Assembly: GCA_003116875.1 (NCBI GenBank)
Contig: BCKT01000013.1
Location: 999,455 to 1,063,454, forward strand
Direction: 5' to 3'
Source of the DNA: Takashimella koratensis
Lineage: Eukaryota > Basidiomycota > Tremellomycetes > Trichosporonales > Tetragoniomycetaceae
Length of the DNA stretch: 64,000 nucleotides
Shown here: positions 1 through 64,000 of the stretch, in pieces
Position numbering within the stretch: the first letter of the stretch is position 1
Layout of the letters: the number at the start of each line of letters is the position of its first letter
Notes under the pieces: generated by a model
Database searches by the model: none
Seen by the model: the letters and a program-made list of their open reading frames with translations, nothing else
What the model was told of the DNA's origin: nothing
Position numbers and translations under genes: made by a program

Positions 1-201
1 GTTCCGTCGGCTTGGAGACTGCCAAAAGTCTGGATGAAAGCCGGCATCTCTTTGCAACCAGAGATGTAACCGCTGTGATCCGAGGTCAGCTCGATCCTCA
101 TTTATTGGCACTGATAGGACCTACGTGTCGTAGCCGAACAAGAAGCCGGCAAAGGAGGCAAACGCCCCGAGGATCACGGCGAGCGCAGGAAGGCCAGCCA
201 T
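1..201 (-). CDS. MFS hexose/sugar transporter, N-terminal fragment
   Basis: Only the first two exons are inside the window; the gene runs off the left edge. The start is ATG at 201 and exon 1 is 125-201. The intron at 73-124 has a GTAGGT donor and a CAG acceptor, and exon 2 continues past base 1. The peptide begins with a hydrophobic helix leading into GFLFGYDTGYISGCKEM. The FGYDTG segment after the first helix is the hallmark of fungal plasma-membrane sugar porters (hexose:H+ symporters), and the following PAFIQTFG fits the first extracellular loop. It diverges from the oxidoreductase gene that starts at 773. The substrate cannot be judged from this fragment. Confidence 0.8.
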
Positions 202-772
202 GGTTGATCAAGTGATTGAATGAGAGGCTGAAGTTGAAGTTGAGAGAACGACGAGAGTGGGTGAGAGATTGGAGACCCGCGGGGGATAGTGTACCGAGGA
301 TTAACAGAGTGTCGGAAGACTGCTCATTCTGCCTCCTTCTCGCCACAGATCTCTGATATATATATGTGATCTGTTTGCGGTTGACTGTTTGGCGGAGGTG
401 AAGTGTGAGCAATCGAAAAAACGGAACTTCGTCATGCTCGTGCGCCCGTGAGCGTTCCGTTCTCCGGAGGGTAAGGGGCAGTAAGGGGAATTCCCCGGGC
501 TCCGGCTGGGGCAACAGGGGTTGGTGGCTGCGCATGTGATCGGAACACTGTGCTCCTTTTGGTTATGATGACGTCGGTGTCGTCCGTCGGGATACTCCCT
601 TCCGGCATCGAAGCCATGACAGAACAGTGTTCCGAGGCGACCAAGTTTTCACAAGACCTGCGCGTAGGTCAGCATTGTTGACAATACAGGCTCGTTTATT
701 GTCGGTCCGGGAGTCGAAGAAGAAAAAAAGTTGACCACTTGTTCGACAGCTGGCCTCTGCGTACCTCTGATC
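202..772. promoter_or_regulatory. Divergent promoter, sugar transporter / oxidoreductase
   Basis: This is a 571-bp gap between two divergent starts. An alternating AT run (ATATATATAT, 356-365) is the only TATA-like element. Two tandem GTAAGGGG units (471-478 and 481-488) lead into the perfect palindrome GGGGAATTCCCC (485-496). AGGGG resembles the yeast stress-response element. No gene is seen. Confidence 0.45.
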
Positions 773-2231
773 ATGTTCAAAAACATTCTCCCTCCTCTTC
801 GCTCCGTTTCTGCAGCTCGATCCACCCCTCGATTTTCACCTACCTTCCCCAGAGCAATGGTCAACGTCCAGCAGTCCAACGGCGTCCACTCGGTCGCTTT
901 CGTCCCCTCGGCCACCCCCACTGAGCCCGTCCGCGTCCTCTACATTGGTGCAGGCAACAGTGAGTAGCACGTCCTCACCTCAGACCTCATGCTGACTTGG
1001 CTGCAGTCAACTTCGGCTCAGACGAAGGAGTAAGCCCGTTCATGTTGCGATTCCAGCTGACGCCTAGCCATGGAACCACTCGAAGCGTCTTGAGCAAAAG
1101 CTCGACACCCGACTCCAAGTGGTCGGCATCGTCGACCCGGCGACCGCACGTGCGCAGGGTGTCCTTGATGCTAAGCGAAGCTCTCTTGCTGCTGCTGCAT
1201 ACAAGAACGCAGCTTTGTATTCCTCGATCAAAGAAGCTGGGGAAGCACTCAAGTCCAACCCTCCTCACCTGATCCTCCTCGGTTCTCCCCCCGCCTTCCG
1301 TGGCCGGATCGACTCCAGCAAGGGCTTTGACGCGGAAGTTCAGCTCTCTGACGCGTTCCCCAAATCCGCTCTCTTCGTTGAGAAGCCGATCAGCTCGGGA
1401 CCCGTCGACGAGGCGATTGAGGTTGCCGACCTCCTCGAGTCCCGTAAATCCAACTTGGTCAGCGTAGGCTACATGCTTCGTTACTCCGCCGCTTCTCGCA
1501 AGATCAAGGAGATCATCGAGGAGAACAACCTCACAGTTATGATGACCTCGGCACGCTATGTCATGGGTAAGTCTACAGCTCCAGCACATACTGACCTCCA
1601 GCATACGAGTTTAGCCGGAAGCTCGCATGGTGGAACAAGGCGATCGATTGTGGACCGATCGTCGAGCAAGCGACCCACTTTGTCGACTTGTCTCGCATGT
1701 TTGGCGGCGATATCCTCCTCGACACTATCATGGCCCACTCGCTCGAATGGTACGAGGCTCCAGGAAAGCTCACCAAGCTCAACGTCGACGAGAGCTTGAT
1801 CCCCGAGGAGGACCGGATCCCTCGATTCACCTCGGCGACGTGGAAGTATGTGTCTGGAGCGATTGGTCATCTCGAGCACGGCGTTGCCCTCCAGGGCACC
1901 GAATTCTCCACTGAGCTCACCGTCTTCGCCGATGGGTACCAAATGAAGCTTGTGGACCCTTACAACCGGCCCACACTCTATGTTCGCCGACCGGGGTCTG
2001 ATAGCGAGGAGGTCTACAACTTCCACGACGACGACCCATTCCTTAGCGAAATGTCGACCGTCATCGACATGGTCGAGGGTCGCGAGCCCGCTGTCCCGGT
2101 TTTGTCCACCTATGCCGATGGTGAGTTCCTCCCTGCGCACGCTCGTGCTGACCTCTTCAGCTGTCAAGACTTATGAGGCGACCTGGGCAATCCGATTCGC
2201 TAGTGAGAAGACCATGCAGCCTCGTAAATGA
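773..2231 (+). CDS. Gfo/Idh/MocA-family NAD(P)-dependent oxidoreductase
   Basis: The product is about 432 aa from ATG 773, or 404 aa from the in-frame ATG at 857. There are five exons (introns 960-1006, 1030-1067, 1567-1601, 2121-2160), and the spliced length is a multiple of three. The Rossmann domain opens with VRVLYIGAGN. FVEKPISSG carries the EKP lysine typical of the family. DCGPIVEQATHFVDL, in the alpha/beta substrate domain, supplies the conserved histidine. The family oxidises or reduces sugars, polyols and related compounds with NAD(P); the substrate here is unknown. The first 28 residues from ATG 773 are basic and serine-rich, like a mitochondrial presequence, so both starts may be used. 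Its neighbour is a divergent sugar transporter, which suits a sugar-oxidising role. Confidence 0.85.
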
Positions 2232-2494
2232 GATGGACATTGTTTGTTGGGAGTTAGCGTTAGTGACCACACCTGTAATAGACCATTGGCTTCATAAATG
2301 CATCGGGTTACGTTCATGGCAGAAATGATCTCTACTCCGTTTTTCTTCAAGTTAGTCCTCAATCAGTTCAGCGCTGGACCCAGGTCAAGGTCGACACCGG
2401 ATTGCCAAATACATACACATGACTCTATATCGCACGGAACGCGATGTCTATCTCCGAAGCAGACCTGAAAGAAGGCAACTACAGTAAATGCTAG

Positions 2495-3327
2495 CTAGAC
2501 AGAGTGAATCATGTCTGTCGGCTCCAATCGCCACCGTCTGACGTCCACTCCGTTCGCCATGTCCACGGCATCCACTAACCACGTCAGAATCCATTCCAAG
2601 ACCTCTAACTCACCTCTCGCCAATGTCTCTTCCCACGAATTAAAGATCCCAGCTGCAAAGTTCCTCTTTGCCACGCGCATTCTCGACACCTCCGGCTCTA
2701 CCTCAATCCAGACTCTCAAATCCATCATCTCCGCGCATGTCTTCCATCCTGGCTGGGTGTAATGCGTGTAAAGCCCCTCGATGATGACGATCCGGTCCTG
2801 AGGCAACACAGCACCACCGGCAGCAACAGGGTCTTTGATGTGGTGGAGAAAAGTTGGGAAAGGAATCGACTCGCCCAGTCCGAGCTTTGAGAGCGGTTTC
2901 CGTAACTGCTCAACAAAGCTTTGGTACAGAGGCTGGTTGAAAGTGAATGCGGCGCCCTTAAAGATCAGCTTTCTGGACGTGGGAACGACCTACTCTTCTC
3001 CAGTGAGCTTCTACTGGGTCGGGCATCTCGTCAAGCTCTGCTCGCGAATAATGCCACCCGTCTAAAGGAACGGTGACAGCCTGGGGAGCAGGTACCTCAT
3101 AGTGGTCCCTCGACAAGTCGCTCAAAAGCTTGTTGAGGACAACGATTAAAGGATCCACAACAGTGCTCTTACCGCACCCCGGTGGGCCAGCAAGTCCAAC
3201 TAGTAATCTCTGGTCTTTAGGTTTTCTAGATTCATCGTTAGAGACGTTCTGATGTGATCTTGTTCTGGACTGACTTGGAAAACGAGATCAAGATTTTGCG
3301 GGCGAGCGCGTCGATTTGAGAGTCCAT
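2495..3327 (-). CDS. P-loop kinase, uridine kinase / YFH7-like
   Basis: The product is 248 aa in three exons (2994-3225 is the middle one; introns 3226-3274 and 2957-2993). The Walker A motif GPPGCGKST is near residue 30. LDGWHYSRAELDEMPDP, followed by AHWRRGAAFTFN, is the lid and substrate region seen in fungal uridine-kinase/phosphoribulokinase-like proteins of the YFH7 type. VIIEGLYTHY is the Walker-B-like strand, and a basic RMRVAKRN segment follows. The expected role is ATP-dependent phosphorylation of a small hydroxylated metabolite; the substrate is not known. The second intron ends in TTTAAG and the first has a GTCAGT donor, both slightly unusual, but they restore a frame matching the family. 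The gene is convergent with the oxidoreductase, 263 bp apart. Confidence 0.8.
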
Positions 3328-3943
3328 GGCAGTGGTGAATGCAAGGTAGTAGCGGCTCACGTCTACATGAAAACATAGTCTACACGTCTTGTTTCGCCGA
3401 ACCACATGGACCGGTGCCGATAGACCTCACTCACATTTTCCCCATTGAGACTTTCGGGTCGCCTCGACCCGCTCACCTTGAGTTCCTGCTTGCGGCGACC
3501 ACTTGACGGGTAAATGCTTGCCGTCGAGCATGTGTTCCCCACATCCCGCCGGTGCGCATCGCGGAATCACTCGGATGTTGTGGACAAACACGATAACCTG
3601 CCTGCTTCGGCCGTCGTCGTTTGCCCGGAACACAGGGTTCCGGCTCACAGTCTTCCGAGCGGAAAAGCCACTGACGTTAGTACGACGCCTTGCAACTGGA
3701 ATAAGAAACATCGAGACGCCGTTGTCAGATCTTCTGCATGTGGAACAGTGTGGACCGAACGTCGATACATCCCTGAGTCGTCAGAGCCTACCGGCCGACC
3801 TCCGACCGGCGGCTTCTCTGACCCGCTTCACGATGGTCAGATGCAAGACGCAAACGCGATCGCCCCCTCGCCCCTCGCTTCAAAAACTTTGCACACACAC
3901 ACGTCTGTTCACTCTCCAACACCACTCACAACAATCCACCAAC
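3328..3943. promoter_or_regulatory. Divergent promoter, kinase / SDR
   Basis: This is a 616-bp gap. The last 60 bases before the SDR start are rich in CA and CT (ACACACAC, then CAACACCACTCACAACAATC), typical of a fungal 5' leader. No TATA box or gene is evident. Confidence 0.4.
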
Positions 3944-5101
3944 ATGCCCACCGCTACCGCTCCCTCTGCCTCCGCCAGCGCCCTCTTCCAGTCCGTCAGC
4001 GGCTCGGGCGCTCTCCTCACTGCCAACCTCTTCAACGTCGAGGGCTGGGTCGCCGTCGGTGAGTTTCATTTGCGCTAGCTCTGGAAGTATCACTCACACT
4101 AGTCTAGTCACTGGCGGCGGAACCGGCCTTGGCTTGGTGACTGCGACCGCGCTCGCTGAGAACGGCTGCAAGGTCTACATCACTGGTCGTCGCGCTGAGC
4201 CATTGAAGGCCGCTGCCGAGGGCTTCCCGGCCAAGGGCAAGGGTAGCATTCACGCTATCCAGGCCGACGTCAGCACCAAGGAGGGTATCACCGCTCTCCG
4301 AGAGAAGCTCGAGTCGCAAGAGAAGTTTATCAACCTCCTCGTTAACAGTGAGTGAGCGGATCTGGAAGAGAGCTGACGAAACAGACCATGGTGTCTCTCT
4401 TGGCTGCGCCAACATTGACGAGTGCGACCAGACCCCCGAGGGTCTCTCCGCTCAGATGTTCGATGGCGAGTCCTTTGACGGATGGTGAGTGACCCTTCAA
4501 AGTGTATTTCTGACGAACGCAGGCTCGACACCTACCGCATCAACACTGCGTCTTACCACTTCACCGCCTTCGCCCTCCTCCCTCTCCTTGCCGCTGCCAA
4601 GACCGTTGGTGGCTTCCCGGAGCCCGGAAACATCATCAACCTCTCCTCCATGTCAGGTATCACCAAGACCTCGCAGCACGGTCAGTTCAACTACAACGCC
4701 TCCAAGGCCGCCACCATCCTTCTCTCGCACATGCTCGCCACCGAGTTTGCTCGCCGAAACTTGGGCATCCGCGTCAACGTCGTCTGCCCCGGTTACTTCC
4801 CTTCGGTAAGTGAAATAGTCCAGCGTATCGGTTCAAACTGACCTTTTGCAGGGCATGACCGTCATTGACCCGTCTGACAACACTGGCTCGGCCGACCACT
4901 TCAAGGAGTTCAGGACCAAGTGGGCCATCCCCTTTGGCCGCCCGGGAAGCGCGATCGACTACGCTCAGTGCATCTTCGGCTTGGCTACCAACAAATACGT
5001 CACTGGTACCGAGTTTGTCATTGACGGTGGCTGGCTCCTCGAGGCTGGTAGGTTGAAACCTGGGTGTAAAGAGCTCCGCTGACCTGTCTTTAGCTTTCTA
5101 A
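3944..5101 (+). CDS. Short-chain dehydrogenase/reductase (SDR)
   Basis: The product is 313 aa in six exons (introns 4059-4107, 4348-4384, 4485-4522, 4806-4851, 5048-5093); the last exon encodes only the final two residues. The cofactor loop is VTGGGTGLG and the adenine-side motif is ITGRRAEPL. NLLVNNHG is the NNxG strand. The catalytic serine lies in INLSSMSG and the Tyr/Lys pair in YNASK. CPGYFPSGM and FVIDGGW are the usual C-terminal classical-SDR blocks. It should be a soluble NAD(P)-dependent alcohol/ketone or sugar-type oxidoreductase; the substrate is undetermined. The Ala/Ser-rich first 30 residues are not a clear targeting signal. It is convergent with the Zn2Cys6 regulator, 57 bp apart. 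Confidence 0.9.
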
Positions 5102-5158
5102 GCCGATAGAGTTTGCCCCATTTCATGCTCCTTGTACAGTATGCATATATTCAGGATG

Positions 5159-7654
5159 CTATCGATTCTTAGTACCATTCCCGTTCCCGTTAGCATCATG
5201 ATTGGTGATCGTTGCTAGAAAGTCGTCGAGACCTAGGGCTGTGAACGTATCTGGATGGAAATCGTTGCCCCAGATTTCAGACCTTTATATTAGCTATGAC
5301 TGCTACTCTTGACTCACCAGTACCGCTCGACATCAAGCACACTGCGAGACGCTTGGTCCACACTTCCCTGAGGCCAACTAGAAAAGTCCATGTTGGCCTG
5401 CAGCATGTCTGCTCCCGCCGAGTCCGCTGCAGGCGCTGGCGATTGATCGAGGAAGCTTTCCAGAATGTTCGCATATACTACGCCGACCTAATCGTTAGCG
5501 GAGGTTACGAACACGAGCTTACTTTACGCAGCGCACGTAGCTGACGGAACCATCCTGCCGTCGTGGAAAGCATTGATCGCCAGTACGCAGTCGAAGTATG
5601 ATGTGGCTCCCATTCCATAGATAGCAGAATCGTAAGAGACGCCTGGAAAGCGAAGAAAAGCGCGTACCACTCAGTACCTCGAGTCATCTCCCCCTCTTGT
5701 CGAACAAAGTTTGTGATATCCTCCAGATTCTCGAGCGCAAGCGTGCGGCATAGTCTGTTGTCAGCGTGTGGCAATGATTGAAACTCACCCAATACACTCT
5801 TGCATTGCTGGACTGAGGCGGGTAAACCGATTGGCGTCCCATGCGGCAGCGAGCAGAACCGGGCGGAAGAGAATCGCCCTAAAGTCTCGGGTTCGCCAGA
5901 CTTGTACAGCAAGTGCGAGTCGATGCGGACCTGGATGCTGGGACCGCATAAAGTCTGGCAACCGAGCGAGAGCAGAAGCGACGTGGTCATCGCACCACTT
6001 GATCTGTTCCAAGGTCGGTGCTCGAGCCGAGTGAAGGATCCGGTCGTGGACGTGACATGTCGCTCGAGCCAGGTGCGCCTGGACAATCAATGCCGAGTAC
6101 GCTGTTGGTCGAGCGACATCGTTGGGCGCCTCGGCAGTAGAGACAGTCAGATCCTCGTCGTCGCAGTTGATAGGCAAAGGGACCGAGGCAAGCTGTGAGT
6201 TGCTCAGGGCGTGTGGTCGACCAAACGTCACTGAGCATCCTGCTTCCAGAGTGACCAGCGCCCACCAGACACGCGAGCGCATCTCGACTTTGAGCGCAGA
6301 TGGGGCGAGATTGGCAGTGGCCGAGGGCTGGTGGACGTGCAGACCGAGGGCGATACCCATGCGGATTGCCCATCCCAGACAGAGGTACCCCGCGTTGGGT
6401 TTGTTTGCGCGTTGAAGATAGTTTGCCATGACTGCGAGACCTTGGCACAGCTCCAGACTGCCTTCTTCCAGCATATCGCTCTGCAACGCTGTCCGCGCTA
6501 CTCGATAGTACTTGCGCCCATCTTCTGCCCCTTCCGAAGACGCCAAATCGAATGCGCCCATTGCGAAGATCATATTGAGAAGGACGTGAGAGCCAACCGT
6601 CGTAGGGATCGGGACTGCACCAGTGATCTGCGCTCGGATGGATGGCTCGTGCACCAAAGGTGTGAGCGAGTCTGAGATCAGCTAGAGTTCCTAGTGGTGT
6701 ACTTACGAAAGTATCGGAAATAGCTGTCAACATAGTGTCGAACCTCTGACATCGGCGGCATTTGGAACCTCGGCCGAAGAACAATTGCGTTGAGAGGCGA
6801 CGAGCTGTCATGTGAAGTGATGCCCATCGGTAAGAGAGCTCCAAACTCTTGGGGGAAATGAGGCGCTTTGATCGCTGATAGCTCCTTTCCTCGCACGGAT
6901 AGTCGTCGTATTGCGTTCAAGAAGGTTGCCGAAGACGATAGGCCCAAAAAGCTGATACCCTTGTCCGCGCTCGGCACCCCCCAACCCATCCCATCCAACT
7001 GCCGCGTGCTCTCGTCTCCCCCATCGTCCTCATGCCAAGCATAGTCCTCCAGCTCGGGTTGTTCGATGTTGCGAAACTCTGATGCGGGTTTGAGTGTGAT
7101 GGTAACATTGGATGGGGATGGCAACCGCGTTGCCGGCAAGGCATTCTCGAACATCACAGGCGGGTCGAGATCGTTGGGAGCTGGTTCGTCGGGAAGGGGC
7201 GGCATAGGCGGCATTTGCTGGTTGATCTGGAGACCGGCAAGTTTGATCTGATCTAGAGCAGCACCGATTCCCGCTACCTTGGCGGTGTGCTCAACGTCGA
7301 GGAGAGACAATTGTGGGCAGAGCGCCGCCCAGAGTTGCTCGTACAGTTCAACCCTGCAAGGCTTAGTACTAGGCCCATCGAAAAAGCTCACCGTTGTTCC
7401 AGCTCCGACATCCGCGCTCGAGTAAGAGGTGTCCTCTCCACACGCGCTTCGTACATACATGTACGACCCTCAGACTCGCACCTCTCACATGGCTGACGAG
7501 AATCGCAGGCGAGTTTGCGGTTTCCTGTGCTGGGTCAGCGGGAGCTTGTGCTTCGAGCTTTTCCTCACTCACGGCAGGATTCACACGCGGCGGCAGCCCG
7601 ATGCCGCTTGGCTCGAGCTACACTCGCGCCGTCGTCCGAGTCGTGTCCAGACAT
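5159..7654 (-). CDS. Zn(II)2Cys6 transcription factor 1
   Basis: The product is 756 aa in seven exons, with a spliced length divisible by three. The start is ATG at 7654. The zinc cluster begins at about residue 24 as CESCRNRKLAC, then CERC and a final C, with spacing C-x2-C-x6-C-x5-C-x2-C-x6-C. An intron interrupts it right after the second cysteine. A short heptad-like stretch (ARMSELEQRVELYEQ) follows and could be a dimerising coil. The middle homology region shows GLAVMANYLQ, YLCLGWAIRMGIALGLH and RSRVWWALVTLE. WYALFFAFQASLTILLSMEWEP closes the domain. The protein is nuclear and should bind CGG-containing sites. Its targets are not indicated by the sequence. The intron nearest the 3' end finishes in AAAG. 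Confidence 0.9.
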
Positions 7655-7739
7655 GTATCGAGAGGATGTATGAGTGTATACAGCCGCTCGGGGCGGTAGA
7701 TGTCAATGGGAGGGCGAAAGGAAAACGAAAACAACGAAG

Positions 7740-7804
7740 TCCCCCTTCGGGTTCAGGGGGAGTTTTGCGTTTTTCTTTGTGGCGAATGGCCCCGGTCGGG
7801 GCCA
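7740..7804. repeat. Two adjacent inverted repeats
   Basis: Arms TCCCCC (7740-7745) and GGGGGA (7756-7761) flank a 10-nt loop. TGGCCCCGGTCGGGGCCA (7787-7804) is a perfect 7-bp stem with a 4-nt loop. They lie 86-150 bp upstream of the regulator start and could be protein-binding palindromes or fold in the leader RNA. Confidence 0.5.
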
Positions 7805-8672
7805 GTAACCGGAGAGGGAAGGGAACGGAGGGTCTAGCGCATCCTTGCTGGCTGTTCAAGCAGTCTAGGGCTCGTCTGCAAGCGCGCGTGAGCAAGGCTC
7901 TCAAACAGGAAACCCCCACATGTACTTTGAGACGTGCAAACGGAGCAAGAGCAAGAGAGAGGCACATGGCTTATGAACGTTTGTCAATTTCAAACGTCTC
8001 CCGAAGAGTAGATGGGAATGGCAGCCTGCATAATTGAGCATCGGCGGCTGCCTGAGCCCTTGGGACGCAAGGCAATGCTAGTGATGTACACCTCAGGCTC
8101 GACCTTGGCTGCTCAACGCAGTGGCTGCCGCGGACCGATGTTCTACAAATTACTATGGTCTGTTTCTCACCCTCTAAAATCCACACCAGCCCTGCAGGGA
8201 AACCCGTCCCACGCGTGACCTTTCTCTCGGCATAAAGATCTGTCTGAGCCGCCTATAACCGGCGTGGCGTTCAACAATTCAGTGGCCACAGAGGCCAGGC
8301 CCACCTACCGCGCAATGATCATCTGACTTTTCTGCCGCAAGGAGCGCCCACACAGATCGTTCACGGATCACTGCCAAAAACCCTATCGGGACATTGCTTG
8401 CCGAAGGAAAACTGCTTTCCGATCTTGGAAAGGCTTGAGGAACTTACCCGGGCAGTGAAACATAGATCCGGTCGCACGATGCTCTCAGCATCCTCCGGCA
8501 GGAGTCAACCGAGCGGCATCTTGTTCCTCCTCTTTCCCCACAGCACATCGCAACGCACTCGGGGCAGGCATAGTCGTGCCAAACGGTGTTCCGAAGGTGA
8601 ACGTTTCGTCAACGACGTACTAGTGCGCGGAGCACACTGAGATCCTGGGGCTCAGCGCGGGGCCTCTCGGTG

Positions 8673-8680
8673 TATATAAA
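8673..8680 (+). promoter_or_regulatory. TATA box of MFS porter
   Basis: TATATAAA lies 128 bp upstream of ATG 8808 and is followed by an A/C-rich leader. Confidence 0.6.
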
Positions 8681-8807
8681 GAAAGCTTGGAACTTCCCCA
8701 GATCACATATCCCATCTGTGACTTTACAGTCTAAAGTTGACATAAGACACAACTCTTCGACGACAGCATTTATAACATACTTCACACACATCAACGAACG
8801 TTGCGAC

Positions 8808-10884
8808 ATGTCAGCGGTCGACTTTGGAACCACCAAGACAGCCCAGGCGAGTGACGATGAGGTCGCCAAGCCCGAGGCTACCTACCACGAAAACATAAAC
8901 TCTGGAGAGTTGTTGGAGACTCGCTACGCCGGTAAGCTGAGACGTTTGATGTATAAACCTGGCGCTGACTTTCCATCAGCTCTCGGGCGTTGGGCAACTG
9001 CCAAAGTCTTCTGGAGGGCCATGATCTTTTGCATGATCCTCAACTGGGCTGCTCTCAACGATGGCGTAAGTCGAGTTACAAATTTGACTTTCGCCGCTGA
9101 CAGCATTTCCAGTTCCAGCAACAGGTGCCAGGCAATGTGATTCCGATGCAAGCTTTCATCAACCAGATGGCGGACACCACAGTGGACGGCGCTCCTGCTG
9201 TCAGTGCCAAAGTCGTTTCCTACTGGCAGGGCTTTGCCGAGATGTCCAAGACTCTTGGCATGTTCACCGGTGGTTACTTTGCCGACAGGTTTGGCCGAAA
9301 GTGAGTGAAAACATTTCAATCGGTCAACGCTGACTTGTCAGGCCGGCCATGATTGGTGCTATCGTTGTTCTCCTCGGTGGCTCCATCGCCGAGATTGCCG
9401 CCCACAGCTGGCAGACCTGGCTTGGCGCTGCCATTCTTGTCCGCGCCGGTGTCGGTCTTGCTCAGTCTATCCTTGTCACCTACGTCTCCGAGCTCTCTCC
9501 ATTCCAGATTCGCGGTTTCATGATCGGCGCATACCAGCTCTTCATTGCTGTTGGTCAACTCATTAGCGCTGTCGCCACTCAGCTTATCACCGTCAACACC
9601 CCGACTGTCTGGAAGCCACTCATTGCCACCGAGTTTATCTTCACTGGCGTGAGTTGTCATCCTTTCATAGGCGTTGATGTCAAACTGACCACCTTTAGGT
9701 GCTCATTATTTGTATCTGGTTCGTCCCGGAATCGCACCTGCACCACGCTAGGAAGGGCAACCACGAAGCGGCCAAGAGGTCGATGCTTCGTTTGTACGGA
9801 ACGGCCCCAGACTACGATGTCGTGAGTATTGGCTTTATTGTCTCAAACGCATTCTGACTCCCTCAGGAATACGAGTACCGAGTCGTTCAACACGGTCTGG
9901 AAGCGGAACGTCACTTCGCCGAAGCCGCTAAGAGCTCTTCCTACTTTGAGATCTTCCAGGGCCTCAACTGGCGCCGGACTCTCGCTGGGTGCGTGGGAAT
10001 CTGCTCGCAATGGGCTGCGGGTGCTCCCATCGTCTTTAGCTACTCGACTGTGAGTTGAGCATACCCAGCCCTGAGCCAGTGCTGACATTTCATAGTACTT
10101 TTTCAAAGTCGCCAACCTCGGAACGGACCCCTTCATCATCACCATTGTCACGTAAGTCGGCATTGAACAGTGGTAATGAGCGATCTCGCTGACACAGAAT
10201 AGGTTCGTCTTGCTTATCGTTTCGATCTCCTGCTCACTCGTCGCGTGCGAGTACATTGGTCGAAGGCCGCTTCTCGTCGGAGGCTGCTTCATGATGTTTG
10301 TTTTCAACATCGGTCTCGCCTCGACCGGGTTCTCGACGAGTGTTGGAGCTGGGCAGGCGGCTGTCGCGATGCTCTTGCTCTGGGTGCTCTGCTACGGTGC
10401 TTCCGCCGGTCCCATCGGCTTTGTGGCTGCCGGAGAAACCTCGACTCCTCGTCTCAGGGCTAAAACTACCTCTTTCAACCTCGGCTGCTACGGTATCGGC
10501 TTGTAAGTGACATACATGGTACAAAGACCACCACTGACCTCCTCCAGCGTCATCTTCCAGTGGAGTATCTCCTACATGATCTCCCCCGACGCCGGAAATC
10601 TGGGGGTTAAGGCTATTTACGTTTGGTGTGGCATGCTCGCTCCGACTACGATCCTTCTTTATTTCTTCTACCCTGAGGTGAGTAAATACTAAAGAACTTG
10701 TGGCAGTAGTTAACAGAGATCACAGACCTACGGTCGTACCTACTGGGAGTTGGACGAGCTCTACGAGCGAAAGATTCCGGCTCGGAAGTTCAAGAGTACT
10801 GCGACCATGTCGGACCAGAGTGGACACAAGAACAAAACCCTCATCTCCCGCCAAGTGGAAAACGCTGCTCCTTCGCACGCATGA
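8808..10884 (+). CDS. MFS sugar porter 1 (maltose/general alpha-glucoside type)
   Basis: The product is about 550 aa in ten exons. The order is a hydrophilic N-terminus, AMIFCMILNWAALNDG (TM1), the loop GGYFADRFGRKP (the GR-K signature between TM2 and TM3), YVSELSPFQIRG, IWFVPESHLH before the central cytosolic loop, CEYIGRRPLL, and GETSTPRLRAKTTS. PESxxxxxxKG and TYGRTYWELDELYERKIPARKF at the C-terminus are typical of fungal maltose/alpha-glucoside-type porters. It is a 12-helix plasma-membrane proton symporter. An in-frame upstream extension exists, but ATG 8808 fits the TATA box and the leader. It is convergent with the beta-glucosidase gene, 158 bp apart. Confidence 0.85.
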
Positions 10885-11042
10885 TCATTGTCGAATGAGG
10901 GGAGAGCGAGCGCAGGGGTCAGGAGTTGTTGCTGTTTGTCTTTGGCAAATTGTCGTAGGTGGTTTCGTGTCAGAGGCGAGTCAAGTCTGGTTCAAGCTTT
11001 ACAATGTATACATGCAAAAGTCTATCCGTGATGTAGCACGGT

Positions 11043-14000
11043 CTAGATGGGAACGGGCTCCCGCAGACCAGTCCAAGAGAAGCTAGTGTCCAAGTGGAAG
11101 GGCTTGACAAGAGCAATATCCAAGGAAGAGGATCCCACTCGAATCTCGTAGTCACCTCGCTGTCCAATCCAGGTTCGCCTTTGAACGTCGTAGTAGGAGA
11201 ACGCCTTGTGCTACACTGGTCTCAGCTGAAGCCCCCAATCTTATCGAGATACATACCTCAATCGTCAACTTGATCTCAGCGGACTGGCCATTTTCGAGGA
11301 AGACCTTGCCGTATGAAGCCAGCTCAATGTCCGACTTCTGTACGGTCGGTCGCAGCTGGTGAACGTACACCTGACCGACACAGGCGCCCGCGACATCACC
11401 CGTGTTCTTGACAGTGAACGAGACCTCGGCACCGTAGCCAGCGGGGCGCACGACGAGGTCGCTGCACATTAGGCAAGGTCTATTCACGTCCACTCACCTG
11501 TAGCTGAAAGTGGTGTAGCTGCCACCAAAGCCGAAGGGGAACTCGCTGCGAGGCTTCCCTGGGCGGTCAAAGTACCTGTACCCCACCTCCATACCCTCGT
11601 TGTAGACGGTATCGATGGGGTGCCCAAAGTACTCGTGGCTGGGGAAGTCTTCGACATTGACGGGCCAGGTCACTGGGAGCTTTCCTGCCGGGTTGATCTT
11701 TCCAAAGACAACGTCGGCAATCGCGTTACCGCACTCGTTTCCACCGAACCAGGCCTGAAGCAATGTGGGAGCCTGATGGATCCAGGGGAGCTCGACGGGC
11801 ATTCCGGACTGGTTGACGACGATGGCGTTGGGCTCAGCCGCTAGGACAGCTCGGACGAGGTCGTCGGTCGCACCGGGAAGCTTCATGTCGGTGCGGTCGT
11901 ACGCCTCAGACTCCCACTCGGTCGTGGTGCCGACGACGACGATGGTAACTGGTATCAGCGACGTGGGAAGAGTGTACTCACCGTCTGATCTCTTCGCGAG
12001 GGAGACAGCCTCAGAGATCATGTCCTCAGAGGCCTGTACCAGTCGACCACCAATTCGCATACCTCCCCTACGGCCAGTCTGTCTGTCAGCCGGGCAACGA
12101 CGGAGTACTTACGTAAGGCGATTGAGCGTTCAACGACTTGAAGTTGGAGAACCTGACTTCGAGGTTGTATGTCTGACCAGCGTTGACCTCCAACATTGCG
12201 GTGCGCTCCTCGGCACCAGTGGTGAACTTTCGGTTGTCAGACATCTGAATCCAGTGGCGGACTTACGAAAAGTAGGCCAGACTTCTGGTCGGTCGAGTTG
12301 TCAATCAGCTTGACGCCGTCGACGTACAGATCAGCTTGTCCAGCAACGCCGAGGCCAAGCTCCCAGGTACCAGTGACATCCGGGGTGAAGCATGTCTTGA
12401 GCTGCGATGAGTTAGTCGTGAATTCCCACCGATGCTTACGGAAACCCAGCCTCGAACAGGGATTTCCTTAGGGATCCCGTCGATGAAGTAAGTGAAAGCG
12501 CTGTTGTTCTCCTTCATGAAGATGGGCTTCTCGGCGGAGCCTACCCATGGGCTTAAAGGTCAGTACCGGCTTCGGTGGCAGACCACTCACTTCTTGTCAA
12601 AGAACTGGGCTTGAACCACAATGCCCTGACCGACCTTGCCGCCGGGAACACTTAAGAAAGGCGTTAAAAGAGGAGTCCACCTAGACGGATCGGCCCCCAT
12701 TGCCCACTCGACCGTGGCTTTGTTCTCCTTGGCAACTGTGGTAATTGCATCCAGGGGTGACACAACGTAGGTCGGGGCGAGGTTAGCGCTTCCACCGCCA
12801 GCATAAGGTGGGGTTCTGGCGTTAGAGCCGATAACGGCGATTTTGAGACCTTCTTTCGGCGTGACTGGAAGGACCATGCGTTCGTTTTTCAACAGGACAA
12901 TGCTCGACGCCGCGGTCTCGCGCAAGAGTGCGCGAACCTCTGGGGTGTCGATGGTACCCTCGGGTGCCTCGAATGGAATGCCCGAGTTCTGAGCGTGCTG
13001 AACAAACTTCAAGACCTGGGGTACAATGAGCCAGTCGCACTTGAACACTATCACCATGACTTACCCTCATGACACACTCGTCAATGTCCGCGGGGACGAG
13101 CTTGCCGCCGACGACATCTCGTTCCAGGCAGACACCTCGCATGTATGCCGGACCGGGCATTTCCAAATCCAAGGACGCCTTCACCGCCTCGCTCGAGGAA
13201 TATGTTCCACTCCAATCAGACATGATGAGGCCGTCGCCAAAGCCAAACTCCTCTCGCAAAATTTTACGCAGGAGCCAAGGGTCCTCAGCCGCGTGGAGGC
13301 CGTTGAGTCGGTTGTAGCTCGACATCTAAGGTCAGGGAGGTCTAGAAGAGAGAGACGTACAAAGGCAACGGGGTTGGCTCGGCACTGGAGACGGAATGGC
13401 TCGAGGTAGATCTCATGCAATGTGCGCAAGTCGATCACAGAGTTGTTGCTTCGACGGAGGTACTCTTGCTCGTTGGCAACTAAGTCTGGACGCATGAGTA
13501 CGGCGTTGTCCCCCGAGATCACTTACGTTTAGGAGCTATATGTTGTCAGCCAGTCTTCACATTTATAGCAGGGTGTCACTTACTTGTCATCACCTTCTGG
13601 GACTGGACGCCGTTGATCCAAGCCTCGGCGATGGTGCCGGAGAGCAAGGGATCTGGTCATCAGCTCTAGCCCCGTCCATCTCACTCACCCTCGCTGAAGC
13701 TCTCAAAGCCTCGTCCACCGCACGGGTGACGTTGGATATTGGTGGTAGGACCCAAGAGGCAGTGAACACCTCGAGCGCGGCACTCCGCTCCAAGCGCTTC
13801 ACCCACACGATAGCTCAACTCCTTGTCGAAAGCAGAGGCCAAGCCAGTCGCACATGGGAAGCACGACGACGCAGCTCCATTGGTCCCTGCATGATTAGCA
13901 CGGTCATATCGAATACTCACAGGCAATACCACGGACACCGTTGGGACCATCTGACGTCTATCATGTCAATAAATGTCAGCCGGGGCAGGTGCTCACCCTA

Positions 14001-14173
14001 ACGCGAGGAATCCCCAGCCTGGGGACCGGGACGGTGTGCCATTGGTCGTCACCACTCAGCAGGGCGATCTTCTCCTCGCTGGACAGCTCCTTGAGCAGCT
14101 CAGCGGGGTTGATGACCGGCTGCTTGATGACGGCCTTGCCCTCTGCCTTTCCGTTGGTCAGAACGATTGTCAT
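11043..14173 (-). CDS. GH3 beta-glucosidase with PA14 domain, intracellular
   Basis: This is a large multi-intron gene, roughly 850-900 aa. The N-terminus (MTIVLTNGKAEGK) has no signal peptide. Domains in order: a GH3 barrel with VPVPRLGIPRVRVS, LLGPTTNIQRHP and HFVANEQEYLRRSNNSV; the nucleophile Asp in MSDWSGTYS; the alpha/beta domain with SIVLLKNE and IAVIGSNA; a PA14 insert (FTYFIDG, GLGVAGQADLYVDG); and a C-terminal fibronectin-III-like domain ending REPVPI. The start of the last exon requires an intron ending CACAAG, which restores AFSYYDVQRRTWIGQRGDYE, a normal GH3 C-terminus. It hydrolyses beta-glucosides such as cellobiose inside the cell. It diverges from a lactose/cellobiose-type permease 301 bp away, which points to uptake plus hydrolysis of a beta-linked disaccharide. 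Confidence 0.9.
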
Positions 14174-14474
14174 TGTTGCTCCCGTGACTGTTGAGAGTAG
14201 GCGATGGTGAGGTGGAGCTCGAGATCCTTTGTTCGTTTGTTTTTGCCCTCAACTTGCCCCCCAGACTCCGGGAAAGACCGACCACATGATTTTCGGACCG
14301 GCCCCGATGAACTCCGTAGATAGTCCGAGGTAAGCTCCATGCTTCTCCCGAAGTTTTCACCGAATCCCGCGCCAAGCCGGAATATCAATTGGGCTATAAC
14401 TAGCCCAGGGGGGTCCCATGGGGGTTGATTCTTCCCATTTTTCATTCTCAACTCAAACTCATCGCATCAGCATC
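14174..14474. promoter_or_regulatory. Shared promoter of GH3 / disaccharide permease
   Basis: This is a compact 301-bp divergent promoter. It holds several CGG/CCG triplets (for example TCCGGG, CGGACCGG, GTCCGAGG and AAGCCGG), the kind of half-sites bound by Zn2Cys6 proteins. GCTATAAC near 14393 is a weak TATA-like element for the permease. Co-regulation of both genes is inferred. Confidence 0.5.
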
Positions 14475-16195
14475 ATGCCTACTGTGCACTTTGGCGAGCT
14501 CTCCAACAACACAGCCGAGCGCTGGTGGCGCGACCCGGGGATGAGGTCGTCCATGATCCGAATTTTCATCCTCTACACCGCTGTATACTCCCTCGGCTAC
14601 GATGGAGCTCTCCTCAACGGTCTTCAGTCCCTGACCCCGTGGCAAAACGACTTTGGCCACCCGGCTGGCGTCCAGCTTGGTCTGATCGCGGCAACATACT
14701 ATCTGTGGGTACCGTCTGGCTGTCATAGCTGACCTTGAAGCCCCAAGATCCCTGCTACCTTTGTCATTGCCTGGATGGTTGACAAGTACGGCCGCAAGAT
14801 CCCCCTTGTAAGTGGTCGTCGCCGCCCATCTACTATGCTTATCGTCAACAGTACATTGGAAGCGTGTTCATGCTGGCGGGTGCCTTGCTCGGTGGTTTCT
14901 GCCAGTCTACCGCTCAGCTCATGGGAGCTCGTGTCCTCCTCGGTATTGGAACCGCCCTTGCCCGTGAGTTGATTGCGCATGTGGGTTGAATTCTCGCTAA
15001 TCCCATACAGAGATCGCTGCTTGCGCTCTCGTTCCTGAGCTTGCCCACCCACGTGTCCGACACATCGCTGGTGGCTTTCTCAACACGACCTACTTTGTGA
15101 GTTCGACTCCATCAACAGTGTACTGATCAACAACAGATCGGCTCGATCTTCGCATCTTGGCTCACCTTTGCCATGGTCTACTACCCCGGCGGCGGGTCAT
15201 GGGCTTGGCGTATCCCTACTTTGATCCAAGGTTTCGGTCCCCTTGTCCTCTTCGTCGGTGTCTGGTTCGTCCCCCAATCCCCTCGATGGCTCGTCAAGCA
15301 GGGTCGTGTCGACGAGGCCCACCAAATCCTTGCCAAATATCACGCCAACGGCGAGATGGACGATCCGCTCGTGCTCTTCGAGCTCCGCGAGATCCAGGCC
15401 AACATTGTCCTCGAGGAGAAGGTCAAGGCTGGCGGATGGTCTACCTTTTTCACCACTATTGGCAACAGGCGTCGTTTCTTCGTCATTGTCCTCGTCGGCA
15501 CTGGTACGCAGTGGATCGGTAACGGTTTGGTCTCGTACTTCCTTGTTCCCATTCTCAAGCAAGTCGGCATCACTCAGTCTGCGCAGACTGCCGGTATCAA
15601 CGGAGGTATCTCGATCTGGTCCTGGTTCGTCGCCATGGCCGGTGCTTCCCTCGCTGAACGCTTCGGTCGTCGCTCGCTCTTTCTCACCTCTCTCGCTGGC
15701 TGCCTCGTATCTTTTGTCTTCATCACCGCTCTTTCCGGCAGTTTCGCGACCTCTGGCCACGCCGCGACTGGTGTTGCCATGATCCCGTTCTTGTTCATCT
15801 TCAACGCCTTCTACGCCCTCGCGTTCACTCCCATTCCGATGCTCTACACTCCCGAGATCGCTCCCCTCGCCCTCCGAGCCAAGTGCGCTGCTCTTCTGTT
15901 GCTCGCCCAAAACTGTGCTCAGACATTTAACCAGTTCGCAAACCCCATTGCTTTGGCCGCAATCGCTTGGAAGTACTTCATTGTCTACGTCGCCGTCATT
16001 GCCTTGTACCTCGTTCTCTTCTTCTTCTTCGTTCGCGAGACCAAGGGTCTCACCGTGGAGGAGGCCGCAGTGGTCTATGAGCCTGAGGAGTACAAGGAAC
16101 GAGCCATGGAGGAGGAGAGGCGTATCCACGAGCTTGACGCAAGTGCGGAGCACCCGCCCAAGGCCGATGTTGAGCACGCCGAGGACAAGATCTAA
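14475..16195 (+). CDS. MFS disaccharide permease (LAC12/cellobiose type)
   Basis: The product is about 520 aa with four introns, all in the first third; the rest is one long exon. The start ATG 14475 gives MPTVHFGEL. The first helix carries YSLGYDGALLNGLQSL. DKYGRKIPL follows TM2 and VPELAHPRVRHIAGG is the PE-x-RG-like loop. FVPQSPRWLVKQGR ends TM6 and VRETKGLTVEEA ends TM12. The sequence resembles fungal lactose permeases and related cellobiose transporters. It is a plasma-membrane proton symporter. Together with the divergent intracellular GH3 it makes an import-and-hydrolyse pair. The first intron needs a CCCCAAG acceptor to keep the frame (YYLW-IPATFVIAW). Confidence 0.88.
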
Positions 16196-16261
16196 GCCTG
16201 ATAGGATGTTTCTTTAGTTAAATGCATGGGATATATGTATACAACAATTATGAACAAACAG

Positions 16262-18821
16262 CTACACTGCAGAGTTACATTCGACCAGACTCTAGTTTTG
16301 ATCAGCCGCTCACTCGACGCACTACTTACTTGCTCGATTTCTGAGAGAATACCTAATAGATCGAGCAGCGCGCTGTGCTTACTCAAGCCCTCGTCCGATG
16401 GCGAGATGATCGGATCGTTGACGATCGGGTCGAACAACGTCACTGCGACAAATCGAATCTTACCCAAGATCGAATGTGAGTTTGCCGAGAGCTAACGTCA
16501 GACTGGTCAAGGCAGTATTAACCTACGGCTTGAATTGGGATCCTAGAAGAGTTAGCGAGCACTTCATGAGGTTCACCTACCGTTTCAACGCATAGAGCAG
16601 ATCCGTCACCACCTGCTCCTTTGTATCTGGAACCGTATATGAATGCGCCAAGACGTTCTCCGCAGCTGTTCGGGATGTACTCCCTTCGACGCCGCTTTTC
16701 GCCATGATCTCCTCACGACAAACACTGGCTGATCAGCGAGGTCCAATGATCCACCCACATCAAGATCAAGCGGGCGACAGCTCTTGTGACGTGAATGTTG
16801 CCTTGCATAATGAAAAATGCCTCATTGGCTACTGGAGCAGCGGGAGCGGAGATCAGATTGCTCAAATAGATGTTGAGATCAGAAAACGCCTGGATTTCCC
16901 AGAAATCAGAGCTTGAAGGACCAGGGTTGAGAGCATTACTACAGTCAGTGTAATACATCACAATCGCTCACCTGCTGAAGTCGACGGGACTCGCTGCACT
17001 TTCCAGTCGCAGAAGCACGGGAAGATTAGAGATCACCTGGTCCAGCTGCTGCTTGATGTTATTGAGCTGCCTGAGTGTAGCCAAGATGTTGCCAGCATTC
17101 AACAGCGACGACTCGCGTGCGAGATTTCTTCGGATTGATACGACTTGACCGATCAATCTGAAAGCATTAGCCGATCCTTTTGGACCACTTACTCGAAGAT
17201 ATGACAAGCAACACTGCGACAATCAGCATTCACTATCACTTTTTCATTTCATAAACTCACTTGAATCCACTGATCTTCGAGGTTACTCCCATTGGTTGCC
17301 CGAGATAGGCTGTCTCTGTGACATACTCGTCGTCTCTTGATGTCAATGGAATGTCAATCGAGCCAGCTCACATCTCCATTGGGTACGCTGTTGTACATTC
17401 TTGATCCGTGAGCATGAGAATTTGGTCCTGCATGCAGGAGCTGGATCCGTCAGACAGTCTATCGAATTGATGACGTACGCTGACTTGTCGGAAGCCCGGA
17501 CCATATGGAACACTCGGCGGCGAATCTCTGTCTCAATGGGGTCTAAGCGGTCAGCGAGGCCCCGGCAAAATCGTACTCAGACCAACATAGCTTGCTTCGC
17601 GGTGCAAGTCGAGCAAAGTGACGAGGCGGGTCGTCTCACCCAGGGCAGCGACTAACATCAGCTTGTTTCGAGTTCAGTGACCCACCCCACGCGCCTCTTG
17701 TTCCAGTGAGAGAATCAAAAGCCGAATCGAGGATTCGGATGGCAATCATGGTGACGGATGGAGGATCGTAGAGGTGCACAGACACCGTCCTAGAGGCTTT
17801 CATGCAGCGTTGAGCCAGTTCCAAGATCGGCTCATCGTTGATGGGGATGATAGCCTTTGGGATCTGCCCATGAGCACATGGCAATGCGTGCGACCCACCT
17901 GAACCAGCGAGACAGCCAGAATGCTCATCACCATTGAGAAGAACAGTGGATCTGTCTGATCTACTCTGTTCCCCAGCTTTTCAAGGAAAGACGGCTTGTG
18001 ACAGACTGGGATCAAGGGGAAGACCTGCAATGTCAGAAAGAAGATGGCAGTGAGTACGAACATAGTCAAAGTAGAGAGACACGATGTAGACCGCCATGTC
18101 ATGAGGTAGCGTATCTTCGATGCGATGAGACGAGGTCGAGGTAGTTGCTGAAAAAGGAACTCGCGCCTGACTTGAGGTAGGCGAGATATTCACCCTCGCA
18201 TGATGATGATTTGTAGGGGAGAAGAACGTGGACGACGACGTTGAGAATCCCTGGCTGCTGGGGAACTGGGTGGGCCCGGTGTCGAGGACGAATGAGGGCT
18301 GGTCTTCAAGACCTTGTGGCCCGTGAGTGGAAGCATTGGGAGGGGTCAACTGTATTTGCGGCGCGTCGCCACGTGGACCCAGCTCGCGGATGTACCTGAA
18401 AGATCAGTCGACGCGTTCTGAATCAGACCCACTCGGGGATGACTTGACTCTGCGGTCCTCGCTGTGGGCGTCGTATCAGTCTAAGTCACATCAAGCAAGC
18501 ACACCACATACTCTTTTGCGAGTATACTCAGTGACGCATCGGACTCCCAAAGCGGAACATGGCTGAGAGAACACACGGGTCAGCAAGAGCTGATCATGCA
18601 ATCTTTACCAGGCAACTAGGCAGAACACGATCCTGAGAGGTGCGAGATGATGCGGCCTGGTCTGGTTCAGGCCCGGACTCCGGTCTATCGCATCGGATTT
18701 TTCGGCGTCGGCACAACTGGCAGCCTACGGATCGCCGTCAGCTGATACCCATCCGATCGTCAGAACGTGACTGACTGAGTTGCTTCCTGATGCTCGCGTG
18801 GGTGGACGATTCTTTGGGCAT
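16262..18821 (-). CDS. Zn(II)2Cys6 transcription factor 2
   Basis: Start ATG 18821 (MPKESSTHASIRKQLS) splices via a GTCAGT donor into CQLCRRRKIRC. After an unusually long loop of about 25 residues the cluster finishes C-LP-C-SALGVR-C, with an intron between the fourth and fifth cysteines. The middle homology region is recognisable from MAVYIVSLYFDYVFPLIPVCHKPSF, MSILAVSLVQIPKAIIP and TEIRRRVFHMVRASDKS. The C-terminal part reads GNIHVTRAVARLILMWVDHW, then VTDLLYALKRIPIQA and ALLDLLGILSEIEQ, and ends SLVECNSAV. Around 16,713 the frame breaks: either a 37-nt intron with a poor GGGAG acceptor or a one-base frameshift is needed. It is a nuclear regulator, convergent with the disaccharide permease by 66 bp, which makes that permease and GH3 candidate targets. 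Confidence 0.85.
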
Positions 18822-19721
18822 CGGGGGCGTTCGTAGAAACTTCGGCGATGGAGAAACGTGAAAAAACAGAACAACAAGGGGGGAGGCGCCGGTGTTTGTC
18901 CGTGGAAAGGGCGCGGGCCGCCCGGGCCGCCGTTTTTGTTCCCGTTTTGACCGCCAGGCTGACTACGTTTACATTGTGACTACCCATCCTGTCTCCGAAA
19001 GAGAACGAAGGAAATGGTGGAGGATGGCCCAGCGCACTACGAGAGATGAGCAACAGTCTCAGTTGGTTTGAAAACACCGGCTTTCAGCTTTATACCAAAG
19101 ACTTTTAGCAAGCTATGCAGGCAAGAGCGACAATGAGTCCTCCTGGGGTGGACTAAAACGTCAGGAACGAGGAGAAGGGGGAAGAACAGAACGAAAAAAA
19201 GGCTGAAGAACTGGAGCCCCTCGAGGCCCCCGCCTGTACTAAACATTTGGAGCAGAGGAGTCAGCCGCGTACACTCTTCTACTGAGGGAAAGACATTCAG
19301 CGATACCGGCTTTTACTGTCTGAGACCTATGACGAGTCCTTTGTGACGCGGCTATGGAAAAAGCCAAATGCCCGGCCGTGCAGTTGATCGATCGCACCTG
19401 GTAGGTAGGTATCTTCCTTTGCTTCCCTTGGCGTCCTCTACTGGCGGGCTATTTTCCAAACCATGACGGCCTTGCCCGACGATCACCTGATTCCAACGAC
19501 GCAAAATGACCTGAAATCTGCTTCCGCGACCGTCTGGGCGATCCGAAAATTAGGCTGTTTGTTTCTACGGAGCATTAATTCTACGGGTCGAGGTGTCCCA
19601 GCCGTCATGTTGTCAAACATCTTAGCGGCTATGTCCACCGGCTTGAGAACGCTGGTCGACCCGATCAGCGATATATAACCCCCGCGTTCGACCTTCGGAG
19701 TCCCTCGGGTCCCCAAGCAAG
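18822..19721. promoter_or_regulatory. Divergent promoter, regulator 2 / maltose-type permease
   Basis: This is a 900-bp gap without a credible gene. A GC-rich stretch at about 18,910-18,935 repeats GGGCCGCC. The permease side has TATATAA at 19672-19678, about 45 bp before the ATG. Confidence 0.45.
19672..19678 (+). promoter_or_regulatory. TATA box of maltose-type permease
   Basis: TATATAA lies about 45 bp upstream of ATG 19722, an unusually short distance, implying a very short leader. Confidence 0.5.
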
Positions 19722-21882
19722 ATGTCCTTCTCCCCTCAAGACGAGATCCTGGCGCCGACCCAGATGGAGAAATCCATCACCGACCATCTCGAGGTCAAGG
19801 GTGACCAAGCCCAAGACGTCGCCAACATCGAAGCGGCCATCGCCATGGGTATTGCCAGCAACGCCGAAGAGTTTATGGTGAGCTTCAATGAAGATGTCTT
19901 CTGATCACCGCAGACCCTTGTCCACGAGGCATCTGAAGCCAACGAGAGAGAGAAGGATCTCAGTCTCAAACAAGCTTTCGGCATCTACCCCAAAGCTATG
20001 CTATGGAGTGTTGCTATTACCATGTCCATCGTCATGGACGGATACGATGCCAGCGTTATGGGATCTTGTAAGTCTGTCTGACTTGTATTTCGCTAAGTCA
20101 GCAAGTCAACGCGTATCCCAGTTTCCAGCAACACTTTGGTATTCCCGCTGCAGACGGCACCAAACAAATCCCCCCGAGCTGGCAAAATGGTATCACTGGC
20201 GCTAACAGCGTTGGAGTCATCTTTGGTCTTCAAGTAAGCTATACACTTCGATGCTGGAGCTAACCTTCAGTTCGCTGGTTGGTTCTCAGAGCGCTACGGA
20301 TACCGTTGGACGATCATCGGGGCTTTGACTGCCGTTACCGGGTTCATCTTCATTCCATTCTTCGCCGACAGCCTCGCAGTGTTCCTCGTCGGCGAATTGC
20401 TCTGCGGCATGGCTTGGGGCGTCTTCCAGGTAAGTCAACCTTGGTGTATAAAGCCCTGACATGTTAGACCATGACAACTGCGTACGCCGCCGAGGTCTGT
20501 CCCGTACCTCTTCGTCATTTCCTGACCAGTTTTGTCAACTTTGCCTGGGTGAGTGTCACAGCTCGAATGGAGTGGCAATCGCGTGCTTACCAACTTCAGG
20601 TCATTGGATCCTTCATCTCTTCAGGTATCCTTGTTGGCTTCGAGTCCAGGGCCGACATCTGGGGGTGAGTTTGTGTGTCATAGCCGTGGTCTGACGTCTT
20701 CAGTTACCGCATTCCTTTCGCTATTCAGTGGATCTGGCCCATCCCCATCGCTCTTTGCACCTTTCTGGCACCAGAAAGCCCATGGTGGTGCGTTCGTCAC
20801 GGCAAGAAAGACCTCGCACTTCGCAATATCAAGCGTTTGGCACGGAAGGGTGGCATTACCGCTAGGGAAGCCGACGCGGCACTTGCCTGTACGTGCACAC
20901 GCTGCTACATCTTGCTGACCTGTATCAGTGATGGTCTACACAGACGAGATGGAAAAGGCAAACAACGCTGGAACTTCCTACTGGGACTGCTTCAAAGGGA
21001 TCGATCTCCGCCGAACTGAGATCGCTTGCATGCTCTGGATGGCGCAGGCTCTCAGTGGTCCCGTGGTCGCGGGAAACAGTACCTATCTGCTTGAGAGCGC
21101 CGGCATTTCTGCCTCGACCAGTTTCAAGCTTGGTTGGATTCAGAGCGGTATCGGCGGCATCGGTACCATCGCGAGCTGGGTGACTCTTACGAGATACGGC
21201 AGAAAGCCTTTGATTCTCGGCGGTTGTGTTGCGATGCTTGCGATTGAAATGTGGGTTCATCTGTTTAGCGATTGGCTGACCATTTAGCATTGTGGGCTGC
21301 CTTGCAATTCCTCAGCCAGAGTCTCAAACCAATGCGCTCGCCAGCGGTGCCCTTATCATCGTCCTCGTCGCTGTCGCAGACTTTACAACGGGCCCGGTCA
21401 TTTACGCTGTCATTCCAGAGCTCCCTTCTACTCGGCTAAGAGCAAAGACTATCGTTCTTGCCCGAAACGCGTACAACATCATCGGTCTGATTGCTGGTAT
21501 CTTGACCGTCAGGCAGCTCAACCCTCTCGGATGGTGAGTCATGAAGGTTGGACCTGTGCTCATTTCGAAGGAACTGGGGACCCAAGATGTGCTTCTTCTG
21601 GGCGGGTTTCAACATTCTTTTTACCGTGTATCTGTACTTCCGCCTTCCTGAGACTAAAGGTAAGTCAATTTTGTGTATTTATCCAGATCCAGGCTAATCA
21701 GTTGCGACTTCACAGGGCGAACTTTTGCCGAGATCGACATCTTGTTCGAGAAGAAAATCCCGGCTCGCAAGTTCCGAACCACGGAGATCAACAGTCTTCT
21801 TGATGGTATCGAGGCCATCGAGGGCAACGAGAAGGCACACGGTACCGCCCAGGTAGACATACCTACCTCCGCTCTTCATTGA
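19722..21882 (+). CDS. MFS maltose/alpha-glucoside permease
   Basis: The product is about 550 aa in roughly eleven exons. After an acidic cytosolic N-terminus come ITMSIVMDGYDASVMGS (TM1), WFSERYGYRWT and TTAYAAEVCPVPLRHFLTSFVNFAWVIG. That last segment is characteristic of MAL-type alpha-glucoside:H+ symporters (TTYASEVxPVxLRxYLTxYVNxCWVIG). FLAPESPWWCVRHGKKDLA ends the first half, RYGRKPLILGG lies between TM8 and TM9, and IPELPSTRLRAKTIV precedes TM11. LPETKGRTFAEIDILFEKKIPARKF is the usual tail. It imports alpha-linked sugars across the plasma membrane. A GH31 alpha-glucosidase without a signal peptide lies 2.4 kb downstream, consistent with intracellular use of the imported sugar. Confidence 0.88.
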
Positions 21883-22686
21883 GCATAATGCAAGCAGGTT
21901 GGCTAGTTCAGTCAGCGGGAGTGGAGGAGGGATCGGTGGAAGGTGTGACAGTGGTTTTGAATTGGCCATAGATTGTTGTTTGAAGATCGCGGGTCTCCTG
22001 GAGTCAATACGTCTGTAGTGTGGAAATGCAGCTGGGTGATGGATTGCCTTCCGTGAGACCAGCCTCGTATCGAAGACGAAAAGACTGCGATTGCTAGTTT
22101 TCAGAAGCAGAGAAAGGGTTCACCCTCTGAGTCTCCTCTGACCGCTCACGGATCCAGGTCAGGTGTATAATCATATGTCGTGTCCGCGCCACTGTTCCCC
22201 CCTCTCTCGCTCTCGCTGCGCCTGTGTTCGGAGATCTCCGCTTGCAGATGCCTCTCGCGGCTCATTTTGCCCATCACGTGCACGCTGCGTTCTCTTGGCT
22301 TGGTTTATTTGCCGACGGGACACTTCGCGACATAGAAAGGCTAACACGATCAGCGTGAGTGGAACACCGGTGACGATAGGCAATGTGGGGCATGTATTGG
22401 CCCCACACTTTACCCACCGGGGAACCGGTAACGTTACCCCGTCCTATCGGCAAAGGAAATCATAGCACGCCGCCAAGCCGACCTGTGGTTAATTCATCGG
22501 CTGCCAGCGCTTCCTGGTGCCCCGTGACCACCTCCTTTCATACATAGCCGGTCAACGGACTGTCCTTCGGCTCCGGTGTTCAGGCTATTGCGAAAATGCG
22601 CCCCCTCACGTCAAGTATGAAAAGGAGCGCGTCATTGACAACCACGACGAGCTTGCTCTGTCCAACCGCTCCTGAACGCCAACACG
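21883..22686. promoter_or_regulatory. Intergenic region and promoter of the DUF4185-like gene
   Basis: This 804-bp region has no gene. It contains a dense block of palindromes at 22384-22438. CreA/Mig1-like hexamers are also present: GTGGGG at 22385, CCCCAC at 22401 and CCGGGG at 22417. This block is about 250-300 bp upstream of the next start. Confidence 0.45.
22384..22438. repeat. Palindrome block with CreA/Mig1-like sites
   Basis: TGTGGGGC and GCCCCACA form an 8-bp inverted repeat around an 8-nt spacer (22384-22407). GGTAACGTTACC (22427-22438) is a perfect 12-bp palindrome. The GTGGGG and CCGGGG hexamers match the SYGGRG consensus of carbon-catabolite repressors. Confidence 0.55.
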
Positions 22687-23889
22687 ATGTTCTCACTCGT
22701 TCCGCTTTTCGTCACTCTCGGTCTCGCCGCCGCCTCACCGGTCAAGCGCTCTAGCACCGCCTACCCTCAACTCAAAACCGCTACTCTTCTCGGCGACGCG
22801 GTTGATCGAAACTTGCAGCGCGACTCGTGCGGCTCCGTCAAATGGGACACGCGCGTTCTCTGGACCTGCCGAGACACAGAGTTCCTCGTCAACCAGTCCA
22901 TTTCCGCTCTGGTGTACAACGATTCCCTTGGTGGCTTCGCCACCAGCACCGCGAGCTACACCAACTTCAACGCGGACGGCACGCCCGAGATCGTCAAGGT
23001 CAATAATGACCAATACGGCTATGACGCCGAGCTCGTGATGTACGGCTACAACAGCGAAAACTTTTCGTTTTACCCTTTGCAGCCAGACGAATGTGACACC
23101 AACGCCGCCGGAAACTGCAACGACGGCACCAGATACGCCCTTTGGCCGAGCACACCTCCCACGATTGCGTCCCAGGCGAATGATGGCTCGATCGTCGCCT
23201 ACACCTTCATTCGAGTCGAGCACATCACAGATACTCTTGGTGTTGTGAATCCCGATCCGCCGACTTCACTCTACCGCTTGGACTACTCGCCCTCGATCCA
23301 AGGCGTCGGCGATACTCTCCCTTCCGTCAGTCTTGTCAACGAGAACTTTTGGGCACTCAATCAGTTCGCCTACGGTGATTACGGCACGGTCGCTTACGAC
23401 GGATACATGTATCTGTATGCGGAGACGTCGGCCTACAACATCGCCGTCGCCAAGGTTTCAGTCGACCACGTCGAGGACGTTACCAAGTATGAATACTATG
23501 TCGGAGGCAAGTGGACATCGACTCCGCCGGCCAACGTGAACGACACGTCAGCGTTCCTCGAGCACCCGGGCGCTGGTGGACAAGGGACGTACTTCTATAG
23601 CGAGTACTTCAAGTGTTTCGTTTGGCTCGGACAGTCTGCCGCTTCAATCGAGCCCAACTTTTACGTCTCGACCGCTCCTGCTCCCGAGGGCCCTTGGATC
23701 GAGCCGTACCAGCTGTACACGTTCCCCGATGGCAACTATACCCTCGGCGCGTACTCGTTCCAGGCTCACCCGGCGCTTCTCAAAGACACCTCTTCAAACC
23801 AGATGTACATGACGTACACGAAGAACGAGGCGCTCGGTGACAACTTTGCCGTCTATACTACCCCTCTGTACCTCCTCGAGTTTGAGTAG
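22687..23889 (+). CDS. Secreted DUF4185-like beta-propeller protein
   Basis: This is an intronless ORF of 400 aa. The signal peptide MFSLVPLFVTLGLAAASP is followed by a KR site (VKRSS) that could be a Kex2 cleavage point. VKWDTRVLWTCRDTEF near residue 53 and repeated W/Y-rich strands (FSFYPLQ, NQFAYGDYGTVAYDG, KYEYYVGGKW, PEGPWIEPYQLY) suggest a five-bladed propeller of the DUF4185 / GH43-like type. There are several N-glycosylation sequons (NQS, NDS, NFS, NDT, NYT). The family's activity is unknown to me, though glycan binding or hydrolysis is plausible. Lack of introns contrasts with its neighbours. It lies between a sugar permease and an alpha-glucosidase. Confidence 0.7.
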   Translation: MFSLVPLFVTLGLAAASPVKRSSTAYPQLKTATLLGDAVDRNLQRDSCGSVKWDTRVLWTCRDTEFLVNQSISALVYNDSLGGFATSTASYTNFNADGTPEIVKVNNDQYGYDAELVMYGYNSENFSFYPLQPDECDTNAAGNCNDGTRYALWPSTPPTIASQANDGSIVAYTFIRVEHITDTLGVVNPDPPTSLYRLDYSPSIQGVGDTLPSVSLVNENFWALNQFAYGDYGTVAYDGYMYLYAETSAYNIAVAKVSVDHVEDVTKYEYYVGGKWTSTPPANVNDTSAFLEHPGAGGQGTYFYSEYFKCFVWLGQSAASIEPNFYVSTAPAPEGPWIEPYQLYTFPDGNYTLGAYSFQAHPALLKDTSSNQMYMTYTKNEALGDNFAVYTTPLYLLEFE

Positions 23890-24251
23890 TGGTACGATCC
23901 AGTACAGAATGATCAGACTATATAATCAGATGTTGGTTTCGTAAACAAGACAGAATGCAGAATGGAAATCGACCCTGCCCAGTTCAACGCGCCTACTATG
24001 AAGCACACCACCTTTGCTGGGCTTCACTGTGAGTTCGGTTATGCCTGCGAAGCGTGCGGTTGCCTAAATTCACCGGATAATTTTTGGACCTCTCACTACG
24101 CGACTATATCCAGGCTGTTTGAGCGGAAGAGTGCGGACTCGAGGTTGACGTCTGCCAAATGAGATAAGATGTACATGGGTAGTAGCACGACACTGACCAA
24201 GGCTCACTCTTTCACTTCCAATCCCATCCACACCACTCTTCACGGCTCACA
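23890..24251. other. Intergenic spacer upstream of GH31
   Basis: This is 362 bp. I see no gene, repeat or clear promoter element apart from a CA/CT-rich leader just before ATG 24252. Confidence 0.4.
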
Positions 24252-27258
<3,007 letters not shown>

Positions 27259-27404
27259 GACTCGTAGAAGTATTGTGTGTAAGAATGCAAACTTGAGACT
27301 GAGACTTGTCATCATGAATCATCCCCGAACAAGGGTCGAGGCCGGCAGCAGCGCTTCGAAGCAACTTTCAGTGCCCAAGGGCTCTTCATATCTCAAATCT
27401 ATCA

Positions 27405-28658
27405 TTACAAGTCTCCATTGACATGACCATTCCCTGTCAACTTTTCTTTCCCTCCGTAGAACAACCCCAAATCTATAGCCCTGACCATCGCTGAGTATCC
27501 CTCGGCCGATGGATGAAGATAATCGATAACCTGGTACTCTTTTCGAATCATCTCGGGGTGGTTTGGATCGGTAACTGCGGAGGAAAAGTCGACGACGTGG
27601 TGAAAATCGGCTTTGGCCAAGATCCAGGCGTTGATCCGCTGTCGTGTCACCTCGCGACGCTTGCTGACGAACGGCCACGGCGTCGGCCAGTCTGGAGGAG
27701 CGAGGAAGGGCATTACCGTCGAGCCGATGACTGTGAGACCGCGCTCTTTCGACTTTGTCGCTATCTGCTGATACGCGTACACCAGCCGGTGGAACAGAGC
27801 GTCCTGCGCCTCGTCCGTATCAGGAGTGATACCAATGTCGTTGACGCCCATGTGGAGGAAAACGAATTTGACACCAGCTTGTAAAATTGCGTCGTGATCG
27901 AAACGAGCGAGACCGCCAGCAAAGACTTGATCGCCAGAGATGCCGAGGTTGAGGACAGACAGCGAGCCAGACGTTTGGTTCAATCGAGCTGACAAGCCGT
28001 CGATCCAGCCGACGTACTCGTTGTACGGAAGGTTCGAGTCGCCGCGATCTGTGATACTGTCCCCAAAACACGCGACGGCTCGACAGCGACGAGGGACCCA
28101 ACCTTCAATGCAAGCGACGTAGAACGAGTTACGCAACGAGGACGGGCTGGAGAGGGTGCCATCAGCGCTCGCGTTACCACGTTGCAACCACGTGTCGGTC
28201 TTTCCAACGTAATGGCCCGTGATAGCAGTCGTCTCCTGTCCCCCTGCGAGGTAAAGAGAGACGGAGAGGTCGACCGAGGCGCCGATATCAAGTGCAATCG
28301 TGTCAGTGACGGCAGTCGAGCCCGGAGGGATTACTTGTCCAGGACGGCCTCCGATCGTGACAAAACGGTTGGTGTGTGGAAGAATCGACGGCGACCCAGC
28401 TGTGATTCCATCGGCTTTCGGAGCAGGTTGAGCAACGGTCAACCCTGAAAGGTTCAAGTTTGTGTCGCCGTACTCGTTTGAAATGATCAGACGGATCCGC
28501 TCGGCGCCGAGAGTAACCCGAAATGTCTGGCGAATCGTGGTGTCGTGGAGGACGATTTGCGCGTGCGCCTGGTCGAGCCCCATGGGCTGCACAGGGGCGA
28601 TAGCGGTCGACCAGATGGCAACCCAGTGGTGCGTGTCGTCGGGCGTGGCTTGGTGCAT
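27405..28658 (-). CDS. GDSL/SGNH-family esterase
   Basis: This is an intronless 417-aa ORF starting at ATG 28658 (MHQATPDDTHHW). The N-terminal half is a beta-rich domain that includes RIRLIISNEYGD. The SGNH hydrolase domain contains VACFGDSITDRG (block I Ser), NLGISGDQV (block II Gly), HMGVNDIG (block III Asn) and DYLHPSAEG (block V Asp/His). There is no signal peptide. The family removes acyl groups from carbohydrates or lipids. Its place between an alpha-glucosidase and an alpha-mannosidase suggests deacylation of a glycan. It is one of two intronless genes among intron-rich neighbours. Annotated bacterial and fungal relatives cover several esterase specificities, so the substrate is open. 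Confidence 0.88.
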   Translation of the reverse strand: MHQATPDDTHHWVAIWSTAIAPVQPMGLDQAHAQIVLHDTTIRQTFRVTLGAERIRLIISNEYGDTNLNLSGLTVAQPAPKADGITAGSPSILPHTNRFVTIGGRPGQVIPPGSTAVTDTIALDIGASVDLSVSLYLAGGQETTAITGHYVGKTDTWLQRGNASADGTLSSPSSLRNSFYVACIEGWVPRRCRAVACFGDSITDRGDSNLPYNEYVGWIDGLSARLNQTSGSLSVLNLGISGDQVFAGGLARFDHDAILQAGVKFVFLHMGVNDIGITPDTDEAQDALFHRLVYAYQQIATKSKERGLTVIGSTVMPFLAPPDWPTPWPFVSKRREVTRQRINAWILAKADFHHVVDFSSAVTDPNHPEMIRKEYQVIDYLHPSAEGYSAMVRAIDLGLFYGGKEKLTGNGHVNGDL

Positions 28659-28896
28659 AGCTTGGTGCGCGTCACCACTCAGGCAGCCGCCATGCTCTTA
28701 TAGCCTGGCGGGAGGAAACTTGCTGCCTGGTTCAACCGATAGCCGGAGGCCTTGAGAAGGCCCCGAAAGAACGATTGCCTAATTTCGGTTATCGTCGTTT
28801 TCCCCGGAGATACGCTTATTTTCGGGTCCTGGTCACCGAGATCATAAATGAAGTTGTTGCGCAAGGCAAGAGCTATGGCAACATCACGAAACAGCC

Positions 28897-31800
28897 ATGG
28901 AGTTCTCTAGGACCAACTACCCAGCCGTGAACTGGACAGCTAGTAAGTGCGATCGTATCACCCAGCTCACACCCGTTCAGAACACAAGCCTCTCAGTGAC
29001 ATCCCAGAGAGACTCAAGAGTTTCACGGTTAGTGTCTGGTAGCTTGATCGTGTATGTGGAGCTAATGTCGACCAGGGAGGTACGAATCGACACTCTAGCC
29101 TCCCCTCTCTCGTCTCGCAAGCTCGATTGGACGGTCCCAAGCACATCTGTCTCTCCGTTTGGTCCGCGCCAGGCACGACCAAGCCCTCGTTCGAGGATGC
29201 GATCAAGCAGACGTTCCAGCCCACCCAAAAGGGTGAGTCGTTCGGTCCGGCATGGACCAACCATTGGTTCAAGATCGAGCTCAATATCCCGACCGAGTGG
29301 AAGGATTACGAGAGGGTTCAGCTCGAGTTCGACTGTTCCGGCGAAGCCATGGTCTTCACCACGGCTGGGGAGATCCAGCACGGATTGACGGGTGGCTTTG
29401 GCCGAGATCGACGCGTCGAGTTTATCATTCCCCCCAACATCGTCAAGACCGGCAAGGTAGTTTACTATCTGGAAGCGTCATGCAACGCCATGTTTGGCCA
29501 GGCGACACTGGAGAATCCGGACCCCAACAACGTCGGGCAAGACATTCTGGACACAGCGGCTGGAGAGGAGCGTTTTTACCGCCTCAACTGTGCCGTTCTG
29601 GTCGCCGTCGACATGGACGCTCAGCATCTGCTGTGGGACTTTGTCACCCTCCGTCAGCTCAGCGAGAGTCTTCCCGAAGACAGCTCCCTAGCTCGTAAGG
29701 CCCAACACACCGCAAACAGCATCATCAACTTGTTCCGTCCGGACCAGCCGGGGAGTATCATAGCCTGTCGCAAGCTTGCGGAGAGGGTTCTCGGTGAGGC
29801 GTGGCAAGCCAAGGACACCAAAGAGAAGCCTAACCCCAAGGGACGCATCTGGCCGATCGGCCACTGGTGAGCCCTGCTCTCTGATTTCTGCTGACTCTCC
29901 AGCCATATCGACACTGCTTGGCTTTGGCCCATCGAAGTCACCCAGCAAAAGTCGGCCCGTTCGTGGTCGACCCAGTGCGACTTGATGGACCGCTACCCCG
30001 AGCACCGCTTCGCCGCGACGCAAGCTCAACAGTACAAGTGGGTGGAACAACTCTACCCAGGCCTCTTTGAACGCATCAAAGTGAAGGTGAAAGAGGGTCG
30101 TTTCCAGCCTGTTGGCTGCACCTGGGTCGAGATGGACGTCAACATGCCTTCCGGCGAGGCACTGTGCCGACAGTTCCTGTACGGCCAGCGATTCTTCGAG
30201 GATCGTTTCGGAGTCAGATCCCATACCTGTGTCCTGCCAGATACCTGTGAGTGTATGATGAGAAGGTGGGCGCTGAGCTTCAGTCGGTTATTGTGCACAG
30301 CTTCCTCAGATCATTCGTCTCGCCGATGCGCAAGACTTTTTCACTATCAAATTGAGCTGGAATGAGTTGTGAGTGGGAAACAGAGAGACATTCGACACAC
30401 GCTGACCCCTAACAGCAACAAGTTCCCTCACTCCACGTTCAACTGGGTCGGACTCGATGGCTCTCAGGTCCTCGCCCACCTCTCTCCTACCGACAGCTAC
30501 TCCTCACAGTGTGATGTAGAGGAGTTCCGTCAGGCCACTGCCAAACACAAGAACTTAGGCGTCACAGGTGAGTCGTCTAGCAGAAGAGCACTGACGGTTG
30601 AAGACCAAAGCATCTTCCTTTTTGGAAACGGAGATGGTGGTGGTGGCCCCACTCCGGTTATGATGGAGAAACTTCGAAGGGCTCGCGCGTATGGACAGCT
30701 CGACGATATCGGTGGTTTGATTGCTCCGGTTCGAATGGGTGGGACATTTGGCGAATTTTTCGACTCTGTTCGCGAGGAGACGAGCAATGGTCTGACCCTC
30801 CCTATCTGGCGCGGTGAAATGTACTTTGAATGCCACCGAGGCACTTATACGACCCACGCGGCTATCAAACGAGGCAACAGGAAGAACGAGATCCTGATCC
30901 GTCAAGCTGAATACGCGTCGACCATGGCGTCGCTCGTTGACAAGTCTTTTGCGTACCCGTTCAAGGTAATTTACTGTGTTTGGAAAATACTGACACAGTA
31001 GCGACTTGACGCGGCCTGGGAAGATCTTTTGTTGTGTCAATTCCACGACGTGCTCCCTGGAAGTGGAATCGCCATGGTAGGTGACAAGCGTGTCATAACG
31101 CTAATTATCGACTAGATCTACGACGACGCGAAACGTAAATACGCCGCGATGGACAAGGACCTCAACTCTGTCCTTCAAGAGTCGTTCCAGGTCCTGTATG
31201 GCCCCGCGAAAGCTATCGCCAAATCCACTGTCCACGCGGTGAACACTCTACCCGGTCAGGCCAGGCTCGAAGTCGTCTCGATCCCCTCGACCGAATCGCT
31301 TGAAGCGCAACGATGCTCTGATTCCACGACGCTTGTCCTGGTCGAGTCCGCTGCAAAGTCTACACTGGCCACGTCGATCGCTCTTCCTTCCGCCAGCCCC
31401 CCAGTTTCTGTGAAACAAATCGGCTCCGATGAGTTTGTCATGGCCAACGCATCCCTGCAAGTGACCATCAAGGCGGGACGGATGGTCAGCATCTTTGACA
31501 AGCACGTCAAGCGGGAGCTCATTCCTCACGGCTCGTCGTCTGGACTCGTCATCATGGAGGATTTGCCAAACAACTACGATGCATGGGACATTGACACGTT
31601 CCACCTCGAGAAGCAAGAGCGCGTTCCATTCCAGGACGTCAAGATTTTCGAAACCGGACCCCTTCGAGTAACACTTGCGGCCAAGGTTTCACTCCCCTCC
31701 CTCAAGATGGACATCAAGATCTCGCTGGACGCTGTCAATGCCTCCACTCACGTCTCTTCTCGCCCTCTCATCCGCTTCGACGCCGTGGTTGATTGGCGCA

Positions 31801-32553
31801 CGAGCCACCAGATCCTCAAGTTTGAGCTGCCGACGACTATTTCGGCAGAGGAAGCAATCTACGACGCACAGTTTGGCTTTGTCCGTCGACCGACCCATCG
31901 CAACACTTCGCACGACGCGGCCAAGTTCGAGGTCTGCGCCCACACGTTCGGCGATCTCTCGGCTTTTGGATACGGGGTCGCAATCGTCAACGACTGCAAG
32001 TATGGGTACGCTACCGTTGGCAACGTCATGACTCTTTCGCTTCTCCGTGCTCCCAAGTCCCCAGACCCTGATGCGGACATGGGTGTGCACGAGTTCAGCT
32101 GGGCCGTCTACCCTCACGTCAACACGTTCGTTGAAAGTGACGTCCCCCAAGTAGCGGCCGCTTTCAACTCTCCCATGATCGGTAAGTCGGCCTTTAGGAG
32201 AGACGCTAATATCAGTATACAATGCTGGGGTAAAGCCATGCTTTAAAAACAGTCCTTTTTCTCTCAGTGGCACACACAATGTCGTCATTGACACTGTCAA
32301 GAGAGGCGAGGCGGATAGAGCTGGAAAGGGCCCCAAGACTGTGGTGTTGAGGCTGTTTGAGAGGCTAGGAGGCTACGCTAAACCGGCACTTCATATCAGC
32401 GGCTTTACGGTGAGCCGTGCAGAGCTGGTCAACATATTGGAGGATGCGGGTGAGCCGCTTGAGATCGGAACCGATTCTGCCGGCGAGACCACCGTCACCA
32501 TGGAGTTTAGAGGGTTTGAGATCAAGACGGTCAAGCTATACCTCAAGGACTAG
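28897..32553 (+). CDS. AMS1: GH38 alpha-mannosidase, vacuolar/cytosolic AMS1 type
   Basis: The product is about 1050 aa with around ten introns. The N-terminal part matches class-II cytosolic/vacuolar alpha-mannosidases (IPERLKSFTGGT, DGPKHICLSVWSAPG). The zinc site is in GHCHIDTAWLWP, assembled across an intron. The nucleophile segment is TWVEMDVNMP and LPDTFGYCAQLPQI is a signature of the family. LLCQFHDVLPGSGI holds the third zinc ligand region. The large C-terminal beta domain ends VTMEFRGFEIKTVKLYLKD. There is no signal peptide, as in yeast Ams1, which reaches the vacuole by the Cvt route. It trims mannose from free oligosaccharides and recycled glycans. It diverges from the GDSL gene with a 238-bp promoter. 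Confidence 0.93.
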
Positions 32554-32783
32554 ACTAGAAATTGAAGCCTACATGGAATCTCGTAGTCGTATGCATCCAC
32601 TTCGTGTCATCTCAGGCGTGCGAGCTGCTGCGGGTGCCACTTGCCATGTTAAAATAGGCGCGCCGGGTATGAACGCCCAGTGCCACTCACCGGGCCACCG
32701 CCCCGCCCCGCGTGCCCCACGGAACAACCGTTGTTTTCACCAGGTTGATCTGATCTCCCTCGTCCACATCATTCATCTCACCC

Positions 32784-35485
32784 ATGACACCATCGCCCCA
32801 ATCCGACGACGGAGCGAGCTCTGACTCTCCCGAGTCTCTCACAGACCCACAGTCTGTCTTCCGCCAGCGCTCAGACTCAGCAGGGGGCTCGACCAAGAAG
32901 CAAAAAGTTACTCGATCAAAAACAGCCTGTTTGCAAGTGCGTCTCGCAGGTTTGATCTCGAAGTTCACTGACCGGCTTGGCAGTGTCGGTCGCGCCGATC
33001 TCGGTGTGGAGCCCTTCCTCCCAATCGCTGTCCGAATTGTGTGCAACATGGCTTGGAATGCACCTGGCCCTTGTCAGATGGGCGTCGGAAACGTGGTCGA
33101 CCTCGAAAGAATCCAATCGGTACGGACGGCATGTCGTCTCCACGAGGTTCCTCCGGACTCACCGGTCGAGAAGGTAACACATCGCTGCCGCCAAATGCTC
33201 TCCCTTCATCTGTCACTCCGCCCAATTTCCTGACCAGAACCAACGTAGACGAAATGCCGCCGCCGCTCGCCGCCGACACACCATCGTCTTTCCCATCGTG
33301 GTCAATACCGCCTATTATAGGGCCCCTGGACTTTCTACCCCAGGCTCAAGATTCAGCTCAAGGCGACCTCACCGGGAACGTGCAAATCACAGCTTCGGCC
33401 TCGATGCCAATGATCTCCCAATCACACTCATCAGTGGCTGCATACCATGGCCAATTTCTTCCTTTTCGCCATCACGGTCGGACTGGAACGAATGCTGGTA
33501 AGCTTCAAGATGTGATCTTTGCTGACGGCGACGTAGGATTCGAGCACATTGACGTTCAAAGTCAGAGCGAACTTCTTCCTATCGGAAGCACTTTGTCACT
33601 GGACCCGCGTGGTCTGCCTAACCCCATGGTCATTCAAAATATCCTTGACTTGTATTTCACACACTTTGCCGAACGATTCCCTTTCATTGTTCGATCCGAC
33701 CTCTATAAGGGAGCTCCGCAGTTTCCGTTCGTCTTCCACTGTATCGGTGCTCTCGTCTCCAGGTGAGCCTTGAGACATACTCGTGCTCAACTAGACAGGT
33801 TCTCAGATCTCCCCGAGATATCGATGGGTCAATCACCTAGGCAAGGATACGGCGCGATCTTCCATGAGCAAGCTAGAAGGGAACTGGGGACCATGTTGAG
33901 CATCCCAAGCCGGGAGACAGTGCTTGGACTGCTATTGCTGGTCGAGGCGGCATTTGGAAGCGGTAGGTTGAACCAGATCTCAAACGATGGCTGCTGATGG
34001 TCTGCCCAGGCTCGAGAACGGAGATGTGGACATTAATGGGAATGGCAGTCCGCATGACGCTTGACACAACCTCACATATGGTAAGGTCATAGATGCTCAG
34101 GGGCTGACGTGCGATTAGAAAAAACCGGCTCATTTTGAGATTTCTGAAAACGACGAACGGTTGGACCGGCTCATGTTCTGGTCTGTCCTCATCATGGACT
34201 ACAGCTTGGCATTTGCTGAAGGTCGCAAGACGAGCATCAGTGGAGAGGATATACTACAAGAACTTCCTCGTGAAGACGATATGCCGCCGAGACAGACGGT
34301 ATCTGGTCTAAGCGATGATGGTAGCGAGCTTCGATCTCCTTTCCCATTCGCAGCGGAGATGATCGTGACGTTTGGGCCTGCTATCGACATCTTCAATAGC
34401 ATGGCGGCGGATCAAAATGACATCGTGCGCGGAGAGTCCATACGGCAGCTTCGCTCGCGAGTCGCTGCTCAATATGATGAGCTACCGTTGGACATGACTT
34501 GGAACGCCGCCAAGTGAGTGAGGTGTCGCGCTAGCTCAGGTTTATACTCATATCATTAGCTTGCAAAAGCATCATCGCGCGGGTCACGGACCGATGTACC
34601 TCTTCCTACATCTGTGGAACCACACGATTCAGGTGAGTTCTGAGTTGACCCACGACTGACGATCGACAGTGCTCGCGCTATCTTTACGATCCCGGAAGAG
34701 AAAAAGAAAGTCCATCCAGCTTTGGTCCCACGGGTAAAACCGATCAGATCACTCTGCAGTCCATTCAAGCGGGCTCCTGGCTACACTGCGCACGGTTCAT
34801 CGGTGACATGCTGGTCCTTGCCGACGTTATCGACGCACGCATGTTCTTGGCGGTTCCATCTCTCAATCATTGCTTTTTCGTTGCTGGCCAGTGTTTTATC
34901 GAAGGTGCGTTTGCATGCGATTGTCGGTGCGCTGCTGACGTCGTGAAGATCTTGGCGCGCGCCTTGGATCCGAAGTCGGGCAGAATCCGGAGCCGGAAGA
35001 TGGCAGCCCAGCTCAAAAGAAAGCTACGCTCTCTCGCACGTTATTCAAAGCGATCGCGATCGACAACATCAAGTCTCTCAAGCAAGGCCTGACCAAACAG
35101 TCAGAGTTTTGGGACGGTGTCAAGCAGGTCTTGTCAATCTTCGATTCTCGATTTGAGGTAGTTCGAGGCGTCAACGCACCCAAGGCGGGCTCAGGTTCGG
35201 CCGTGAACCTGTTGCCTTTCCTTGAAGCCCCTCACGACCTGGGTTTGGACTGGACGACGGGTGGTTTGGAAGGGCAGACGGCGATGGATGGTGCAAGAGA
35301 GAGGGTGACATCTCGTAACATTGGTGAGGCATTGCGAGGGATTTGATACTGATGTACCAGGCGACGCATCGGCGTTGATCGCATCTTTATACTCGCCAGG
35401 TGGACTTCCGTTGTGGAACACGGGTCAACAGATGGCGACGTCTCCGACCGATCTGCTTCGATTACTAGGACTTGAAATGGGTTGA
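32784..35485 (+). CDS. Zn(II)2Cys6 transcription factor 3 with AT-hook
   Basis: Start MTPSPQSDDG is followed by a Ser-rich acidic N-terminus. The zinc cluster, interrupted by an intron three residues after the first cysteine, reads C-LQ-C-RSRRSR-C-GALPPNR-C-PN-C-VQHGLE-C. Immediately after it, GRRKRGRPRKNP contains an AT-hook core (RGRPRK). A long Ser/Pro linker precedes a Fungal_trans-type domain starting at LPNPMVIQNILDLYFTHFAERFPF. The gene ends LLRLLGLEMG after about nine exons. One intron near 34.9 kb ends in TGAAG. The protein is nuclear and may contact AT-rich minor groove next to its CGG site. It lies between the alpha-mannosidase and MFS porter 2, so its targets could be on either side. 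Confidence 0.88.
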
Positions 35486-35754
35486 GGGTTAGTATGAAGG
35501 GGTCTTTTTTAATGGTGATGAGTGAGAAGGGGCGGACCTAAACAGCGCGTAGAGCCAATGCCATCTTACTGTCGGAGGGCAGCAAGATGTATCTTCAATC
35601 AATCTTTGCACATACTTTAAACAGTTGATATCCTATTCATAGACTGTTACTACATAGTCAAACTACAGGTGATGATAGCTGGCAGACTTTGACGATGGCC
35701 CGATCCTTTTTACCCTTTGAAATACTGAAACAATCTCATTTCGCAACGACTCGC

Positions 35755-37619
35755 TTAGTGACTCGTGATACCCTGTTCCTGACGCATCTGCTCGTCGGCG
35801 TCCATGCTGACTTGAGTAGTCTTGAACTTGCGGGCGGGCACCTTCTGAGCGAACAAGACGTCGAGCTCGTAGTAAGTCCTGCCCTTCATCTCGGGGAGAC
35901 GGAAGTAAGCCCACACGAAGCAGAAGAAGCAGATGCCGCCCCAGAAGAAGCCCCTACAGGTTGTCAGTCGGATTCTGATGGACTGTGAAAGTCTGACTCA
36001 CATCTTGCCCGCCCAGTTCCACTGGGTAGGGTTAAGCATGTAGGGGACGAGGACACCGAATGCGACAGAGAAAACGTTGTAGCTCATTCGAGAAAGAGCA
36101 ACCGTCTTGTTACGGAGACGAGTGGACGAGGACTCGCCCACGATGGTGTAAGCGAGTGGGCCGACCGTCATGTCGTAGGTGAAGAGCCAAGCTACCATGA
36201 GTCCAGCTTGGCCCCATCGAGCGCCTACGTTACCGTGGTCCGCAGCGACGGAGAGGCCGCCGATGAGGATTTGACCAATGGTGAGGGCGGCAAGACCAGA
36301 GACGAAGATTGTGCGACGGCCAAAGTAGGTAAGGAGAACCCACGAAAGGCTGGTGCCAATGAAGGCTGCGGCGTACAGGGCAATCGTCATGTCGAACGCG
36401 TAGAGAGTGCTCAAACCAGCCTGCTCGAAGAAGTAGGTCGAGTAGTTTGCGAACTGTAGGCCACAAAGGATCTGAATGGTCCAACAGACAACGGAGATCT
36501 CGGTACGGCGACTGGAAATGTCAGAGAAAGTTCGTGTACAAGAACTCACAGATCGGTACCTCTGAAGCAGTCCCAGAAGTGGGTCCCAGCGCCGACGTCC
36601 TTCTCGAGCTCGTTGGTGCGAACCATCATCGAGACAACGTCTTGAGCGCGGCTGGTCTCCTGAGCTGGGGCAAGACGCTGGATGGACTTTTCAGCCTTGT
36701 CGAGCTTGCCCTTGCGGACGAGCCACCACGGAGACTCGGGAGCGAACAAGAGCGCGAGGAAAAGGGGAACGGGCCAAGCCCACTGAACGGCAAACGGCAT
36801 ACTACAAAGATCAGCGAACATCGGAAACCACTGACTCACCGGTAGCTCCAGACACCAGTCATCGAAGCCGACTTTCGGAGGATGCCAGCACCGACAAAGT
36901 GTCCAATAACCCAGCACATGTTGACGAAAGTTGTGAAATAACCACGAAGACTGACAGGGCAGACTTCACTGGCATAGGCTTCGGCAAGAGTGGAGAACAC
37001 ACCCCAAGGGAGACCCGCGAGCAACTCTCCCGCGAGCAAAGCTCCCTTGTTGGGAGCGAATGTGATGAGGCCAATGATCGGGCAGATGGCGGCGAGGTTG
37101 ACGAGAACGGTGATGCGGTACCCCCACTTGTCGACGAGGAACGCACCCATCAAGACACCGAAAAAGGAGCCAATGTTGGCGCCTTGCTGGAGACCTGCTT
37201 GCCACGATGCAGCGATTTGGTAGCCAGCAGTAGCTCCCCCATATTCGCCAAACTGTAGAGGTTGTAAGTATTGAACTCATGATGACTCATCCCAACACTA
37301 ACCTGCTGCTTGAAAGCCGGAAGGGCGAAGAGCGAACCAAGGAGCAACGTGTCGTACGCTTCCATGATGATGCAGAAGGATGCACAGACACTCCAGAAGA
37401 CGGCCTATGACAGTCAGCCTGGCAACATGAAACTGTGTCATCACTCACAGCCTTGTAGATCTTCAAAGACTCGAAGATGCCCAAGTTTCGCTGGTACTCT
37501 TCGCCACGCTGGGCCTCGACCTTGATGTCGTGCCACTGAGTCTCCGGCTTGCCGGTCTCGATGTCGGAGCTGCCTTCGACGTGCATGATGTCTTGCTTAG
37601 GTTCGTTGATGTCGGCCAT
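35755..37619 (-). CDS. MFS sugar-porter-type transporter 2
   Basis: The product is about 560 aa in some seven exons, starting MADINEPKQD. Features are VCASFCIIMEAYDTLLLGS (TM1), GAFLVDKWGYR, EAYASEVCPVSLRGYFTTFVNMCWVIGH (MAL-type motif), FAPESPWWLVRKGKLDKA, LLTYFGRRTIFVSG, and LPEMKGRTYYELDVLFAQKVPARKF at the C-terminus. It belongs to the alpha-glucoside branch of sugar porters. TM1 has MEAYD rather than the usual MDGYD. Its promoter is shared with the TauD-type dioxygenase and carries the ATTCGGAA motif also found in the SSU1/regulator promoter. Import of a sulfonated sugar or related substrate is inferred, not shown. Confidence 0.85.
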
Positions 37620-38349
37620 GTCGATGAAAGACGATAGGTTTATATATGTTGCGAGGGGCCGTCGATTTCGATTGCGGGGCTTTGACCAAATGAAAGCACG
37701 CAATTGGCGTTCACTATGATGCGCTGGAATGGTGATGAGGGCCCCGTGGAGGCTGCGTCTTATACCCCGATCAGAAGTGACGACGGTGGAAGGACGGTCC
37801 GGCGTGAGGAGTGGTCGCCGACTTCAACATTACCGCCCAGCGAGCGATTCGGAAGAGTTTTTTTTTCCTCGGCGTGCGGGGCCGGATGGAGATCCAGGAC
37901 GTTGCGGGGTGGAGGTTGTTTTGAATTGAAAATGAGGGTGACATGTGTCGTGAAAGTGGTAACGTGATCAGCCGCGTCCGCAGTGTCAGAATTGCCCAAT
38001 GGAGCAGTTTCAACGGCTTCATCGGTGACTCCAGAAGAAGCCTTGTGACTGTAGTCGGCGTCTTCGGCTTCTCCAGCGGGATTTTGAGCACGTCTTCATG
38101 AGCTAATACGAGCGGTTCTCACATTTCTTTGTCAAGCGGGTCGCCGACGAGTCCGTGTCGGCTTGTTGTTGGCAAAGACAGACGCCGAACGATCACGTCT
38201 GAACTGAGAAGAAACATGGAGAAGTCATACGATAACCGACAGCCGCGGGGCAACAAGCGCTCCTTCTTCCTGACCAACCTCGGCCGTGATATTTATAAGT
38301 GTCGTTTTCTCCATCGACGTCAAGTCAAAGATTCTACATCACAATCACA
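37620..38349. promoter_or_regulatory. Shared promoter, MFS 2 / TauD dioxygenase
   Basis: This is a 730-bp divergent promoter. It contains ATTCGGAA at 37847-37854 (within CGATTCGGAA, 37845-37854), 226 bp from the transporter start. A TATATAA element lies close to the transporter ATG (about 37640), and TTTATAA at 38292-38298 is about 52 bp upstream of the dioxygenase ATG. No gene is seen. Confidence 0.6.
37845..37854 (+). promoter_or_regulatory. CGATTCGGAA candidate regulator site
   Basis: This 10-mer is identical to the one at 41729-41738 and to the reverse complement at 41762-41771 in the SSU1/regulator promoter. It contains a CGG triplet, as expected for a Zn2Cys6 protein. Confidence 0.55.
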
Positions 38350-39633
38350 ATGGCACCCATCGCTACCGTCACCGAAGTCGCAGCTCCCACCGAGTCTCTC
38401 AAGACCCTCAAGCTGAGGGCGGCGCCCGCTCCTCACGGCACCGACGATGTTCGAGGCAAGAACAGGCTTCCAGGCCCAATGAAGTACAACGGTCTTTTGG
38501 ACAAGTACCCAGTGAGTGATACGAATTGGAATCATGTCGAAAACTACTGATCAGCGCAGCACTTTGAGGTAACTCCGTCGATTGGACGCGAATTTGCCGC
38601 CGACCTCCAGCTTAGCGACCTCCTCGAGGCATCAAACTCCGAGGAGCTCATCCGGGACCTCGCGGTATTGATTTCTCGTCGAGGTGTCTGCTTCTTCCGA
38701 GGACAGGAAATTGGCCCCGAGGGCATGATGAAGCTTGCTGCTATGATCGGCCAGCTCACTGGCAAGCCCAAGGAGTCTAGTGAGTTGATGTGATAATGTG
38801 GTTGCTTGTTGTTATTGACAACTCCCAGACATGTGCTTGCACCCGGTCTCCGAGTACACGCCCGAGCTCGCCAACACCCCCAAGACTCAGAGCATCTCTG
38901 CAAACACCCAGCGCAAGGGTGGTGGGATCAACCGTCGATTTGAGGACGTCTCACGTTGGTCCTCGGTTGCTTGGCACTCGGACGTTTCATTCGAGAACTG
39001 CCCCGCCGACTACTCTCTGTTGAAGATCAACATCCTCCCTCCATCTGGCGGTGACACCATGTGGGCAAACACCTACGATGTGAGTTGTCACTTTCTCAAA
39101 TGGGCAACCACTGACAGTACCAGGTGATAGAGAAGATGTCCCCTTCGATGCGCGAGTATCTCGAGACCATGACCGCCGAGCACAACGCCAACTTCTTCCA
39201 CGCCGAGGCCGAGAAGCTCGGTCTCAAGGTCCGCAACGACCTCGTCCGTGGCAACCCTCTCAACGTTGGCGACAACCTCGTCGCTCACCACCCAATCATC
39301 CGCACCAACCCCGTCACCGGCTGGAAAGCACTCTTTGTCAACCGCGGCTTCACGCACCGAATCGACGATGTCACCAAGGACGAGTCTGACATGATTCTCA
39401 ACTACTTGAACCAGATCACCATCCACAACTTTGACAACCAGGTCCGCTTCCGATGGGAGAAGGGATCGCTCGCTATCTGGGATAACCGATGCACCTGGCA
39501 CTCGGCTACGTTCGATTACGACGAGGAGCGCCAGGGCGACCGTGCCTCGAGCATCGGCGAGCGACCATACCTCGATCGCAACAACAGCATTCTCAAGAGC
39601 GAGGGGCTCAAGGCTGAGGGGAACAAGTGGTAG
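38350..39633 (+). CDS. TauD/TfdA-type Fe(II)/2-oxoglutarate dioxygenase
   Basis: The product is about 390 aa in four exons. VLISRRGVCFFRGQE and HPVSEYTPE are early TauD-fold blocks. WHSDVSFENCPADYSLLKI supplies the HxD iron ligands, and PPSGGDTMWANTY is the strand that follows in the family. IWDNRCTWHSATFDY gives the distal histidine, and the arginine expected to bind 2-oxoglutarate lies shortly after (YDEERQGDR region). Such enzymes hydroxylate the carbon next to a sulfonate, sulfate ester or phenoxy group. With taurine-like sulfonates this releases sulfite and an aldehyde. It is convergent with an SSU1-type sulfite exporter, supporting a desulfonating role. It is cytosolic, with no signal peptide. 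The substrate is not fixed by the sequence. Confidence 0.9.
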
Positions 39634-39953
39634 TGGTGTCAGATCATTTTGTAACGTGTTGTGATCCTGTATTTAGTAGCACGTTGTTCTTATGAATTCC
39701 TTGAAATGGATCAAGATTGCCAATTGTGGTACCCAGTAGATTACTAGCCGTTCATATCTCCAGTTTTGACTCTCGTATGACCTTGTAAGGTAAAGACAAT
39801 CATCGTGTTGTTATTCTTTTCGCTCATTGTTTCGAGTCATGAGCAATTACCGACGTGTCTCAAGGTTAGAGACTGCAGCTCACAGCGGAGCCCATAGTGA
39901 CTGATTATGTCTATCAACTTGCATGAAATCTTTGGTACACGATGTCTACATGT
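39634..39953. other. Convergent 3' spacer
   Basis: This is 320 bp between the dioxygenase and SSU1 stop codons. It is AT-richer than the genes, as expected of 3' UTRs; nothing else is seen. Confidence 0.4.
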
Positions 39954-41492
39954 CTATTTCTCTGGGTCTACCGTCTTGGATTGCCAGCGAACGGGCGGCT
40001 TCCCTTGGAACATGGCAAGCTCCGGAGCCACAAAGATTGTTCCGTCCCAGATCTGATAAAATCAGCAAGTGAACACATCATCGTTGATGACTTACCTTGT
40101 AGATGGTCAAGACGGAGACGTAGAGCCAATGCAAGGTTACCTGGACAGACAGGAAGGTCCCCAATACCTTGAAGGCGGGCGAATCGAGCTGTGTTGCGAG
40201 AGTGTCGGTAGCTGTGGCAAATACACCGATCGGGAAAGTGATCGCCCAAAGACCGACGCTAAAGTTCTTGGCCCAAAAGAAGTCGCGGTGCTTGCGAACA
40301 TGGTCGATGACGATGGCAAAGGCGAGGATGTACCAAAGAAACCCAAAGCCCCAAAGAACAAGCCCGGTCACCAAACCACCGGTGTAGATCGCATCCGCCA
40401 TGCGCAAGATCGACTCCGATCCCTGCGAGAGCCCAAAGCCAATGTTGTAGTTGTAGGCAAGATCACGAATGACAATGCACAGCTGCATGATTCCGAACGA
40501 CCCTTGGCCGCACGGTCCAAGGGGGAGGAAGACGGAACAGAGCGCAGCGGGAGCAGGGATGCCACCGATAGCTGTTCGATAGACATAGAGGGCCATAACG
40601 AGGCAGGCGAGCGGAACACCAGTGCCCCAGATCACATAGGATACAATCACCGTTGATCGAGCGAGATGTGGGTCAAAAGGGGCAAGGGCATTGGCAACGA
40701 GACCACCGGAGGCTGCCGCGACGACGGAGGCGACAATGGGGAGGAGGAAAGCGGGTGAAACGGATTGAGCGGTGTGGGTTTGGCGTGTGAAACTGTGTGT
40801 AAGCGACGGCCGATATCCTCAAACCTACATCATGAAGACCATTCCGAAGTTGGCAGCGATTGACATAAGAACGTCAATCCACCAGAGAGCGAGAGCGAGA
40901 CGCGCCCAGGGCTGACCCCAGGCGGGGACACATACGATCGCCACCATGTTCTGTTGATTAGCTGAAGTTGCAAGAACAAAGGTCGACTCACAACAATGGT
41001 GGCAAACCCCATGGGCAAGCATCCCCAAAAGAGGCCGGAGACAAGGTGAGAGTTGACCGCAGTGAAGAGACCCTTCCAGCGAACGTATCGGATGATGTTT
41101 GCGAATGCGAGTAGGGCGAAAACGAGTATGTTCAGGACAAAGATGACGATGCCTAGTCGCTGGAGCCACTGTGCATTATATGGGAGGTTGTGGATAAGAA
41201 TCGAGGTGATCCCAGTGCCCATGTTGATTGAGAAGAAGGAGGGCGCCAAATTCATGAGAGCTTTCTCGAGTCGCGCGCCGAGAGATTGTCGCGGTGGCGA
41301 AGATGGATCTGCAAGCTTAGACACGGTAACGGGAATATGTTGCGGCGAGGACGGTTTGTCTCCGAGGGTGGACGTGGAGGCAGTACTTTGGGGTGCACTT
41401 GGGGGCGACTGTGCTCGCGAGCGATCAATCTCCACCACGCCGCCGGCTTCTACTTGTGCTTGTACCGCGCTCGGGCTGGGTTGGGACGACAT
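39954..41492 (-). CDS. SSU1: SSU1-type sulfite efflux pump (TDT family)
   Basis: The product is about 430 aa in four or so exons, starting MSSQPSPSAVQ. A Ser/Pro-rich cytosolic tail precedes about ten helices. LMNLAPSFFSINMGTGITSILIHNLPY is the first helix and matches the tellurite-resistance/dicarboxylate transporter (C4-dicarboxylate/malic-acid) family to which fungal Ssu1 belongs. WKGLFTAVNSHLVSGLFWGCLPMG, ANFGMVFMMF and LGPCGQGSFGIMQL are further typical blocks. Ssu1 exports sulfite across the plasma membrane; malate transporters are the main alternative. The C-terminus is soluble (APELAMFQGKPPVRWQ). The neighbouring TauD dioxygenase would generate sulfite, which favours the SSU1 reading. 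Confidence 0.88.
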
Positions 41493-41655
41493 CTTTGCTA
41501 GCCTCGGGATCGTTGGGAAAGAAACACGAAAAAGTTTAGGGATCTGTGGGCTCCATCTACGAAGCAAACTGTGTATATACGGTATGCGGTCGCATAGAGC
41601 ACAGCGCGGTTCGAATCGGCATGTAACGCCGTCCACCAGCTATAGACCATGGTGA

Positions 41656-41663
41656 TTCCGAAT
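41656..41663 (-). promoter_or_regulatory. ATTCGGAA candidate regulator site 1
   Basis: TTCCGAAT on the plus strand, 164 bp upstream of the SSU1 start. Confidence 0.5.
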
Positions 41664-41728
41664 GGCCCCTGTGAGAACACTACGAAGCCGGAGCGGTTTC
41701 ATGTAGAACGAAGTGGCCGACTCGCCGC

Positions 41729-41771
41729 CGATTCGGAAAATTCCTATTGTTTACATCATAATTCCGAATCG
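41729..41771. promoter_or_regulatory. Inverted pair of CGATTCGGAA sites
   Basis: Arms CGATTCGGAA (41729-41738) and TTCCGAATCG (41762-41771) are perfect complements, 23 bp apart. The left arm is preceded by C, giving CCG-ATT-CGG, a compact inverted CGG pair typical of Zn2Cys6 dimer sites. Confidence 0.6.
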
Positions 41772-42131
41772 TTCTCGGGCGGTTCCTCCCGGCCACAGCG
41801 GCTACTCCACGGGTACTCTGGGTGCAACCATCTTACGCTTTGCCTTGCAGGGCCCAGCGGCTTCCTCCAATCCCAAGTATGCCGATGCACGACACTGCCA
41901 AGGCTGCTGGCAATGAGTAGTAGCCGGCGCCGCGGCGGGCGAGAGAGTGGGATGAGATTGTGACGGTGGAAGAGATAGGCGCGTGACTGCCCGTTCAGCT
42001 TGTCAGATCTTCAAAACAGGCGTGCCACGACCGGAGCATGCGCTACCCGGCGTTCAGTTTTCCCGCTGTCGTCCCCGGGTCCTTTGAACATCTACCCATC
42101 CCACAAACATCGGTGACTGTCTGCGGCAACC

Positions 42132-45043
42132 ATGACCGAATCATCCACAACAGTAGCAGGTCCTAGTTTTCCACGGCCTGTCATTCTCCCGACACGGAGT
42201 GACCCGTCTTTGGCCGAGAGTGCGTCTCCGACAGAGACGCAAAGGTCAAAGCCTGCCCAAAGCGAGCCGCCGCGGGCTCGAGCATCTCGAGCATGCTCTT
42301 CGTGTAATCGGCAAAAGCAGCGCTGTGATGGCCAGTTGCCCTGCTCTCGATGCATCACGCTTCATCACCCCGAGTCGTGCGAGTACCTGCCTTCACTTCG
42401 CGGCAAGACCAGGAAGCGTAAAGTGCGACCCGAGCCCAGTGCGAAGAAGCGGAGATCGACAACGGCATTGTATGACGATGATGACGATGACGATTCGGTC
42501 GAAGAAGGCGGGCATGAGGAGGACGGAAGGATACGCGCAAATCAAATGGACGGCCAGTTTTCCAACTGGAAACGGGACAACGCCATGGCGGACAAGGGTC
42601 CAACAAATTCAGTTCTGTGGTCAACCTCTGAGCGCCGACAGACTCATGGAGTTCGAGATCGATTAACGACGCTTCCTCTTCCTGGGGATGCCCACAATCC
42701 CTTGGCTGTTCTTGCCGAGGCTTCGGCAACTGCGCACACCGACGATGCCGATCAGACTGGGGAAGGTCGATTGAAACTGTCAGTGAAAGAGAATCCCATG
42801 GGTATCAGCGGTCAGAGGCAAGAAGATCAAGATGGTAATGGTGTCTACTATGCGCCTCTTCAGAGGGTGCTAAAGGAAGAGGCGCCTCATATCATGCGTT
42901 TCATCAATGTACACGAGTGAGTAGAGCATCTATCGGCAGCTGACGACCAGAGCGGAACAGTTGTTCGACATGTACTACAAGTACCTGCATCCCCACTTGC
43001 CGTTTTTGGATCGCGAGCACTCGGGACCGGCAAGCCTCGCTCGCCGAAGCAATTACCTCTTCAATGCGGGTGAGTAAAGAGTATGGTCGTGTACTGACGC
43101 TCAGTCTGCTGCAGCGCAGCCCGGGCATTCAATATCGTCCTGTGGGGTCGACTGAAGGAGTTCGCGCGCTTTGAAATGGAGAGGATGCCTCGGGAGAAGA
43201 ACATTGACGTATGTGGAGTCACTAGCAGTTGCTGACATGTTTAGGTCGTGCAGGGCCATCTCATCTATGCGACGTGGAAGTAAGCACCAGGAGATGTTCA
43301 TCATTGACCAGCAGCCTCAATCGACCTCGATTGTTCGAGCAAGACCAGACCTGGCTTCGTACAGGATTGGCCGTTCGCACAGCGCTCGATATCAACATCC
43401 ATCGCGTCGCACTGGTCCGTGCAGCCCGTGAGGGGCTGCCATACTGGTTACTACGGACGATTATTCGAACATGGCTGCTTGCATATGCGCTGGATGGGAC
43501 TCTCAGCGCACAACTGGGCAAGCCGTCAAGTCTCCGTGGGGAAACCAGCGTGGAGACTTGCATCAAGCTGCTCGAAGGCGATGCAGCTGGAGGCCAGGAT
43601 GACTGGCAAAGTGCATCGAGTAAGAGTGAAGACTTGTGGGTCGCTGCTCTGGCGGTGAGTCGTCCTCCTCTCTTCGCTGACACCAGGAATGGACACAAAT
43701 TCTGACTCGAGCGAACGATGCATTCCGAGCGGACGCTTCTTTGCGGTCGGTTCCACCTTCACCCGCGGGATCGCCTCGACGTGCACCTGCGTATCTCGCC
43801 CATCACGTATCATTCTCACCCTTCCCCGACCTCTGCTCCGTCTTCTCCAGACAATTTTCTCAATGGCTTGAGAGGACATCGAGCCTCATTTCCCGTCTTG
43901 GTCTCGAGGGAAAGCAAGAACGCGACCTCGTTGCCAGCTTGAAGATGTACGAGCGATACGCCAAGCTCATCGTTTGCAGTTTCGGCTTGCAAAAAGCAGC
44001 CGGAGCTGGGGATAGAGGAGGGGCATTGGCAGGATCGTTCACCGAGTATACCAGCGCGGCGATCCTACTCATCCAGTCATTCCAACCCGACGCTGGATCC
44101 CCAGGGTTGACACGAGGAACACCCGACCTCAACTTCAGTATCCTCACCTACGCCGTGGTCTCACTGCTCAAATGTCTTCAGCCCCAATACGCCCACCTTG
44201 AGCCGAATCGTCAGAGCATCTTACACATGGCACGAGGTTCGGCGGACGCTCTTGCTCGCGCGGCGATGACACCCGACCACCTGCCAGCTTCTCAATCGAT
44301 CTTCCTCTCACGGCTGATTGATGCACGCGAAGCGCAGGTTGTCACCCCCAGTGGAACACGATTGGGTCCTGCGGCGTCAGCATTGGCTACGGCACCGGAA
44401 TGGAAAGAACCGTCCATGGCCGACTTTGAGCGATTCGGCGAGGGTGTTGAGCGCGATCAAGCAAAGTCACTGTGGCCACCGATGCCATCGCCGAGCAACA
44501 CCATGAACCCGTTAAGCTCGATGCTTGGTTCCGCAACGTCACCTCAGACTCAAGCCTGGGAGAGTCTTCTAAACTCTATGGCTGCAGGTGGTGGGTTGAT
44601 GTCGACCTCACCATCGACTGGGATCACGCCGTTCAACAATCTCGATTCTTTCGTCTTGTCAAATATGGGACCGGCAACTTTCGCGTCGAACCCGAACGAC
44701 GGGACACTTGCTATCGACACTGTTCAGTCTCACAGCTCGTCGACTGCCGATGCTGGCGCAAATCCATCCGTCACTTCCGGCCCGGACACCGGGATGTCCA
44801 CGTTTGTCCCCAACCCACCCGCTTCCAACCTCAGCTCCTGGCTGGAGCAGAATCAGTTCTCTGTTCCAGGTGCCGCGCTTGGTCTGGGCGCTGGGGATAG
44901 CTTTGAAACTGATGGCATGTCCCTCATGGGGTTGTACAACGAATGGTACGTAATCACAGTCTGTTGAAGGCCACCGCTCATTGTCGAATTACAGGAAATC
45001 GATTTTGGAGAGACCGACGGGGGCCCAGAATGAACTGGTGTAG
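42132..45043 (+). CDS. Zn(II)2Cys6 transcription factor 4
   Basis: The product is about 860 aa. The zinc cluster near residue 55 is uninterrupted by introns: [21 protein letters not shown]8-C. A basic stretch ([18 protein letters not shown]) could serve as nuclear localisation signal, followed by an acidic run of Asp residues. The middle homology region has [35 protein letters not shown] and [21 protein letters not shown]. The long Ser/Pro/Asn-rich C-terminus may be an activation domain. The last exon ends NELV. The gene diverges from SSU1 across a promoter holding three ATTCGGAA elements and is followed by an aldo-keto reductase 181 bp on. It is the obvious candidate regulator of this cluster. 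Confidence 0.9.
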
Positions 45044-45224
45044 CCAAGGTGTGCTTATGGTTTCTTGGAAAATTGTAAAAATATGCAACACCGAAATAGC
45101 CGCTGAAGAAGCCGATTTGCAATTGCAACTGTGTCAGGTCGATGCCGCTTATTCCCCGCCAGCTCATGATGCTTATGAGCTACGTCCATCTTTCCAACAT
45201 CTCCATCTCTCCTCGACAATCGCA

Positions 45225-46319
45225 ATGGCACCTCTCGCTCCTACCCTCTCTCTGTCCTCTGGATATGCGATGCCGCTTCTCGGCTTGGGGCTGTGGAAGA
45301 TCCCCAAGCCCATCGCCGCGGAGACCGTCTACCAGGCGATCAAAGCCGGTTACCGTTTGCTTGACGGTGCGTCCGACTACGGCAACGAGGTCGAGTGTGG
45401 TCAAGGTGTTGCGCGAGCGATCAAGGATGGCCTCGTCAAGCGCGAGGAGCTCTTCATCGTCAGCAAGCTTTGGAACACGTACCACCGTGAGGACGTGGTC
45501 GAGAAGGCGTGCCGTCGAAGCTTGGCCGACTGGGGGCTTGACTACTTTGACCTCTATTTCATCCACATGCCCATTGCGTTGAAGTATGGTACGTCGGGAT
45601 CATGGTTCACGCTGACAATACAGTCGACTTTGACACCCGCTACCCGCCAGGATGGTCCTACGACGGTACACCTGACGGCAAGCTCGAGATCGAACCGTCC
45701 CCAATGTACAAAACGTGGGCTGCCATGGAGTCCCTCGTCGAGAAAAAGCTTGTCCGCTCCCTCGGTGTCTCTAGCTTTGGTGGAGGTCTTCTCATGGACC
45801 TCTTGACCTATGCTAAGATCCGACCGGCGGTCACCCAGGTTGAGATGCACCCGTGAGTAAACCTGAGTGTGTCGGGGGCTAGGCTAAACTCCTACAGCTA
45901 CCTCGTCCAACCCGACCTCCTGAACATGTGCGCGGCATTTGACATCAAGGTCATGGCCTTTTGCTCCTTTGGTCCCCAGTCGTGAGTCCTGGCGGTAATG
46001 CCTCTGCTGACAGTACAGCTGGATTGAGCTCTCATCTCCTCGGGTCGCTCTTGTGGGATCGCTGTTCGACTCCCCGCCGGTCCTCGCCGCTGCCAAGGCA
46101 CACTCTGTTTCTACTGCCCAGGTTCTCCTTCGCTGGGCGACTCAGCGGAACGTCATTGCGATTCCCAAGTCGACCAAGGTTGAGCGACTCGAGGAGAACT
46201 TGTTGAGCTGCACCTTTGACCTGAGCAGCGACGAGTTGGACGCCATCACCGCGCTCGACCAGGACTTTAGGTTCGCCAACCCCGCCGCTGTTGACCCTCG
46301 TATCTCCATGTTTGCATAG
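45225..46319 (+). CDS. Aldo-keto reductase, D-xylose reductase type
   Basis: The product is about 320 aa in four exons, starting [17 protein letters not shown]. The tetrad is visible: Asp and Tyr in [11 protein letters not shown], Lys in [11 protein letters not shown] and His in [23 protein letters not shown] and [12 protein letters not shown] follow, and [15 protein letters not shown] is the cofactor-phosphate region (IPKS) with Arg and Glu close by. The sequence is closest in pattern to fungal XYL1 xylose reductases, which reduce aldoses to alditols with NAD(P)H. It is the first gene downstream of regulator 4. In that context it could instead reduce the aldehyde left after desulfonation of a sulfosugar; this is inference. 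The protein is cytosolic. Confidence 0.92.
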
Positions 46320-46597
46320 TTGTGCTGTCTGTATGCATCTCGTCTAGTTACTGTTCTCGCATGCAGCGTGGAAGTGGAGACTTGCTGGGGCACGTGATTG
46401 ACATCTCACCATCACGGAGCCAAAAATGATGGGGACCCAGGCCGTGTCAAGATTGCTATACTTAGTGACGCCTCCCTGACTTTGAAACGGCGACTTCGGC
46501 TTCTTGCACGATGGCAGGTCAAGAGACACCGATGACGGTTGCTTTAAAAGTTCACGTCGACGGCCATGCCGACATGTTGTTATTGATCACAGAAACC

Positions 46598-48787
<2,190 letters not shown>

Positions 48788-48883
48788 AGGTCTGCATTGA
48801 TAGTCTATCATTGGCCTAAGTCATTGTCCCTAAAATTACAACATGAAGCATTGTCTATGAGCGTCCAAGAGAAGGGCGATTCG

Positions 48884-51800
48884 TTACGAGATATAATACG
48901 CTTGGAATTCGCTCAAGCCAATGTTCTGTGAGCTACTACCAACCGAGGTGACAGTGAGGGTGATCGCAGTCACCGTTTTGGGAGAGAAATTGAAAGGCGT
49001 CGCGCCTCCAGCGTTATCAAGCGATGTGACGGTGACCGATGAGCCATCGGAGAAGTCGAGACGTCCACCAGTGATCTGAGAAGATTAGCAAGATTCACTC
49101 CAACTGCACGAAAGACTCACCCAGTCATTCAGGTTGGGTCTGTCATAGAGGACGATCTGGTTGATGGTGACACTGGAAGTCCAAGTGACACTCCACCAAG
49201 CACCAACAGTTTCACCGTTAGAGGACCACTCGACGGTGTAGTCGCCAGGGTAGCCGCCAATCACTCCGTCGATGGCCTTGTTGGGGGTCTGATAAGTCGA
49301 TGCGGCCCAGCTGGACGCGTTGGCGCTACCTTGCAGGGCAAAGTCGGCTGAGGTCGCCGTGGCGGAAGAGGATGAGGAAGTGGTTGACGAGCTCGATTTA
49401 CTAGAGGTTGAGCTTGTCGGAGTAGCACTGCTGGTAGATTTGGGGCTGGAGCTGGACGAGCTGGAAGACGCTTTGCTGGTGCTGACGGAAGACGCGGAGG
49501 TACTGGCGCTTGAAGCGGATTTGGAGGAGGACGAGGAAGAACCTGAGGTCGAGGAAGAGCCAGAAGAAGAGGACGAGCGGGATGATGATGTCGAAGACGC
49601 GATTGAAGCGGAAGACGAAACTGACGCCGACTTGGACACGGAGGAGGAAGCCGAGGTAGATTTCGCTGAGCTGGAGGAGCTGGAAGAGCTGGAGGAGCTG
49701 GAGGGTGTCTTGGATGCCGAGCTGGATGAGGACGACTTGGAAGAAGACCCCGAGCTGGAAGAAGACTTGGTGGAGGTGACAGAGCTGGAAGAGGACTTGG
49801 AGGATGAAACGGAGGAAGTCTTTGACGCAGAGCTGGAAGAGGATGCAGTTGACTTGACCGAGCTGGACGACGCCGACGTCGATTTGACCGAGCTGGTCGA
49901 TTTGGCACTCGACGAACTGGATTTGGAGATCGAGGAGGTCGAGTTAGTAGCGGAAGGGATCGTCGTCGTTGTCGTCGTGTTTGGCGAGGTGGTATTGGCG
50001 AGAGTTGTGTTGTCGACCGTAGAAGAGCTAGACCGTCAGCCTGAGGACAAGTCTGATCACTTACTTTGCTGTGGTACTGGTAATGTAGTATGCCTGGAAC
50101 TCGCTCAACCCGACGTTTTGAGTGGTGCTGCTAACGCTTGTAATGTTGAGGATGAGATAGTCGACAGTCCGCATAGCAAAGTTGAACGTGGTAGCACCGC
50201 CAGCGTTGTCAAGAGTCGTGACCGCCAAAGTTGATCCATCGGAGAAGGTAATGATACCCGCAGTGATCTGATCGTTCAGGTTGGGTCGGTCGTAGAGAAC
50301 AAGCTGGTTGATCGAGACAGAAGTCGGCCAAGTAAGGCTCCACCACGCGCCCACACCTTGCCCATCCGACGCCCACTCTGCCGAGTAGTTGGCAGGGTAA
50401 CCACTGATGACGCCATCGATAGCCCTGTCTGGCGACTGGCCGTTGGAGACGCTGTAGCTGGAGGCGTCGGCTGTCCCGTACAGTGCCAAATCGGACGATG
50501 TCATGACGATTGGAGTGGTAGTCGACGTGGAGTTTGTCGAGGTCGTGTTGGTGCCGAACTCGCCGTACACCTGGAATTCTGACAAACCGATGTTTGAGGT
50601 AGTCGACGCGACTCCAGTGACGGTGAGCTTGATCGACTTGGTGGTGTGTGTCTTGGACAAAGTGATGACCGAAGCTGTGCCATCGTTGAATACACCGCTG
50701 ACAGCCTCGGTAGAACCATCATCGAAGAGCAATGTACCCGTTTGAAGCCAGTCATTGGTGTTCGGCCTAGACTGTCAGTTTGGCGCACTTGAATGACCTA
50801 CCTGTCATATAAGACGACAGCGGAAACAGTGACGGTAGTGTTCCAAGTGAGAGTGATCCAAGCACCGACCCCCTGTCCGTTGGACGACCACTCGACAGAT
50901 GAGTCACCAGGGTAGCCACCGATGACGTTGTCGATGGCGGCAGCAGCACCTTGACCGGATGCAGCAGAACTGACTGTAGCCACCGCCTGCAGAGCAATGT
51001 TGATACCAGCTGGGAGGACCGCAGGGGTCTCTGCGAAGCCGTCGTTGGAGGTTTCGGCGAGCGCCGCAGTGACGATGTACTGTCGTTGGAGCCACGAACC
51101 GTACCCTTGGCCGTTGCAGACTGATGGGGATTGGCAGACCATCTAAAGATTAGTAAGATCCCATTGGGTTTAACTCACGTAGTCGTAAGGGGTATACGAG
51201 TAGAACGCATTCGTCTTATTAATATAATCTGCCGAGCTTGTGGATAGAGTGGCGGGAAGGTTCTGAAGATGAGCATTGATCTTACATATGAGACGTACTT
51301 CGTTGGGGTAGCCCATGTAACCAGCAAAATTGGTGTTGCCAACGAGTCCCGCAGTGATCCTGGCAGTCGTCAGATGGTCGGGGTGGTCTCCGCCGTCATA
51401 GTCGCTGAGGTAGTCAAGCGTTCGCACGTTACTAGGTGCGAGGGCGGTGAGGATTTGGGAGATACCGGCTTGAAGTGCGGCAAGGGTGAATGTCGAAGTC
51501 CCGTCAATGGCGTTGATGGCGCTAATCTCCTCAAAGTAGAGACGACGCAGCGATTGGTAACTACAATTAGCTCTGGGCTTGCGGTCGACCTACTCAGTAG
51601 CAACGTAGCCGTTCGCATCAAGATCACCATCAGGGAAGCGGAAGTAGACTCGCTGGACTCGAGGTGCCTGAGTGAATGTCCGCACCAGAACCGATTGACC
51701 GCCAATAGTCTGATACACATCCGAATAAGTCGCGTTGATACCGAGCATCTCGGCATACGCCATGACGTTGCCCAGCTCCCGGCTCTCCGCATAGGCCAAC

Positions 51801-52108
51801 CCCGCTCCGGCATCGCCCGAGGTCAGGAATACGGTGGTGATGCACATGTTGGAAGTGAGTTCGTGGTAGAGGGTCGGACTTTGGAAGAGCAGATCGTCGT
51901 CCGGGTGTGCCACGACGTCTGTAAAATGAGTCTAGGTCTCGTGAATTTGTCTCTACTCACAAACTGAACCACTGCGACGTCAGCTCTACACTGCTTAATA
52001 GACTCACCCTGTACATGTGAAGCTGACAGCGGCGACGGTGTGGAGGCATAGTGCGAGAACGAAAAAGAGGGCGGCCAGTCCCCGCGGAGAGGACGATGAG
52101 CCGAACAT
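48884..52108 (-). CDS. Secreted PIG-L/LmbE deacetylase fused to three discoidin-like domains
   Basis: The product is close to 960 aa. The signal peptide is MFGSSSSPRGLAALFFVLALCLHTVAA. The PIG-L domain has VVAHPDDDLLF, FLTSGDAG and GGDHPDH, the zinc-binding and catalytic motifs of N-acetylglucosaminyl deacetylases. Three related F5/8-type-C-like repeats follow, each with AIDxVIxGYPxx, a W-S/A-S-(N/D)-G motif, VGAWxxLTW and VVLYDRPNxND, ending IGLSEFQxY. A Ser/Thr-rich linker of about 200 residues separates repeats 2 and 3. The second exon is an 11-nt microexon (51961-51971). The enzyme would act outside the cell on an amino-sugar polymer, with the repeats as carbohydrate anchors. No GPI signal is seen at the C-terminus (FQAYYIS). 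Confidence 0.85.
49330..49970 (-). repeat. Serine-rich low-complexity coding tract
   Basis: On the minus strand this encodes long Ser runs mixed with Thr, Ala and Lys. It is an O-glycosylated-stalk type of linker within the PIG-L fusion. The nucleotide repeats (AGCTCC/TCGTCC-like codons) make it prone to length variation. Confidence 0.8.
51961..51971 (-). other. 11-nt microexon of the PIG-L gene
   Basis: On the minus strand TGGTTCAGTTT lies between GTCGCAG and GTGAGT and bridges T-C-T-G-G-S-V-Y into VVAHPDDD. Without it the deacetylase frame is lost. Confidence 0.7.
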
Positions 52109-52766
52109 GACGAATGGTTGTACGCAAACAAGAAAAGTGGGCGATACCGCTGAAGTTGGGCCAGTGGTCGGTATTATATGTGGGAGAACGAGAAAACGAA
52201 GGTGAGAAGAATTGATGTGCGTGGGGGGTTGATGGAGGCAATCGAATGAGCAAGAAGGGTGTTATTGTATCTTCGTAGTGCCGGTGAAGGATCCCAAAGC
52301 GTAGTGCGTAGTCGCGGAGCAGGAGAAACATTTCAGACATCCAGGAACCAAATGAAGCCCAGGCAGACGCTCTGAGAGTTTTGACTCCGACTACAGAGCG
52401 TCGTACCTTGGCCAAGATGATTGGTTTTCGAGCCGAGGCCGAGACCCTGAAAAGGTACCCTGGGCCAAGCAGCTTAGTTTTTCGGTTCCGGACGTGAGCC
52501 GGCTGAAAATTACTTTTCTCGGATCGGGACCCTAGAAATTGCGAGACAAGTGTTCCAGAACGTTGCTGTGCCGGACCGCAGTACCCAGGAGGGCTCCGAG
52601 TCACCTGGCAAAAGCAAGGGAATGAGTGGAGCACGAGACCAGCGGTCACGCGGAAAAGCAGAGGATATGGAGTGGGAAAAAGAGGTCACACGGCCGAACT
52701 GGCTTCATCCATAAATAACCAAAATGGACACCAAAAATAAGAATCGTTAGGGAACCGAAAGCAAAT
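52109..52766. promoter_or_regulatory. Promoter of the PIG-L gene / 3' spacer of the transporter
   Basis: This is 658 bp. ATATAAT on the minus strand near 52,175 is a TATA-like element about 65 bp upstream of the PIG-L start. No gene is seen. Confidence 0.4.
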
Positions 52767-54586
52767 CTATGTGGCGGCAGAGCTACCACGTTCTACCAAG
52801 GGTTGGCCGACCGAGGAGACGATCTCGGATGCCCAGAACTCTCGCCAAACTGTTCCTAGCTCCAGGCTGGTGAGGGCGAAGTGTCCGAGGGCAAAGGTGG
52901 CGACCGCAAGGACCACCATCCCGACACGTTTTGCGAGTCGAATCCGCGCAAGTCTGCCTGCTGGGCGCCACTTGGACTCGGATTCGTCATTGAGGTGAAT
53001 CTCTGTTGGTCGTCCCTTCACCCAAAGTGGGAGAAAGCCCACGGCCTCGTCGTCCTCCTCGGCGCCAATCTTGGGAGAGAAAAGTGGTGGGAAGTACGTG
53101 CGCAGCGCCGCCAATCGGCTAGGTGATGCGGGAACCTATGGTGAGACAGGTTGTTTCGGAGAAACTTACATTGTTCTCCTCGTCGAGGCTCAGTATTCCC
53201 GTGGGCTTGGCGTTCGACTCGAGCCAAGCTTCGATGTTGTTCTTGTTTCGGAAGGCGATCAGACCGACGAGGGCGATGCCATAGCCTGTGATCAGAGTTG
53301 GACTTCTGGGCGTGCTTACCAAAGATCTGCTGGCCAGTGACGATCGCACCGAGAACAACGACGGAGAGAACGATCAGGAGGATGTCCTGGGGTCAGCTGT
53401 TGTCGGAGAGATGACCTACCTTGACAACCCCACTGAGTGTGGACACGAGTGACCCAGATGAGCTGATCAAGAGCACCGATGACACGTTCAAAGCGAAGGC
53501 CATCAAGCCGTTGACAATCAGAATGGGCCAGCCGATGTTGGATATGGCAAGGAACGGCTCAATCCCTTCGAAGAATGGCAAAGCAGCCGCGATGAAGACC
53601 AGGCATGTCTGGGGTCAGGGCCGTTGTAAAATGTAAACTTACAGGAGCGTAGTAGTACAAGCTGACGAGAGGGTTGAGCTTGATGTCGCGGAGCATCACC
53701 TGCATCACGAGCAAACGAGCAGCTTCGGCAACAACTGCACCGGCTTGGCAGGTCAGACCAATGGTGTCGAACCAAAGCTCTCCACTGGTGGCGATCGCAC
53801 AGCCCAAGCTGATGAAGACGAGGATCACGCCCATTACTTTGTCGAGTTCTGGATGTCAGTTGGGCTGGGTACTGGCGACTCACTTGCGAGACCGGTCGCG
53901 AATGAGATGAGTTGCAGCAGCACTGGGGTGGATGCCTTGATCATCTGGATGAACGGGACACTAAGATGAACATAGGCGATGTTGCTCAGGACGAGCGAGA
54001 AAGCGTAGAGGATAGCGGTCGGGAGGATCGCACGTGTCCAGACTCGGGTCTTTTTGTCAGTGCTGAACAGTAATGCGAACTCACTGGCAAGGGCTGGTTG
54101 GCCGAGTCGAGGAGATTGGTAGTGTATCGCAAGATATGGGTGCCGATGATGGCAACAACCATGTGGTATGCTGTGAGGAACATGGGCTACTCGTCAGCTC
54201 CATGTCAAAGCTTAGCTTACGAAGGAAAATCCTTTGGTGGTGAGAATCCACTTGTTGAAGATGATTAACCCCCCGCTAAGACTGATCTACAAGATGTTAG
54301 AATGGGATGACGCGGTCAAACATGACATACCCAGATAGGAACTAAAGTCAGCCGAGCTCTTGCGATTGAACTCACTGATGATGTACGGCGACACTTGAGG
54401 CAAGGTCGAAGCTGGCATGACCACCTCCTCCTTCACCTGCTCCTCACCCATCAACATCGCCTTCTCGTCCGCGAGCTCCTCCTGCTTGGTGATGTGGAGA
54501 AGGTTGACTGCGGGCAGCTGCTTGATCGCCCCCGATGGCGAGCTGAGCCAAAGACCGAGGCCGACGACGGGTTTGGGGCTGTCCAT
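52767..54586 (-). CDS. TPT/SLC35-family nucleotide-sugar transporter
   Basis: The product is about 470 aa with around eight introns, starting MDSPKPVVGL. Helices include ISLSGGLIIFNKWILTTKGF (first, with the conserved NKWIL), MFLTAYHMVVAIIGTHIL, LSNIAYVHLSVPFIQMIKASTPV and LVSTLSGVVKDILLIVLSV. These are hallmarks of the triose-phosphate-transporter branch of nucleotide-sugar transporters (drug/metabolite superfamily). VPFIQMIKA is the substrate-side block. There is an extra C-terminal region with another hydrophobic segment (RVGMVVLAVATFALGHFAL). It probably moves a nucleotide sugar into the Golgi; the sugar cannot be told. It is divergent from GT32 and heads a run of glycosyltransferase genes. 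Confidence 0.85.
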
Positions 54587-55143
54587 TGCTGTTAAAGTAG
54601 AGTGCAATGAACAAGATCAGCTTTTTGACGGGGGGCCCTCTTCCAGCAAAGCCATCTCTTCACTCTTAAACATTTTGCTTTACGCGACATTGACGAAGAA
54701 GCGCTTCCCGCTTGATGAAACGGCTCCATCAACCGAATAGCGTTTGCACCAACGTCCCGTCACATCTCCCCGAACGGTAGTGAAGGGACTACCCTTGACC
54801 TTGGCGCGTGTACGGGCACAAAATCTGCAGCTGCGATTCAAAGCGGAAAGTCTTACGCATGTTCTGTGCCTGTCCCGTCCCGAGTCCTGGCCCTGAGCCG
54901 TAGAATGATGCGGGCTGACTGTAGCAGTCATTTTCCGGAAGCGGTGATTTTGGTCAATCCGGCCCCCAGGTCTCAGTCCGATGCATGGCTGGAAAAAAAA
55001 ATCACGTGCGGAATGAGAGATCCGTTTGAATGTATACATACCAGCAAGGATCTGTCGTCTTTGCAACGACAACATACATCATGGTGAGTCTGTCGCTGGA
55101 TAAAGTTTAGTCAGAGTCAACTGATCAGTCACAGAGTAGCAAA
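54587..55143. promoter_or_regulatory. Divergent promoter, nucleotide-sugar transporter / GT32
   Basis: This is 557 bp with no gene. A CACGTG E-box lies at 55003-55008 just after an A9 run, and TGTATACATA near 55032 is a weak TATA-like sequence. Confidence 0.4.
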
Positions 55144-56366
55144 ATGGCTCGAGGCAAGGTCTTGGTCACTGCTGTATCGCTCTTCGTGTTCGCCGCGCTC
55201 TACCTCACTTCGAAGCAGACTTCGACCACCTTTAGCTTTGACCGGTTCGACGATGAGCCGGTGCCAGCACCCGTCTCACCGTTCTTCATGAACGTGTCCG
55301 ACTTTCCTCCAGACGTGAGACTGTCCCTCGTTCACGCATACGACAACATGCCGGTGTTCCCAGACATCAAGGTTCAGCCCAAGGCCAAGGGTATGCGTGT
55401 GCCGAATATCGTCCACTACACCTACTTGACACCGGCCGACGACGTCCCGCACGAGGAGCCGCTCGCTTACCTCTACTACCTTGGTATGCGCTCCACGGTA
55501 GAGGTGCTGAAGCCAGATGTAATGATGCTGTAAGTGTACTCTAGAACCCGTCGCTGATGCCAGTCACTACAATGCCCTTCCTCACGGCCCATGGTGGGAT
55601 GAGATCGCCCCATTCTTCACACTCAACAAGGTCCACCTTCCCAACTCGGTATTCGGCAACAGGGTCGACAACCTAGCGCACAAGTCAGATGTCATCCGTA
55701 TGCTCGCGATGCGTCACTACGGCGGTATCTACATGGACCTCGACCAGTTTGCGTAGGTTGGATTCACAAACTAGCTGACAATCAGGGTGCGACCGTTTGA
55801 CGAGTTGATGTATGCCCCCGCAACGATGGCGTTCCAGCTTCGCCCAGAGAACCAGATGGCCGTGAGTGGATCGCTTGGACTCGGCTGATAACAGAACGGG
55901 TGCTTCCTTGCCGAGCCACACTCTCACTTCTTGGATCTGTGGTGGCAAAGCTACGAGCACTTTGATGTCGACGCTTGGGACTACAACAGCGGGGCGAAGC
56001 CTATGGTGAGTAGCGAGCTTTGACTTGACTGACCTTTCAGGAGATTGCACGAGCATACCCAGAACATGTCCAGGCTCTCAACGGCCTGGCCTTCTTCTGG
56101 CCCAACTGGTGGGCCGCAGAGAAGCTCTTGCTCGACAACGAGTATGACTTCCATGCCACGGGTCAATATGCGTGAGTGTATACGAGCGACCACGCTGATC
56201 AAAAAGTTACCACGCGTGGCATCGAATGCCCGGAGCATCCGAGAAATACGACGCAATGACCCCACACGACATCCTCAACAAGGATGTCAGCTTCTTTAAC
56301 CTTGTGCGGCCGTACCTTGGGCCCAGGGACGTTGAGATCTACGATAGAATCGCGGGAAAGGCTTGA
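55144..56366 (+). CDS. GT32-type Golgi glycosyltransferase
   Basis: The product is about 340 aa in five exons. A short basic N-terminus (MARGK) precedes a signal anchor (VLVTAVSLFVFAALYL), giving type II topology. VPNIVHYTYL begins the sugar-transferase domain with a DXD motif. VIRMLAMRHYGGIYMDLD contains that acidic motif and LNGLAFFWPNWWA lies in the acceptor half. The family (like yeast Och1/Sur1) adds mannose or galactose from a nucleotide sugar to glycans or sphingolipids. The specific linkage is unknown. The neighbouring transporter would supply the donor. It is convergent with the GT18-like gene. Confidence 0.85.
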
Positions 56367-56651
56367 TTCGGGTTATAGATGTGTACACTTTCATGTAATG
56401 ACGTATGTATGGAGCTCCACGAGTCATTTGGACTAAGCTGCATGTTGCTTTTGAAGGGACTGATCTCACGTGCCGGGTCAAGCCTATTTGAGGCGGGTAC
56501 CAACAAGGTATAAGTCTATCTGTGAGCGTCTCGTTGCTTGATGTGGAGACTGGACCCCCCGACATGGACGCAAGATCCACTCCCGAGTAGGCATGAGAGC
56601 AGAGATATCATTAAATACATGTACTAGGTCGTAAAGATCGTAAATATTATA

Positions 56652-58766
56652 CTAATTTACACCGGAAGCCTCAACGGTGGCGGCAGCCATCGCCTGGCGA
56701 AGTCTCGCCGCGTTTTTCGGTGTTTTAGGGATGTTACCCACAGGGCGTTCAGCCATACAGCTACCCAACTCGTAGCAACGCTCCCTCAAGCCCTTGCCCA
56801 TCCTAGGCACGGTTCCTCCGTTGGCCGCAACGACGTCATTGAACATGGCCTCGAGATCGCGGTCGACGTACGCCTGCAGCTTGGGGAGGGCGTTGACGAG
56901 TCGCATGTCCTCGGGAATGTATCGCTCGATCGGAGTAGCCCGTGCCTTTTCGACGACCTCGAGTAGCTCGGTGTAGTTGTTTTTGTGGTAAGTGTAGACG
57001 TAGGGAGCGCCAAGCTGGGTGGCCGGACCGTGCTGAGACCACGACCCGTAGAGATTCCAGTCGTCGGTACGGTAGTTGTCGTCGTCGATCAGGATCGGGA
57101 TGATGACTGGAGTACCTTGACACAGCGCCGAGTAGACCGAGGGGCTGAAGGTAGGCGCACCCATACCGATCATGACCTTGACATTGCCGAGAAGTTCTTC
57201 AAAACCCTCACGCGTCTGGCGACCGCGAGACTCGAGACCTTCGGGAAGCGGGAACTTTTCGTCGACATCGGCAGTCAAGACTAGCTCCATCGTGGTATCG
57301 TTGTTCAACTGGGACCAAAACTCGATCGGAGAGACGTGACCGTAGTGGAAGTGCTCGGATCGCTTAGTGAAGATAAGACCGGCATCTTCACGTTCCTCGT
57401 GTGGGGTGAAAGGCACAGACATGCAGTACTCCTCGATCGAGTAAGGCAGATGAACGTGACCGCTGGGCAATGGCCATGGACTGGAGGTTAGCTTGAACTT
57501 GTGGTCAGACCCACGTATTGATCCACTCGTGGCCCAGAGGGTGGTAGCTCCAATCGCCGTCCGTCTGGAGGTTCCACCAGTATCCATTACCGGAAATTTC
57601 TCTGGGTCGCGCTCCCCAGTAGTCGACAACTTGAAGTTGCCAGATGGGGATAACTCCGCGCTCTTCGTCGGGAACGCCAATGCTGAGGTCCTCGGCATCC
57701 TCGGGAGGAACGTAGTGCTCCTTGGCGACGCAGCGGGGGTCGGTGATGCAAGTAGTAATGTCGACGTCTCCGTTCCAAAGGAATCGGTAGACATCTGGCA
57801 TCATCTCCGCGGCCTCAACCCAGTTCTCGTAAGGGCCCATGCAGGCGACCGACATGCCAATCGATTGGAGCTGCTTGAACTGATTGTCAGTGATGTTGTC
57901 GGAGATTACTCACCAAAGACGCCTGCCAGATGATCTCTCCAGAGGTCGCGCCGTAGACCGCTTCGGCCGAGTACCACCAGCCAGTAACTACTAGGGGCTT
58001 TTCGGGGCACTCGGTGTGGTTGGCATGGGCAGTCGGAAGGAAGCAGCGAGAAATGTTGTGGAAGACGTCGAGGTTATGCTCGGTGGTGAAATCAAAGTGG
58101 GCGCTGGCGATCAGCTTCAAGCTTCTGCCACACTCACTGTTCGCCTCGCTCCTCGCGCTCAATCACTCGCATGACTTGTCGGTATTGGCGCGCTCGGAGA
58201 CAGCCCTGGGGGTCCAGTTCCTCAGGCTGGGTAGGATCCCAGTCGCGGCACTTCCACTCTTGGCTGGTGACATCGACGGCCGGCTCGGGTAGGTATACCG
58301 CTTGGCTGTTGGATCGCCACCTGCGCGCGTTGAGCGAGTCGCCACTGTCAATCCACTCTACCCGCGGGGATGCGGAAGGAGCGGAAAGGGAGGTCGAGAG
58401 TCGCTTGGGCGCAAAGTAGGCGAGAACGAGGGTGATCAAGAGGAGAGAGAGGAGTGCGGTTTGACGAGTGATTGAGGGGATTTTTCGAAGTGGCGACTGG
58501 CTGCGCGATTGGCGGCGGACCATCGAGGGGAGCAAGCTCTGTGAAAGCGCTCGTGGCGAGCTGGGGCCCGGAGATAGTGACCGTGGAGACAGTAGTGGCG
58601 AAAGCGGTCGCGAGGGGATCCGCGGGGAGAGATGAGGTGAGGAAGGGCGCGAAGGGATACGAGGCGATGATGGGATCGAGAAACTCCCTCGGGGACTTCT
58701 GGGAGGCAAGTCGGCAGACTTTTCCTCGTCCATCAAGATTGAGAAACGGAGTTGGAAAGCGCTCAT
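56652..58766 (-). CDS. GT18 (MGAT5)-like glycosyltransferase, type II membrane
   Basis: The product is about 660 aa in four exons, starting MSAFQLRFSIL. The cytosolic N-terminus (about residues 20-95) is a run of Ser/Pro/Arg repeats. The anchor TALLSLLLITLVLAYF follows. The luminal part includes VVTGWWYSAEAVYG and SYHPLGHEWINTWV. Its GT-B C-terminal half has LIFTKRSEHFHYG, GMGAPTFSPSVYSALCQGTPVI and YGSWSQHGPATQLGAPYVYTY. The pattern matches basidiomycete proteins related to alpha-1,6-mannoside GlcNAc transferase V. A TATATAA element on the minus strand (58820-58826) supports this start. The donor and acceptor are unknown. Confidence 0.75.
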
Positions 58767-59435
58767 GGTGATGGAATGTGGGGGGTGTACTGGTGGGGAC
58801 CATGGCGAGTTGGCTCGAGTTATATATTTTGCAGTGGTACCAGTCAAGACAGGAATGACTCTGGACGCGCGGGAGGACCAAGCCCCATGGTTTGAGAAAA
58901 CTGCGTACGCTTTCGTGACATTGTTCTTGGAGCGCTCCCGCAACCAGGACCGCGATCATGACCCTCGGGAGCTAGGTGTTTGCGCTCTGTAGCATGGACC
59001 TCGTACGTCTCCCGTGGAACGAGAAGTTGAGCACTGCATATTGTCAGTCTGGATGCGTCGCATGTCCTACCCGTCCCCTCATCCCGGAGTCCTAGCGACA
59101 GGAAGACGCAGTATCCAGGTGCTTGAGCTGGCCGAGACATCGTAGACGTTAAGCATGTTGATGTCAGAATGCGCAAGTGTTCCCGTCCAGATTCAGGTTT
59201 TGGCGGTGCTGGCCTTCCGAGACACGCGCAAGACTTTGTAAATTACCCAATCCGGAATGGGTTGATTTTTCAGGATCATCTTCCCGTCCTCCCCGCTCGA
59301 GTCATGAGACATATGATTTGGAACATCCTCCAGGAACTCCAGCCTGGCCATGTTTGCGGATGCGATGGCCGCCGTGAAGGTGGATGAAAATGAACTTCAT
59401 AAGTCGCGACTGATGTAGATGATCATCAACCAAAC
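58767..59435. promoter_or_regulatory. Divergent promoter, GT18-like / putative GT
   Basis: This 669-bp region has no gene. Minus-strand TATATAA at 58820-58826 is about 55 bp upstream of the GT18-like start. No TATA element is seen on the other side. Confidence 0.45.
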
Positions 59436-60946
59436 ATGTTTCGAATCTACCGACGACTCGCTCCATTTGTGCTCGGCCTGCTTGGTCTTTCGGTGTTGAC
59501 CTTGTTGTCCTCCGCCAGGCCAAGTTTAGTGGAGACCGACCAGCACGCGTTTGCGAAAAGATCGAAGCACTATGGCGACATACGCGTCGGTGTCTTTGAG
59601 GATACTCCGTACCACGATGGTGAGTTGAGAGGTGGCTGGAGCTGACAGGCAGAGGTCATTGGGGGTGTCTTGACTGTCATGCACGACTTGCAAGCCAACA
59701 CATCGTTCTATCGTGAGTAAATGCGGTAGCTGTTCTGACGTCAGGCGGAGGACTGCACCGTGGCTTTGAAGGGATCATCCAAGAAGTGTGGGACTCAAAG
59801 TCGAACCCGTCGCAGGACCCAAATCTGTTCGCGTCGCATGTGGAGCAAGGAAACTTTGATGTCGTAGTGCTCGTGACTTGTAGGTTTGGGTTTGGACGTA
59901 GCTGACTCTAGGCGACGACAAGTTTTGGGGTCATCGAAAGGATGTGATCCAAGCGTTCTCCACCCGGAAGGACGTTCATGTTGTTTGTCTGCTGCATGAG
60001 ATTGAGCGATTCGGGGAGGACAAGGACGACTCTCGCAAGATGGTCTCGGTACCAGGGGAGGAGGGTCGGCTCACTTTCCTCACGCTGTCCCCGCATTCGA
60101 CTACCTCGTTGAGAAGTAGTGTGCAGGGGTGGATGGATAGGGAAGAGAACTGGAGCAGCGTGGACGTGGTGACGATTGCACCGGTGGGTTGAGTTCAATG
60201 ACAACGCTGATGGCAGGTGTTCTCTGTGACTGGACGACAGGACGTGACGAAGCCCGCGATCCCATCCAAGGCGGCGATCCTCGGTCGGATCAACCCTAGC
60301 AGGCAGTACGAGCGGATCATCGGACAGCTGCACGAGGCGCTACTAGGTAGGTATTCTCTTCTTCGTCGCTGACCTCAGCCGATCCAACTCTCTGGGGCTA
60401 TCAGCTGGAGACATACGACGCTGGCAACAAGTTTATCCCGCTGGACGACCCACTCAACCCACCGTTTACTCTCAACCTCATCGGCTTTGACGAAGGACAC
60501 TTTACAATCCCCGCCGAGCTCTTGGACACAGAATCACCCATTGTCGTCAAGCACTCTAACGCAGAGTATGATGGGTTTTACCAGTCGATCAGCGAGATGG
60601 TAAGCATAGAGAATAGCGGCGCTGACATCAGGATATGATTCTCCCCGCGTTCACTGGAGACAATTACGTCAAGCATCGTTCCTCGGCTTCAATTCCCGCG
60701 GCTATTATTGCGCAGACACCCGTTCTCGCTGATGAGAGCGTACTTGGGGCGTACGCGTACTTGGGATACCCGGCGTACATCCCACAGCTCCCCTCAGTGT
60801 CCGAGATCGAGACGATCGGGCGAATGCGCGCCGGTCTGGAGAGGGTTGAGACCCATGGAGTGTCTTGGTCCGAGTACTTCGATACTCTGCGAGAGTCTAA
60901 TGCGGAGTCTTTGGGTCACATCCTGGAGAGGCAGAGAGGGCTATAG
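59436..60946 (+). CDS. Putative type II membrane glycosyltransferase, family unassigned
   Basis: The product is about 420 aa in seven or eight exons. MFRIYRRLAPFVLGLLGLSVLTLLSS is a basic tail plus signal anchor. The luminal domain contains GDIRVGVFED, GGVLTVMHDLQANTSFY, NFDVVVLVT, AILGRINPSRQYERI and NLIGFDEG. The last part (EMDMILPAFTGDNYVKHRSSASIPAAIIAQTPVLADESV) resembles the donor-site region of GT-B enzymes, where a polar Ser-rich helix faces the nucleotide. I recognise it as a glycosyltransferase-like protein found in fungi, but cannot assign a CAZy family. Its location beside GT18, GT32 and a nucleotide-sugar transporter supports a Golgi glycan role. Confidence 0.6.
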
Positions 60947-61529
60947 AGAATAGACTGTTGTTTGTACCATATCACGACATGCACGATTAAGAGCGACAAG
61001 AGGTTCGAAGGACTACAAACCATGCCCTCTCTCGATTGATTCAACACAATATGCGATCGGTAAGCATATTCGGTTATCAGTCAACGCATGACAACAATGA
61101 CTGGTTGAGAGACAACAACATGTGGAGCTTGAGGAGCGTCGCATGTGGCGTCCGGAGTCCAGTTTCACCCCGACGGCCCCGACAGCCCGAGTCTCAGGAG
61201 AGGTCGCTCCTGTCTTATCGTCCGGTTACGGAGTTGTTGCCCACCTCGCTTGGACGAAGGCAGCTTTATTCCCACTGTGAGCACGCCATACCGGTGTACC
61301 CTGAGTCCTGAGAGCCCTCTCCATGCCGATTGCCCATCGGAACTAGCGTGTTTTAAGGCCACTCGGGTGAGTTGATGGCAGCCAGACGCTGCGTGCAGGG
61401 GACACATATTTATACTTGTAGGCGATCGGATGCGTTCATGGTCCAGAGCAATGGATCATAGCGTCGGCTAGCTACAAAGATGATATAGTCAGGATTGCAA
61501 GTTGTTGCTAACCATTTCTCATATCCGTC
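60947..61529. promoter_or_regulatory. Promoter of the amino-acid transporter
   Basis: This is 583 bp with no credible gene. TATTTATA near 61,407-61,414 is about 115 bp upstream of the ATG at 61530. Confidence 0.4.
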
Positions 61530-63086
61530 ATGTCCGACATTGAAGCCAGCAACAAAGAACTGACCGCTGTCACCGCAAAAGTTGTCCCCGACGATGAGTT
61601 TGATGCGGTCTTTGGAGTCAAGAAGGAGGGCGAGGTGGACTACAAATCAGTCGGATGGTAAGTGTTCAATACGGTGCAATCTAATGAACAGGCCCAAGGC
61701 TTGCATCCTCATGTTGAAGATTACGATTGCTCTCGGAGTTCTCGCTATGCCTACGGTTCTTTCAGCTACAGGCGGGGTCCCAGGGTGCATCAGTGAGTTT
61801 GTCAATTGTCAATGCTCAACCTCGAGTCATCCTCGTGATAGGTCTTCTCACGACGTGGAGCGGACACGTGGTTGGGGAATTCAAGTTCAAGCACCCCGAG
61901 GTCTACGCCATGGACGGTGTAGGTTACGTTCTCGCCGGGAACTTTGGGCGAGAGTTCTACTCGGTTGCGTATCCGTTGTTTATGATCTTCCTTTCCGGTT
62001 CTGGATTTGTCGCTATATCAATCGCTCTGAATGCCGTTTCCACGCACGCGACCTGTACTGTGGTCTGGGTGGTTGTCGTGAGTTGCGGATTCGTCCCGCG
62101 CTGACTTCAGGCGATGGCAGGGACATTTGTCATGGCGTCTATCCAAACTCTCAACCGCGTGTCTATCCTCGGATGGATCGGCTTCGTCTCTGTCATGTCG
62201 GCCATCTTCGTCATCACCATTGCCGTTGGCGTGCAAGACCGTCCCGCTGCTGCTCCTCAAGTGGGGTCATGGGACAAGGACATTGCCGCGCTCAACACAG
62301 CGGGGACTTTCCTCGGTGGGATGGGAGCTGTCTCCACGGTCGTATTCTCGTACTCGGGGACGCCTGCATTCTTCAATGTCATTGGTGAAATGTGCCGTCC
62401 TCAGCACTATTTCCGTGCGCTCTACACAAGTCAAGCCATCGTCACGGCGACGTATCTCACGATTGGTATCGTCGTTTATTTCTACTGTGGGCAGTATCTC
62501 GCCAACCCGGCATTGGGTTCAGCGGGCGGTCTGATCAAAAAAATCGCGTATGGACTTGCCATCCCGGGTCTCTACGTTTCGGTAACAGTGGGTCACCGCG
62601 TGAACGCAAGCTGATATCAGATATATATCCACGTCGGCGCCAAGATGATCTTTGTGCGACTTCTCCGAGGGTCCGATCACCTGACCTCGCACTCGTTTAC
62701 TCACTGGGCGGTGTGGCTAGGATCTGTCGCGGGATGCGTATTCCTCGCTTTCATCCTCGCTGAGTGTAAGTCGCCTGTTTTCAACACTGACCCCAGCGAT
62801 CCCTTTCTTCGGTGACCTCGTCAACTTGGTCGGTGCGACTCTCGGGACCTTCATGTGTATGGTTTCCAACGGTTGGATGTGGCTTCACGACAATGTTGGC
62901 CGTCGCAAGACTGACAAGTTACTTTATTATCGAGCGCTCGCTGCACTGAACGTCTTTCTCATCGTTGGAGGGGCGTTCATCATGATTACCGGTACTTGGT
63001 CGGCCGCAGTTAGCATTCGAGACTCTTACTCTTCCGGGTCAATCTCGAGTCCTTTCTCTTGCGCAGACAACTCTGGGTCGACATAG
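61530..63086 (+). CDS. AAAP-family amino-acid transporter (mtr-like)
   Basis: The product is about 450 aa in seven exons. The cytosolic N-terminus (MSDIEASNKELTAV) leads to CILMLKITIALGVLAMPTVLSATGGVPG, the first broken helix of amino acid/auxin permeases. About ten more helices follow, including VSILGWIGFVSVMSAIFVITIAVG, STVVFSYSGTPAFFNVIGEM and IPFFGDLVNLVGATLGTFM. The pattern fits the Neurospora mtr neutral/aromatic amino-acid permease group at the plasma membrane. The Ser-rich C-terminus is short. It is convergent with the truncated deacetylase gene, 82 bp apart. Confidence 0.85.
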
Positions 63087-63168
63087 ATTGTAGTACGTTG
63101 TGCAAGCATTAAATGAATGTGTCGCATTTGAAGCAGAGAGCGTCAGAGAAGGACCCTCGACGCTTTTC

Positions 63169-63672
63169 TTAGATTTTCGCTGCTAGCGGTATCCTTGCGC
63201 CTTCCGGAACCTTGTTGTTCTCGCGGAAGCGTTGGGCAATGTCTTTCATGGGGACCCATTCGACGTTGTCGTGGCTGTTGACCCAGGAGATGAAGCGATC
63301 GAGCATCAAGAGAACGTCTGAACATCAGCGATCGATCTTAGTCACACTCACGGGGTCGTCCCGAAACGTCTGGATGGATTGTAAGCGGAAGGACAAAGCC
63401 CTCGGGCTCGTTTTGGTACAAATACGTAAAGTGGTCCTTCCACTTTTGCTCAATGACGTGCGCGTCGACAAAGCCTTGAGAATTGGCGGACTCTTTGATG
63501 AACATCATTGGAGGGAGGTCGTCGAGCTTGCGTCAGCGGCGATGTCAGAAATACTCACGTCCCAGTTGGCTGGGATCTCGACCATTCCTGTGGTCTCTCC
63601 GCGTTTGAGAGGCTCCATCCATGTGCTAGCCTTTTGCGAGTAGTCGATAGGCTTCCAGGTATCACCCATTCG
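63169..63672 (-). CDS. Polysaccharide deacetylase family, C-terminal part only (5' truncated)
   Basis: Three exons encode about 145 residues ending [64 protein letters not shown] and [16 protein letters not shown] match the C-terminal half of fungal NodB-type deacetylases (putative chitooligosaccharide or peptidoglycan GlcNAc deacetylases). The N-terminal half, with the metal-binding Asp-His-His triad, is missing. Family similarity stops at about 63,672, where a GGGTTAAGGGTTAG motif and unrelated sequence begin. The ATG at 63669 is internal to the family, so it is not the real start. One intron ends in GCAAG. It may be a pseudogene fragment, a subtelomeric break or an assembly misjoin. Confidence 0.8.
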
Positions 63673-64000
63673 AGGGTTAAGGGTTAGAGAGGCGGTGCCC
63701 AATTTTCACCTCTAGTGGGGNTGTCCTCAATTCTTAACCCTTAGCTCCCAAATTTTAATACAAGGTAGCTGGGGCCTAGGAGCATCTTCTGACAAAGTTT
63801 CANAGCTAAGAATGCATGCATGCATGAGATACAGCTGTTCTAGAGAATCTATAGTGGGGTTCCATGCATGGTTTTTGGACTGGGTTGTTGCAGGGTCTTC
63901 TGCCACAGCTGTAGACCCTGGGGTTGTTTTTTTAAGTCACATGACCTGGTAATTCTCCTATGCTGTTTTTTTTAAGTCACATGACCTGGTAATACTCCTA
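63673..64000. other. Anomalous AT-rich end sequence with Ns
   Basis: From about 63,673 the composition changes: base use is AT-richer, no coding frame is evident, and N occurs at 63721 and 63803. GGGTTAAGGGTTAG (63674-63687) and its partial inverse TTAACCCTTAG (63734-63744) resemble telomere-type repeats. A GCAT tandem lies near 63,813. No gene is seen. Confidence 0.7.
63923..64000 (+). repeat. 40-bp tandem repeat at window end
   Basis: Two copies of a unit with core TTTAAGTCACATGACCTGG start at 63931 and 63971 (period 40). The next base pairs read AATTCTCCTA and AATACTCCTA. The array may continue beyond the window. Confidence 0.85.

Follow-up and report, generated by a model that had tools for sequence, protein, structure and literature searches.

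The window, a stretch of 64,000 nucleotides from the basidiomycete Takashimella koratensis (contig BCKT01000013.1), harbours five neighbouring genes that an earlier note had proposed to form one route for the oxygenolytic breakdown of a sulfonate, possibly a sulfosugar. All five were found where that note had placed them, by hand-checked spliced exons and a profile scan, and the locus is laid out as follows.

35755..37619, minus strand: sugar-porter family MFS gene, predicted importer resembling alpha-glucoside:H+ symporters (548 aa, 6 exons)
37620..38349, no strand: divergent promoter common to the MFS and TauD genes, with one ATTCGGAA site at 37847
38350..39633, plus strand: TauD/JLP1-type Fe(II)/2-oxoglutarate dioxygenase (380 aa, 4 exons: 38350-38511, 38560-38779, 38829-39079 and 39124-39633)
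39954..41492, minus strand: predicted SSU1-type sulfite efflux pump of the SLAC1/TDT family (472 aa, 4 exons)
41493..42131, no strand: divergent promoter common to the SSU1 and Zn2Cys6 genes, with three ATTCGGAA sites at 41656, 41731 and 41762
42132..44967 or 45044, plus strand: Zn2Cys6 transcription factor (Zn_clus, PF00172)
45225..46319, plus strand: xylose-reductase-type aldo-keto reductase (AKR; 325 aa, 4 exons), cluster membership unsupported
46598..48787, plus strand: GH13 (PF00128) gene, alpha-glucosidase-like by eye, on a rough machine exon model; a neighbour, membership unsupported

The introns of the five genes are short (32-50 nt) and bounded by GT and AG, with a CTGAC-like branch site in many of them. 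The Zn2Cys6 factor comprises 888 aa with a stop at 44967, or 897 aa with an end near 45044 if a 49-nt intron is spliced. Exons of the cluster were checked by hand, and those of the GH13 gene and other window genes are machine models, some of them rough. Each of the five families was confirmed by profile scores above cut-offs: 273.6 bits for Sugar_tr PF00083 in the importer (cut-off 22.3), 174 bits for PF02668 in the dioxygenase (cut-off 27), 272.4 bits for SLAC1 PF03595 in the exporter (cut-off 27.9), 28.5 bits for Zn_clus in the regulator (cut-off 21) and 149.5 bits for Aldo_ket_red PF00248 in the AKR (cut-off 24). The Fungal_trans domain of the regulator falls below its cut-off (20.9 vs 23). 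A second Zn2Cys6 gene, read by eye, lies upstream of the cluster at about 32786-35486, and the GH13 gene lies directly downstream of the AKR; both are absent from the earlier note. The window also holds at least four PF00083 genes together with GH3, GH31 and GH38 genes (machine models, profile scan), so that a sugar porter alone is a weak clue here. The cluster sits near the end of the contig, where the window also ends.

The HxD motif and distal histidine that make up the iron triad of the dioxygenase (H177-x-D179...H337) had been pointed out previously; the triad and the residues R347, H132 and R351 do not vary across the 28 aligned rows, which include E. coli TauD. R347 presumably occupies the position of Arg266, the 2-oxoglutarate residue of E. 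coli TauD, and H132 and R351 those of its sulfonate-binding His70 and Arg270. The columns of Tyr73 and Asn95, which we take to be taurine contacts in the E. coli enzyme, both hold serine in the cluster protein; since they are not kept in canonical JLP1 rows either, they cannot separate sulfur scavenging from the use of a sugar-like sulfonate. Homology to ascomycete JLP1-like proteins is about 50%, and in the tree the enzyme does not fall within the canonical fungal JLP1 clade but inside a separate 13-row Tremellomycete clade (support 100/100). The wider clade set of 21 rows includes four fragments (P0022, P0072, P0081 and P0099) and some rows assigned by identity from outside the tree, P0004, P0007, P0013 and P0015 among them. 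When bacterial and archaeal contigs were scanned with the TauD alignment, 38 pattern matches yielded 0 confirmed relatives. The genome itself carries at least about 15 TauD loci, as counted from 25 exon matches, with another JLP1-like gene at C5:6k.

The SLAC1 match of the exporter spans the full profile (positions 1-331). Among the matches listed, its close relatives are named SSU1, some being named instead malate or C4-dicarboxylate transporters; the full-length domain and the SSU1-named relatives together place it in the SSU1 family, with sulfite transport as its predicted function. Two SLAC1 genes were found in the genome. One adjoins the cluster TauD gene, and the other, on C3, groups with Trichosporonales SSU1s in the tree. 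The cluster SSU1 is thus a second copy, and the existence of the C3 SSU1 and of the JLP1-like gene at C5:6k makes the cluster copies look specialised.

The importer also scores 314.6 bits against the NCBIfam sugar-porter model TIGR00879 (cut-off 237.8) and, on these profile scores, is a member of the sugar porter family (2.A.1.1). Its score against MFS_1 is 46.0 bits; from the much higher scores of the sugar-porter models we infer that it does not belong to the DAL5 allantoate permease family. Its nearest kin among the matches listed are alpha-glucoside permeases, one orthologue bearing that name, and in the tree it falls in a Tremellomycete clade (support 100/100) apart from the other permeases sampled. 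His209 is found in all nine clade members, in a column where 106 of 111 other sequences have glutamine; it aligns near the column of XylE Gln175 in the multiple alignment, where the pairwise alignment has a gap. Columns near the sugar site that are unlike those of ordinary alpha-glucoside permeases, coupled with membership of a sugar-porter rather than a DAL5 family, favour a sugar-like sulfonate as the substrate.

The four copies of ATTCGGAA in the whole window all lie inside the MFS/TauD and SSU1/Zn2Cys6 promoters. Of 5000 random segment pairs, 4 equalled this distribution, as did 1 of 1000 shuffles, for a word that was discovered by inspecting these same promoters. A 10-base form is common genome-wide, with 74 sites vs 21 for a reversed control word, and ATTCGGAA was not found at five other loci checked. 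Searching the window gave no copy upstream of the GH13 gene and none for the AKR. A comparable regulator is Zcf2 of Candida albicans, which we take to be a Zn2Cys6 factor. The Zcf2-Ssu1 module of that yeast is described as conferring sulfite tolerance (PMC13170222). As there, a transcription factor would control SSU1 in this locus; unlike there, the factor gene and SSU1 have one common promoter.

Relatives were drawn from protein searches with TauD, SSU1 and the MFS protein, taking the best 120 matches of each. Co-occurrence in related genomes, which the earlier note had made decisive, was observed: among the matches listed, whose rows are 90% clusters and may hide some orthologues, TauD and MFS genes of the respective clades share a contig in all four named species that have both, and SSU1 is linked to TauD in three of eight testable species and unlinked in five. 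All three orthologues lie on one contig in Naematelia encephala (158,138 bp) and in Kockovaella imperatae (784,392 bp), and in Tremellales sp. Uapishka_1 the TauD and MFS contigs are both of 38,230 bp; linkage in these three is of the same-contig kind rather than demonstrated adjacency. In Kwoniella dendrophila, TauD and MFS have consecutive locus tags (L201_000003/000004), and in Cutaneotrichosporon spelunceum SSU1 is three locus tags from TauD. With some 15 TauD loci in the genome vs two SLAC1 genes, one of them beside TauD, these recurring pairs suggest more than chance. The MFS protein is not an obligatory partner of TauD and the enzyme can work without it, since the matches listed show no in-clade MFS for 10 of the 14 named species whose TauD falls in the clade.

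The earlier proposal is supported for the importer, dioxygenase and exporter together, through linkage, ATTCGGAA and the extra SSU1 copy, and is unsupported for the AKR as the fifth member of the route. The AKR is 50% identical (153/306) to the xylose reductase of Candida tenuis and is the best xylose-reductase match in the genome; lacking ATTCGGAA as well, it was dropped as an established member. A fused SSU1-AKR gene model in Saitozyma podzolica (P0123) was also considered and rejected as support, its AKR part being closest to aflatoxin aldehyde reductases (AKR7-like); it lies on a contig of 252,499 bp and the TauD of that species on a different one, of 1,066,819 bp.

Taking as observed the genes, their families, the metal and cofactor residues, the clade-specific changes, the linkage in some relatives and the common promoter word, we infer the direction of transport, a sulfonate and sugar-like substrate, its use as carbon and the regulation. 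The reading moderately favoured is that of a small cluster through which a sugar-like organosulfonate would be used oxygenolytically. The MFS protein, related to alpha-glucoside:H+ symporters, would bring the sulfonate in, and the JLP1-like dioxygenase would hydroxylate the sulfonate-bearing carbon, with 2-oxoglutarate and O2 converted to succinate and CO2. The hydroxylated product would then break down to sulfite and an aldehyde, for which the neighbouring AKR is one candidate reductase. Sulfite beyond the need for sulfur would be pumped out by the cluster copy of SSU1, and export of such a surplus implies that the compound would be a carbon source and not just a source of sulfur. The Zn2Cys6 factor probably activates both divergent promoters, possibly via ATTCGGAA.

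An alternative scenario, possible though rather unlikely, is plain sulfur scavenging, in which a JLP1-like enzyme would act on taurine, isethionate or small sulfonates under sulfur limitation, with a sugar-porter importer recruited for uptake and SSU1 as a safety valve. In support of this model, S. cerevisiae JLP1 acts on isethionate and taurine, and in Basidiomycota and Eurotiomycetes JLP1 orthologues are co-located with the gene of a predicted transporter (cited in PMC5303821). The cluster resembles the JLP1/Soa1 system in its TauD-family enzyme, its adjoining transporter gene and the sulfite expected as product; the homology of about 50% and the many TauD-bearing species lacking the porter among the matches listed also accord with scavenging. 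However, Soa1-type carriers for fungal sulfonates are of the DAL5 family (PMC5303821), whereas the importer here scores as a sugar porter, an SSU1 copy adjoins and the TauD belongs to its own Tremellomycete clade. Moreover, the genome has its other JLP1-like gene, and an extra sulfite exporter would be superfluous if all sulfite were assimilated.

A fungal MAL-type locus comprises an alpha-glucoside permease, an alpha-glucosidase and a Zn2Cys6 regulator. The permease family, the GH13 neighbour and the Zn2Cys6 gene are shared with such loci, and a second, improbable model therefore sees two unrelated sets, with TauD and SSU1 interspersed by chance among MAL-like genes in a nutrient-use island. 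The kinship of the MFS protein with alpha-glucoside permeases, the other glycoside hydrolase and PF00083 genes and the proximity of the contig end would fit. Against this, the permease is linked to TauD in every comparable species among the matches listed, has clade-specific residues near its sugar site, and shares its promoter word with SSU1 and not with GH13. Least probable is a dioxygenase acting on a sulfate ester or a non-sulfonated substrate: AtsK and phenoxypropionate dioxygenases are homologous to it and sulfate ester use by fungal members has been proposed (PMC5857272), but the best solved relatives are TauD, the AtsK reaction yields sulfate and would give no call for SSU1, and both His132 and Arg351 are retained, even if anions of other kinds may bind there.

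In a bolder and doubtful reading, Tremellomycete yeasts would have the first route in any eukaryote for using sulfoquinovose or the glycerol glycoside of this sugar, in which import by the His-site sugar porter, JLP1-like desulfonation to 6-oxo-glucose, reduction to glucose by an AKR and sulfite export by a dedicated SSU1 would act in series. Many of these yeasts live on leaves and plant litter. Sulfoquinovose is a testable but unproven substrate. The bacterial sulfo-ASDO pathway, described for Marinobacterium aestuarii in PMC12890257, employs SqoD, SquF and sulfite excretion. Set beside this pathway, the cluster likewise has an Fe/2-oxoglutarate dioxygenase, a reductase gene nearby and a predicted sulfite exporter, but it is eukaryotic, its reductase is a candidate and no sulfoquinovosidase was found. 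The QQRWY residues, Tyr508 included, are what we take to be the GH31 sulfoquinovosidase signature; the genome yielded three YihQ-like GH31 loci, and Tyr508 was seen in no case, its column holding Phe (C16, C5) or a gap (C15), with the other signature residues lying outside the alignments. Among the literature matches listed, with subscription papers mostly outside, nothing on this arrangement appeared for fungal sulfoquinovose use, fungal sulfoquinovosidase or JLP1 with SSU1, nor did a sugar-transporter/sulfonate-dioxygenase cluster.

Production of sulfoquinovose is put at about 10 billion tons a year, and the known degradation pathways are all bacterial, with none characterised in eukaryotes, according to a January 2026 review (PMC12890257). 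A sugar-type importer, a desulfonating dioxygenase and an adjoining predicted sulfite exporter provide specific genes for examining whether sulfosugars are a carbon source for fungi. For fungal sulfonate metabolism, PMC5303821, PMC5857272 and PMC13170222 describe JLP1-type enzymes, monooxygenase homologues and Soa1-type carriers; were the substrate another sulfonate, the cluster would still extend this picture by a second family of transporters and by the logic of carbon use. Plain sulfur scavenging can be served by other JLP1-like genes.

The window forms the final 64 kb of contig C13 (999455-1063454, contig end) in a genome of 25.1 Mb and 24 contigs. The earlier note had proposed an oxygenolytic sulfonate, possibly sulfosugar, cluster of five genes, whose coordinates (introns of 32-50 nt) and families were borne out, the latter by domain and family profile scans. 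These genes and their flanks are:

about 32.8-35.5 kb: second Zn2Cys6 gene, upstream of MFS (read by eye)
35755..37619, minus: sugar-porter MFS importer (MFS)
38350..39633, plus: JLP1-type Fe(II)/2-oxoglutarate dioxygenase (TauD)
39954..41492, minus: SSU1-type sulfite exporter, SLAC1 family (SSU1)
42132..45044, plus: Zn2Cys6 transcription factor
45225..46319, plus: xylose-reductase-type aldo-keto reductase (AKR)
46598..48787, plus: GH13 gene (PF00128), directly after AKR (profile scan)

Given the order MFS(-) TauD(+) SSU1(-) Zn2Cys6(+) AKR(+), MFS and TauD have a common divergent promoter and SSU1 and Zn2Cys6 a second. Introns of the Zn2Cys6 gene, within 42917-43686, are as short as 32-36 nt, which is unusual for a fungus. 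As a whole, the window makes up a carbohydrate-use island that closes the contig, with at least four PF00083 genes, GH3, GH13, GH31 and GH38, together with GDSL esterase, Gfo/Idh/MocA and SDR genes. A secreted-looking gene (48884-52108, minus), PIG-L deacetylase-like by eye, has an HPDDD motif at its start and repeated segments separated by long serine-rich low-complexity stretches.

TauD is a JLP1/TauD relative whose nearest solved structures, by sequence match, are taurine dioxygenases (E 3.7e-35); among the matches listed, its best relatives are Tremellomycetes, headed by Cutaneotrichosporon spelunceum (71%). The iron triad H177, D179 and H337 occurs in 28 of 28 aligned rows, as do R347, H132 and R351, which correspond to Arg266 (2-oxoglutarate) and to His70 and Arg270 (sulfonate) of E. 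coli TauD. The tree places TauD inside a 13-row Tremellomycete clade (100/100), outside both the ascomycete JLP1-like rows and the Cryptococcus type. Sixteen positions differ between the clade and other proteins (21 clade rows vs 100 others), five of which (130, 175, 180, 352 and 353) lie at most three residues from ligand or anion positions. Judged by sequence, TauD is a separate branch, and its clade-specific residues name no substrate.

The importer scores above the sugar-porter model cut-off, has alpha-glucoside:H+ symporter-like relatives and is at most 58% identical to its own-genome paralogues over matched pieces. It belongs to a 9-row clade (100/100) with rows from Kockovaella, Naematelia, Kwoniella (three), Tremellales sp. 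Uapishka_1, a jgi row and an ena row. Position 209 is His in all nine clade rows vs Gln in 106 of 111 others (His in the remaining five). In the multiple alignment this position shares a column with E. coli XylE Gln175, and the clade-specific Ile327 and Asn335 share those of Gln289 and Tyr298; the XylE match is uncertain, as in the pairwise alignment Gln175 faces a gap and the other two residues fall in shifted columns. In XylE these residues contact the sugar; a His in such a site would suit an anionic sugar.

The genome search turned up two SLAC1 genes. The copy on contig C3 groups with SSU1s of the Trichosporonales Cutaneotrichosporon, Vanrija and Cryptotrichosporon (98/98); the cluster copy lies outside this group, without a firm position among other Tremellomycete SSU1s. 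Together with the Tremellomycete relatives of TauD, the C3 grouping places the host in this class, in or close to Trichosporonales. The cluster copy's predicted identity as SSU1 rests on similarity and relatives' names, some of which read malate or C4-dicarboxylate transporter; the NCBIfam tdt model scores 114.3, under its cut-off of 237.25, and no solved structure matched by sequence. An extra sulfite pump makes most sense where sulfite output exceeds the needs of sulfur metabolism.

AKR is a xylose-reductase-type enzyme (50% identity) and the genome's best match to a yeast xylose reductase query (first exon 143.4 bits vs 107.0 for the next locus). Most simply, it would serve the cell as xylose reductase or as an aldose reductase of general function and just be a neighbour, though it could reduce the aldehyde. 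In Saitozyma podzolica, the public SSU1 gene model P0123 is joined to an AKR7-like part, perhaps two adjacent genes merged, which hints at an SSU1-AKR neighbourhood there.

Co-location in related genomes, read from contig sizes and locus tags with equal size taken as the same contig, held for TauD and MFS in four of four species where both in-clade genes are named, and for TauD and SSU1 in three of eight with both named. TauD and MFS share contigs of 38,230 bp in Uapishka_1, 158,138 bp in Naematelia encephala and 784,392 bp in Kockovaella imperatae; adjacency was seen only in Kwoniella dendrophila (tags 000003 and 000004). Among the matches listed, which are 90% clusters, in-clade MFS was absent by name from 10 of the 14 named species with in-clade TauD (rows P0013 and P0015 assigned by identity only). 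This absence is weak evidence, because rows are 90% clusters (one Kwoniella MFS row holds seven sequences) from the best 120 matches per protein; MFS is clearly not obligatory beside TauD. TauD and SSU1 are linked in N. encephala, K. imperatae and C. spelunceum (three tags), the last with a C3-type SSU1 in the tree and thus a link of different origin. They are unlinked in S. podzolica, Uapishka_1, Kwoniella pini, K. heveanensis and K. botswanensis (one 18.2-Mb contig, 6,000 tags between), where small contigs leave linkage possible for Uapishka_1 and K. heveanensis. MFS and SSU1 are on separate contigs in Kwoniella CBS 9459 and K. dejecticola, which do not enter the TauD counts. The K. dendrophila pair (L201_000003/000004) bears near-lowest locus tags of its genome and may, like the window, lie at a chromosome end.

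With both strands searched, the 64 kb hold four copies of the word ATTCGGAA: one lies in the MFS/TauD promoter and the other three in that of SSU1/Zn2Cys6. The rest of the window, including the stretches upstream of AKR and GH13, has none. When pairs of segments as long as these two promoters were drawn at random from the window, 4 of 5000 had some 8-mer confined to them that reached four copies, and the same held for 1 of 1000 shuffles that kept dinucleotide content; both figures are some fourfold too strong, since words of 7 to 10 bases were inspected. The 10-mer CGATTCGGAA has 74 genomic sites vs 21 for a reversed control word, and this commonness weakens its specificity. Nowhere in the genome except at the cluster do two of its sites lie within 100 bp of each other, or three within 20 kb; under uniform placement, a pair so close arose in 0.7% and a triple in 0.4% of trials, though the word had been picked at the cluster. 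ATTCGGAA is missing from five further 9.9-kb loci, four of which were taken from the roughly 14 TauD loci elsewhere in the genome, the fifth being that of the C3 SSU1. Our guess is that the Zn2Cys6 factor binds it.

We favour, by a modest degree, oxygenolytic use of a sugar-like sulfonate as the best explanation of the cluster, given the kind of importer with its clade-specific residues, a dioxygenase in a clade of its own and the additional sulfite pump. Sulfoquinovose itself is an unlikely substrate: its abundance and a likeness to the bacterial dioxygenase route (PMC12890257) are all that would speak for it specifically, and at none of three YihQ-like GH31 loci of this genome does the alignment show the sulfoquinovosidase residue Tyr508 (Phe, Phe, gap), which may count against it. 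The 10 of 14 importer count, the uncertain XylE alignment and the control word weaken both readings.

According to PMC5303821, Jlp1 breaks down isethionate and taurine; JLP1 orthologues are co-localized with a predicted transporter in Basidiomycota and Eurotiomycetes (citing Kensche 2008), and Soa1, a DAL5-family carrier, is an orthologue of that transporter. A JLP1-transporter pair is therefore already known and common to both systems, whereas the sugar-porter partner, in place of a DAL5-family one, and the neighbouring extra SSU1 make the present cluster a variant. None of the literature matches listed described such a cluster.

A second JLP1-like gene of this genome, at C5:6k (rough model, long branch), joins the Cryptococcus type (97/92). 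It lies at 3981-5295 (plus) of locus L039 (C5:2100-12000) and adjoins a divergent PF00083 MFS gene (1696-3349, minus); a sulfatase-like fragment nearby scores 29.0 bits for SGSH_C, just below the cut-off of 29.3. This region near the contig end is possibly another organosulfur locus. Contig C16 (1-9900) holds a distant TauD-family member and, close to it, an MFS gene matching MFS_1, not Sugar_tr, neighbours that may resemble the DAL5/Soa1-type pairing.
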